Source of the DNA: Ectocarpus siliculosus
Taxonomy: Eukaryota > Sar > Phaeophyceae > Ectocarpales > Ectocarpaceae
Reading direction: 5' to 3'
Length of the DNA stretch: 64,000 nt
Assembly (NCBI GenBank): GCA_000310025.1
Contig: FN649735.1
Span: 3,382,028 to 3,446,027, forward strand
Below are positions 1 through 64,000 of this stretch, piece by piece (position 1 is the stretch's first letter; every line of letters begins with the position of its first letter). The position numbers and the translations under genes are program-made. The notes under the pieces are model-generated. The model did not search any database. It saw only the letters and a program-made list of their open reading frames with translations, and was not told the origin of the DNA.

Positions 1-569
1 GTATTTTTCTAGTCACCAACAGGGCTTTCATGTATTCATCTTGTCATCATATTGGGTATATTCCTAGCTTTGTTTCAGTACCTTCGTCACACAGGTAGTT
101 TTCTAGTCATGGACAAGCCCATTGTTGGTTGCAGATAAGAAAGGCGTGGCGTTCTATTTGAGGTGATTCCACCTGGTTCTAACCATGACTTCGATATTCA
201 CGATCGGAACTTCGTTTTGGGTGGGAAGGTTGATAACTATGTTAAACTTCTTGCCGCGCTCAAGTGACCCTATCGGTCGGTGTCTGAGGCGTTTCTGACT
301 TTTTTATATTTTCGCAGTAGATGCTGTCTTTGTTGCGCTTTGGTGGCGGCACCGAAAATTCAAGTGGCTCCAAACAACACTTAGAATCGATTTCGTGGTC
401 TTTTGACCGGGTGGAGACGAGAGAAACAAGCGAGGGAGAACCACAAAAATAATCAGAACCGTGGGAACAACAAAAACAAAAAATCGTAAGATTTTTCGTT
501 ATACAGCTTTGGCTTGGGGGCAGTATGGTGATAATTCAAGGAGGAGTAATTGAGAAATTTTCGGAACGA
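1..569. other. No recognisable feature
   Basis: No open frame, splice-supported exon or repeat could be supported here. It lies downstream (in element orientation) of the copia fossil, but I could not recognise a long terminal repeat or an RNase H region in it. Confidence 0.4.
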
Positions 570-675
570 TTACAAGGGAAAATAACCATGAGCGCTACAT
601 ATATAAAGGCAAATACTGTGCATCAAGCAACAACTGTTCGGCGACATGTAGCCCACATCGTCGGATACTGACGAG

Positions 676-1045
676 GTGCGCCCGAGGTCGCCGGTTGGAA
701 TCCCCCGTCCGCACTGTGATTTGTTCCTTATTTTCCTGGTTTTCGACATGTTTTTTATGCATGTTGTATTCTTTTCAACTCCACGGAATTTCCAGGGAAT
801 TCCATGGAATACCACGGAGGTTCCATGGAGTTCCACAGTATTCCATGGAAACCATGGCAAGCCATGAAATGCCACAGAATATTCTATGGCAAATTCCACG
901 GCAAGTCCCCTGGCAAATTCCACGGAATATTCCGTGGACTCCACCGCCACGGAACTCCATGGAGGTCCATGGAACTCCACGGAATATTCTATGGCATTCC
1001 ATGGAGTTCCATGGAATTGACAAATATTGTAGGGCACCCCCAGCG
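676..1045. repeat. CCATGG-palindrome satellite block inside the copia fossil
   Basis: Between about 780 and 1020 the sequence is a dense run of degenerate palindromes of the type TTCCATGGAA (variants TCCACGGAA, GCCATGGAA), spaced about 10-25 bases apart. The block is flanked on the left by unrelated sequence from about 676. It interrupts the copia reverse-transcriptase region, so it arrived after the retroelement. The same motif family forms arrays at 22.5-23.0 kb and 23.7-23.9 kb. The open frames that cross it on both strands are by-products of the repeat. Confidence 0.8.
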
Positions 1046-3384
1046 TATTATTCCAAGTACGACTGGCTGTGCGTAAACCGTAAACTGCTTGTTTCAGTTT
1101 CATGACTAGAGGGTTGCCTGGGCTTGGCCCTGGTACTTCATAGCCGCCAGCCTGTATGCAAAACGTTGGCTGGTCGATGGGGCTTTGGAGAAAAGCACTG
1201 CGTACGTAACACATGGGGACATCCCAATCGAATTGGGTCGCAATGGCTAGTAGTACCCGTATGTTCTCGACGCGACATACTGGTGCGAAGGTGGCTCCGC
1301 AGTCAATTCCTGGCCGTTGGCTCCAACCTTGACATACTATTCTGGCTTTAAAAGTGTAATCACTTTTGACTTTGAACACCCATCGGGTTCCGATCACTTT
1401 ACGGGTTGAAGGAACAGCGGATCTTGGAATGAGATCATACACTTCATTTTCTTTCAATCGTTCCATTTCTTTATCCATGACTTTCGCCCACATTTTTGCT
1501 TTTGGGGATGCTTGCGCTTCTGCGAACGTGTTCGGCAGCGATATGCTAGCTGGATCTGGATTCGATTGAACTTCCGTCTGGGATGTATATGTGTATGAAA
1601 CGATCTGTGGATACAGTGTCTCGTGTGCATAGTCAGCGCTTGGTGATGGATTGTAACTTCGCAGACTTTGTAGTTCCCGCGATGTTCTGTCGTTTACGCT
1701 TGTTCTGATGTTTTCTTGGGCTGGTCCGGATGATCTTGTTCGTCTTGGTATACCGGCGTACTGCCGTTGTTCTGGAGTTGGCGATTGAGTCCGTAATGAA
1801 CTTGGCGGAATATCAGCATCATCTTGTAAGGAATTGCCAAAAGAGTAATCAGATGGGGTTGTAGGCGGACTACTTTCCCTTTCTGAATTTGGTGATGGTT
1901 CGGAGTTTCGAATGTCGACCAAATGATTCGGAATGTTTGGTGATTGTTGAATATCGTCGCTCGATTTAGCGTGAAATATGGAGAGATGATCAAGGACATC
2001 TTCCTCATATGCTGTATCTTCCTCGATGGGATTCTCGTCGACGAGTCATGTATCAATCCTCTTTGTAGTTAGAGTTCTTGGTGTGGTCTCAATGAAAGTT
2101 ACGTTGCGGCTTTCAGTGATTCTGCGAGTGTGTGGATTGTAAATTCGGAAAGAACGACTGTCTTTCCCGTATCCAATCGTTAGTCCTTCCTAAGCTTTCT
2201 TCTCTAACTTATGAATATGCGTTTCGATGTGCACGAAGACTCGCGCTCCAACAACGCGTAGTGCAGATAGTTTAGGTATTTAACAAAAAAATTGAGTATG
2301 GCGAATCCCCGTCAAGGGCACTATGCGTTGAACGATTCATCAGATAAACCACTGTGTCACAAAATTCGCTCCAGAGGAATTTTGGTAATCCTGTGTCAAC
2401 TAGTAAGCACCGTGTCATATTCATGATAGTTCTGCCGTCTCTTCTGGATGTCCCGTTTTGCTGGGGAGTATTCGTGGCTGCGAACTCTTGAACGATTCCT
2501 GTTTCTTTGCAAAAATCCTTAAAATAATTCGCCGTATATCCACCCCCTTTATCAAACCTTAGCCGTTGAACCCGATGTCCTTGCGGTATCACGTAGTCTT
2601 GGATGAAGTAGTTTCGCGTCTCGAATGCCTGATCCTTGGAGCGGATGATGTAGACTGCTTTCCATCTCGTGTGATGATCGGTGAACTTGCTGATGTACCT
2701 TGATCCGTCCAGTGCTGTCTTGAAAGGCCCGGCTAGGTCGGTGTAGGAGAGCTCGAATGGTGTCGATGTGGTCTCGTTCGCTGTCTTGGGGTGTATCCTC
2801 TGGGTGCTTTTGCCCAGGGCGCATGTTCTACAGGGTGTCAAGGTGTCCTTAAATGAAACGCCTGTGTTGGGCTGATCTCTAAGTTTTTTCATTCTTGCTT
2901 CGTTGAGATGTCCCAATCGTTGATGCCAAATCTTCGCTGTTCTTTTCGCAGACCTTGGACGTTCGAGATCCTCCATCTGTATGACGAAGAGTTGTCCATC
3001 TTTACGAAGTGGGAACTTGCAGCTGCGGTTTTCAATTCTTGAATCGTTTGATATGATTGTTTTGAAACCTTTCGTTGACCTGCTACAGATGAAAATAGGT
3101 TTCGACCTATTCCACTAACGATTGTGATTGGGAAAGTTGCGATCTTCTTCCTTCCTTGAGAGTCGGTGACCTTGACCCTCACTTTCCCGGTAGCTGTACC
3201 GCGAAGTTGATGTTTTCCTGCAGTCGTGATGATTGTCGGATTGTCGAGCGTCTTGTACTCGAACATCCTGGTCTTCATTCCTTCGATGAGCTGGTCATCA
3301 ACGTAATGTCTTGATGCTCCACTGTAGTCATGTCTAGACTGTTTCGGTGAGTCGATCCGAACGCTGTCTGCGTTTCTGACGAGA

Positions 3385-3610
3385 AGATGCGCGCTCTGGG
3401 CGCGGCTTCGTTGCGCACTCCGGGTGCGGCTTTATTGCGCATATGCGATGCGGCTTCCTTGTGCGCACTTCTGGTGCGGCTTTGCTGCGCACACTGGGTG
3501 CGGCTTCCGTGCAACGCTCGGTGTGGGCTTTTCTTCGCACGCTTGGCGCGGCTTGTCTTCGCACGCTTGGTGCGGCGGGTTCACTGCGCGCGCTCGGTGC
3601 GCACGCGTGT
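3385..3610. repeat. Minisatellite of about 24-27-base units in the copia linker
   Basis: Repeated units of the form GTGCGGCTT...GCGCAC recur about eight to nine times with moderate divergence. They lie in the Gag-to-protease linker of the copia fossil and give long Ala/Arg/Cys-rich open frames on both strands that are not genes. Confidence 0.75.
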
Positions 3611-4784
3611 GTTGAAGATACGACACCCATAGTTTCTTCTTCATACACAACCGAAGATACTGGTGTATTTGGTTCGGTTAGTTCGATGCGACCATCATCC
3701 CAGTGGTTGAATTTTGTACCACTGTCGACTGTTATAGCTATGTTCTTGCTATGTTCCCGAGTCGATGCATACGCTTTACGCGTGTTAACCGAAGATACTT
3801 TGATATCACGTTCGATTTCCTGGTGGTTGATATTTGTACCACCGACGACTTCTACAGTCAGGTTTTGGCTGTCTTCCTGAGTCGTTCCATACGCTGTTTG
3901 TTGCGTATCTTGTGCTGAGAATATGAAGCCCATAGTTTCTTCGCACGAATCTACCGAAGATATGCCAGGTTTGGTGTATGGCTGTACGGTGTTCCGTGTA
4001 GCTCTATCTGCTAGTACTGCGTGTACTTTCATGTGTGACCGTTTCGCATGTGATTTCGCCGTGTGAGTGGCGGCTTGTGCCTTGCAATGAACCGTTATGC
4101 GAAGTTGTATTAGCTATCACTGTATGTGCGTTCTCGTGTAACTTTCCAACATTTGATTTCTGTGCGTGACTGGCAGCTTGCGCCCTACAGGTTGAATCGT
4201 TATGCGTAGTCGTATTCTGAAGCGAGCACCATGTATTACGGGCAGTTGCACTGTTCTCGGAAGGTGTATTACTCTTCCTGAACTTGGATTTATTCCTGTC
4301 CGTGTTCGTTACGCGACATTCAGATTTAAAATGGCCGAGTCTTCCGCATGCGCGGCATTTTACTCGTGATTTGGCCATTTGTGTAGAGGTTTCAGTGTAC
4401 ATAGCTGATCCTCTGTGTCTGATCAATCCTGGTCGTGTTAGACTGTTCACGTGCATATTTCTCATCATGATGACGAGATCCTCGAGAGATAGTCCGGAGT
4501 CTTTCATTGCTTGAAATTTAACAAGGTTAACAGTCGCTGGTCAGTCCAGATAGAATGATATCCATCTTTCTGTGCTCTGTGATTGGTTCATCCAATAGTG
4601 GAAGATCGTCTATGAGCTGATCAATTATGACGAAAAAACGATCAGGGTCTTCTCCTTTCTCCATACGAGAGTTGTCCAACTGTCGCATGAGAGTACGACG
4701 GCGTTGACTTGAGTTGTTCTCATACTTCGCACATAATAGATTCCAGACACTTTGACCGTCTGCGACATCACCTGTTCACTGCTC

Positions 4785-5660
4785 GATCTGGCTGTGTGGG
4801 CAGCCGCGACGTGCTTGACCGTCTGTCGCCGTGCGTTTAGTACCGTGTGGGAGTTTTTGTCACGGCTCTAGTGAAGCGCGACGTGTGAGTATTTATTCAT
4901 ACCTGTTTTTAATCTTCGGACGACAAAAGCATGTTGTCCGGTGGATGTGGGGTGAGACACCCCGTCGTCTGCATTCCACCTGCAAATGGTATGCTTGACC
5001 ACCCCCTCCTCACTTGCACGGTACATCGTCTACTATTTAGGGAACCATGCGTTCAGATTTTCAAACCTTAACGTTTCTCCGCTTCAAGCCGGATGTTCTT
5101 CGCGTTTTGGTTGAATGGATAGGTCGGCGAAAGTACGTTGAAGTCTATCCGGGCCCCATCGTTTCGCGGCGCTCACTGGTGGTGGGGGCCGTCAATGCTG
5201 ACTGGACAATGCTTGTAAGGTCGAGTTACGAGTGTGGCCAGTCATGCTATTCGAGGATATCGGCTAGGGCTTGCCGTAGACGCGATGCGCGTGCTGGGCT
5301 GCGGGCTTGGGCTGCGCAGGGTAGAAGGACTCGATGCGTCCGTGGTCGATGTGTTGATAAATTGTGGCATGAATAGGCCTTTGAACACCACACGAGATCA
5401 CGCCTGTACTGTACGCGTCCGAAGGAATACATGGGGAAGTACGAGGGGGACAAAAGACACAAGAGCGTGTACTCACGCCGCCAGGAGGAGATTCGAGTGT
5501 AGGCACCAAACCTCACGAGAGGGGGAAGCCATGAAGGGATGGTTTGCGTTGCCGGGGGAGACACGAGAGAACCGCGGACAGCGGCGCAAGTAAAAACCTG
5601 CCAACAAGTGCATATGGAGGAGATATCTTGGTGCAGTGCAGAGTTAAGAAAAGGGAAGGT
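4785..5660 (+). pseudogene. Remnant of a septin-family gene tail
   Basis: The short reading CRRAFSTVWEFLSRL at about 4825-4870 matches GRRVFATVWKCLSRF at about 18750-18790, downstream of septin-like gene B. The following sequence to about 5660 matches two further copies at about 20390-20870 and 27830-28390, including the shared strings TTGAAGTCTATC and GGGCCCCATCGT. This is therefore a detached 3' end of the septin-family duplication unit, cut off on its left side by the copia fossil. It contains no complete exon. The open frames here on both strands are conserved only because the DNA is duplicated. Confidence 0.7.
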
Positions 5661-6725
5661 ACAGTAGTGAACCATGGAAACGTGGGCGTGATTCTAGTAC
5701 AAGATGCGATTTGTATCGGCACGACACGAAGCCTCCGGGGGTGGAGTTTGGCGTTAACGCAAGTAGATGAGAGCGGCGGCACGCCATGAGAGCTTAGACA
5801 GCGAAGAGGCAACGAGGAGTAGGTGTTGGCGCGGGCGAGGACGTGCGTGATTGGGATGATAAGCCGGGGAAACGTTGCGGTGGACACTAGACATATGATT
5901 TCTGTGAAGGAAGGGAGGGTGAAGGATTTGAGAGAGAGGCTGGATACGTGGCCAAGAACGAGCCACACTGCTACCGTTAGATAAGTGTTCGTTACTTCGA
6001 TGTATAGGTAGCAAAGCTTCGACCGCTATTACGATATTTTCGCCGTTTCATCACCAAACCAACTGTTTCAGCGTTTTGACACGTTCAACTAATGTACGAG
6101 TGACTTCTAAGGAGGAGAGTCTGCCGGCGGAAGTTTCGCGCGCTGGTGCGAGACAAGTCTTCGTTCCTGGATAGTTCAATGTGAAAGCTTCTTCTTCGTA
6201 TCGTGACGACCTTACTCCCTTTCGTAGTCGCTGGGGGATAAGGATCTATCATCCCCACCTTGCTCGAGATTGTTGACGGAGCTCGAAACACCCGTCATAT
6301 TCCCACTTCAACTTCAACGCTTCTTACTCTCACCACCCATCACATGTTGCTACATGTTGGCCGCCCGCCCCACGGGGTGCGGGGGCGCAGAACCTGCCCC
6401 TACATTGTACAGTCGGTCGTGTAATAGTGCGACCGGCCATCCGATATTTCGTAAATATCGTGGTAATGGACCCTACAGCAAATAAACCATCTGGGCGGGT
6501 AATTCGAATGTTCCATTCCGTGTTGAAAAGAAGCAACGGAATACCACTTGTTATTGTTGCAGTTGGGTTACTTGTTGACAACCACCAGAACAATACTAGG
6601 TGGATGCGTTCCCTTTTGCTCTTGTGTTTCCAGGAAGTGAGCGATAGCGAGCGACCGAGAGAGAACGGGAGGGAAAGCACAACAAGTTCAACTGGACGGA
6701 GGCAGGGCCGTTAGATTCCTCACAG
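5661..6725. other. Spacer without recognisable gene
   Basis: Several open frames of 60-150 codons exist on both strands, but none shows a known motif, membrane segment or splice-supported continuation. No tandem or inverted repeat was seen. Confidence 0.4.
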
Positions 6726-6729
6726 TCTT

Positions 6730-7115
6730 GGGATTTATCTTGGGATGCCCATGTGGGGCATCAGTCGTCCCTTGGGCGCCCCATGTGCGTCTCATGGGCC
6801 GCCCACGCGTCTCAAGGGTGGTCCTACCCCAAGGCTAGTCCTATGCGCCTGATAGAAATACCGTTCCAAGCGACGTGCCCGGGCTCCCATGGGACGTCCT
6901 CCTTCCGGCGCCTCCCATTGGACACGCGGGGACGCCCACTAAAATGCCCATAAAGTATCATCATGCGTCGTTGTAGATATGAGAACACGGGGTAGCCCCA
7001 AGTGCCTGATTTATACGTCTATGTCCCGCTCGTGGGACGCGTGGGACGGGCCATGGATGCGCATATGAGGCGCCCATGTGCCCACGGGACTTCCCATGTG
7101 AAGCCCCTGACGTGA
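6730..7115. repeat. Degenerate CCCATGGG/GGGACG palindromic low-complexity array
   Basis: Motifs such as GGGATGCCCATG, GGGCGCCCCATG, CTCATGGGCC and GGACGCGTGGGAC recur every 15-30 bases. They give a GC-rich, self-complementary stretch that resembles the CCATGG arrays in style but has a different core. No coding content is supported. Confidence 0.55.
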
Positions 7116-7942
7116 CGCGGTTTCCATCCCAAACGGCATGTTGCACAGCTTTGCACCGCCAGCCAAACTCAAACAAGCGCTCCCCGTCGATCACATCAAA
7201 CACACCCACCTCCTATTAACAAGCAAGAAGAGTTTTGTTTTTGCAGTGTCACCCATACATGCTCGTACTGTAGCATCTTCACAGACGGGTACCGAAGTAC
7301 TATTGTACGATAAGGAGACCAAAATCCCTGCTGGAGCCAGTCGGCAGCCCCAAGGGTTTCCTTTTCACTCCACTCCAACAGGCGTCATCACGTGCATGTC
7401 AACGTTAAGCCCTTGGGCTATTCTCGCCAATCTCACAATATAAAAACGTCAACATCTCAAGAGGGGCACCTTCAACGGCAGTAGTCTACAGTAAGTAGCC
7501 GACCCCGCAGCATCCAACCCACGAACAGCACGAGGCTGTGACAAGCGTTTGGATAAACCTAGGCATGGTGGCCGGGCCACGGTTCCATGCTCCATCAACC
7601 ATGGCAATATATTGTGCCTTATGCGTGATATGGGTGACAGGAGCTCACAGCGTTTCGCCGGTCGGTCTGCCCCGCCTAGGTAGGCCTCGCTTGCTCTTCC
7701 TGGTGTTCGCAGACAGAGGTGCAATAAACGTGAACGAAAGGGGATGTGGGAGTCGTTCATGGTATGTATGGCAGTAGCGTTGATCGCGTGGCATTTGGTC
7801 CGTGATGCGCACGGAACTTGTTCGAAGAAAACTGCAATGCCGTTCGTCAGACGGAATCGAGGCAGGCACGTGCCCATCCATGGCCCTTGTTGCGTCATGC
7901 ACGCATCAATCAGGGCCGCACTGACCTGTGCCTTACAATTGT

Positions 7943-10900
7943 TCACACAGCTCCATATTTTATTTTGTAGTCCTCGATGAGCACATCGATGAGGACGTCC
8001 AGATGCTCCCCGCCAGAGTTCACCGCCGCCAAGATGCGTTCCCATCCTTCGAGCTGCAAGTTCGTCGTCGTCAAGGCGAAGTGCTGATTAATCATTGGGT
8101 TTTCGGACGCTGAGTAGGATGGCTAAGCCTGCATGTACTGCGCAATACGAAAGTAACACAACTGCTTTGCGATCACCTATCTCTGTTGTGCAACACCTCT
8201 ACTTTTCGGGGTGCTCACGTACTACCCCGTAGTTCCTCTGCCGTGCTCTCAAGCGTGACGACCTACGACATCCGTACGCGCTCGAGATCCGTCCTCCATG
8301 ACGCCGGCTTCTAACAGCCATGAATCTCTGCATGTATGTTTTACACATTCCTCCGATGCACCGTAAACGTCAGTTTGTCCCATCTACGACCATGAAGTCA
8401 GCTTTCAGGATCGATACAATCTTCAGGGGCAGGGTTGTCTCTAGCGACAACCAAGCTCGTATGTGCATGGCGCTAGCTTTTGGAACGTGCGTCTTTCCTG
8501 ACCGATCGTATGCACCAAAAGCGATACCTGCAGCTCACCTCCTGAATTTTTTCGATGACTTTGGCCCAGTCGGCCAGGCCCTCGGGAGGGTTGTGCATGC
8601 CTCCCCCCAAGATCGGGGGGGCGCCGCTGACCTGTACCGTTGACGAGCCAAGTAGATATGATTACCCAAGGAGCACGGTGCTTCACGCAAACTGGAATAA
8701 GAGAAACAGGAAGACTTCAGAGAGAAGTGTCTGTCCCGCGAGAAATACCCTGCTACCATTTGTTTGGGGACCAGGATTCTCTTAGTATCCATAGACAACG
8801 GGATTGGTATCGGGAACATATTGGAGAAGAAGTGAATCACAGCGTCTCACCCCGCAAAGAAGGTACGCCAGCATCACCGCGACCATGGCGCAGACCGCCG
8901 CCATCGTCAGGGCCAGAACGGACTTGGGACGGCGACCCTCAGCCTCGTGAACAACGTTGAGAGCGGCGTACGAGGCCCGCCGAGGAAGGCTCTTGATAAC
9001 GCCGACGGTAACCTCCGTTATAGGCCTTGTCTGGCAAAAATGCAAGAACACGAAATTCTGGACATGAGAAAGGGATATCAATATCTCACCCACTGTCCAT
9101 TCAACCCATCACCCTTCCCTGGCGACACGGAAACGCTTCATTGAATACGATGGCGATGATGTAGAAGCCATGCCATGGATAGTCCTACACGTTATCGCCC
9201 CAATGGGGATGTTTTGCCATGGCTGAGTCCACAACACGTGATAGAAAAACAACGGTGGGGAAAAAATTGCGCATAGGCAGGGTCTCATTATCTCTGTAAG
9301 CGTGTACTGTCAGAGTTGGTCTACAAAGTGTCGACGATGTTTGGTGGCGAGAATTTCGTATCATCGTTTGGCGATCACACATTTGGTCTGGAGCGGATCT
9401 CGCTCGGTACGTTCGTCTTTCTGCCCCAGAGAGATGTATTGTTCCCACAGTATCTGTTCGTTCTATCGTTCTTCTTCTTAAGGAATCATTTCGTTTGTCA
9501 TTGTTTTTCTTTAGGAATAGGAAAAAATACACATCAGAAGTAACTTCGTTGTTTCATTTCCCCTCAATCATCCTCTCTGTAATCCTGGACTCTCCTATTC
9601 TTCGTTGGGTTTAGTCTGGAATGTCTTACATATTTCTACGACAGCGTCAAGTGAACCGGCTACGGTTGGATAAGCGATTAGGTTCACGTCAAGTGCAACC
9701 TTGACCAGGTACCAACGTGGGAGCTTCTACTCCTACTCTATCCATGCACCTGCTCTTTAACGAAAGCTTTGTAGCGCGCCTTCATCTCGTCCTTCATGTC
9801 CTGGAAGCCCACCTCCAGCAAAAGACATTGGAGGTAGGTGTTGTCGCTGTGCGTCGTTTCCATGACACGGCAGGTGCCCCACGGGTACCTATCATCCCGT
9901 ATCATTGTGTGTGTATGGATCGTGAACGTTGAGCAGCTTTGTGTGCAAACAAGTAGTATGACTCGTGCCAAGAGAATATCCGCGAGCACTACCTAAAAGA
10001 CTATATTCGGATGGATAATTGTCTACATGATTGGCTGCTGCTGGTTGAGAAGGTAACATCGCAACCTCTGACTTTCTGTACGTGGGTTCGAATCTCGGCG
10101 CAGTCACGTGAACTGGGACGTTTCTATCAAGATGTACAAGCAATGTGGAGAGCTTTGTTTTCGTGTGTCCGCAATAATTCGTCTTCATGGTCGACGAGAG
10201 AAACGAACACGGCTGCATCTTTCCCGACAAGAAGCTTCAGGGAAGCACTGCGGAAGGGAGGGGGAGTAAAACTCCTTTGAGGCCTTCCTCTGGTCTGTGT
10301 GACTCCGGGTGATAGGTCCAGAAATCACCCCGACCGCCGATGTCCAGAATAAATGGGATGACAGAAATATTTACAAGAAAAAATGAGTGCACAGGTATGA
10401 TTTTTCGTCGAAACGGTTACGGCCCGGCGGTCGCACGACCTACCTACGTGCAGGGTTGCGGATGAGGCCCCCGTGGGGCTCGTCCACCTTGCTCGAGATC
10501 ACGGCGTAAGGGGGCGGCTGCCTTTCTCCCAGCCAGTCGGGTGTGGCAGTGAATCCTAGGGTTGTGAGGCATTCGTTCCATGACGTATCTGATTGGGCCG
10601 GAGGAAAGGTTCGGGCAAAGAGTAGTTAGTACCTTGAAGCACAGAGCGAAATAAAAAGCAAACGCCGGAATCAAACATCGCAATAGCTCTGCACGTTGCG
10701 CGATTATGTGCCGTCCAGGACGCGAATGGAAGAAAAGGAACCAGGAACTACTTGTGGGGAGGCACCACATTGAGTCGCCGCTGGGCTGCGACCAAAAGCT
10801 TTTCTAGATCCACCCACCCGAGAACTGGAAAAACTCGAGCTCATTGTCTTGAGCAGCAAGATCAACGATGCCCGTCTTGAAGTCTTTCATCTCGTCCACC

Positions 10901-13335
10901 GTCATGCTGTCGGATTTACCGATCACGGGGATTACGGCCACAGCCTGCGAAAGCGAGGTGGACGCAATTTCACAATACGATGCCACCCGCGACGACCAGA
11001 CCACCGCGGCAACGTCAGGTCAATCCCCATAATCACGTAGATATTACACGGTCGGTACATGCAGGGTAGAGGTCTCGTGATGACGACCGCGAGGCGACCG
11101 CCGCACAGTATTCCAGACAACATTCATCTGCTCGACGGTCACATCTCGCCCATTGGATACTCTGCTGCGCCAAACGGGCTTTGGCTGTACTACCTGGTAG
11201 AAGCGATCGATCAATATAATACCCTCACGCAGTCCCGACAGTACCTTGGTGAGCTGCTTCATGTACTCGATGTCGATGGGCTTGCACCGATGAGCAGCAA
11301 TGAAGTATATGCTGCGATCGCACAACAACAACGAGCGTTTAGTAATCAACAATGTGGCCAAACCCAAACCAGACGTGACACAACCAGCAGTAGCGAACCA
11401 CGTTACAGGTGTCAGAAACGATGCACGTTCGGCGGCAGTGTGTCGTTTTCAGACGAGGATTGTCTCCTACGGGCGTCCACTTGTTTGACGCACAAAGAGG
11501 AACGTTTGTGACATGAAGCAGCCATGAGAGGGAGCGACCCGCAATCCGAGAATAATTTTGTGCTGTGTTGTATTGTAAGAACAGACCGTACTACAGTACT
11601 TGTTCTCTCACCAGACGTCCGTCCTGCCGTCCTCCTTCGGTGTCTCGTTGCCCTTCCTCACTTCCGCCAGGTACCTCCTGTTCCCGTTCATGATGTAGTC
11701 TACCACCGGTTGGAAGCTTTGGCTGACATTCACATGGTCGCCGTACCCTGGGGTGTCCTGCCAATAAGGGGTAAGAAACCCATTCATTCGTGTGCAATAA
11801 ATTGCTCGCGAGGTACGGATACGATGGGTGGACACGAATCGTCAATCGGTCGGGTGTTACCAAGATCCAACAAGCACTGTAAGAACATGTGGGCGTCATC
11901 GGAAACGTTCGGGATAGTGGGGGTTAGGCGTAAGCGGAGACACTTGTGAATGAATGCCTGTGATTGTCATGCACGTGCAGTCCTATACCGACCGGTGCAA
12001 TGTAGCACAGGACATGAACCCAAACGAACGCAAACGCACCAACCCTAACCCTGAGCAATTCATAGACATGAGGCCGTACCACCAAGAAGAACTTGTAGTC
12101 CTGTCCTCGTTCCGTTTTATAGTCAAACTCGCGCTCTTCGATACTGAGCGTCTTGCCGTTGTCGAAAACGCCTCTGCCTGCGGCCTGTACCACGGTGGCA
12201 GCTTGGTCCATCGGATTTTCGCCTCGATTGAGATGCCGAAAGATGTTGTTCAGGAACGTCGTCTGGGCGTGGTGTTGATCGGTCGGCAAACAAACATCAA
12301 GGGGTGGAGAGGGCCATTGCGGTTGATACCCCCAACGCAGAGAACGGCGGTGGGGCGATGAGCAAAATAGGGTTGTGCTTTCTTTGGCTTCGAAGTCCAC
12401 CTGTTGCATTGGACAGATAGTCTTTGTGGTGGATGAATGAATAGCGAGGCACGAACCAGGTTGGCGCGACGATGCATTAAGTGTGTCACGCGCTGGTGCC
12501 TACGAGTTTCAGAGAAGACAGGCCTAAATTTCACGAAGATGTGGCTGTACCAGTAGAATACCATGTCCTTCTGCGCGACTCGGGTAAGTTCCTGTTGTCC
12601 TTCAATGCGTGCACAAGGGCGGACACCCGAAGCCGCATGAGCAACAGACTCCGAACGGTTCGACAAATAGTCTAGCTCTGTCGGCAAAACTTATTTGCAA
12701 CTTTCGCTGCAATCAATGGCTCTAGACTAGGTAGCAGACGCGCGTTCGCAAGAACCAAAGCAAGCCATTGAAGGGGGGGAAACCTGTAGCAGCGAATACA
12801 CAAGACGGTTCGCCTATCAGAGAGGAAATCCTGTTCGCCTGAAGAGGGGCTCTCGATGGAGAAAATATCTAACTACATGTGCATGTACATCAAACCTGTC
12901 CAGCTCCAGTATCTAAGCTTTTCGTATGGGAGTGCCGACGCATGAGGTGTGTGTTCAGCACAACTTCTTCTGTCCATGAAGCAACACTTATACGACATGC
13001 AGTTGTTCATCTCGGCGAAACAGTTCAAACTCGCGGTTGTTCTGCTCACTGCGGGCGTACAGCGATGTGAGGGCGAACTCACGCTCACTCGGACGGTAGC
13101 AGTGCCAATGCCGAAAGGACTCCGGACTTGCCTTGCCTAGCCCACTCTCGCCCGCCACCATGACTCGTAGCTGGTCCGGTGCTTGGCTTTTCTGTGGAGG
13201 TCCTGGTACGCGTACACTGGCGCCCACAACGGGGGAGTCCATGCCGGAGTCAGTCGCCATGGTTGTATTAGGAGGCATCCTTGCAATGAGTGTGGCTGCG
13301 GTAGAGGACGAACGCGCTTGGTGTGCGCACCACAT
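7943..13335 (-). CDS. Septin-like GTPase with C-terminal membrane helix (gene A)
   Basis: This is a spliced septin-family gene with ten exons: 13335-13132, 12262-12080, 11757-11612, 11311-11245, 10944-10818, 10588-10444, 9888-9750, 9030-8851, 8631-8539 and 8053-7943. Phases join without a break to give 464 aa. Septin features in order are the P-loop GESGLGK|TT across the exon 1/2 junction (about residue 62-70), the switch II DTPGYGD (130-136), KPIDIEYMKQL (about 188-198), the G4-type GKSD (209-212) and the septin-specific RYPWG (291-295). Exon 8 adds a single predicted membrane helix (about 374-396). Exons 9-10 encode a short tail with GLADW. Intron 1 uses a GC donor (AAG|GCAAGT). The first ATG was taken; in-frame ATGs at 13278, 13260 and 13242 are alternatives. 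Septins polymerise at membranes and division sites; the membrane anchor here is inferred from sequence. It is head to head with gene B. Confidence 0.85.
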
Positions 13336-13803
13336 TGATTATTGAGACGGATGATTGGTCGGGATATATATATTTTTTTTCTTAATTTTTCTATCACGGC
13401 ATTCAGCTAGGACACGAGCCATACGCGAGGCCTCGAACAGTCGTCTATTCACACATCGTCCTAGTCTACCTGCTTGTACCACGTGCGACGACCGCCACCC
13501 GATCCAATCTTGGAATAATGAACTATCATGGGATTGCTGTGTTGCACATTCCGACAACGTGGTCGCAAATGCGAACATCGGTAGTCAGTACAACCGAGTG
13601 AGCGCACAGGATGGTGAAGTTACGGAAATGACTACATATTTTTGACGATGTTGATCGGGCTGGGGTGCTTGCGGCCAACAAGAAAATATCCATTACGCTG
13701 AGGCCGTCTAGAAGCAGAGCTGGAAAAGAAGGACGCGCGCGCGAGGGAGAGAGAGACAGAGACAGAGACAGAGACAGACAGACAGACAGACAGGCAGACA
13801 GGC

Positions 13804-13841
<38 letters not shown>

Positions 13842-14360
13842 GGCAGACAAGAGGTGAGTGTGGAGAGCTCCTCCCTGAACAGAACATTTATTAGAAAGCT
13901 TCTGCAGATACGACCGTCGTATTGGGTACCGCAGGTGACAGCGGGTAGAACACACAAACGCCAACCGCCAACCGACACATCACGCCGGCTCTTCTTGCGG
14001 CGCAACTGTGTGTATGGGGCGCAATCATCTTACGGGTCGATACGTCTGACAGGTACAACTACCGCACTGTTGTTAAAACTGCTGCACTGCCTGTACATCA
14101 ACATCATCAGCGGACTATTCCTACGAAAGGGTTGGCCCGTTGGCCCCAAAAGCTCTTGCCCAAACTACGACACTCTACGTGTACAATCAATGCACACTCT
14201 ACACTACCGATGATCCACCATCATCCATCTTTCAATCGACAAGTTTCGATTATCCCAGAGATGTTCCACCGAGCAATCGCCACACCGCAGTCTCAGCCAT
14301 TTCCCCTACAGCTGCCTGCAGCTGTAGCTCGAGTAGCTTGTGTACATTCTGCTGACGAGC
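13336..14360. promoter_or_regulatory. Divergent spacer between septin genes A and B, with GACA microsatellite
   Basis: The two septin-like genes start about 1 kb apart on opposite strands, so this spacer should hold both promoters. I see no clear TATA or initiator element that I would defend. A purine-rich microsatellite runs at about 13751-13838: (GA)n, then GACAGA, then an almost pure GACA tract interrupted by GGCA. A short AT-rich stretch with alternating TA followed by a T run lies at 13370-13392, just upstream of gene A. Open frames across the microsatellite are artefacts. Confidence 0.5.
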
Positions 14361-17300
14361 ATGAACTTCCCAGTCGCCGCATTCGATGGTTCTTTTGTTT
14401 CTCCAAGCCGCCAAAATGGCCCGCGCAGACCTGGAGATCCAGTACGCAGGCAAGCACCGAACCAACTACGGGTCATGGTCGCGGGCGAGAGTGGGCTCGG
14501 AAAGGTCAGTCCCCGGCGGATGGATGTGAGGTTTGTATGTCTGTGTGCGTGGAAACTTGACCCACAACATTTGGTTTGTATCCCTCTCATTGACGAAGGT
14601 CGCCAGCAACTGAGGTGGCAAATGATGGATGCTTGTCTATTATAGTGCATACATACAAGTAGCCTCGGGGTCCGGCAGATCCGAAATAAGGGGCCGCTGC
14701 AACTTCTTGAAAATGAGTGGAGTAAAGTGCGATGCGATTTCTACGCGAGTAGAATATTGCCCCGAAGGGTGAGTGTAAGTTCGAAAACAACGAATGTCTC
14801 GCTGCCTGTGGCAGGCACGTATTCAGCACGTACACATGAAACAAAAGTTCTTGTTTCCCACTTGCGAGAAACTGCGGAATGCGTGTCTCGCAACAACTCA
14901 TCGAGGGATAGGTGGCTCGGCGAAGATAGGGCGTAAATACTTTGCGGCTCTTTCGCTTCAATTCAAATGACCGCGTTGTGTAGGAATAGTTTCAGTGCTA
15001 AAGAACATGTAACGACCACTCCCCCCTTGCCACCAAACCGTTGTGACGACTCCCCCCGTGCCACCAAACCTTTGCTTTGACCGGTACTGTTTTTCGTACG
15101 TCCAGACGACATTCCTGAACAACATATTCCGGCATCTCAACCAAGGGCAAAACCCCATGGACCAGGGTTCTGTCGTGCATGGGCAAACAGGAGGCATTTT
15201 CGGCCACAGCAAAACGCTCAAGATCGAAGAACGCGAATTTGACCACACGACATCCGGCGGCCAGTACTACAAGTTCTTTTTGGTGGTGCGGTTGTCAAAG
15301 CCGCGTATCACACTGACATCTATCGATTTTTGTCGATGTTGCGGCTTGGCAACCACGGACATTCATTTACCACGAGGACATGTAGTCAAGCAAGTCCTCC
15401 TGCCATAGAACGACGTCCTACGTGCTTCTGTCGCGGGTGTCGATGTCCGACGATACCCACTACCGAAGACCCTCCTTTGTGGGACGTACAATAGTGCGCC
15501 ATCTCGATGGCCTCCCTGCAACTAAGACGTCTCGAACTATGTATGTACTGTACATCTTGGCAGGACACACCCGGATATGGCGACCACGTTAATGTCCGCA
15601 AAAGTTTTCAACCAGTGGTCGATTTCATTATCAGAGGGAGCAGGAGGTATCTGGCTGAGATAAAAAGGGGCAACGACACTCCGTCGGAGGACGGCAGGAC
15701 GGATGTGTGGTGAGTTGAGATCAATGTACATTCGGTCCCTCCACCAACTGAGCTGGTCAGCATGCGAACCACTGTACGATGCAAATTGGTGAAAGTAGGT
15801 GTAATGTATGATTGATGATATAATGTTCAGTAGATTCATTCATTGATCTGAAACAACATCCGCATTAGTGACGTTTTCGCCTGAGCTGCAACCAAGCGGT
15901 CGCATGCCCCACGAGCGTCTCTGACTCAACGTTTGCCCCGATCGTGTTCCGCCGGACATACAGCATACATTTTATCGCAGCCCATCGGTGCAAGTCCATC
16001 GACATCGAATACATGAAGCAGCTGTCCAAGGTGCGGGACAGAAGATTGACAGTTCCACTCTTGTGCGACACGATTGCCGAACCACCGCCAACACAAAAGT
16101 AAGATCTTAAGGCTGGATAGCTAGTCACGACCTCGGGTTGTGCGCAGTGTACTGCCGTCGCCTGATAGCCGGTCCTGGGCCTATCTGGTTGGCGACATTT
16201 GTTGGGAAAGGCTTGACCTTTTGCTACGGTCGGTGTTCATGACCCAACGAGAGACGGTTGGTTCAGCTCTTCCCCGTCTTTTGCTCATCCCCGTTTTGGG
16301 CAGGTTGTTGCTATGATTCCCCCCGTGATAGGGAAGTCCGACAGTATGACGGTGGACGAGATGTTTGACTTCAAAAAGGCCATCGCCGACTCAGCCGCCA
16401 AAGCTAACGGCCTCGAGTTCTTCACCTTTTCGGGTGGGTGGTGTTTCGGACGCATTGCGGCTTCCCTGGTGACACCACGAGCCAGTTCTCCAGCCCCCTT
16501 CGGAGGCTAGGGATTAGGTGCTTACACGTTGTTGTAGGTTTCCTGTTTTTCCGTACATGGCACTGGATAACTGGCTAACAGCAGAGTCACATTTAATCCC
16601 GGTTTCCGTTGCTAAATGATACTGTCGGGCAGAGAGGGCATGGGAAAAGTGCTTGGCAGCCCTGAACATTGCCGATGAACCCATCTGGCTGGGAGAGAGG
16701 CGGCCACCGCCGTACGCGGTGATCTCAAGCCAGGTCGACGACCCCAACGGAAACGCTCACGCTCACGATCCAGTACGCAGGTGGTATTGCTGTGTTCGAG
16801 CCCGTGCGTGTCTGGCCTATGCAAACAAAAATCGACTTTTGGCGTTCAGTCTACAGTGCGCCGATTCCAAATGTTTTGCGTCGGGTGGGTCACGGGCTGG
16901 AACCAATCCTCTCCACCCGAAGCCCTCGAAACTAACCAAAGTCCCACCCTTGATCTCATTTCCTGTCGCACCAATGCCCCTGGTCTCACAGATATCCATG
17001 GGGTGAGTGTCACGTCATGAGACCGGAGCACAGCGACAATACTTACCTTCAATGCCTCCTTCTGGAGGTGGGATTCCAGGACATGAAGGACAAGATGAGG
17101 AAGCGCTATGAAGCCTTCAAAAAGCAAGAGGTTCGAACAAGGTCGACTTCCTCGGATTCTTGTGTGTTGCGGCAGCCCTTGGAGAGTTGTTGTATCGAAA
17201 AAATCATTTGGGCATGAATGATCACCACCACATGTTGTGGGTGATTTGTTTGAAGCATGGGTCACACCTGTTGGAAATACTTTCTAGGTCCAATGACGTG

Positions 17301-18291
17301 TGGAACAAAGCTATTGCAACGTGTGAACCAGGGGAGTCGACGTTTCTACCGTACGGTGTACCACTATCAACGCACTGGACACTGATTACGTCGGAACTAT
17401 AGCGTGTCGGTGTCGCTGTACTTGTCCACCCCACTGGTTCCATGCCTCCTGACAATGCATCACGATCGTACAGGCGAAGCCTCTGGTGACACGAGTTGGA
17501 GAAAAAAATCGGGAGTATCGCCTTGCCATTGCCTCCGGCAAGCCGTCGACTATCTTAGTGGTGCTGGCGGTGATTTTCGCATTTGTGGCGGTGATTCTGG
17601 CAGCCACTCAGGTACATGCGGTGCTAGCGATCCACCCGTTTGCAAGCCTTGAGTGCATCCTAGATTTTGTTTCGTTTATCCATCCAGTTAAAAAGTGACA
17701 TGATACAATGGTCGAAGTGGCATTAGGCTCCTCCATCGCGACATTGAAATCGGTTGGAATCATGAAAGTCTGAAGACCCGACGATGTCGTTGTATTCACA
17801 ACTTACCATTTTCTCAGGTGAACGGAAACGAGCCTTCCACGGGACTGGCTGATTGGCGCGAATTGATTCTCAAGATTCAGCAGGTGAGGTCGTGTGCTGC
17901 TTCAAGGGCCTTTCCATGCGTGGCACACACCAGAGGATAACTTCGCGAGAAGTTGACGTTGCAAGCCAATGATGGATAAACATTCCTGTCTTGTGGTGCT
18001 TGGCGCTCATCAGCGCGTATCGTAGTGTTTGTGCCAGCTTCCGACCTAATATACTCTACACAGCTGTAAACGGCGTTGAAACCCTTTTTTCGGTGGAACT
18101 CTTGACAGGTCGAAGGATCGGACCGCATCGTGACGACGGTGGACTCCGAGGAGGAAACCCTGGACGTCCTTATGAAGGTGCTGATGGACAACCGCAAGAT
18201 TTGGACCTTCCGAGGAGGCCCAGGTCGGTCTGGCCATCTTTGCTCAGAATATCATGGTACGCTTGTTGAACACGGAGAGGGGGGTTCCTGA
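14361..18291 (+). CDS. Septin-like GTPase with C-terminal membrane helix (gene B)
   Basis: This paralogue of gene A has ten exons: 14361-14504, 15106-15285, 15564-15709, 15964-16030, 16304-16433, 16633-16780, 16992-17130, 17474-17611, 17818-17883 and 18109-18291. The lengths sum to 446 codons plus stop with phases identical to gene A. Visible motifs are GESGLGK|TT at the exon 1/2 junction, DTPGYGD (109-115), KSIDIEYMKQL, GKSD (189-192) and RYPWG (272-276). A membrane helix (about 343-363, core ILVVLAVIFAFVAVILAA) follows, then GLADW in exon 9. Intron 1 has a normal GTCAGT donor. Exon 10 contains a frame change relative to sister copies near KIW; read straight through it ends at the TGA at 18289-18291, much as gene A ends. 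If a longer tail is real, the donor at 18257 (ATG|GTACGC) would be used instead. The N-terminus starts at the first in-frame ATG giving a compact exon (MNFPVAAF). Confidence 0.82.
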
Positions 18292-18818
18292 GACAAGATA
18301 CGATGGTCACGTTCGCCGGATACTCCCAACAAGAACGAAAAGGAGTGATTTCCGCGTTGTTCCCATCTTCACCATTCCTCCGTCATCCACCCGCCTCGTA
18401 TCAACAGCGGGAAGCACCATCAGGTAGAAAAGCTGCGACAATCGGAAAGGACCCCGGCGCCAAGGGAACAGATCGCCCCCAGGTTCCGGATAAACGAGTT
18501 ACTCAGTCTACCGGCACACAAACGAGTGGCTCCACCACAATGTCCGATGATGGATCTTCGCGAAACAGCCAATCTCTAGGGAAGACAGAGGAGCCGACGA
18601 GTCCCCCCTCCACAAGCGATCCCGAAATCGAATCCGATATGCCGGTGATTAGCATCTACTATCCTTGGGTATTCGGCACTCTCGGTTCTCCTTGCAATCT
18701 GTGGCCTTGGTGTTTGGGCAGTCGTGGCGTTCTTGAAAGTCGGTAGACGTGTGTTTGCTACCGTGTGGAAGTGTTTGTCACGCTTTCGTGAAGCACAACG
18801 TTTGAACAAGATTGCTTG
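18206..18818 (+). other. Possible alternative 3' coding tail of septin B (Ser/Thr-rich, then membrane helix)
   Basis: After KIW in exon 10, a different frame reads SEEAQVGLAIFAQNIM and ends at a GT donor (18257). A CAG acceptor at 18405-18407 then opens a Ser/Thr/Pro-rich stretch (18408-18650, with GTQTSGSTT). In yet another frame, 18660-18818 encodes a hydrophobic helix (ALSVLLAICGLGVWAVVAF) and a basic tail ending at a TGA. The same order of pieces recurs in the neighbouring copies, so this was once coding. Either gene B has lost the tail through small indels, or the tail belongs to another transcript. Sequence alone does not settle this. Confidence 0.45.
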
Positions 18819-18842
18819 ACGCCCCCATGGAGTTGCAAATGG

Positions 18843-19460
18843 AGCGCTAGGAGATTTGCACGGAAACCCCCGAGGAGGCGCAGGTCGGTCTGGCTATCTT
18901 TGCCCAGAATATCACGGTACCCTTGTTGAACGTGGAGAGGGGGCGGGTGTTGAGACAAGATACGATGATCGCGTTCACGGGATACTCCCGACAAGCACGT
19001 TGTAATGAGTGGTTTCGGCGCCGTTCCCGCCGTCTTCGCTGCTCCGTCGTCTACCCGCCTCTTTCTCATTCAGGACACATCATCACAAGCTGCAAAAGTT
19101 ATAATCGAAGAAGGGGCCGCCACACAGGAAGCAGATCTCCCTCAACCAGCGACTTGGCCTGCTGGCACACAAACGAGGGGCTCCATCACTACCCCCAACG
19201 GTGTTCCTCGACAAACGGAGGGGGCGCTGGGGAATCCGAGGGAGCCAGACGAGTCCGGTCCCGCTGAATTGGACTTGTCGGAGATATCTAACCTTTTGTT
19301 TTGTGTTGTGCAACTCTCGGTTGCCGTTGCCTTTTGTGGGTGTGTTCTGTGGGGAGTAGGAGGTCTGTAAAGAAAGGTTAATTGCCGCCTTGTGGTATTT
19401 TTTGTCGGTGCTCCGGTGAAGCATGACGCGCAAACATATTTCCGCCTAGAGCAGTTGTTC
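18843..19460 (+). pseudogene. Tandem partial copy of the septin B 3' end
   Basis: The reading TPEEAQVGLAIFAQNIT followed by GTACCC at about 18855-18917 repeats 18206-18260 almost exactly. An Ala/Pro/Thr-rich frame (about 19090-19270, with GTQTRGSIT) and a hydrophobic segment (VVQLSVAVAFCGCVLWGV) then follow in the same order as in gene B's tail. No GTPase exons precede it. This is a roughly 0.6-kb tandem duplication of the end of the gene, without the rest. Confidence 0.7.
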
Positions 19461-19689
19461 ACGGCGGTCGTCGTATTCCTATTTTTCGTCTTCGGATGAC
19501 AAGAGGCACGTTGTTAGCCAGGATATGTAAACGTAGCGTTAGGTAGCCCGTATTCCGAGTTTATTTGTTTGTGATGTTCAAAGGGCCCTTGGGTGCAGCA
19601 AAATCTTGCAGAGAACAGTAAGACTGAATGAAATGGTGGTTGGTGCAGGAGAAGAACGAGAAGTTTTTATATGTGGTATTAACTATACT

Positions 19690-20870
19690 TCACATCTTCG
19701 CGTTGGGGAAGAATCGGCAGAGCAGATGGCAAACATGGCCGGGATGTATATCCTTCTGCAGTATGGCCTCGTATAGCCTCCGCGTACTCTCGATCCGAAA
19801 TGACGAGTCCCGCGACAACTACATTAGGCTGCAGTAGTATTCCAGGCTTCATATAGCGCAGTCACGGAATAGAGAGCCTATCACCTTGAGATTGCCCCGA
19901 GGTGAACGAGTGTGCGTTCGAAACAAAACGGTGTCTCGCACTGCTGCGGCAGGAACATACACATGAGAAAATCCGCAAGAAGGAGGGAACAACAAGGTTT
20001 GTTTTCCCAAATCCTCGCGCAATCCACTGCAGACCACGTTTGTGTCCCGCTCCAACAACCGATCGGGGGACGGGTGAAGTGATGGCTAGACGTAGATGAG
20101 CTGGAGTTTTTTCGCCCCGTGCTTTCGATTTCTTGCTCACGGTGGTCATCACCCTCTTTTTTCGTCTTCGGATGAAAGAGCATTAAACTGGTGTATGTAG
20201 GGTTGGACACCTCTTTGCCTGGGTTGCACCCGCGAAAGGTGACTCGTCCACCCACTCCGTACTTGCCGCAGTACTGGAGAACTCGCAACTGATCAACAGT
20301 AGTAGCTTCTTGTCCTCTTGTTTTACCCTTCTTGCCTGCGAACCTCGAAGTATCTCCAACTCAAACCGGATGGGATTCACCACTCGTTGCACACGTAGGT
20401 CGGCAACCTGCGTTGAAGTCTATCTGGGCCCCATCGTATCACCCGTTGCGCTGGCGGCGGAGTTCACCAATATTCTAGGTGTTGACAAGTTTGGGTGGGG
20501 TCGGTCGAGCTGCGACTGCCACTATCGCCAGTCTTGTTTTTGTGGGATTACGGCTAGGGTCTGTCGTAGATGCAATGCGCGTGCTGAGCTGTGGGCTTGG
20601 TCCGTGAAGGGTAGGACGACTCGTGTATGTGTCCACGCTCGATGTGTTGAATGGTCGTGGAAAGGGTAGGCCTTTGGACACCAGACGGTATCACACCTGA
20701 TTTTCTTAGCGTTTGAAGGCATACGGGGGGAACGTACAAGGGACACCAACGATACACACGGCGTGAGGACGAGCTTCGAGTTTAGGCACCAAAACACACG
20801 GGAGGCGGAAGCTATGAAGGGGCGGACTTCGTTACCTATTGCTGCTGTGTATTGCCACATGTAGATCATA
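19690..20870 (+). pseudogene. Chimeric septin-family fragment: intron-1-like then tail-like DNA
   Basis: From about 19690 to 20100 the DNA matches the first intron of the septin family, as seen at about 14600-14990 and 25500-25890. Shared words include TAGCCTCGTATAGCCTC, GTGTGCGTTCGAAA and TACACATGAGAAA. From about 20110 to 20870 it matches the gene-tail unit at 4900-5600 and 27590-28260. The P-loop exon and all other GTPase exons are absent, so this is a rearranged, non-coding relic. Confidence 0.65.
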
Positions 20871-20879
20871 CCTGCGGCT

Positions 20880-21390
20880 GACTAGGAATTGCGGCATGCA
20901 GAGGGATATTTTAGAAATGACTATCAATGTGTGAACACTGTTTTATTTACCTGGCAAAAATATTTGGGGTGGTAAAAGGGGAAACAATGCAAGGAAGAAG
21001 CTGTTGGAAGAAGAGTTGGATGGCGGTTTGATGTGTGTTGAACCCTGGGTGAGCAGATCACCGATTGCGATGGGGGAATTACGCAGTAATTGAGACCCCC
21101 GGCTCAAATCAGACCATCTTTACCCGTGAGCAATCGATACTTCGCACGATGAAATGAATGTACACAACAACAAGATGCATCGGGAATGCATTAGCAAGCG
21201 AGACCCTTCGTTCTTGAGATGCTGGGGAGCTGCTCTGGCTGCCGCTGCAGTGTCGTGCATGACACCCACCTGTAACAATTTGAATCTTTTGAATACCGGC
21301 TGTTGACCGTTGGTTGCACAAGGTACCACACCCCCACGTGGTGACAGTGTATTGGTTCAACAGAGTTACCCACGAGTGTTCCTATTGTGT
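20880..21390. other. Spacer without recognisable gene
   Basis: Overlapping minus-strand frames of 60-83 codons at about 21109-21373 are open, but they show no motif and no plausible exon continuation. Nothing else was seen. Confidence 0.4.
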
Positions 21391-21590
21391 GTGAGACACG
21401 TGGAATGAATCCGAATGAATATCATCCGATCTCTGCAGCATTGCTCATGCTGTAATTGGTTTACGCATGTAGTCTACACCGGAAAAGTTTGTGGGTGGGA
21501 CATGGAATGAATGCGAGTGGATATCCGATCTCTGCAGCATTGCCCGTGCTGTATTTTGTTTACGTGTGTGCACCGGAAATATATCTGCTG
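21391..21590. repeat. Two diverged tandem copies of an approximately 100-base unit
   Basis: GGAATGAATCCGAATG...CCGATCTCTGCAGCATTGC...CACCGGAAA at about 21391-21486 is followed by a second version at about 21497-21588. The core CGATCTCTGCAGCATTGC is identical in both, while the rest carries scattered changes and small indels. Confidence 0.7.
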
Positions 21591-21867
21591 ATGATGTAGA
21601 ACGATGACGCTGCAAGGATCCTTGAGATTCATTTCTTACCGAAAATCTACAAGGTCGCGCACCGCTGGCCTATGCAGAATGCTGGCACATCGGCGCACGG
21701 TTCGCGCTTTCGTTGTATCGGGACTTGTTGGAAATAGGTCGCGTTGACAACTCACTCGGCCCACACACACTTTCATGGACAAAACCACCACTACAATGAA
21801 TGGACATGATGCCGTTGGTTGCTGAAGCGGACACTGAAATTCTATGTTACATTATCTTAAATGGGTG

Positions 21868-22470
21868 GACAAGAAACAAGAACGTTGCGACAGGAAGAAG
21901 ACCGAACAGACAGGTGAAGAGGAGAGAAACACGCACATGGTCGCACACTTTTGTGGCGTATGCTGTACTGCGCTCGGAGAGTGATGAAACTTGTCGGGGG
22001 GTCACGAATTACGATGCCGACCGAGGCATCCTCAAGATATCGCGACGCGTGCGCCGTAGGGAGATATCGGTCTGTTCGGTGCTGTCAACCAGACTCAATC
22101 TGACATTCGATTTTTCCCAAATTTCTCGAGGACAAAAGAGCGATGAAGAGCGACGAAGACAGAAACACGGCGAACCGGTGAAGGTGAAGACGAGAGACCA
22201 AGCAGCGCGCATGGTCGCATATGGCCCGTATGTTACTGCACGTGGAATTCGACGAAACTTTGCTAACGGGTGCACCCTCAAGATATTGCGAAACGTGCGC
22301 CGTACGGTAGGTTGGCATCTGCCTATTGATTTCTGCCACACAAGCTGACCATGACAAGATTCGAATATTATTCCAAACAGAGCGATGAGGACAGCAAGAC
22401 GGTAAACCAGTAAAGACGAGAGAGAAACAGCACGCATGGTCGCACATGGCCGCTCACCGATCTCCCACAC
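21868..22470. repeat. Three diverged tandem copies of an approximately 220-280-base unit
   Basis: Each copy contains a purine-rich stretch (GACAGCAAGACGGTAAACC or similar), then CGCATGGTCGCAyA, then CTCAAGATATyGCG and GTGCGCCGTA. Copies begin near 21868, 22150 and 22387; the third is partial and runs into the CCATGG array. The open frames of up to about 196 codons across it come from the repeat. Confidence 0.65.
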
Positions 22471-22479
22471 AATAGGACA

Positions 22480-22995
22480 AAATGTATACAGCTTCCAAGG
22501 AAGATTCCTCCACTTCCATGGAAACTGGAAATTCTTACTTCCATGGAAGCTGAAAACGAGACTTCCATGGAAGCTATTATTGTCACTTCCATGGAACAAA
22601 ATCTACCACACATGGATTGCCCACTTCCATAGAAGGCTGACTTCAGATTGCATGGAAGTCGAACCGATGGCTTCCGAGGAAGCTATATGAAACAAGTACA
22701 ATGCAGCTTCCCATGGACGTACCTAGGCCAGGTCCAGCCTCTATGGAAGGAAGTCCATACACGGGAGTCCATGGAAGCTACTGTACAGATGTTGAGATAA
22801 GTTCTATGGAAGCTGTCGACAGCTTCCATGGGAGCGATATGGGACTTGATGAATTAAACGACGAGCCCGTCCATGGAAGCGATGCAAGAGAGCTTCCATG
22901 GAAGTGTTCTTAGCTCGGGTAGTTTCCATGGAAGTAACCCCGAACGCCTTTCATGGAACGTATGTATCCGGACCGCTTCCATGGAAGTCCTCCGT
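22480..22995. repeat. Large array of GCTTCCATGGAAGC-like palindromes
   Basis: About nineteen copies or near copies of a 10-14-base palindrome (core TTCCATGGAA, often extended to GCTTCCATGGAAGC) occur in about 515 bases, separated by variable unique spacers of 10-30 bases. Some copies carry one or two changes (CCATAGAA, CCGAGGAA, CTATGGAA). This is not a head-to-tail satellite, because only the palindrome is repeated and the spacers differ. A smaller group lies at 23690-23870 and a related block at 780-1020. Confidence 0.85.
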
Positions 22996-23017
22996 CCTCT
23001 CCCTACTTCGATGGAAT

Positions 23018-23672
23018 TAACCCCTTTAGGGCTGGATCGCCTTTTGGGGACACTTTTTGTCCCCATCTTCTTCGCCTGCTTTACCTCGCGAAGATTGTCA
23101 TGATTGTCTCCTCCTTTGCACTACTCGACCAGGGGGGTGCCAGGGTACACAGGGACGACTCTAGTCTAGTATGGATGCTTTGTAGAGTGGAGGAGTATGA
23201 GGTATGAGGGTAATGAACAGGTCGAATTGCGGGGCGATTGCGCTGCCGGTTCAACAGCGAAGTTGCGCCGCGTCTGTTTACCCTTGGGTGGAAAGCACTA
23301 CCAGGGGCAAGCGCGGAAGAAGTACCTAGACCACCGTTGATAGGAGGCACCAAGCAACCTAGGGCTTGAGTTAGAAGGTCTCGCTTTCCCTCTAGAGAAA
23401 TGTCTTGAAAACCTCCTTTTCGTGCCCCGTTTACCACGCTTCCGCCAGTTGCTGTCTATAATCCCTATCAATTGTCCCCTCGTGTCCCCTCGTATCGAGG
23501 GGACAATTGATAGGGATTATAGACAAGAGACGGCTCAAGTGGGAAGGCAGCTTTGCACTTGCACCCAGGGATGGAACTGTCTGCACCATCCAATCAGCAG
23601 GCGTCGTTCGCTCTTTTTCTTACATTTCAGAAATTTCGCAAGACCGCCGATTTTTCTGTGCGTGGTAAGGGG
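23018..23672. repeat. Dispersed 0.65-kb repeat, copy 1
   Basis: This block is nearly identical to 28513-29165 in the same orientation. It starts CCCCTTTAGGGCTGGATCGC and ends GTGGTAAGGGG, so short inverted ends (CCCTTTA/TAAGGG) are possible. It contains a near-perfect hairpin (23453-23525). Open frames on both strands (for example minus 23437-23081, starting MVNGARKGGFQD) are shared by both copies because the copies are young; I recognise no protein family. It is most likely a non-autonomous mobile element. Confidence 0.75.
23453..23525. repeat. Hairpin-forming palindrome in dispersed repeat copy 1
   Basis: Two 30-base arms (from TGTCTATAATCC to GTCCCCTCG, and the exact reverse complement ending GGATTATAGACA) flank a 13-base loop that itself repeats TGTCCCCTCG. 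Pairing across the arms is complete. Confidence 0.9.
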
Positions 23673-23689
23673 GTTAAGTAAGGGTGAAT

Positions 23690-23880
23690 ACTGTAATGGA
23701 AGCTTCCATGGAGGAAGTGTTCGTAGTATGTTTCCGTTCAGATTCCATGGCAGGGCGTTGGCACCGTTGAGATTCCACGGAAGTTGCCCCGAAGGAATAT
23801 CTGGTAATGTGGTATTCGGACTGAGGCCATGGAAGGTAGTATTCCACCTCCTACCAGCTTCCATGAACGAACTGTACACA
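23690..23880. repeat. Small group of CCATGG palindromes
   Basis: GAAGCTTCCATGG, GATTCCATGGC, GATTCCACGGAAG, GCCATGGAAG and CTTCCATGAA occur within about 160 bases. They continue the motif family of the larger array after the interruption by the 0.65-kb dispersed repeat, which suggests that repeat inserted into a longer array. Confidence 0.7.
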
Positions 23881-24012
23881 AATACGGTAATTAACGAAAG
23901 CTGTTGTTGAGGTCGGCTGTCATGTAAGTCTTCTGGCCCGTTCGAGTCTCGATGGGACCTCGACTTAAAGTCCTTCTGTTCGAGAAGAAATAATGTGAGA
24001 AAGTTGTTTCCT

Positions 24013-24156
24013 TCCCAGAGCATCCAACAACCTCAGCCACCTCAGAATCCTCGTATAGCAGAATGTCTGTCGGCCACGCCCCCAGCTTCACGTGTCCCAG
24101 TCCCAGAGCATCCAACAACCTCAGCCACCTCAGAATCCTCGTATAGCAGAATGTCT
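24013..24156. repeat. 56-base direct repeat, period 88
   Basis: TCCCAGAGCATCCAACAACC...GCAGAATGTCT at 24013-24068 is repeated without change at 24101-24156, with 32 bases between. Identity over the whole unit indicates a recent duplication. Confidence 0.9.
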
Positions 24157-24159
24157 TGT

Positions 24160-25260
24160 TGGCAGCAGCGCCCTTCTCGCCGGTGCCCTTTGTATTATGC
24201 AGCACTTGGTGCCAGCAGAAGCATATAGCGGCGTCGAGAGTGAAGACGGGTGCGAACGGCTATGTGCGGACCCTGCGTTGTCAAGACCGGACCATCACGC
24301 ACAATGCCGTACACTGTGGCACGGGAGCGCACCATCACGCACCCGCCGCACGCCATACTACGTACATTTCGCAGGGACTCCTGTCAGCAGGTTCTGTGCA
24401 GTTGAGCTGCACGAAGAAATCGGAACAGTTGCGTGTACTGGAGTATGTACCGGAGTACTGGAGTACCGTAGATGATACGGTTCTGAACCAGGTGAACCGT
24501 GAACCACTATGAAAGGAAGGAGATTGTCCCGCAAATCCATTGAATCGGCAAATCGATACTTTTACTTGCTGAGATGCACCTGCCGACCTGCCGTCCTAAC
24601 CGCACCCTCTTCTCGCGCACCCCTACCCAGAGGCGGTAGAGGAGCACGCCACAGGTCTCAATATTGTGTAGATTGCGCAAGACATGTCCCGCCGCGCTTG
24701 CAATCCTATGGGGTACCGAGGTGTGATTACTGTGCTGTTGTTCGGTCCCACGTATTCCCCCCCACGTACCATCTCATGTACATCAATCATCGTTCCATCG
24801 ACCGAGGAACGATGATCCGAGTGATGATCTACCGAGCAATCGCCACACGGCCGTCGTCAGCCATTTCTTGCACATACTGTAATAACGTCTACCATAAGCT
24901 GATCGATAATTCGGGTGGCTCAGTTGTGTGTGATGGGAGCGTAGAGCAGCTCGGCCATGACGGGCCGCACGGGTAGGTAAAGACGTGTAGACGTGGTGAA
25001 AAACGTGTTGTATTCATCGGGGGCGTGCTTGAGCTCGTCATTCCATCACGGCATCAAGTCACGCATAACGCTTTAATACCCAGAACGAATCTCCATGAAT
25101 CTCCACCAATCTACTACACTCCCAAGGAAAACACAAAGAAACTTCTTGTCCCTCCGTAGTTCGTCACTGCAATCCCCGCATATGTATACGCAATATACCA
25201 CCCCCATGCTATGCTACGAGTATATCGAATATAAGCTTCCTCTCCGCCCTGTTGAATTGC
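24160..25260. other. Spacer without recognisable gene
   Basis: Open frames of 60-155 codons on both strands lack motifs, hydrophobic segments and splice support. From about 24800 the sequence begins to resemble the region upstream of septin gene B (ATCTACCGAGCAATCGCCACAC here; CACCGAGCAATCGCCACAC at 14266), so the end of this stretch is the 5' flank of septin copy C. Confidence 0.5.
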
Positions 25261-25261
25261 A

Positions 25262-28200
25262 CCATGTTTCCAAGCCGCAAGGATGACGCGCGTGGACCAG
25301 GAAATCCAGCGCGCAGGCAAGTACCACCGGACCAGGAACGGGTCAAGGTCGAGCGCGAGCGCGGGATCGGAAAGGTCAGTCCCCGGTGCGTGGCTTGAGA
25401 GCCGCAAGCTCTAATGCGACACTATTGTGTATGTACGTACATGGGAACCCTGGACTGTCCACACTACTCCCTATCGTCTCGTTGACCAAGCATCGCCAGG
25501 ACTAATCGGCAAACGTGGCCAGGATATCACCTATGCCCTTACGTAGTATAGCCTCGTATAGCCTCGGGGTCCTATCCAAAACTATGAAATGACGATTCCG
25601 GCTACAACTACTGCCGTACAGGCTATTATTCACGCTTCATTTGCCGCTCTCTACGGAAACGAGAAATGCCACGAGGGAGAAGTGTGCGTTCGAAATAGAA
25701 TATCGTACTGCTTGACGACATACTGCTTGTGGGAGTCACGTACACACACGAGAAACACCGCAACAAGGAGTGAACAACTTTTGGTTTCCCTTTCTCGTCC
25801 AACTACTTAATACATATCCGGCGAAACAAAAGATCGGCGGATGGCGAGATGATGGCCCGACGGAGATGGGCGGGATTTTTCTAACCAAAACGTTTCGTCC
25901 CACTCTTTCGTCTATTTCATGGACACCTGCAGGAGACTTCCGCCAACATTGAACGCTCAGTGCGAAAGAACACGCAGTTGCTTGTAGTTCCAACTGGGTC
26001 CCCATCGCCTGGTACTGTACCTTGTGTTTTCAGGCGAAGCCTCACATGAACAATATTGGAGAGACCGCTCCGGAATATCGCCACACCGCTACGCCCGGCG
26101 GCAGGTCGTCGATTCTCTTGGTGGCTCTCACGATGATCTGCGCCTTGCCTGGGGGGGTTCTGGCCAACCTGCAGGTATTTTTTGTGCTAGTGGTTCGCCC
26201 GATGTGGCGGGTGCGTACCGCGAGTGCATCCTCGATGGCAGCTTGGTTAGACGTGAAAAAATTCAGTTGTTCTCATCATGTAGCGGCCTTGGCTCCTCCA
26301 TCGCCACTTCGTCCTCGGTTGGAATCACGGAAGCCCGGAGACCGACGGTAGCGTCGCAATTACAACAACACCGTTTTCTGTTGTATTCTTATCCCTTACC
26401 CAGATCATTCGATGTAAATATTGGATTTGGTTGGGTGAGGCCTCCTGCGCCTGCAGGAGGGCCTCGCCACAAGTAACCCTTTGGGCTGGGTGTGCCCAGG
26501 CCCAAAGTGTTTGAATGATCAGTAAGTTCATGAATATAGTAAGCATTGTGTAGGGCGGGTGGGATGGTCTCAAATATACCCCTTATTCTCTGCTCCGGCA
26601 AATTTCGGGAGAGAAAAGGGGGACTAAACTAGGTGGGGTCGTTTTCCAACATCCTTTCTGGAATATCTGACTCTTCCTGATTTCGTTCCGAGATTACTCA
26701 GGGAAATTTGGCGAAGAACTCACGCAGTTTGGATGGAGCCGAGCCCCCAAAGGAGCGAAGACATTCTCAAGATTTAATGGGTGAGTGGTGTGCTGCAACA
26801 AGGGCCCTTCCGTGCGTGGTGCACACCAGAGGTCGCTTACGCGTGAAGTAAATAACGACTAAAGCAGAACAACCTAGGTTATCCCTTCCTACTTATTGGA
26901 TGTAAAGCTCAGTGGCGCTACTTTACAATCGATTTCGACGTCATTTTTGGTCGGGGAACAGTCGCCGTTTGCTTGGCACTCGCAGGCCATACTATTCTTG
27001 AAAGTCTGTATGTTCGACAATATTGATTGACTGCTTGTTCGGCAGTAGTAATGGCTTTGTTGGTTCTCGTTGGCCTTCTGTGGGTGGTTCTTCCGGAAAG
27101 GTATATCTCCGCTCGAGATCACGAAATCGAATGCCATTTGCCGATTTCATCAGGTATCGTTTCGACTTCTTTTTTGGTTCGGGAACAGTCGCCGTTTGCT
27201 TGGCACTCGGAGGCCATACTATTCTTGAAAGTTTGCATGCATTGCCTGATGTTCGACAACATTGATTGATTGGTGCTTGTTGTGCTTCTGGGAACACGTG
27301 TAATTGGTGCTTGTTGTGCTTCTGGGAACACGTGTAATAGCCTGGGAGGCGCACCTCCCCCGGCTATCACGAAATCGAATCTCATTTGCCGAGATCAACG
27401 AAAATCTACTGCTTGACGTAGATTTGTTTTTCCGGAGTAGTCTTGGCTGTCTTCGCAATCTGTAGCCTTGTCTGAGCATTCGCCACGTTCTTCAAAGCCG
27501 GTAACCGTGTGATTAATACCATGCGGAAGTTTTGTTGTCACTCTGGCGAACTACCATGTAAGGTATTTATTCATCCAAAGTATTTGCTCGCAGTGGTCAT
27601 GATCCTCAGTTTTCGTCTTGGGATGTGTAGAGCACGTAAGCCGATTTTCGTAGAGTTAGACACTGAGTTGCACCTCGATAATTCACCCACTCCTCACTCG
27701 CGTGGTACTTGAGAACTTGTTGCAACTGATCTCCAGCAGCAGGAGCTTCGTCGTGCTTTTGCTTCACCCTTGTCACTTGAGAAGCTCGAAGTATCTCCAG
27801 CTCATACCGGATGTGATCCACCATTAGATGCGCGCAGGCCGGTGACCTTCGTTGAAGTCTATGCGGGCCCCATTGTTTCACCCCTCGGGCTGGCGGCGGG
27901 GTGCACCAATAGACGTTGACTACTTTGGTAATGTCGGCCGAGCTGCGAGTATCACTGTCGCCAGTCATGAAATTCTAGGGTCTACCGTAGACGCCATCCG
28001 TACGAGGTTGTGGGCTCGGTCCGCGTAGGGTAGGATGACTCATGTGTCCACAGTCGATATGTTGATAGGCCGTGGAACGGGTAGGCCTTCGGATACCAGA
28101 CGGTATCGCACCTGGTTCTCTAAGCGTTCGAAGGCATTCGGGGGGAAAGTTCAAGGCGGGCAAACGATACCGGAGTGTGCACACAGCCGCCCGGACGAGA

Positions 28201-28390
28201 TTCGAGCGTAGGTACTAACATACGGGAGGGGGAAGCCATGAAGGCGTGGTCGTCGTTACCGGGGGGGGGGGGACGAGAGAGACGAAGACAGCGGCGTACG
28301 AAAAAAAAGCGCCGACAAATGCATGAGGCGGAAATATCCTGTTGCAACGTAGAGGGACCCGGCATGGACGCGTTTCTTCGTAGACAATAC
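25262..28390 (+). pseudogene. Septin-like copy C, lacking exons 2-7
   Basis: The first exon (25262-25374, MFPSRKDDARGPGNPARRQ) is recognisable, but its P-loop has decayed to ERERGIGK. It keeps the donor AAG|GTCAGT. Family intron-1 sequence then runs directly to an acceptor at 26035 followed by exon-8-like sequence (AKPHMNNIGETAPEYRH, then a membrane segment ILLVALTMICAL, donor at about 26175). The exons with switch II, GKSD and YPWG are gone. A degraded exon-9 region lies near 26700-26770 with intron bases matching gene B. Repeated versions of the C-terminal membrane segment follow (26940-27480), then the common tail unit (27590-28390). It is a deletion derivative without a GTPase domain. Whether it is transcribed cannot be told. 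Confidence 0.75.
26925..27480 (+). repeat. Repeated septin-tail membrane segments and a 34-base tandem repeat
   Basis: A stretch containing CGGGGAACAGTCGCCGTTTG and CCATACTATTCTTGAAAGT occurs at about 26950-27010 and again at about 27180-27235. A third diverged version (TCTTGGCTGTCTTCGCAATC) lies at 27445-27500. Each corresponds to the hydrophobic tail segment downstream of septin B. A 34-base unit (ATTGGTGCTTGTTGTGCTTC...) is repeated exactly at 27269 and 27303. Confidence 0.7.
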
Positions 28391-28512
28391 GAATTGTATG
28401 GGGGCACGACTTGATTTTGGAGAGGAAGGTCCGCTGAAAAAATCAAAAATTAAGCAAACAGAGGCCCCAAAAGAGTCTAGCCGATTTGTTTCGGCCGCAA
28501 CAGAAGCTGAAA

Positions 28513-29165
28513 CCCCTCGACCCCCTTTAGGGCTGGATCGCCTTTTGGGGACACTTTTGTCCCCATCTTCTTCGCCTGCTTTACCTCGCGAAGAATAGCA
28601 TAATTGTCTCCTCCTTTGCACTACTCGACCAGGGGGGTGCCGGGGTACACAGGGACGACTCTAGTCTAGTATGAATGCTTTGTAGAGTGGAGGAGTATGA
28701 GGGTAATGAACAGGTCGAATTGCGGGGCGATTGCGCTGCCGGTTCAACAGCGAAGTTGCGCCGCGTCTGTCTACCCTTGGGTGAAAAGCGCTACTAGGGG
28801 CAAGCGCGGAAGAAGTACCTAGACCACCGTTGATAGAAGGCACCGAGCAACCTAGGGCTTGAGTTAGAAGGTCTCGCTTTCCCTCTAGAGAAATATCTTG
28901 AAAACCTCCTTTTCGTGCCCCGTTTACCACGCTCCCGCCAGTTGCTGTCTATAATCCCTATCAAATGTCCCCTCGTATGTCCCCTCGTAACGAGGGGACA
29001 TTTGATAGGGATTATAGACAAGAGACGGCTCAAGTGGGAAGGCAGCTTTGCACTTGCACCCAGGGATGGAACTGTCTGCACCATCCAATCAGCAGGCGTC
29101 GTTCGCTCTTTTTCTTACATTTCAGAAATTTCGCAAGAACGCCGAATTTTCTGTGCGTGGTAAGG
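28513..29165. repeat. Dispersed 0.65-kb repeat, copy 2
   Basis: This is the second copy of the element at 23018-23672, in the same orientation, with only scattered differences and a slightly different loop in its hairpin. It begins just after the septin-tail unit of copy C and ends at GTGGTAAGGG. A short minus-strand frame (28930-28661) repeats the one in copy 1. Confidence 0.75.
28946..29020. repeat. Hairpin-forming palindrome in dispersed repeat copy 2
   Basis: The same 30-base-arm hairpin occurs as at 23453-23525. It differs by one base in the left arm (TCAAATG for TCAATTG) and by the matching base in the right arm (CATTTGA for CAATTGA), so full pairing is kept. The loop is 15 bases. Confidence 0.9.
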
Positions 29166-30367
29166 GCGGGTCAGATAAGAGGGCGTCGGAGCTTTCGAGA
29201 ACGCCGAAATACAACTCCCCCCCGCCAGGGTTGCTGTATGGGGTCAAAATAAGTGTCTCGTTTTCGTTGTTGTGGGAGCCGTGTATCTCAGTAAAAACCC
29301 AACTCCCGCCCAAGCGTGTGAAACATATCGCCACGACAATAAAGCTGAAGAGTGCGGACTACTCGAGTGAAAAATTAAAACACCGTGCCGCGTTGTCGAG
29401 GATATTCCAATTCCGAGCCCCTAAATTAGACCCTGTGAAGCCCGGCATGAACAACCACTCCTGTAGAAGGAGTATGTTCGTGTACTGCTGCCGTTGAACG
29501 TGCAACACCAATTAGGAGAGACGGAAAACTCAAACAAGCGGTTTCAGAAAACAACTCATAGGCGGCGGCACACAACACCAAAACGTATTTCAGCTGTTGC
29601 GGCACCGCACCCCATTACACATGCGGCTTACAGGCGGCAAACCAGGATGACAAAGGATGTTTCGTTATTGTTCGGGTGCGAAATACGGGCATAGCGCGAG
29701 CGAAGCAAACAACGACACGCGCTGATAATGTCAAACCATGTTCTCGACCCCGTCACGTATTCTCGTCCGGGGGGCGAAGGTGGCCTGGTTGGACGACAAC
29801 CTTCCAGCACGGAAATTCCGCGCACGTGACAGAACTGCATGCAGTGCTGCACCGGTAGCCCCGGCTGGAGCAAAAGAAGTACTCCCAGTACTAAAAAACG
29901 GCAATCTGCGTTATAAAACCGGCAATCCTGGGAGCCTACAGTACTGCAAGCTTCTCCCGGTGCACACACAACACCATTTTTTTTTCCGGCGTGGATTGGA
30001 GGTGTTGCTGACAAAAATGCCCCAACCTCAGCAATTACTTACACAGAAGGTGTGCCCCCAATTCGCATTGATGCCTTCGAACAAGAAGAACGTCGCCGAC
30101 AACACGGCCCCCCTCGGCCGAAATGACCCCCCACCTACCCGATACACCCACCTGTTTCTCGCACCCCCGCAAACGGCGCCAAGAACACACAAAAAAAAAG
30201 AAAGCTGCCAATCGCTTCGCAAAGAAGCGAACAAACACCAGAGCCACGATATCCAGTCATACAACCTACACGTGGTGTAACACCAAGAGTTCTCTCCCTC
30301 CGGCGGAGAAGATTTAGCCGGATAGTTGGCTCCTTGTCTTACATCTATCTGCCAATCGATCGCTGGT
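29166..30367. other. Spacer downstream of the V-ATPase gene, no gene recognised
   Basis: Several open frames up to 180 codons (plus strand 29738-30280) have no recognisable motif. The last part probably holds the 3' UTR of the minus-strand V-ATPase gene. I see no repeat worth naming. Confidence 0.4.
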
Positions 30368-33300
30368 CTAGTCGCACGAGTACGTTTGCTGGGAGAGGAT
30401 GAGCGCAACGATAAGCCCGTAGAGGCCCAGGGCTTCCGCGAAGATAAGGATGAGGATCATGCCCACGAAGAGCTTCTCTTGCTGTCCGACAGCCCTCACG
30501 CCCGCGTCACCCACGATCCCGATCGCCATGCCCGCCGCGAGCCCGCTGTATGTCCCGATGTCATTTCAGAAAACCCGGAGGGGAAGGTGGGGTGAACGAA
30601 CGCCACGATTAGTTAATTAAAAGCGGCATCGTCAAACACTGGCATGAACCGCTGTATTGTTCTACGATCGACCGACTACATACATTGCATCGCGCGGCTT
30701 GCCGCCAAGGTGCCCTTCATTTCTTTGCCATACCAAGGTGCCCTTCATTCCTTTGCCATACCAAGGTGCCCTTCATTCCTTTGCCATGCTTCAACGGCAT
30801 GTCAGCCGTCCACCCAACACGGCTAACGCAAACATACTGGGAACCAGCGGCTCCTGCAAGCATGCTGAACCGGCACATGATTCAAGACCTCTTGCGTGAC
30901 ACAGGCTGCCAACGCGGACCATGAGGTGAAACACCGCCGCCTGTTCGCTTTTCTTCCTAGAGAGAAACCACGCAGCGGGCTGGGTTTTGATATCGCACCT
31001 CATTCGCCACTCTGACTGTAGGTGCCTATTTCGCCGCACTTCAATATATTATTAAATGCACTCAACTCATCATTTGGCTAGGTTCTTTATTTGAACACCT
31101 CAAAATATTCTTAATGCACTCCACTCATATTCTGGCTGGGTGCTTTCTTCGACACACCTCACTATATTCTCGCAGCACCCAAATCATCATTCTGGCGTTG
31201 TGCTTATTCGACGCACCTCAACCCGCACGCCATCCCGGCCGCTAGGTGTGCGAAGCTTGTGAACGCCGAGTAGACCGTGACCCCGCTCTGAGGGGCCGAG
31301 ACTGTGCGCCAAGCGGAGCCGGAACCAATCACCAACCACGCGCCACCATGGTCGCCCACAATACATACACGATCAAACGACGATTTGGAGGGGGAACGCG
31401 GGCGCAGCAAAAGTAACACGGGTGGAGAGTACAACGGTGTCAGCAGACGGCGTTCTAGCACTGCTTGGTATGTGGCTTGGACAACGATCTGTTTGCCTCT
31501 GCTCTGCCGCTATTACGCCACAGGGTTCGGAAATTCGGGCCATCTTTCTGATTGCGGGGTGCCCACTATAATTGCCCCGCGGTCCAGAACGAGTCGAGGC
31601 CTCAACACGGCAACCGAGACATTCTCCTCCAAGAGATCAACGAGGGGCAACACCACATCACAGCTTGTTTCGCCGTGATCAACCAACCAATGCATCAACC
31701 TCCAACAACCTCTCTCTTTGGACCATGATCCACGTGCATCGTTAAAACATCCAAGCGCAAAAACTCAACCGTAGATCCCATATTCCTGCTGCTCCCCTCG
31801 CGGGCAACAACCGGGGGATAGGCAGTACGGGCAATACGACTGGTCGCATCATCTGACATTGTTGTGCCTGTCAGCTTCGAAAGAAGTAATTTCTCGAGAG
31901 CAAAAAGCAGAGCGATTGTGCGAATGGTTGACAGCGCAGCGCCCAGCCATCTGACAGAGCTAACACGACGCCCGGGGCAACTCCTACACTCACTCCCGCA
32001 GAATCAGTCTCTCGTCAACCCCCCCCCCCCCCCCCCCCCCCGCCATCGGGCTTGGGTTTTCGTCGCTTGGCAACGACGTTGTAAAAGCAAGCCAATTCAC
32101 TTCGTGAACTCGGCAACCAGGTTACCGGGGTTTTTTTTGGCGGTAACCATAATGATGGTCAAGTAGATCATGTCGTGCGGGGTGGAAAACCCTCACTCCG
32201 CGCACGGCGGATGATCGCACCACGTTGTGGAAATCGTCAAGCATCCTCAAGGCAGTTACACAGTGCTTATAACTGTCTCTGGAAGTGAAAGCACCAGAAA
32301 ATAAGTTAAGTCATACGCAGCTGTCATCCGTACGCAAGGAAGTAAGCACAAGATGCCGAACACCCTTAGCAGGATGCAGCGCATCCTTCATGCGACTCGC
32401 CGAATACCTCACGGCGCTTCGCGCTTGGTGATATGAGAGCCTGGTCCGGTGAGAACCCGGTGTGCTCCGTCCCGGCTTTGTAGGGATGCGAGGTCAATGG
32501 TCTAACGACCTCGGCATGCACGACTACGAGTATACACACACACACACCCTTCCCGAAAGGGTGCTGCCTAAATTCGAAGGTAGGCCTGGCGTCGACGAGG
32601 TGCAGAAATCAGGCAAGCGGTATACCGATCAAACCAAGCACAGGCAAAAAGAGCAACACCACAGTACCGAACTTTAAAGCTCGACAACTCCACGGCGAAG
32701 AGGACGCCAACATCAAACCATCAAACCATACGTTTTCGGAAAGCTATCGACGAGATGCTGCCAAACGCCGTCATTTTCGGCAGCGTTAAGCTGCAGGAGA
32801 ACCGAGCGCTAAAAATCGACCCAGGGGCGCGGTACCAAGCGCGAACTGCGGTATGCGGCCGAAAAACAAAGCCGACAACACCACGGCAAGCCTCACTTGA
32901 TCCGAGCAAGATGACCGAAACGATGAGGCCGTAGATTCCCAAAACACCCGCCATGACCACCGGGATGATGTTCCGCATCACCAGCTGAGGGTGCATGACG
33001 CCCATCGCCCCGATACCCATCCCTGCCTTAGCAGTCCCGTACGCCGCGCCGCCGTCTGTTCGCGCAAAGCAGCACAAGTTCCGAAAGGTCAAATTGTTGG
33101 ACGCATCTAGCGTGCAGCGGAACAGCAACAGAGCGTCTTCTGCATGTGGGCATGCCTTAGGACAGACCTAGGTCGCACCACACCTTCCGAAAGGTCAAAC
33201 GTGGCTGTTGGACGTGCAGCGTAGTAACAAAAGTCTTCAGCACATCCCATTCGACTGTGGTTACCTCTCGAACGGGTAGGTAGTCTCTGTGTTCTTTGGT

Positions 33301-33886
33301 AATTTTTTACGTCTAAAATAGAGCACTTGTGCATGTGTTGGGCATGCCGTAGGACACATCGACATATGTCGCACCAACGGCTTCTCAGAAATACCCACCA
33401 ACCGGCACAGCGACGTCATCCACGCCAACCGGATCGCGCTGCTTACCAAGAACACAAAGCACACCTGGATAGAACCGTAAGTGGCACAAGACATCGCACC
33501 CCCTGGACCAATCTCCAAAACTCGGTAACTCCACGACGAAGAGGCGAAGAGGGTGTAATGCACAACATCAAACCATACGTTCTGGGAAAGCTCTCGGCGA
33601 GGCGGTCCCACCGCCGACGTGTTCGGCACCATCCTGCTGTGGAGCACTCGAGCTTCGAAATTCGACCCATGGGGTGTGATATCCTGCGGCAAACCACCTA
33701 CGGTAGTGGGAGGCACAACCGTATACCGACACAAACGTACACCTGCGTAGCTGGGGAATGAAGGGCAGGCACAGCAGTCGTATATACCATATGGGACTCA
33801 CTTGCGAAGACGAGCGCGAACATCACCCCTGTGAAGCCCACAAAGGGTGCCCATATCGGGCACCCATCCACGCTGATGTCCGACAT
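30368..33886 (-). CDS. V-type proton ATPase proteolipid subunit c
   Basis: The four exons are 33886-33802, 33055-32897, 31301-31217 and 30545-30368, and they join in phase to 168 aa. The product is the membrane-rotor proteolipid of the V0 sector, which carries protons across vacuolar and endosomal membranes. Four hydrophobic helices are visible. The first half has [18 protein letters not shown] and [17 protein letters not shown]. The second half has [19 protein letters not shown] and [20 protein letters not shown], the latter with the essential glutamate in FAEALGLYG. Length and order match the family (about 155-170 aa). Both junction codons split by introns give the expected residues (N before GGAAYG, S before GLAAGM). 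The start is the ATG of [15 protein letters not shown]. All introns carry repeats: two inverted-repeat elements, a three-copy 28-base repeat, and a repeat that includes the exon 3 donor. Confidence 0.95.
30705..30788. repeat. 28-base tandem repeat, three copies, in V-ATPase intron 3
   Basis: The unit CCAAGGTGCCCTTCATTCCT followed by TTGCCATA is present at 30705, 30733 and 30761. Copy 1 has one T-for-C difference and copy 3 ends in G instead of A. Confidence 0.95.
31032..31220 (-). repeat. Tandem repeat of about 60 bases spanning the V-ATPase exon 3 splice donor
   Basis: On the minus strand the true donor GAG|GTGCGTCGAATAA (31217/31216) is followed by versions at about 31160 (GAG|GTGTGTCGAAGAA), 31102 (GAG|GTGTTCAAATAA) and 31041 (GAA|GTGCGGCGAAA). 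Spacings are 58-61 bases. The intervening AGAATGATGA/GAATATG-type sequence is also repeated. The duplicated donors lie inside intron 3, and use of one would add intron sequence to the message. Confidence 0.75.
32021..32041. repeat. Poly-C tract of about 20 bases
   Basis: An uninterrupted C run sits in V-ATPase intron 2. Similar C runs occur at about 38320-38335 and on both sides of the assembly gap near 41.2 kb. Confidence 0.9.
32445..32550. repeat. Short dispersed repeat, copy 1 (V-ATPase intron 2)
   Basis: The core CTCCGTCCCGGCTTTGTAGG...GAGGTCAATGGTCT...CGGCATGC...GAGTA recurs at about 41135-41195, 60680-60775 and 63600-63670, all in plus orientation. All copies lie in introns or next to genes. 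A stretch resembling a polymerase III A box (TGGTCTAACG) makes a tRNA-derived SINE possible, but I see no B box. Confidence 0.6.
32690..32840. mobile_element. MITE-like element, diverged copy in V-ATPase intron 2
   Basis: The interior CCATACGTTTTCGGAAAGCT...GACGAGATG and the end ATCGACCCAGGGGCG match the elements at 33480-33695 and, in opposite orientation, 44652-44870. Its inverted end on the left is worn away, so this is the oldest of the three copies. Confidence 0.6.
33480..33695. mobile_element. MITE-like inverted-repeat element in V-ATPase intron 1
   Basis: The left end GACATCGCACCCCCTGGACC and right end GACCCATGGGGTGTGATATC are imperfect inverted repeats. The interior (CCACGACGAAGAG...CCATACGTTCTGGGAAAGCT...GGCGAGG) matches the reverse complement of the better preserved copy at 44652-44870. 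It has no coding capacity. Confidence 0.7.
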
Positions 33887-35329
33887 CTCTGGTGGTGACT
33901 ATTCCTACAACCAACTCCTTCCCCGGCGTTGCTGCTGCAACTGGTGTTTTGCAGGCGCGCTCCGAATCGTCCTGGGCAGGACGACGAGAGAGTAACGCGG
34001 AGCGTCATCACAGCATAACGCGGAGCGACTCTTAAATTGGATGATACATAATATTTAACTGGCTTACAGAGAGAGTTGCGCGCGTGTTGTGGAAAACCAC
34101 AGCTGGCCGAAGCGGCGGTGCAAAGTAGTCCGAACGGCGTCGCCTAGCTCATCCAGCAGTTTCCAGCAGTGCAACTGCTGCTGCTCGTGCCTGTACCCTT
34201 GGCCCTCTGCACCAATATAGAAGAATGGTGCAAACTCTGATGATATGTGAACCTTTGAGCAGTGCATTGGACATAGGTAGGCGGGGCTACACGGGCGGAC
34301 ATCCCATACCCCTGCACGTGGGCCAAGCGTACGCAGCAGAGTACACGCTACCATAGCCGTGCTCTATGCCACAGCCACACCATCTACAGCAGAGGTACAG
34401 CAGTCGCAGGGTGGAAAAGAGAACCAGCATGGGGCCTTTGGAGAGCTTGGGTTCAGGACATTGCACCACAACTACTGGGAGCTCAAGTTGCATCACGAAC
34501 GACTCAGCGACTCGATTTGGTCCATACCTGACGGTGGCGCTGTTCTTCCCCAGAGTACGGGTGTTCTCCTCCTGTCTCTTGGTCTCAAAGTAACAGGCAA
34601 GAATAGCCGTGCCGAGAAGACCTCCGACAACCTCCGAGACCGTGGGGGTCTGCAGCTAGCTATAATTCCAAGTATGCAGCTAGCTGTATTCCGGTTCGTG
34701 GTGCCCCCAATCCCACCGCCGTCCTGGGTCGGTGGTGCGGCTGTGCGGCTGGACTGCCAGCTGCCAGGCTGCTGGCTGCTGCTGCTGCTGCTACTACTAC
34801 CTTGTTGCGGGTGGTGTTCTCAAGAGGTGAGGTCGTTGGGTCGAAGACACGTGAATCTGCTCACGAAGAATGATCTAGGTAGTGACCAAAACACCCACAA
34901 CATGAAAACTACAGTACAGGTACACACATCCTTGGAGCAAGACGGCGGAAAGACAGCAGCACCAACCTCGCACCAGTAATTAACGGCCTGCTGTGATACT
35001 GCTCGACGGATGAAGACAAAGTTGTTGCCATACACGACTGCTGTGCCCTAATCTTAGGTTTGGTCTGATGGTGTAGTCACGGGCTTGTCGAGTTCTCTGA
35101 GAGTGCTGTCCGTCAGTACAAACTCCCGACAGCTGTGTGCGGCGCTGCGGCGGTTTGCCCATTGATCTACAGCACGCAGGCAGTACACAAGTGTAACGAG
35201 CTAGAGTGGAGTTGTTTTAAATTCCATGGGTAAACAGTAGGGCAAGACACAGACTGCTGTTGTGCCATATGCATAGCAATACGTTGCTTTTGGTTTTTCC
35301 GCTCAAACACTTAGGTTTCCAAATTCAAG
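33887..35329. other. Spacer between V-ATPase and foldback element
   Basis: The first few hundred bases should contain the V-ATPase promoter. A CTG/CTA-rich triplet run lies at about 34775-34800. A 206-codon plus frame (34359-34979) includes a Leu-rich run from that triplet repeat, and I regard it as chance. No gene is supported. Confidence 0.4.
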
Positions 35330-36041
35330 GCCGCACTGGGGATCGCGGTACTTCCTCTTCAAAAAAACAGGAAACGCCCGGAAACGGCTGCATAATACCA
35401 AAGTCGAACTTCAGTACGAAACTTCCATCGCAAATTAACCGTCCGCCGACCCCCCCTCGTGTACAATGTTAGTAGCTGGGGTTGTAGCCCTTGCGATACA
35501 CTACAGACCAGCGGTCCGCGATTTTCCAAACGATCCTTCTATCATCGAGTTCGGTGAGCTACTGTACAAGCTAGATTTTTGAAGCTGCTGTGCGGTCCAA
35601 TTTTGAAACGCTTCAAGCACACGGTGAACACGAATCACCGCCTATGTGAGTGAATGGGGCCGCGAACTTCAGCGCAGCTCTTCCCTCACATATCCAGCTG
35701 GTCGTCATTGTCAATTTGAATGCCTGGAGTCATTTATATGCATGTCTAGCCTTTAAGCATAGGTGCTTGAAGCGTTTCAAAATCGGACCGCACAGCAGCT
35801 TCAAAAACCTAGCTTGTAGCTCACCGAACTCGATGATAGAAGGATCGTTTGGAATCGCGGACCGCTAGTCTGTAGTGTATCGCAAGGGCTACAACCTCAG
35901 CTACTAACATTGTACACGAGGGGGGTTCGGCGGACGGTTAATTTGCGATGGAAATTTCGTACTGAAGTTCGACTTTGGAAAACCGAGATATGCAGGCGTT
36001 TCCTGGATTTTTCAGAGGAGGTACTGCGATCCCCAGTGCGC
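35330..36041. mobile_element. Foldback element with arms of about 280 bases
   Basis: The left arm at about 35330-35620 (starting CCGCACTGGGGATCGCGGTA) is the reverse complement of the right arm at about 35762-36041 (ending CTGCGATCCCCAGTGCG). A unique centre of about 140 bases separates them. The arms have diverged by roughly one base in ten to fifteen and by several small indels, so it is not fresh. It has no open frame of note. Its structure is that of a non-autonomous foldback DNA element, lying between the V-ATPase and pseudouridine synthase genes. It also shows why frames at 35.6-35.9 kb look conserved. Confidence 0.85.
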
Positions 36042-36246
36042 CCTTAAGCGTCTCCCCAAGCCTCCCCTGGTTGCAGGTCGCACGCGTTTTCTGCCTCAGA
36101 AGTGCGCCTCTCGGTGACCACTGACCCTTGCGACGGCTGACCCGTGTCGCCTGCACGAGGGTGGTGTGCGCGTTTCGCGACGTGGTTTCAATTCGCACCA
36201 CTACACGTGGCGAAATTTGTTGTTGCTTTAGGGCTCTGCCACTGCC

Positions 36247-39200
36247 ATGGATGCACCGAAGCGAATTACTGCTCTGCGACGACTACCTCATGCGTCACAG
36301 CCCTTGCGCACCGCCACCCTGTCTTTCGGGTGCCTTTCTCCCTCACTTACGGCGCCTTCCTCCCCCACGCAACTCAATTCGTTCAAACGAAACACGGCAG
36401 GAATGCTATCAATCGCGCGGCGTGTGCGAGGCCCATGCCGCCGCGGCGAAGCACATGCGGCGAGGGCTGCCTTGCAAACGACAACAGCAGCAGCGGCGTC
36501 CTGCCGGCGATCCGTTCCGGGTGCCGGTCTCCACCTCCTCCGCTTCCTCCGAAGCACAGCGGGACCCACGTCCACGCCACACAGCAGTAGACAGCCTCCT
36601 CTTGCGATAAGACATGGTCACTCTTCTGTTGGTGCAGCGGCGGGGGCAACAATGCCCCCGTGCCCACCATGTCGGGCGATGTCTGCGTCTGCGACGGTCA
36701 GAGGCCCGGACGTCGTGGCGGGACGGCTGCAGAGCAGTGACGAGGCAGACGTCCGTGCTGCTGGCGGGGGGGAGGGGCAGGAGGAAGGGGCTGGTGGGTT
36801 TCACGGCCTGATCGGCGGGGTAGACGATCTACTCACAACGGAGGCAGAGGATGACGACGGCGGCGATGTCGACCAATCAGCAACGGAGGCCGAGCCAGAC
36901 GACGACGATGTCGACCAATCAGCAACGGCCACCGAGCCTGGGGACGAGGAGGCGTTACAGCAGCCGCCGACCAAAGACCCGTCCGTGATGCGCCTATCTC
37001 GCCGCATCGCGAGGTCCGGCATAGCCTCTCGGCGTGAGGCCGAGCGTATGGTCGAGGCGGGGGTGGTAATGGTGAACGGAGCGACGGTGCAAACTCCGGC
37101 GCTGAACGTCGGCCCACGAGACATCGTCAAAGTCAATGTGGGTTTGTTCCAGCAGCCGGGGAATGGGACTGATTGTTTCACTTTTGTCCAGGTGGACTTT
37201 GATGCACCGCTATTGTGCTTATCATATCTTAGCGATACGGCATTGGCTCGTGCTTCAAGCCGAAGGCGTAGTGCGGTTGCTTCCTTTACGAGTTTTCGGT
37301 GGCCAATTGTGTGCCACGTCGGTCTCGCGTTCTGTGCAGGCAGGAATTTCCCTTTTTTTTCGCATGTTGCTTTTCTTGTGTTGTAGTTCGCGTGAAGGAG
37401 TACCCCCCTCTCTGCGGGTGTTGTTTTCTCGTTCTAGTTTCGTTGTTTAGCTGCCTGTCTTGCGACCACGCGGCTGTTTGGTAGAAGAATCAGCGGCGCT
37501 GTGTTCAACGTGGAGTGTTCAGGCAGGAGGCATTCTCTCTCCTGCTGTTAGTGAAGGACCCACTCGTGTTGTTGCAGCGTGGATTACGTTCGCGCCTGCA
37601 CTCTCCAATTCACTTCCGTGTTAACACACGTCCCATGGAACCGTAGTTGTACCAAGAACCCTTCGCAGGTTCGGTTGAGGGCTCTGGACATCATGCAGAC
37701 TCGTAGTTCGTTGATGGGGGATGCGCCACTGCTGTTGTCGGTCTCATGCACCCCGTGCCTGCCCGTGTGGTCACCAAGGATAACCCCGGTGTGACATTAC
37801 TGACATTACCATCACCTCCGCACTCGAGCGATCACGATCTTGACCCTCTTCCCGTCTCGTACGATTCCGCCTGCTTTGCCCTACGCGATGCCGTATCTTT
37901 GTCGAGGCAGGGGAAGGTGCTGGAAAGGCCGGAAAGCCACACGCCGAAGCTGTGGATGGTGCACAAGATGAGGAACGAGCTGGTCACGAGGCACGACCCG
38001 GAAGGGCGTCCGACTGTGTTCGACAGGCTGACCAAGCTCAAGCTGCCCGACACACTGATGCCAGTGGTGCGCAAACTACCCACGTACACACGTCGTTTGC
38101 TTGTTGTAGGTTGACTGCCGTGCGCGCTTGGAGCAAGCCGACGGGCCACGCGGCCGAGAGGGTATGCTACTGCTGCAGTTTGTTCCTTGGTGTGTTCCAT
38201 TATTAGGCGACGGATGGAAAGCGTGGAGCAATGTTGTTAGTATTGGCAGCTGTCGAGAAAAGAGGTGGGGGCTGTCTTTTACCTCCTCCCCGGCCCTCCC
38301 CTCTCTCGTAAGAGTACGCCCCCCCCCCCCCCCCGGCCCTCGCCTCTCTCTATGACGCGTGCTTGCCGCTGCGACCACAGGCTGTGGGTGTTGGGCTGGA
38401 ACGAGCACTCCACACAACCGCCTGGTTTGTTTCTTCGAGACGTTTAGAAAAGCAACCTTCTGCGGAGATCCTCTAACCCAAAGGGTACAATCTGCCCAGA
38501 AGTGTACGATCTACCGGAAAGGGTACAATCTCCCCGATAGAGTACAATCTACCCAATAGAGTACAATCTACCCAATAGGGTACAATCTACCCAATAATAG
38601 GGTACAATCTACCCAAACGTCTGCCGAGGACACATCCCTCTTTCCACAACCCGTTTCTTTGTATTTTTTTTTTTAACACCTTAGGGCCGGCTAGACTACA
38701 ACACGGAAGGCCTCCTGCTGCTCACGAACGACGGGGACCTAGCACGCAAGATGGAGCTTCCGAGCAGCAACATCGTGCGCACCTACTCGGTTCGAGTCTA
38801 CGGCAACGTGAGCCTCCCCCTCACTTTTCTCAGAACCTGCATCCCATGTGCATTGTTGATCGCTTGGCGCTCTTGAGTGTTCATCGAAAATGGTCTGTTG
38901 GCTGTCTGTCTGTGAAGACCAGCGTGGGACTCTGTATGTAAGGCCTCATGCACAAGGCCGGTTGCCCTGTCAATTGCCAGAGGAAATCGCGTGACAGGGA
39001 TCGAGTGTTCAAGTTGTCTTCTTGTAGTACGTTCAGCTCTGAATAGTGCTGAACGCCCGGGTAGTCTGAATGCATGAATTTTCCTGCAAACGCGTTAGCT
39101 CTGAATCTCGCGATTGTTTTGGTATTGCCTTTCTGCTCCTTAGGTGCTGTCGGAACTTGTTTTTGGAGTTGGCGTAACGCCAAGGCATGTGATTTATGAC

Positions 39201-41877
39201 GTTTGCACCGCATCCATGCCAACGGTTGGCGATGGTCCGGTCTGGCGGTTTGACTTAAATGTGTCCTGAGGTATCCGAAACGCCAATCTTGTCTACTGCA
39301 GCGCCTGCTGCAACTATGCCATCTTGATAGTCGCGATGCCGTTAGTCTGATCGAGCGCGTTGGCATGATGTAGTTGTTGCACGTCATCTTGGCCCTTTTC
39401 TTTTTTTCACCTGACAAGTTGAGGGGGCGTTTGGCTCCACAGCAAGGGTTTCACCTTTGTGCACTGCGGAAGGTAAACACCTCGGCAGTGTTAGCGTTGC
39501 GGAGCTCCAACAAGTGTGTGACATTGGGGTGCCGCGAGAGGGCGATGCCGTAGTTGACTTGGAGTTATTGACACGCGATAGGGGTCGCAGCGATTAGGTG
39601 GCGGAGTACCCTTGGCGTGTCGATTTGTAGCAAGGACCGTTTTTTAGAGGCCGGAGGGAGGACGGCACAAACAAAGCGGTTGGGATGACGAAAACAAAAA
39701 CAATCTACATTCAGAGATATCTTTGACAGTGCCTTTCGTGAAACTAAAAACGCTGGAAAGTTCTTCCGGTGAAGGATGCTCGAAATCGGTCCGGGTTCTC
39801 AAGCGAAGCATAGCCAGCGGGGCAAGTTGTCCTTTCTCATCATTTAAGCGGGAAAGCGGTGAGCACGCGGTTTGATTTTTTGGCAAATCGTTCATCCCTC
39901 TCGCGATGCCTATTATTGCCAGTATCCGGGTGCCCCATTCCAGCATTCAATGCCCCGTTGTGCTTGCGCCTACCCTGCCATTCGCGGCGCATTCTAGGAT
40001 TGGTTGGGCCAATAGGCGCCCTCGTTGCTCATCGCCATCTTCTATTAAGCCCCCCCGCCCCCCCCCGACGCGCAGATTACGGAAGAAAAGCTGAGGGCCA
40101 TGCGTAGCGGCTGCACAATCGACGGGGTTCGGTACAAGGGCATGTTCGTGAGAGTGGAAGGGGGCGGGGGCAAGGGGAGGGAGGGCCGGAACGCCTGGCT
40201 CACGATTGAGTGCACCGAAGGAAAAGTGAGCGAGGCGATGTCTTGCTGCGTTTGTAGTTGCTATCCGAGAACATGCAGAGCTATTCTAAGCTCCGCAATT
40301 GTAAGCCAGTTTCTGCCCTTTTTTTTTCCTTCTAATTCTCGGGAGAATTTCCTTGTGGTGGCCGTGCTACCAGTTAGCTTGTTGTCACAGGAATCTCCGT
40401 GAGAATCGGGTATCATCGAAGTCGATTACTTGGAGAATGTGCGTTGCAATTGTCGACAATGCCAAGAAGATCTGCCCACGTCAAGTCTTGAGCATGTGTA
40501 GTTTTCCGTCGCTTGCCGTGAGACTCTCAGAATGTGCGTTGCAATTGTCGACAATGCCAAGAAGATCTGCCCACGTCAAGTCTTGAGCATGTGTAGTTTT
40601 CCGTCGCTTGCCGTGAGACTCTCCGCTCTGTTGCTTGTGGCCAGCCCAGCGCGGTGCCAGGCCTTACCAACGTCCTCCCTTCATGCCGTGTGGGGGCAGA
40701 ATGGTTGTGTGGCCATGCGCGTAAGGAAGACAGACCAAGCATGCCGAACACCGTGGTACGCAGCACGTTTTTTCTCTCTGGATTTGTCAATGGGAGTAAG
40801 GGTTTCCCCTTCATACGCCTCCTTTTTTCAAGGCCCCGCAGTTGATCTCCCGACTGGCCGGACGAGAAGATAGATGCCTCGTATGCAACATCCTAGCATG
40901 ACCACGTTTGCACACGTAAAAAAGAGACTCCCGCCGGACCACTCATAATTCCCTCTCGAACCCCCGCTTCCCCTCCGACAAGCATCACGCAACCTTACAC
41001 ATCACAGATATGTACCCCCCCCGCCCTGTGATATTGATAGGATAGATAGACGGAAGCCATTTTTGAGCCACCTTTGGCAAAGCAGGAAGGAACGATTGGC
41101 CATCGGTGATAAGTCCTGTGGGAACAATGTTCCGTCCTCTCGAGGACGCCTGGTCAATGGTCTTACCGCTAAAGCATGCAATACATAAGAGTACCCCCCC
41201 CCCCCCCCCCCCCCCNNNNNNNNNNNNNNNNNNNNNNNNNNNNNNNNNNNNNNNNNNNNNNNNNNNNNNNNNNNNNNNNNNNNNNNNNNNNNNNNNNNNN
41301 NNNNNNNNNNNNNNNAGAGTACCCCCCCCCCCCCTCCCCCCTCAATACTCTCCGCAAACCCCCCACCACCCAGAACCGGCAAATCCGCAAGATCTGCAAG
41401 TACCTGTGCCTGACCGTAAACCGGCTGGCCAGGACTCGCTACGGCCCCTTCAGCCTGGGAAAGGTACGGGCCGGCGGAGTCGCCGCCGTGGAAATCCCGA
41501 AGGCGTTCATGCGTCGTCTCGAGGACGGCGGTGGCTCGCCGGGCGGGGCAGGCGGCGGCGGCAGCGGCAGCGGTAGCAGCAGAAGAAGAGTGGGCCCGGG
41601 GCCTGGGAACGGGATGCGGCGGGAAATGGAGGCTGGGGGGATGAAGGTATCGGAGGTGTCGTCGCCGGGGACCGGGCTTAGCAACACTGTAGGCGGGGGA
41701 AGGGACACCGGCGATCGCGCTGGTAGCTCTGGAGGGCGGCATTGGGGCGGTGGGTTTAGAGGAGCTGGTAGGTCGTGGGGAGAGAAAGGGGGCCCGCGGA
41801 TTCGGAAAGGGGTCGGGGCGCCGATGTCACGGGGGGATAACTCCGCCCGTCCAACGGCGCAGCAGCGCGCACGGTAG
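36247..41877 (+). CDS. RsuA/RluB-family rRNA pseudouridine synthase, probably organellar
   Basis: The five exons 36247-37137, 37911-38066, 38685-38807, 40076-40225 and 41374-41877 join in phase to 607 aa. The enzyme isomerises a uridine in rRNA to pseudouridine. An N-terminal extension of about 245 residues begins with a basic, Ser/Thr-rich stretch suited to organelle targeting. It continues with an acidic region containing two versions of DVDQSATEAEP (about 200-245). The S4 RNA-binding domain follows (248-297, RLSRRIARSGIASRREAERM). The catalytic region has PKLWMVHKMRNELVT (exon 2) and GRLDYNTEGLLLLTNDG at 350-366, with the catalytic Asp353. NRQIRKICKYL (441-451) and GPFSLGKVRAG close the fold. 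The C-terminal tail is Gly/Arg-rich. Family length is usually 230-300, so both ends are extended. The start is the first ATG of the long exon and could lie elsewhere upstream. Confidence 0.92.
38482..38619. repeat. Tandem repeat of about 20 bases in pseudouridine synthase intron 2
   Basis: About seven units of GGGTACAATCTACCCAATA, the first ones diverged (TGTACGATCTACCGGAAA) and the last ones nearly identical, indicate expansion at the 3' end. It is not a CRISPR array, because there are no unique spacers. Confidence 0.9.
40435..40623. repeat. 95-base perfect tandem duplication in intron 4
   Basis: GAATGTGCGTTGCAATTGTC...CCGTGAGACTCTC at 40435-40529 is followed immediately by a second copy at 40530-40623 with no difference seen. 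It is very recent or an assembly artefact. Confidence 0.95.
41105..41195. repeat. Short dispersed repeat, copy 2 (pseudouridine synthase intron 4)
   Basis: TTCCGTCCTCTCGAGGACGC, then TGGTCAATGGTCTTACCGC and AAGCATGCAATACATAAGAG, matches the family at 32445, 60680 and 63600. It runs directly into the C tract next to the assembly gap. Confidence 0.5.
41216..41315. other. Assembly gap (100 N)
   Basis: Exactly 100 N are flanked on both sides by GAGTA followed by a C run. The gap lies inside the last intron of the pseudouridine synthase gene and does not affect its exons. The true missing length is unknown. Frames that read through it are meaningless. Confidence 0.98.
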
Positions 41878-42742
41878 GGGCAGGTTTTCGGGGGCGGCGC
41901 AGCAGAGTGCGGGAGATACGTACAAATAGCCAAGTGCTTGTCGGGAGACTTTTGAAGCCGAAGTCAAACAACTGGACTATTTACTTTTTTGGTCAGGGCT
42001 GTGACTTTCGTCTAAAGGTTTGATTTCAGCTTCGAAAAGAACGACCGTGATAGTGAGAAATGGAATGGTTGGCGGTGTTGGAGCGTCTGGTGACCGTTCG
42101 TGTCGACTCGTTGCTTGGAAACGTCCCTTTCGTGCCTTTGGGCGAGAGCCGGTTGTAGTGGCTCTTCTGTTGTTGTTGCGGTGTGTGTATCGTATTGGCG
42201 CTGAAGACGACACCCGAGGCGTGCAACCGCCCGTTTCAGCAAAATATACGGCCTGTTTCTTGCGACCATCTGTCATGGCTCTCCGTCGACACGTCTCCGC
42301 ATCACGCCCACGCCACTCAGTCAAGCGAAAACGAAAAACAATGTATGTAAGGTGTCTGTGTGGTGCCTGAAAAAGACACACAAATAGCGATAACAATCGA
42401 CGAACGAGTTTTCCCGGCGGACTTCGTACATAGACTACGCCAGTTTGCGAGCACGGTATCTACAACGCCGGCCCCGCTACAGCAGCAGAGAAAAACACGT
42501 GCGGCTGTCCTCAGCAACGAGACTACTATAAAACGAACGTGTCTACATACGGTTGATGGCCAGTTACAGCATCTAGGACAGCACTATGTTTCGGATGCAA
42601 CAGCCTGCTCTCGCGTGCACCTCGCGCTCGGGCACCGCATGTCACGAACTGCGGGATCTTCTGCTCTGTAGCATGTACAGGATCTCAGGTCGGCCCGATA
42701 CTGCAGTCTCGCCGCATTTTGTGTCACAGTCTCCGAGTCCAC
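41878..42742. other. Spacer between pseudouridine synthase and MAPEG block
   Basis: No supported gene was found. From about 42590 the DNA matches the upstream flank of the second MAPEG gene (about 48330-48530), with shared words GCACTCGGGCACC-like and CAGTCTCGCCGCAT. This places the left part of the MAPEG duplication here. Confidence 0.5.
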
Positions 42743-43552
42743 GGATAGGCTTTTCCCCCGTAGGCGATGTTTTGTTTTTTTTTGCGGCGTTTCACGGAAT
42801 TTTTCGGGTTTTTTTTTCTAGTGCAAAAAACGCCTTTTTCGGCGACTTTCGGCGCCTTCCACATGTTTTTCGGCGAGTCATAGTTCAGTTTCGGTGATTG
42901 TTGGCGATTTTCGGCGACGTACATAGCATGTACTTCCAGTAACAAAAACGAGCGGGTCGCGACGCGGTTGGAATGCTGCGGAGGTCACCTGTCACCTGTC
43001 CGCGAAAACCGAAATGATGTGTCCTTCGTCCTTCTCTTATTTTTCTACAAACTACATCTATCTTGCATGTTACGCTGGTTGGTGCGTACATACATGCAAT
43101 ATTCCAAGCCCTCAGTTATCAAACAAATCAACAACGAAATAGAATACTATGAGATGCTTCGATACTTCGACGTTACGCATGGCATGTACGCCTACGTCCG
43201 GGCAAAAACATGCATATCATGACAGGTACTGACCCACCAACTACGAAGAAGTAAGACATCTACACGAAACTAACCGAAACACAGGTCATCAGTCGCTTTC
43301 TTCATCGCTGCCATCGCTCTGGTCGCTACCGCCGCCACCGCTGTTGGCATCTTCGAAATTAATCGGCACCGTGAAATTAATCGGCGAGAATCGGCGACCT
43401 CAATCCATGATTCGGCGTAGCCCCCTCCAAAAACGGCGCTACTTTTTGGTTTTCGGCGACAGTTTTTTTTTTCGGCGGGCATTTTTTTTTTACGGCGACA
43501 TATTTCGGAATTCGGTGTTTTCGGCGGTCGCCTACGGGGGAAAAGCCTATCC
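42743..43552. mobile_element. Non-autonomous TIR DNA element, 810 bases, upstream of MAPEG gene 1
   Basis: It has perfect 25-base terminal inverted repeats: GGATAGGCTTTTCCCCCGTA + GGCGA at 42743-42767 and its complement at 43528-43552. Both subterminal regions are full of TTCGGCGA-type repeats and homopolymer T runs. The centre has no transposase-like frame. A target-site duplication was not clear. The element is absent from the corresponding flank of MAPEG gene 2, so it inserted after the duplication. Confidence 0.88.
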
Positions 43553-43998
43553 ACGGAGCAATTTACCTCCCGATTTGCCGCCAATTCGCCCGCCACACCA
43601 AATCTTCCCTCTCTTCGTTGTGAAGAGGAACCTTTCCACTTCCACCGCTGTACCTGGCTGCTGCTGTCTGGATAACGCCGGGAACCGAAAACAAGAGTCC
43701 TGCACGGGTGGGTGTACAACTTTGGCGCGCGTGTGGATCCAATTTGACTGAGAGGAGTTACAATCTCTGATGTGACCCCGCCATGCACAGCAGTTGTTTT
43801 GAACGGCACGTCAAATAGAGCGGGGGCAGGGTGTACGCTAAATATTAATTCCCTGCTTTCTTCCTGGGCCGGAAACCGGACTCGAGAAATCCGCACGCTC
43901 GCTGCCTTCCTCATCGGGACCTCCTGCTCATAAACAACCTCGCTGCACGTGCTCAGCAGGTCTAAAACGAACGCTGAAATACCGCAGTTGCCTCCGGG

Positions 43999-46845
43999 AT
44001 GTCGCCTCCTCTATGGGCCCTCAGCCTCCCCGTAGGCACCGTCTTCGTCTTCGTTCCCCGCATCATCTCGTTGACGCTGCAAATCATGTCTGGAGCGCCC
44101 CTGAGGAACAGCAGCCCTCGAGAGCACGCCGAGAGCAAGGATGTCGCCGCCAAGGACACCCATGGGTGAGACAGAACAAATACAGCAGCAGTAGGCGACA
44201 GCAGCAGCAGTAGGCGACAGCAGCAGCAGCAAGCTGCCCGATGCGCTGCGAAATGTGCCCGCCGCCTGCTGTCATGTGCGCATGTGCGTTTGGTGCCGAG
44301 ACCGCGAGGGTTGTATCCGCCGGCTGTTGCCTTTTCAAATTCAAAATTCAACTGTACACTCTGTATTGTATAGTGTCGCAACCGTCGAGAGGACGGGGCT
44401 GATATCTCCACCAGGCAGGAGTAGGTGCACAAGACCATGCGAATCCCTCCTGAAATCGACACTTTATATTCTAAGCGCCACGTGTCTGTGTCTGAAAGAT
44501 GTATGCATGTGCTACACACGTCGTTCCTCGTTGTACATTAGTTGCTTCAACATATTGTAGGGATACCGATACATACGCATATCACATGCACAGCAGTAGT
44601 AGCTCTACGTTATTCACCGCTGCATGTTGTATGCAGACGGATACCGATAGACTACCGCATACGACACAAGATAACACACCCCCTGGACCGACTTTCAACC
44701 CTGGATTTCTCAACAGCAGGAAGAGTCAAATTGCCGAGAACGGCGGCGTTGAAGCCATCTCGTTGAGAGCTTTCCGAAACGTATCGTTTCGTTCATGCGC
44801 CCTCGTCGTGGTGTAATCGAGCTTTGAAAAACGGTCCAGGGGGTGTGTTATCTTGAGTCGTATACGGTATAGCGCAAAGACCGATGTTCAACACGATACT
44901 GCCTTGTTCTTGGTCCTGCACATGAGATGAACGTATGCGCATGGCAGACACAAGCTCACGGCGGCACCATCTTTGGTTGTCATGAATCATGCCAAAAAGT
45001 GTTGACACGATTCTGCTCCGCGCTTTTATTGCGCGATGAAATAACACGCTACCATAGGTACACCATTAGATGAGCAGCGCTCATTACCAACGGATTGTGT
45101 GTGTGTGTTTCACATTAACACTTGTTGTGTTCAGGTACGTGCGTCGCGCGTACGCGGCTCACCAGAACAGCTGGGAGGCCATGATCCTGTGGTCTGCGGC
45201 GGTGCTCTTCGCAAAGTCGACGGGGGTGGACGTGGACGTGATGAACAATACGGCAGCTGTGTGGTTGGCGGCTCGGTTCGTGTGAGTATAGCATGCATCT
45301 AAAACCACCCATGGAAGAGCATGGCAGACGAGGGAGATGAGGGCGTTCTCCCACCTGCTGTTTTTTGTTCTATTTTCTCCAGGACACACCTGTACTTGCC
45401 ACCCACACTCACTCTCTCCGTCGAAACAGTTACAGGGTGCAGGGGGGGGCTCCCTCACTTCTTGTCGTTGAAGGTTTCGGTGCACTCGTTGGTCATGAAT
45501 CCCTGTCAGGACGAAGCAACTCCTCCTTTGGGGGAAGGAAGCGTTTCTACTGAGACCTCCTTGAAGACTGTTCTTGAATCTGCTGTATTTGTTTTCCCGA
45601 AGGCTCTCGAAGGATAAATTTATTGCCTGGGGACTACGCTGAGTGCGACAGTATCCAACCTTGAAATTCGCCTGAGCGGTGCATGCATAACGTCCCAGTC
45701 GGGGGTCAGTCCTTCGTGTTGCGCTGCAACGAGAGATTATGTTACAGTAGGGAACATGGTACAATAGCGTGATGGCGGCGTCGATGTCCTAGTACCTGTG
45801 CTCTACTATTTGTACATGGGTCTACTACTTGTACACGGGTGATAATCCTACTACCGCCGCAAGTTTCTAAAGTATCGCAAATCTTGACCCGTCGCTTATT
45901 TCTTTACTGTTTGACTTCCACCTCCCCCTCTTTCCGTGGCCGTTCAGATACACACCGGCGTACATTCTGATCAGGAGCAACACGAAGGCGTTCTTCCGAA
46001 CTTTCGTCTTCACGGTGCGTGGAGAAGGGGATATGCTGCAGTTTTTGTCGTACGAATTTGTCCCCCGGGTGTTTATCAGATTCACACACAGACAAGAAAT
46101 ATGCTGCAGTTTTTGTCGTACGAATTTGTCCCCCGGACGTTTATCAGATTCACACACAGACAAGTAGGTTCTGGCTTTTGTTATGTTGGTTTTTGTACCA
46201 TCACCATTAGAGGCAGACACGATACGGAAGCTCATTCCTAGTACTGCGTAAAGAACGGAATGGCGTGGTGTACGTGTGCCACCTATTGTTTGTCCTCCCG
46301 GCCCGTGTGGTAGGGTTCTTCTCCTGTCAATAGCAGCGGTAGTGCAACACAAGTGCGGGCAAAATGAGTGTTCGTGGCAGAAGAAGTAGCGGAAGCACTG
46401 ATGGTAGTAGCAGTAGTAGGATTAGGACTGGACTGAGCTTCCGACGGGCTTGACATAATCCAGTCAAAGCTGAAACATCCCCGACCTTGTCCTAAAGACT
46501 GTAGTTCGCCCCCTCCCCGGCCCAAACGGCCGCCCATCACCTCATGCATAAGGTCCTGTGGCTATCGCGTTGCCGATGCGGCTTTTCGTATAAGCTTGTC
46601 CACGCGATATCGTGCATGATGACCCGTGCAATTTTGTCGCAGAGGGTGGACTGCGTCGGTGCATGTTGAATGTCTGATGTATGTGCAGGTACCAGTTTTC
46701 AATGAGCCCGATCCACCGTGAGACAAACGCTCATTTAATACGTTGCAATTCCAAACTGCCCTTTGTTTCACGTGTTCTTAATATTGTACAGATCGGCACG
46801 GCCTGTTCCGTGCGCCTCATGTGGCAGGCCGCTCTGAAGGCTTGA
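43999..46845 (+). CDS. MAPEG-family membrane protein, copy 1
   Basis: The four exons 43999-44165, 45135-45281, 45948-46014 and 46792-46845 join in phase to 144 aa. The family (membrane-associated proteins in eicosanoid and glutathione metabolism) comprises small four-helix membrane enzymes or relatives, often glutathione-dependent. Visible elements are helix 1 (LWALSLPVGTVFVFVPRIIS), the loop NSSPREHAESKDVAAK, and the diagnostic RRAYAAHQNSWEA starting helix 2. Helix 3 is TAAVWLAARFVYTPAYILI, and helix 4 runs from AFFRTFVF into IGTACSVRLMWQAALKA at the C-terminus. Typical length is 130-160. The start ATG (MSPPLWALS) is shared with copy 2. Family membership is inferred from the AHQN.WEA motif and topology; substrate is unknown. 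Intron 1 carries CAG triplets (44184-44232) and a MITE. Confidence 0.85.
44652..44870. mobile_element. MITE with terminal inverted repeats in MAPEG 1 intron 1
   Basis: The left end ACACAAGATAACACACCCCC + TGGACCG (to 44690) and right end CGGTCCAGGGGGTGTGTTAT (44832 onward) pair perfectly over 24 bases, and imperfectly out to about 44652 and 44870. Two related copies lie in V-ATPase introns. There is no coding capacity. The corresponding intron of MAPEG gene 2 shows no such element. Confidence 0.88.
46030..46164. repeat. Tandem duplication of about 67 bases in MAPEG 1 intron 3
   Basis: The unit ATATGCTGCAGTTTTTGTCG...TTATCAGATTCACACACAGACAAG occurs twice with two or three differences. MAPEG gene 2 has a single diverged version at about 50434-50512, so the duplication postdates the gene duplication. 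Confidence 0.9.
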
Positions 46846-49039
46846 TAAACTCCCCAAGGGAGGGGAGGTTGCCTTGATGATCCCGTTGACTCACCGCATT
46901 GAGCGGCACGTCGCCCCTATCCCCGGGGTCCTCTACCGCCTGGGGTCGCCCTCGGTGACAAGAAGATGGAAGAGGCTATTGATTGGATCACAACTCCTTG
47001 GGGTGTCAGTTGGACGATGTTAGACTCGATCGAAATTCCTTGGGTCTTTGTGCTCCTCACTGCGATTTGTAAGGAACGTGTTCAGGTTGACCTTGTCAGG
47101 GGTTTTGTGCCTGTGACACAATTTTTTTGATGAGAGAACTCGCGTCTTCGATCTTGTACCACTGAAGCATTGATTAGCGATGTGGTATATGCATCCTGCG
47201 ATGCAAGTCCCTACAGTGGTGCCGGCTATTGTCTTCCAGAACAACTGGTGAATGAGGTTTTTTGAGCGCTCTATGTCTGCTCTTGATATTCCTGTGGTGG
47301 GTAGGCTTTGCCGTCGATAGTGAAATCTCTCGGGGGTAGCTAGCTCACGCCCTTGTGCCCGGTGAGCGCCGGGCGCTCCTCATCTCGAAAGAATGCAACA
47401 AAACTCCGTCTCTAAAAAGTCCGGCGCATCTCCGCTCAATGTTTGTGGTTTCAGCGTCCGCGTAGATCTCGAACGTGGTTGCCTGTTTTCCCCGGCGTGG
47501 CGGTGCTTGCGTGGGGTAGGAGTACATGCGGAGCGCTCCTGTAGCTCCCGCCGCATGATCGAGGTGGCGTTGGCGCGGACGCCCTTTGTCGGCGACTTTT
47601 GTCGGCTCCGCGACTGCAGCACTACTCTCTCTCTCGCACCAAGGAAGTAGAGAGGAACACCTGTCACTTCTTCGGCGTCTTGCTGGGACTCAATATCAAT
47701 GATAGAGCATTTTTTTTCGTCGCGGTCTGACGTGTTGGAAGAATCTCCATAACGTGAAGAACGATGGGGGGCCGAAACATAAGAGAACCGGTTCCCTCTT
47801 TTGCCATGGTGTTCTGATCGGTGTTGGCCGACCAAGCCAAGCGATGCCTCCTCCGGTCGGTCTTCCCAGCGAAACCTCCCACCCCCCCCCCGAAGCGACC
47901 GGCAAATGAACCCTGGTCGCCTGCTAGTTTTTTTTGTGGTGAGAGAGAATCTCGAATTGCTACGTGTAGAAGGTAGTATTGTTATGAGGACATTTGTCTC
48001 TATTTTTAGGGAAACGATAGAAATCCGTCTATCTGAGCGGCCGGCGCTGCTGTTGTACGCCCATGTACAGAGCCTCATGCCCGCACAACTCTGAAAACCC
48101 AGACAGATTCAGTGCCAGGCCTGCCAACCACCAAACGCCGGCCGGTATGTTTTGTAGAGAATCGTGCGCCAGTTTTGCTAAGAATCCCCACTCACATCAC
48201 TGCTGTATTGTAACTTCTTCAACTCATGTGGAAGTCTACACAGACTATTTCCTACCGAAGAATCGCCCAAAAAGACAAACAACACCCGCTGTGTTGACAG
48301 GTAGACTACACCTTCTAGACAAAATAATCGCTTTTGCGCGTACCGCGCACTCGGGCACCTCGTATCGCTAATGGCGGGACATTATATACCTCATGTCTCG
48401 GGGGTGGCTCTTGTCAACTGTCAACCAGGCTGTCAGATCGTCAGATCCCAGATTCTGGCGAAAGTCGAAAGTCGGCCCGACTACTGCTGTACGCTGTACA
48501 GGACAGTCTCGCCGCATATAGTGTCACACTTGTCTCCGCCGCTGCCCCTGTATGTCCCGTCGAATCACCCGCTTGGCTCACCTCAACCACGCATTGCAAC
48601 CTGTTCCCAACAGCTCTGCAGGCACGGGAAGCCCTACAGTTGAGAGAAGAACCTATCCACCTCTGTAACTGACTGCTGCGGTCTTGACAGAGCCCGGCAT
48701 CAACAACAAAGTCCACCGCGGGTGGGTTAATTCAGCGGAGGTGGGACAATTTTTGGCGGAGGTAATTTGGTAGGCTACCTGCTGCTACTCACTACTCCTA
48801 TTCCTGCAGATTGTAGAACAAGTGTTTCACGAAGGCAAGTGGAGAGGGTATGCTTCCCCACCTTCTTCTCTAGAGGTCTCAAACACGACTCGAGATCCAT
48901 CGCTCTCTGTCTTCCACAATGTATGCCACAAGGGAGTCGGGATCGCCCTGAACCGCTTCTCGTCGACCCCGTGTTCATGTTTACATCATCATCAGGCCTA
49001 GACTGCAGCACGCGTTGTTCGTCGGGGGACTTGCCGCCG
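46846..49039. other. Spacer between the two MAPEG genes
   Basis: 46860-47360 matches 51175-51660 downstream of gene 2 (ACTCCTTGGGG and TCTCGGTGAC/CCTCGGTGAC words). A short match also joins about 47905-47950 and 52204-52250 (AAATGAACCCTGGTCGCCTG versus AGATGAACCCTGATCGCCTG). 48330-48740 matches the region before gene 1. This defines a tandem duplication unit of several kb. The minus-strand 232-codon frame at 48078-47380 has no motif and is not called. Confidence 0.55.
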
Positions 49040-51167
49040 ATGTCGCCTCCCCTGTGGGCCCTCAGCCTACCAACAGGCACCGTCTTCGTTTTTGTTCCCC
49101 GCGTCATTTCCTGGGCGCTGCAAGTCAAGTCTGGGGTGCCCCTGAGCAACGTCAACCCTCGAGAGCAGGTCGAGAGCAAGGATGTCGCCGCCAAGGATAC
49201 ACATGGGTAAGCGAGATGTACGATGCGCTGCACGATGTACGATGTGCTGCAAGATGTAGCCTAAGATGCGCCGCCAAAATCTGTTCCGCATCCATCCGCC
49301 GGCATGTCATGTGGTGCTCTTGTGTGAAGATGCGTTTTGCTGAGACGACGAGTGGGTGGGGAGTGCGCACCAGCGGTGCCCCCATTCCCTCTTGAAGTAA
49401 ATGTAGTTTGCAGTAGCGTCTGGACCCAGTACATTCAGGATGACGGCGAGGCTCTACAGGACAATAACTAAAAAAATCGCGTCTCCCACGTTATATTTGT
49501 AGGCACCAGACGACGTGCACAGAGAACAAGCGAATCTCTGCTGGAAACCGACAGTGTACTGAACGTTCTGTGCGTTATTCTGCAAGATGCCACACACACG
49601 CTCCTCGTTACCCACCACTGCTAGAGGGGTACCGATATTGCCCGACGTCCCCTGACCAACAAGAAGATACATACCATGGGGTACGTTGCTCGTGTCATGC
49701 GGGGGTGAAACAAGGCGCATTTGGAGCCGCGGTGGCATGCACTGCCAACGATAATGCTGTGTGTGTATTTCTTACTATTAGCAATCGACCGCGCAATGTA
49801 TCCGGCTGACCAATGAAAAGACGTTGTAGTGTGTTTGTTTCACATCAAAGACCGATTGTCGTTTGTTCAGGTACGTGCGTCGGGCGTACGCGGCTCACCA
49901 GAACAGCTGGGAGGCCATGATCCTGTGGTCAGTGGCGGTGCTCTTCGCAAAATCGACGGGGGTGGACGCGGGCGTGATGAACAAGAACGCAGCTGTGTGG
50001 TTAGCCGCTCGGTTCGTGTGAGTAGCACCCATCCAGACTTAGAAGAGCGTGGAAAGACGGTCGAGAGAGGGCGTTTGTTCGTGTGCCCCTTTGATCATCA
50101 TTTAAGCTGCAGGGTATACCTTTCTTTGACCACGCATACACAGTCCCCTTCATCAAAATGGGTACACAGCGCGAGCGGGGGTCCTTCATTGCATAGTTCA
50201 CGCTCTTGGTCGTTGTTTGGCCTTGAATCGAGGTCCGTTCGGAGCCGCTGTTAATATCTTCCATGAGGATATCCAGGATATTTCGCAATCTTCACCAATC
50301 GTTTTTTCTTGGCTGAAGACCCCCTCCCGCTCGTCCCGTTGGCCGTTCAGATATACACCGGCGTACGTTATGATCAGGAGCAACACGAAGGCTTTCTTCC
50401 GAACTTTCATTTTCATGGTACGTCGAGAAGGGGATATGCTGCAGTTGTTGCGTCTGTCGCGAGCCTGTACCGCCCGGATGTTTATCGCACTCGAAATCAC
50501 AGACAAGTGGGTTCAGGCTTTGATATCTTGGTTTTTTTACCACCACTGGGCAGACACAATACGGAAGCTCATTCCTAGTACTGCTTATAGAATGGAATGA
50601 TATGGTGTACGTGTGCCACCAATTCATAGTCCTCCCGGCCCGTGCTTCTCCTATCCGTACCAGCGGTATGTGGTGACAATAGGTGCGGGTAATACAAGTA
50701 TTCGTGGTAGAAGAAGTAGCGGAAGTACTCATGGTAGTATCGGTAGGATGAAGACTGGACTGAGTTTCCGACGGGCTTGGCACAACTCAGTCAAAGTTTA
50801 AAATTCGCTAGCCTTGGCGTTGGAAGCATCACCCGTGCCCCCTCCCCGGCCCGAAGGGCTGACAATTTCACCCTATGTCTGAGGTGATCGCGTTGCTGTT
50901 GGGGTCTTTCGTTAAGCTTCTCCACGCACTAACATGCTTCGTGGCCGGCATTGTCGCAGAAGGTAGACTATGTCGGTGCAGGTGTTGACTCTCTGGTGCA
51001 TGTGCAAGAAGCAGTTTTTATCAACGAGCTCGATTCGTCATATGAGACAAAGTCACGTCTCACTGCCCCCTCCCTCCGTTTTGCCTTTGCATCTCATGTT
51101 TTTCCGTTTACAGATCGGCACGTCCTGTTCCATGCGCCTCATGTGGCAGGCCGCTCTGAAGGCTTGA
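49040..51167 (+). CDS. MAPEG-family membrane protein, copy 2
   Basis: This tandem paralogue of copy 1 has exons 49040-49206, 49871-50017, 50351-50417 and 51114-51167, each exactly the length of its counterpart, and gives 144 aa. Differences are few and conservative: PTGTVFVFVPRVISWALQV, SNVNPREQVESKDVAAK, WSVAVLFAKSTGVDAGVM, PAYVMIRSNTKAFF, IGTSCSMRLMWQAALKA. The AHQNSWEA motif and four-helix layout are intact, and all donors and acceptors are canonical, so it looks functional. Introns are shorter than in copy 1, mainly because the MITE and the intron-3 tandem repeat are missing. Coding similarity well above intron similarity suggests that both copies have been kept by selection. Confidence 0.85.
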
Positions 51168-53662
51168 CGCAACTCCCTTGAGAGCGCGGTTGACTTGATT
51201 CACCCATTGTCTCACCGCGTTGCGAGCGGTACATCCCCCATCATCCCGGGCTCCTTTACCGCCTGGGATCGTTCTCGGTGACGAGTAGATTGAGGAAGCC
51301 ATTGATTGAATCAGAACTCCTTGGGGGGGGCGTTTGGCAATGTATTGGGTTCTTTATGCTCCTCACTACGGTTTGCCGGGACAGTTTTCGGGTATTGTTT
51401 GTCGTGGGTTCCGTGCCTGTGAAGTCACTTGTTGCACTTGTGCGGGGGGTTATTGTTGAAACGCCTGGTACTGATAGGCGATGTCGTACCTGCATGTTTG
51501 AGGTGCCACTTCCTAGGGTAAGCTAACTAGCTGTAAATTGAGGGTTACTTGAGCTCTCCGACCGCTCTTGATATTCCTGTAAGTAGGTAGGCCGCCTTTG
51601 CCGTCTGTAGTGATATCTTGAACAGGTTCATAGCTGGCCAACGCCCTTGCACTGCGTGCCTGGTGTCAAAAGCATGAGACAAACTAGATTTTTCCTTCAT
51701 GTGTCTTCGCACAACTTTGTTTGGATGCGGCGATCACGGATAGTCTACATAGCTCTCACGACGGCAGTTCCTTGTTTGCCCGGCGTACCTCGCCCGTCCA
51801 TTGCGTACGGGGTACACACGGAACACGCGTCTATTGCCACGGCGGCATGATCCGGGCGGCGTGGGAATGGGGTCACCTTATCAATGCTCCCAGTGCAGCA
51901 TTCATCACTTCATCATGTCTTCCTGCGACTCAATTATCTGCCTGACCTTTTGGAAGGGGATCCTGAGACCCTTGCGACTCTCCCACGCGCATCCCCGGTA
52001 TCGTGAAGATCGAGGGGCACGGACGGAAAGAGATGAAGAGCTGTTACCTTGTTGTCGCGATAGTTGCACCAGGACACCCCTGATCGCGCTATCTACACAC
52101 ATGTAGTTCGCTTGTTCCAGAGATGAGCCTTCACCCGTGATTGGTGAGACCCTTACACCGAGATCGTGTTCGGTGACCTGAGAGAGCGTCACCCGAAACG
52201 CTCAGATGAACCCTGATCGCCTGCTATAGTCGTCGGTGAGCTGAGAGAGCGGGTAGGGCGAGGGCCTAGTTTCTATGGTAGTGGGTGCGTTTCGCTGATG
52301 ATCTGAAAGCACCTCCTCCGTCTCTGTAGGTTCATCAATGGTTGGACACCCCTCTCCTCCCCACGTCTTGCCCTTACGGTGTGTAGTAGTAGCAGCACAC
52401 ACACGCTTTTCCCACAGCAACCGAATAACGGCGGGCACACCGGTCGGATGGGGGCATCCTCCAAAGCTGCCGTTGCTTGCGTCTGCACATTCAATAACTA
52501 GACTATATGTATGCCTGGCCTCTTAGTGCCTACGAGTCCTCTTCCACGCGAAAATAAGCCATTTTCCGCTGCCACAAACCAACCCAAACGCCCGAACCTA
52601 TCGTATAGATATGCTTTTTATCGCTTTGGAATACATGTACGCGCAATGTGTCTTCGCATCAGAGAGTCGCGTAAGCTTCGGAATCATGCTGTGGACTGTC
52701 GATCAGGGCAAAAAAAACACTCCCTTCCTCAGACAAAAACAAATATTCGTATGGTACGTACAGTAGTGCTAACGCTATGCCGCCTTCCTCCAAGTCCAAC
52801 AACATACTTCGATTGGTCTCAATATTACTTGATCCGCCGCCATCGCCCGTCCTTAGCGCCGTCAGCCTGTGATACCTTCTAGAATATGCACGCAGCTCTG
52901 TCACTGGCTGTACAACACGAAATTTTCCCGAGAACACATGAGAAAGCACAGAGAGTGACAGCCCGAACAACAAACAGCTTGCAAACATCTGGGACTAGAA
53001 AGTTGAGCTACAGAGTGGCCAACCATACGCATATCCAGCTCAGATGGAGTTACTGCCCACGGAGTGCCTACTGACCGAGGCATCATCGCCGCGTTCGCAT
53101 GTTAATCGCCCGTCCCAATGACTGCCAAGCGACCAAAGAAAAAACCAAACGGTCAAGAAGCGCTTTCCCCGTGCGAACGAACATGTCAGACGATATTTTC
53201 TGGAACAGGCTCCCCACAGGATTACATTGGTAGAGGATCGAAATCACCGCTCGTTTTGGGACATCCCATGACGGAAACACGTTCGGTTCGCAAGCGCCTA
53301 ACTAGACTGTTTTTTGTTTCACCCACAAAGAAAGATAGAAAGGCCTGAATAGTAAGCAGGAGGGATTGACGCATTCCTCCATGGACACCGAAAACAATAC
53401 TGTCTGTCGAGATCTTGAAGCACAAGAAAGAAGGCTAAAAAACGAACGACCTCTTCCTCATCCTCCTCTACATCAAGTCCGTTTAGAAAGGCAAGAGGAA
53501 CAGCTCCGCCCTGACCCAGCCCACCCCACACCCCCAAGAGCCCTGACTACGTCACACACAGCAACATCACGAACTTCAGTGTGTTCGGAAACACAGCAGC
53601 ACCAGCGGTTGCAACGGCAGCGTAGCAACACCGGCTCAACCACCGCCAGCCACATCAACCTG
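51168..53662. other. Spacer downstream of MAPEG 2 and of the STPGR gene
   Basis: The first 500 bases mirror the flank of MAPEG 1. Further on, many open frames of 60-120 codons exist on both strands, but none has a motif or splice-supported extension. The 3' UTR of the minus-strand STPGR gene should lie just below 53663. Confidence 0.45.
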
Positions 53663-56600
53663 TCACCTGGCCCTGAACGAGGGCCCCGTGCTGGAGGGGT
53701 ACTTGGAGGACGTCTGAACGCCCAAACCAGACCCTATCGAGTAGGCGCCGGGGCCCGGCGAACTGCTGCGCCGCGGCATGCCTCTCGCTCCCCCACCCTT
53801 GCTGTTGGGGGTCGCTCCCCCGAAGGACAGAGCGTGCGTCGTTTGTGCCATGTTTGAGGACGTTGGCTTGGGGGCAGCAAGCGGCGGAGGAAGGGGGGAC
53901 GAGGTTGTTTTTTTTCCGGTGTGATTGATTTTTGCGCGTGCGTTGCCCGGGTCTAGTTCAGTATTTTGGTTCTGGTCTTTGCTCCGGGATGGGGATGATT
54001 CGTACACAAGATTCCAGCGTTGGGTGTTTGTGGTCGTGCTGTTTTGCTATTTCGAGCACATGCGCTTTTTCTACGAGAGGGTGCCACTGGAATCCACACC
54101 AAAGAGGCTAAAATTCGCACACGGCTTCTGGCGCATCTTCAACAAGGCAGAATGAGCCCACAACACGCAAAAAGAACACCAACTTCCTATTTTGTTTTCG
54201 GGTGTTTGTCCCAACTGCTGTCAACGACTCGCGCGATCCGTGGGACGTGGACACAGCATCGGGGTTTTCTAGAGCTGAATGGGGGAAGATGTTCCGAAAT
54301 GTGCTGTAGCAACGCGTTTGTCAGGCTCTCGCCTGCATTTAAACGTTGACCAGGCGTTCGTGACTAATCAGCAACAATTCTCGCATTGGATATAGGCAGT
54401 TTTCAAACTGGTGCTATTTTCCTCCGATTGCACGAAGCAGAGCAAAATATACATCGGCAAGAAATGGGCTTGGGCATGTTTTTTCGTTTTCCCTGTTCTT
54501 TTGGTTTAATAAACTATTGGAGTGCCGCAAACGAGTAATGTTGTTGGATATAGCTGATTCGTTTTGGATTCCGACCAGTGTTGCCATAAAGACCAAAAGA
54601 AGTGTCTACCAGTTGCCAGGGTAACCTTCGTACCGATTTTCTGAAATTGCATCAATATTGCATCAAACTCCGAAACCCTTGGGGCACTAACTACCGTAAG
54701 GAGGTGGAAAGATGGCACCCCTCCAGACCGACCTTCAGAGTTTGATTGCTCCAGAACCAAGAGCGTGCTGACAGAGCCCAAGACATACTCCGACGACTAA
54801 GAAAAAGGGCATGGTCGTCTTTACATATGTAGTCTAAGGGGGTGCGGGTTGTACGTGAAGCGTCAGAGTGTCCCACTCACGTTGTAGTCCGACGGCCCAG
54901 GGGTGACCACAGGCGTGTTCCGCCTGGAGGATCTATTGGGAGGGGGGCCGAAGCTTGACGTCTTCACGCTCTCGAACATGGAGTTGGTCTGGGCCCGGGT
55001 GCGAAGCGAAAGTGAAGACCGGGGGGGGTGTTGAGGTACACAGATGGGCCAAACAGGGGTTCGTTCACAGTTTCATGCACAAATATGGTAGGTAGGGAAA
55101 CCATGTGTGGTAGATAACTCCATCGCTAGTTTATCCGGGACTCTTATCTATGGATACACAGGTGGAGGTCGACCCCCCTTCCCCAGAATGTCGGATGCCC
55201 TCGCCCCCTTGTGAAGATCTTGACAAGGTCGAACACCTTGGAGAAGACAACCAAGGCCTCAAAAATACCTCGATGTCTCCCCTTTCGAGGCCTTGGTTGT
55301 CTTCTCCAAGGTGTTCGACCTTGTCAAGGCCTCCACAAGGGGGCGAGGGCATCCGACATTTTGGGGAAGGGGGGTGGACGTCCACCTGTGTAGAAAGGAA
55401 TTGCGATGGATCGATATGAGTTTGCCATGTTTCAGTTTTGCAAGAAAGAGGGAAAACATCTGATGCGGTTCGGAGAATTCTCGCCCCGCTTGTTTCCGTC
55501 CACGATTCTTGCCCCACCCTTTTCCGCTTCACAGGAAAGAAGGTGTATTGCTTTATAAGAAAAAAACGTAACACGCGCATGAGGAGCTGAGCGTCCCATG
55601 ATGTCGTCCGCAGTGCCTTAGGCTTCTGTGGATACACAAAGGTTGCCAAACCCATACCAGTATCTGTCAATATCCTCTTATCTTCGGCAAACCAAAGTTC
55701 GTCTGCGACCGAATGATCGCACCTGCTGTGCTCCCAACGTTGATGGGATGAAGTAACCGGCATTCGGTCCGGGGCTCTTATCGGACTCCGCCGTATTGTG
55801 CCTCTGAGGACCAGTTCCGAACTTCACCCTGGTTAGGGGTTTGATATAACGGAAGGTCAAGGACGAACATGTGAGCATCGGCGGGTGTACGTGCGAGGCG
55901 TGTCTGCCTCTTCCTCCTGTCGACGATAAGGTCCGATATTTTTTAGGCGTGCGTCCCTGCCCCCGAGAGAGGCCATAGCCGTAGATTTCAAGGGCTTGGT
56001 TTGAGATCGGGTGCCTCTTTGATAGACCGGGCCCGATTCCACCAGGACAGATGAACCGACCCTGGTGGTAGGAGGGAAGATCCAAGTGGATATCACCATA
56101 GTGGCCATGAAAACCAATGGAATCGCGACTGAGTGAGATCTGAGGCGCCGCAGAACGGGGATGGGGGGGGTAACAGCCCGAGAAGAATATTGCGGCACGA
56201 GGTTTTCTACTTGTGTTTTCGTTTGAGGCTGCCGGGCAGCGGATTGCCCGTTTGCCAATAAACCGGTTCCCGTTTGTGAACGGGCGCCTTGTCTTTATGA
56301 ACTCAGAGAACAATGGCTCCATTTTGTACTTGATGGGTGGAGGGGGCGACTAGGAAGCGATCAGGCTGGGAGTACACCCCGCCGAAATGAATAGGAAATA
56401 CGCAACATGATGGAAGCGAAATAGTACTCAGAACGAACAACGACTGTCCACGGTGCCAGAAACATTGCTGCTCTGCGTGAGCCTTGTGCTTGATGTCTTC
56501 CGCAGGGAACCTGCAGCGAAAACATCTATTTCAGTGTGATGTGGGGCCAAATGTAGTAGTTTGCATCACTGCTCGCGCTCTCGATCTACATATCTCTCTC

Positions 56601-59600
56601 TCCTCTCCCTCTCCCCCCTTCTCTCCCTCTATGACGCATCGCCGTGGATCATCAATGAAATATTTCATACTACAATGCACAACCTAACGTCGTCGGGTTC
56701 GTGTCGATGGAAATCGCACTTCTTCTGAATATAGGGTTCGGATTGACGCAGACAGAGGCTGAAAGCACAAGGAGCCAAAAGTATTGTCGCCATGGTATCG
56801 AAGTAGCAGAGAACGGTGAAGTGAAAATGAGTGAAAACAAAAGAGCAGTGACGATCAACTATCAGGTCTACAATATATGACAGGTAAACAAAACGTGGGG
56901 TACCGCGTTGCCACGACACCGCTTCCCTTGAGGGCGATTCAAATGCTGATTGCGGAAGGGAAGGTGAGTGCCCTGCTTATGACTACGTACTATTTCGGGA
57001 GCGGCGTGCGAAATATCATTCATTCTTTCATTCCCGCCGGGCTATTTCTGTGCATGCAGAAGTAGGGTTTCTGCCCAGGCATTGCGCTTGTTTCTTTGTT
57101 CTCGATAAAGGAACTCCGCCTTCGTCGGCAAGTTCGTGAACGAGTCGCTCGGATGTGGGTTTAGGGTTGGCGGTAGCGCCATTTCTTTTCCCGGTTCTCT
57201 CTGCCGGCGTCATTCAATATTCTAACGGACCTGCAAAGTCGACAGCAGTGTGTTGTTTGAAGAAGGTTGTGTCTTGCGAAAGTTCATCATGTTTCTGTTG
57301 GCGGATAGATGGGAACAATAAGCAATCAAACGCAAAAAATAAGTCCTCAATGGTGTAACTCACCCGCGAGTGGGTGACGACTTGCAGGCGGACACCGCTC
57401 TCCGCAAGTTCTCCGGATCATACGCCTGAGGCCCCGGACACTTTCCTGGGTTGTCCACGGGCCTGTTCATGCGAGGAAAACGAGATAGCCGGGGGGTAAG
57501 TCGATCAGATGTGCTTGGTAAAGTCATACAACGCCTGAACATTATCACCCAGGGTCCTCTCATGATCGGGGTTCTTATTCAGAAGAACCAGCAACTACAC
57601 TTCGCACGATTCACTTCCGATTTTGAACTTCACTTATGATCCATCGAGCCCATTGGACTACCTATCGAATTGTACTGTCATATTGTATCAATTTCATTCT
57701 GGGCTGAGATATCAAGTTTCTCACTTTAGACTCAGACGAAAGTCATGCACCACCTCGAACGTGCCATGAGTCGTACAATAACGAGTCTCGGAAATATTTC
57801 AAAGATAAAGTCCTTGGTCTCGCTCATTGGCCCAGCTGCGAGGAAGTAAGGAAACAATCGTTTCCGTCTATCGGAGCGGTTTCGGTTGAAGGACTGCAAC
57901 CCTATGAAAAAATTCACTCTTCTTGACACTACGTTTCACTACTGTCGTCCGTGCACCCGGACGTATTCTTGTTCAATCGTGGGTCTTCAATAGTAGGGTG
58001 GATTGTGAAATATAGGGCAGAGGGCCAGTATTGGGCGAGTAGTACCTCCTGGCAAAGCAAGATTGTTCATTTCGAACAGGGCGTGTGCCCGCTATAGGTT
58101 CGCCATAGAGCGCGAGTGAATTGGCCCGGCAATAGAGGACCCCGATGGCAATAGTATTTGAATTTTGCTGTCGCTCAACTGCAATAACTGTCCATTCATG
58201 ACGTCAGTCGCCAGATGTTCGTGCACTTGTGACAGTGAGAGAATCGGCCACGCAAGCACTGATCGATCAAGCACACGGGTATGGTGTCACTCACTAAGTT
58301 TCGCGGCAAGAAGGAACGCTTTCAGCCTTTGAAAAAGCGCTGCTGCTTTTTGAATGTGGCGTAGCAATCTTCCGGCCTATGTAGCTCCAACTGCAAACGC
58401 TCGAGCGAGAACGTGTCTTGTGAAACAGGGTTTCACGATTGACCGTGGTGACAAGAAGGCCCCCCTACTCACCGCTGCGGGCCTACCCCGAACGAAACGT
58501 TCGGGACGCGGCACCCCTTTCGTGTGCTCTTGATGGCGCGCCTCAAGCTCTCCGGGTCCAGTTCCTGCATCTTCCTCTCGCGTGAGACGTTCGGCTGCGG
58601 CATATTTGTGTACGTACGCACGAACGCGCAGCAGTCACAACGCAGCAGCAGTTCGTTGTCGAAACAACAAGGAATTGACGATGTTGTTGACATATTGTTG
58701 GTGCAGTTCTCTCTCTCGCTTTCGAGGTAGCTTTTAGACTACTATGAGAGTTATCAAGACCACGAGCGGTTGATAGTTCGGTTCTGTTGCTTCTGATGCT
58801 CATGCCATTGTGAACTATATTCTCGCGGGATACACCAGTTTCATGTTATGAATATCAGCCATGGACCCTTCGTGCGCAATCGCTTTGGGTGCGTTTCCCG
58901 TGGCTGGTTTTGACTATTTCATTTCTCGGCAAGAAGGGGAGAGAGGGCGAAGAAGTCGCCGCGCCTCTCGCGCGAAAGCCAACTCGCTCGCTCTACTAAG
59001 ACTCTATTGCACTATACACCAAATCACTCAACCACAGAATAAACGTAGGTAAGCTGCGCGGGCGATCGCTATGTACATCATTTTGCCTCTGAAGCATATT
59101 GTTGCCCGAAAAAAACGCAGACGTTCGTCCTAAATGGACCGAGCGTGCCAGAAAATTCTCTCCGGAGCAGGCTCTTTTCCTCAGGGCCGCGTCGGCTCGT
59201 AGCCTAGCTCGCATCTAGCACTGCCAAAGCAGTTTCCGATCGCGTGGTGAAGCACAGGATAAGACTGCTGAAGTTTCTGCAGGCTCGCTTTCAGCTGAAA
59301 TGCATCCTGTAGATTCATTGCGGTTATTCTTGGTAGTCTCACCTTTACAGAAGTCGGGGGCTTGATCTGAAACGACAGGCAGCTTTTTTCCGTAGAAAGG
59401 GGCTTCTTCTGCACCGCCAGACTATCCACCCTTCCCTGGACGGAACAAAACGAGGAAATCACGTGGTAGGCACCCAAAGATATCGAATGCGCTGGCAAGC
59501 ACCATAACCAATAAACACAGGCAAGCCATGAAAGACATCTCGTGACTACCTTCTCCCTCGCCGGCTGTCTCATACATTTGATGCTGCTTGCGTCTTATAC

Positions 59601-62600
59601 CATTTGACAAGCATATTTTCCCCGACACTCACATTGCGGAAACCCCATATTTGAGGTTTTGATTCCAATCCTCTATCGAACTCAGAAGAAAAAAACTCCA
59701 CCTGGCTCCACCCAAAACTATGACACCGATGAACCATGCCCTCCCCGGCGCCATCCCCAAACGTTTCCCATCTACACGTTCGAGACGATCGTATGTATCT
59801 CACTCACCACGTCGTACGCCCCTGGCCCGGGCCCGCCCCCAAGCCTACCCGCGGCGGAGTGCGGCCGCTGTTCGTCTATCGGCGGAGGAGTCCCGAACCC
59901 CGGGGCCACCACCGTCCGGAACCTCGAGTCCATCGTCGTTCCAAGGGTGCTCGGGATGCTGTACTGACCGGGGGCGGGTCGGAGATCTCCCCGCGTTTGC
60001 GGGCGCTGTTGTCAGGGGGGGGGGATGCGTGGTCATGCGTAGACGTCGCCGGCTAGATTCGGAAGCGAACAAGACGGGTGGGCATGTACGGCACTGAACA
60101 ACTTGTCGAAACACGTGGTAGCTAGGTGAGGGGGACAGAGTGATTCCTGATGCCCCAACAACAGTTACAGCTCGTTCTTTTTATCCTCTATTCGGAGATT
60201 CTATTCGGAGACGGGACAAATAGATCACCTGCGGGGCTTGTCCAAACTTTCCCCCGGGCTGACTCGGCCGGTCTTTTTCGTGCCACGAGTAGTGTCCCGG
60301 TCCCGGAACCTTCCTGTGACGGAGGGGTGTCGCGGATCGTGGTTTTGATTGCGAGCGAAAAGCGTCACCATCTGAACCAAAAGTGCTCCTGTTGTTGTGT
60401 TTCTACTAGCGTGTGTGTCGCCTACGAGACGCGTGTTCTCGAATTCTAGGGAGGTCTCGCAACGAAACGACGGCGTGGACACCGCCCACAAGGACGCTCC
60501 AAGAGTTGCCGACGAGGGCCGAAGAGCCGGCCTCGATAATCGACCATCGATCAATGCCTCATTTCCATTCTCGAGCATAAACGTGATACCCCCAATTTTA
60601 TATATATTATTTGCTCCCAAGGATGATGACCAGCTTCTGGTTGGTCCTTGTCGAAAGTAGCGTTCTGGGCCGGCGAAAACCCGGCATATCGCTCCGTCTC
60701 GGCGTTGTAGGGACGCGAGGTCAATGGTCTACCCAACGACTACGGCATGCGTCTACCTGAGTACATCCGCCCATCACTCTCCCACTTTCAAGGCCTTCGC
60801 AGAAACTGGAAGGTGTCTTGGCACCGCCTAGCGGCGGTACCCCCCAACCCCGAAGCAACAAGGGATGTTTTGTGCTAAACCCAAAACAGTTATGCCTTAT
60901 ACGGCAAGTGAGCCGCCGAGGCGACTACGCTGGTCTGTGTTCAGTGGCTTAAACACGACGTTTTGCGAAAAGGAGAAGATACTACTGGATTGACAGTGCA
61001 ATGGAGACGTTGCCGGAGAGGTGGAGGGTGTACCTCATCAGATGCTGAGCGAACAATCTCGTGCGGACGAGGTGACTGATTCACACGCTGCAACAAGACT
61101 ACCTCTTACAATACGACGCGATCTCGGGCAACAAACATTGGGCGACACCATCAGGCACTCCTCTCGCCTGGCATTTCATTTTTGGTGGGTGTTCTAGAGT
61201 TAGAGCATGTATCTGTACACTTTAGAGTTCATTGGAGAACGAATAACAAATGTCCAGGTTCACAAGGAGGGTTCTTCGAACATGTTGAGCACCTAGTGAG
61301 CGTGGAGAAGAAATATGAGGTGTTGTGTAACTATTTATGGCCCCGACAAAGCATAAGCTACCCCACAGCCTCGCCAGGATTATGGCAATTTCTCGAAATG
61401 TTCGCGCGCAAGCGATGGTACCGAACTCGAGAATAGTTCAGCAATGGCCTACCAGGGTTTTTTCGTAGTTCAGGCTCGCTTGTGACTACGTAGAGTATCA
61501 CCCCTTTTGGATAGATTTCATGGGTAGGGAAGAAGAGGTATTTCATTCAAGTCAGAACGGCAGTATTTACCAACCACAGCAACCAAACAGCAACTCACCG
61601 ACAGCATTATCCAGATGTACGACACTTGGCTCTGCTCGCCATGTGTTTCGGCACGTTTGTCCGTCATGTTTAGCATAAATTATTCGCAAAAGTTCGTGCG
61701 TGGAAGGAATAGAGGGGCACCGACTTGTCTGGGAGGGGCGATATCGGTCGCCGCTTATGTATGGTAAACCGAGAATATGCATCCAGCGCCTGATGGTCGG
61801 TCGGCTGAGGCCCTTGCAGCAGAAGAGGAACGATGAAACTGCTCGCCTTCCTCCACGCTAGATCCCCGGCTCGGCAAAGGCTTTGCCCGTGTTTGCCTTT
61901 GCGGGGCAACTCGCCAACCTCGCGGAAGTCTCATCTCGCACTTACGACACCCTTTCCCCCTGCGTACCTTGAGGGAAGGGCCATATCTCTAGCGACCCCG
62001 CTGCCCCCAAAACCGAAGCCCTTGAATGACGTCCGCGTCGACTCCTTCTGCTCCCCCAATGATCCGTAGACGTTGTATTGCCCTGGGGAAAAGGTAGCGC
62101 GATTTGGGGGGGGGGGTGACAATGTTGTTCCAGCCATGAAGCTTCGTGCAGCTTTCTCAACAGATTTCGAGAGCTGGCGCTCCGGTTTGTTTCTTGCAGA
62201 GCTACAACGAGGCTGGAGGAGGGGGGAGATACGGGGACATGCGGTTGGGCGTGTCCGATACAGCTTGTGCCGCGTGGTATCGACCGTATCACGTGGCCCC
62301 CTCCTCACATACCAATGTGCTAGTTGGCACGTGATGATGGTAAGAGCCGCTAGTTGGCCATAGCCGGAGCTGTTCATGGTCTCCCTCTCTGGGTTCATTC
62401 GTCTGTATATGTCCGAAGAGAAACCGGATGCATTAATGCCTGCCTTTCGAAAATACTTTTTGGCCCTTGTCTGGGAAGACCTCAGACCAACCGCGTACCC
62501 CGGTGACACCTCGTTCTTCGACAACTTCGGGCGCCTCCCTCGTCTCGTGTTTGCCAACACCACAGCATCCAGGCATTGCGCGCGGGGTGGGAAAGCCGCC

Positions 62601-63091
62601 AACAGCAGACCTCCCAGCAGCACACACAAAGGGCTAGTTCCCACAATGTTTCTACGAATTCCCACTTGGAGAATCGTGTTTATTCTAAGGGAAAACTCGC
62701 ACCGGAGAAGAACTGCTGTGCCGTAGGCCGACGAGAAAAAGAGCGAAAACAAACTAACCAACGTTCGAGATTTCCTCAAATCGTGAAGGGACGACACAAT
62801 GGTGATAAATACCTACAGCACCACGATGTAAATACTTACAGCACCACAATGTAAATACTTACAGCACCACAATGACAAAACAGCAGTTCGCCGTGTCATT
62901 ATTAATCAGCAAGAGCCCGACCTCTTCAAATCATGACTTCTCCACAATCAACCAATCGCAACCCCTTGCGCACCTGGCCCTGGCGACTTCGGCGCCTTGG
63001 TCTTCTTCCGCCATGGTGCGCCAGCCATGGAGTACTTGGGGCCGGGCGGCTGGGCGCTGACGTTGACCGTCGCTGTCATAGGCCCGGGACT
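53663..63091 (-). CDS. STPGR (SHIPPO/ODF3-like) repeat protein, 5' end not found
   Basis: Eight exons join in phase: 63091-62974, 62082-61946, 59963-59808, 58594-58473, 57462-57364, 55828-55723, 54988-54881 and 53866-53663, giving 349 residues with at least the N-terminus missing. Sperm-tail PG-rich repeats recur: SPGPMTATV, SPGPGQYNVYGS (formed across a junction), GGGPGPGAYDV, KCPGPQAYDPENLRRA, KSPGPNAGYFIPSTLG, VTPGPSDYN and SSPGPGAYSIGSG. Each is followed by phrases such as FGFG, VSFGVGPQR or VKFGTGPQR. Two neighbouring repeats share DPE(S/N)LRRA. Proteins of this type bind axonemal or other stable microtubules, so a flagellar role is inferred. The last exon ends ...GPSFRAR, stop. An additional exon may sit between 59.97 and 61.94 kb, because the junction there lacks a full PGP motif; the AAG acceptor of the last exon is weak. 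Confidence 0.83.
55156..55391. repeat. Near-perfect hairpin of about 105-base arms in an STPGR intron
   Basis: The left arm 55156-55260 (ACACAGGTGGAGGTCGACCC...) and right arm 55287-55391 are reverse complements, with only a few mismatches and a single-base gap. They are separated by a 26-base loop. It has no coding relevance despite open frames on both strands. It may be a small foldback element or the source of a long hairpin RNA. Confidence 0.9.
60600..60790. repeat. Short dispersed repeat, copy 3 (STPGR intron)
   Basis: GATGATGACCAGCTTCTGGT...CTCCGTCTCGGCGTTGTAGG...GAGGTCAATGGTCT...CGGCATGCG matches copy 4 at 63530-63670 along about 150 bases and copies 1 and 2 over the core. On the minus strand it yields an exon-like reading (PLTSRPYNAETERYAGFSP), but no splice sites support it. 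Confidence 0.65.
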
Positions 63092-64000
63092 CTGTTGTTT
63101 CCGTAGGAATACCGGGAGGCGGTCTTTCAACAGGGGAAAGGGGGTGCGGATGCTGAGGGTGTGTGAATACCCGCCAAGAACGGGCACCGCTTTTGTCTGC
63201 TGCGCGTATCTGGCAACTCGACGGGGCATGTTGGCTTCCTGCCCAACCCAAACGCCATACATCTCCTGTCTCTTCTCTGTCTAATGGCTGCGTGTCTCTG
63301 GTCTTCCCTACCAATACGTACGCCTTCCTCAACGTGCTTGCGTTTTCATGGTACCTCCTAGCTTCTTCGAAATAAATCGATCTGCCGACATCCTCGCTTG
63401 TTCCTCTTCTCACAACCTCTCTTATTCTTGCTTCTCGGCTCTCCGTGCCCCTGTTTAGTGGGATACCTCCCTACCCCTCCGTTTGGTTAGCCGGGATACC
63501 ATGGCGTATCTGGATTGGCACAGCAAATTCAAGGGTGATGACCAACTTCTGGCTCATCCTTGTGAAACGCAGCCTGGGTCGGCGAAGCAACGGCATGTCG
63601 CTCCGTCCGACATTCTGAGGATGCGAGGTGAATGGCCCAACGGCTACGGCATGCGTTTACATCAGTACACCCCCTTTCTATCCCCCACGTTCTCTCCTCA
63701 CCACGCATCCTTCCCCGTTGAGCGGCGGCCGCTGCGAGCTGCCGAAAACTGGAGTAGGCGCTGTCTTGAACCGCGACTGTACCTGCTGCCCGCAAGTTAC
63801 CCTGCGCCCCGCCCCACCAAAAAACAAGAAGTCAACAGTAGCTGGCGGTGCTTTGGTGTTGTACGGGGCTAATGCGTCTTGCCGGTGTCGTTGGTGCCAA
63901 GATTGAGCCTGTGCGGGCGTATATTCTGTGCTCTAGAAACGGTCTCCCGGCGGACAAAACGCTTCAGTATCTCGTGAGCCTGCCTTATAGTACTGGGCTG
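63092..64000. other. Upstream region of the STPGR gene with dispersed repeat copy 4
   Basis: The first exon(s) of the STPGR gene should lie here or beyond the window, but I could not support one. At about 63530-63670 lies the fourth copy of the short dispersed repeat (GGTGATGACCAACTTCTGGC...CGGCATGCGTTTACATCAG). No other feature was recognised. Confidence 0.5.

Follow-up and report, generated by a model that had tools for sequence, protein, structure and literature searches.

A C-terminal transmembrane (TM) helix has been predicted in 44% of Group 6A and 43% of Group 7 septins, and the brown alga Ectocarpus siliculosus falls in Group 7 (Delic 2024, PMC11238149). According to the available part of that study, the Sep3 arginine finger is present in 91% of Group 7 septins and goes with G-interface dimers, and it has been lost from some duplicated septins in many algae and protists. 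The Chlamydomonas septin requires the arginine finger for homodimerisation, and a TM helix in it is described as no more than possible (PMC11238149, available text); the algal Sep3 arginine is described as reaching the gamma-phosphate of the adjacent subunit (PMC8640212). Animal septins with functional TM domains were reported by Perry et al. 2025 (Current Biology), as cited in PMC13262245 and PMC11238149, and protist septins are reviewed more broadly in PMC8801916. Among the matches listed from open-licence PubMed Central (titles and abstract starts), Delic 2024 was the main paper on the septins of these algae, and of four papers matched for head-to-head septins and algae none dealt, by title, with algal septin genes. 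Gene orientation of brown-algal septins is not given in the available text of PMC11238149.

The two septin genes analyzed here, A and B, resemble the Group 6A and Group 7 proteins of PMC11238149 in having a septin GTPase domain, a Sep3 arginine finger, a switch I threonine and a predicted C-terminal TM helix, a likeness judged from sequence features. They differ from those groups in occurring as two head-to-head paralogues accompanied by decayed relatives, and their duplication also sets them apart from the Chlamydomonas septin, described as that alga's only one (PMC11238149). The animal TM septins likewise have a predicted TM helix; they are, however, opisthokont proteins, and Groups 1-4 are reported to be without the arginine finger (PMC11238149, available text), unlike A and B. 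The original prediction had stated that some algal septins carry a TM helix, which was already in print (PMC11238149). Anchored algal septins are therefore known, and the A/B pair is a good new example and not a new kind of system. We assign a probability of roughly 0.6 to the reading that A and B are septin paralogues, probably active GTPases, each membrane-anchored at its C-terminus, with a G-dimer as the likely working unit.

Gene structure and septin domain of A and B

The window, a stretch of 64,000 nucleotides (C10:3382028-3446027), belongs to a eukaryotic assembly that totals 189 Mb in 492 contigs. Light-harvesting genes gave 87 matches in the same genome, and the matches of the one gene tested were fucoxanthin chlorophyll a/c proteins, with FCP17 (9ygv) as the best PDB chain at 2e-97, indicating that the organism is a fucoxanthin-bearing alga. 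Genome size, base composition and the style of its genes suggest a brown alga. The septin genes were modelled by eye, using splice sites and comparison of paralogues (Table 1). Gene A lies on the minus strand (13278-7943) and gene B on the plus strand (14361-18291), head-to-head. Both have ten exons and nine introns with identical exon phases (0,0,0,2,0,1,2,0,0,0), and their products of 445 (A) and 446 (B) residues are 60% identical to each other. All nine introns of gene B are GT-AG. In gene A this holds for eight, while intron 1 is GC-AG, and its GC donor is common to a copy on contig C72, A2. On rechecking, the coordinates, strands, motifs and exon phases of the original prediction all agreed with ours, except that it counted ten junctions per gene where the models give nine.

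Table 1. Features of the A/B septin locus (positions within the window)
Feature	Position	Strand	Basis or remark
A exon 10: acidic tail and stop	7943..8053	-	
A exon 9: GLADW tail	8539..8631	-	
A exon 8: linker and predicted transmembrane segment (~8854-8922)	8851..9030	-	hydropathy
A exon 7: RYPWG, GTPase domain end	9750..9888	-	
A exon 6	10444..10588	-	
A exon 5: GKSD (G4)	10818..10944	-	
A exon 4: Sep3 region AAHRCKPIDIEYMK; arginine-finger codon 11287-11289	11245..11311	-	alignment to 5IRR
A exon 3: DTPGYGD (G3)	11612..11757	-	Pfam exon hit
A exon 2: remainder of G1, switch I with KTLSIEE	12080..12262	-	
A exon 1: start codon, N-terminus, P-loop GESGLGK; GC donor	13132..13278	-	same donor in A2
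Region between start codons, candidate shared promoter	13279..14360	.	1,082 bp
B exon 1: start codon, basic N-terminus, P-loop	14361..14504	+	
B exon 2: switch I with KTLKIEE	15106..15285	+	
B exon 3: DTPGYGD	15564..15709	+	
B exon 4: Sep3 AAHRCKSIDIEYMK; arginine-finger codon 15986-15988	15964..16030	+	
B exon 5: GKSD	16304..16433	+	
B exon 6	16633..16780	+	
B exon 7: RYPWG, GTPase domain end	16992..17130	+	
B exon 8: linker and predicted transmembrane segment (~17546-17605)	17474..17611	+	hydropathy
B exon 9: GLADW tail	17818..17883	+	
B exon 10: acidic tail and stop	18109..18291	+	
Degenerate septin fragments: exon-1-like 25240-25380, anchor-exon-like 26031-26177	25240..26177	+	

Septin identity, as originally proposed, was borne out by both the Pfam score and the motifs. 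The Septin profile (PF00735) scored 170.4 bits for A and 150.3 bits for B against a curated cut-off of 26.2, and was covered at positions 4-268 and 4-270, respectively, of 280. GESGLGKTT, DTPGYGD, GKSD, RRYPWG and GLADW could be read directly in both proteins, which thus carry G1 (GxxGxGK[ST]), G3 (DTPG), G4 (KxD) and the septin-specific RYPWG. Among solved structures A matched 44 distinct chains, every one named septin or yeast septin, and a four-copy profile of 440 positions likewise matched 44; the best match covered residues 36-308 of A and positions 36-316 of the profile. PDB 5IRR ('Septin-like protein'), the Chlamydomonas reinhardtii septin, matched residues 28-314 of A, and the Sep3 stretch of A aligned with it without gaps. 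The two share His-Arg at a place where human SEPT7 reads His-Gly. His-Arg also occupies this alignment column in B, and it occurs in 7/7 copies with an identified exon 4. The switch I of A (KTLSIEE) aligned with KKTVQVEQ of SEPT7 with the threonine retained; this residue occupies the same column in B and was present in 7/7 copies with exon 2 found. These features suggest that A and B are probably both active GTPases.

The 3' end of gene B differs from that of its relatives, since the final 27 residues of exon 10 are out of frame relative to the homologous stretch in the C72 copies B3 and B4. Beyond the stop codon there is a hydrophobic stretch at ~18.65-18.75 kb. When we looked there for additional B exons past position 18291, differences relative to B3 displayed no third-position excess. 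The first 90 bases of B exon 10 had 13 differences, distributed 9/1/3 over codon positions 1/2/3; since this stretch also lacked a third-position excess, the test has little power.

Septin loci elsewhere in the genome

Genome searches with A and B, which score the best candidates only and so give lower bounds, placed septin exons on contigs C10, C72, C488, C310 and C236, at a total of at least nine loci. Outside these contigs the searches gave just two single hits, both weak, one on C4 (E 0.13) and the other on C26 (E 0.94). We aligned the seven further copies exon by exon. A2 (C72) was open in all ten exons. B2 adjoins it head-to-head and has a frame break in exon 3; this pair is colinear with A/B over ~10 kb at 71-75% identity. 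The divergent arrangement noted in the original prediction recurs in this second A/B pair, there with a broken B. B3 (C72) was open in its nine readable exons, with exon 1, which adjoins a run of N, not found; B4 is interrupted by a stop codon in exon 3, A3 (C488) has decayed, and for B5 (C310) and B6 (C236) exons 6-10 alone were found within the stretches examined. Three of the nine loci (A, B and A2) are therefore open throughout, B3 is open where readable, and five (A3, B2, B4, B5 and B6) are broken or truncated. The A/B pair belongs to a small birth-and-death family.

Some of these copies may be fewer than they appear. B3 and B4 lie head-to-head on either side of a 1.3-kb N run and are 96-97% identical; we set them aside as a firm head-to-head B pair, as the N run and the identity may reflect an assembly artefact. 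B5 and B6 are 97.6% identical over 8.4 kb and may be a single locus. We also considered whether C72 derives from contamination or a second species. An S4-domain gene (identified by eye) near A/B had one strong genome match and one weak one (E 0.8), and the one strong match makes an entire second related genome unlikely, as judged from this one gene. Nor are C72 and C10 ordinary alleles, because their corrected intron divergence of 0.21-0.22 is far above that expected of alleles. Viral relatives of the septins were sought as well; 216 pattern matches were obtained in viral contigs, of which none was confirmed.

The intergenic region of A/B was compared with the 832-bp region of the C72 pair, and 162 of 777 aligned sites differed; with numerous gaps, this divergence of 0.21 is level with that of introns.

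Hydrophobic segment and divergence of the C-terminal exons

Exon 8 encodes the sole strong hydrophobic segment in A and in B. The best 19-residue Kyte-Doolittle window reached 2.43 in A and 3.15 in B, and the best window more than 20 residues away reached 1.14 and 0.79, respectively. Whole-protein shuffles equalled the best value in 15/2000 cases for A and 0/2000 for B. Each protein has a 19-residue stretch without charged residues, and octanol-scale sums of the segment were -6.4 (A) and -10.5 kcal/mol (B). The segment starts at about residue 355 (A) or 343 (B), which is 39 and 25 residues beyond the end of the Pfam match (residues 316 and 318). Of the 44 solved chains matched by A, 40 had matches that stopped at residues 304-318 and four had matches that stopped at 326-344. 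With the profile, 38 of the 44 matches stopped at positions 308-320 and six at 325-348; these six end in the linker, one of them just short of the hydrophobic stretch. Since both kinds of match end before the segment, the predicted helix appears to follow the GTPase domain. The original prediction had named a helix inside the GTPase fold as the outcome that would speak against it, and the domain matches ending upstream do not point to such an arrangement; its C-terminal hydrophobic helix in an exon of its own corresponds, by hydropathy and position, to exon 8 in both genes. Basic residues in the 20 positions before and after the helix numbered 3 v 0 in A, 5 v 1 in B, 7 v 1 in A2 and 4 v 0 in B3. 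As all four copies tested have more basic residues before the helix, the flanking charge favours a cytosolic GTPase domain with the acidic tail on the far side.

We then compared the rates of change along the genes. Introns of A and A2 differed at 687 of 3,726 aligned sites (0.21 corrected), and the coding sequence overall gave dS 0.15, dN 0.09 and dN/dS 0.63. In exons 2-7, dN was 0.014, 0.072, 0.019, 0.052, 0.149 and 0.046, all below the corrected intron divergence, and the GTPase exons thus appear mostly constrained. Judged by dN/dS, however, the GTPase domain is unevenly constrained, with ratios of 0.66 (exon 3) and 1.10 (exon 6); exon 1 stood at 0.65. For A v B, dN/dS was 0.24. B and B3, compared over exons 2-10, gave a corrected intron divergence of 0.22 and a dN/dS of 0.32; the out-of-frame end of B exon 10 inflates the dN of that exon (0.42). 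In the C-terminal exons of A and A2, dN was 0.20 (exon 8), 0.12 (exon 9) and 0.20 (exon 10), and the anchor exon 8, with 0.16 in B/B3, is near the neutral rate in both comparisons. Nonsynonymous to synonymous changes between A and A2 were ~42:6 in exons 8-10 vs 36:28 in exons 2-7 (Fisher p = 4e-4), and B/B3 had the same tendency, with 17:8 in exons 8-9 vs 36:50 in exons 2-7 (p = 0.02); these tests use rounded counts, are uncorrected for the choice of split and exclude exon 10 of B/B3 because of its frame.

Hydrophobicity of exon 8 was further examined by random-substitution trials, which are crude in that they use round percentages of change (15% and 40%) and delete stop codons. After 15% change, a peak hydropathy of at least 1.6 was retained in 1605/2000 trials from A and 1921/2000 from B, so that a hydrophobic segment in A2 and B3 is expected without selection. 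The actual peak of A2 was reached from A in 3/2000 of these trials, and that of B3 from B in 19/2000. At 40% change the 1.6 level was retained in 451/2000 trials from A and 804/2000 from B; the peak of B was reached from A in 0/2000 and that of A from B in 104/2000, exon 8 of A and B really differing at about half of aligned sites. The peaks thus lie mostly above the random-substitution outcome, but retained hydrophobicity by itself is weak evidence of constraint. The simplest reading is that the sequence of the anchor and tail is weakly constrained, and positive selection on these exons is possible.

Working unit and alternative readings

If the genes are expressed, a single C-terminal helix would fix each of A and B in a membrane. 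The GTPase domain would then be cytosolic, and the acidic tail, ~68 residues long in A and ~86 in B, would lie on the far side. The arginine finger of each subunit would reach the partner's GTP across the G-interface, and because each subunit can offer one in this way, the likely unit is a membrane-anchored G-dimer, which may be A/A, B/B or A/B. Such a dimer would assemble and turn over with GTP hydrolysis, and would mark or stiffen a membrane domain.

The original prediction went further and suggested a co-expressed pair able to form a heteromeric anchored filament, in which A and B would alternate through G- and NC-interfaces. The side-by-side position of the paralogues, their common upstream region, their 60% identity and the hydrophobic anchor segment in both would suit it. 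However, co-expression and the filament were put forward as inference only, and neither A nor B has lost the arginine finger or the switch I threonine. In the available text of PMC11238149 these traits go with G-interface dimers, and conservation of NC-interface residues is poor in Groups 6B, 7 and 8. In addition, the C72 pair has an open A beside a B broken in exon 3, which makes an obligate A/B partnership unlikely at that locus. We therefore consider the filament unlikely, and an arginine-finger dimer appears to fit better. A different possibility is that exon 8 is a cassette whose skipping would yield a soluble septin beside the anchored one. It is phase 0 at both ends in A and in B, so that skipping keeps the frame, and its length is divisible by three in eight of nine copies; exons 2 and 9 are symmetric too, though, and the symmetry of exon 8 alone says little. 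Regulated cassette exons often have conserved flanks, but introns 7 and 8 were not more conserved than the rest, differing by 0.20 and 0.24 in A/A2 (0.18 over all introns) and by 0.23 and 0.18 in B/B3 (0.19 over all introns). Even with the mention of a TM-bearing isoform of the C. elegans UNC-61 transcript in PMC11238149 (available text), a cassette seems distinctly unlikely.

The state of the family raises the question of whether A and B are little-used members of a decaying lineage that happen still to be open. Five of nine loci are broken or truncated, the end of the last exon of B is in a different frame from the C72 copies, and A and A2 have the overall dN/dS given above. On the other hand, A, B and A2 are open over ten exons and B3 over nine readable ones, and amino-acid change in the GTPase exons is below intron divergence; we regard this reading as quite improbable. 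Amphipathic helices are reported for many septins (PMC11238149, available text), and the segment could accordingly be a membrane-surface, amphipathic or hairpin anchor that does not span the bilayer. With 19 uncharged residues and the octanol-scale sums given above for both proteins, this reading is very improbable. Returning to the membrane-anchored G-dimer, we can also picture, as a rather doubtful extension, that the family multiplies by copying head-to-head pairs, holding the arginine-finger GTPase constant while the anchor and far-side tail change almost neutrally, and that new copies are possibly sent to other membranes or partners.

Septins with a transmembrane anchor of their own are known, and outside animals little is established on how they work. 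A, B and A2, open throughout, and B3, open where readable, form a natural set in a fucoxanthin alga, with which one can ask whether an algal septin acts as a G-dimer or a filament, and at which membrane.

Septin copies elsewhere in the genome

Exon-by-exon alignment of the second head-to-head septin pair, on contig C72, indicated that the A-type gene (A2) had an intact reading frame across 10 of 10 exons and that exon 3 of its B-type partner (B2) was disrupted. Two further B-type copies (B3 and B4), 96-97% identical and opposite in orientation, flank a run of N on the same contig, and it is possible that they are an assembly artefact. The decayed A-type copy (A3) was found on C488, a small contig with five light-harvesting gene matches.

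Features in the window and elsewhere in the Ectocarpus siliculosus assembly (G000)
Feature	Position	Locus	Strand/orientation	Identity
Septin pair A2/B2	G000:C72:71892-82733	L006, L007	head-to-head	
N run between B3 and B4	G000:C72:59407-60719	L009		
A3, decayed	G000:C488:44092-46794	L011		
Tandem repeat	window 18210-18397, 18870-19061			81%
0.5-0.7-kb element	window 5120-5643, 20133-20836, 27584-28260		one orientation	~70-72%
650-bp direct repeat	window 23021-23671, 28522-29166		direct	95.6%
Integrase-like and reverse transcriptase-like open frames (by eye)	window 570-3114		minus	

Sequence downstream of gene B

The end of the last exon of gene B and the DNA downstream of it form a tandem repeat, each unit of which is followed by hydrophobic stretches in one frame. 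Comparison with the C72 copy detected no codon-position signal.

Repeats and retrotransposon-like frames in the window

The three copies of the 0.5-0.7-kb element sit close to both ends of the A/B pair, and beyond. The units of the 650-bp repeat were closer to each other in sequence than the septin genes of the window were to any copy elsewhere. Judged by eye, the minus-strand frames resemble fragments of a copia-type retrotransposon, from its integrase and its reverse transcriptase.
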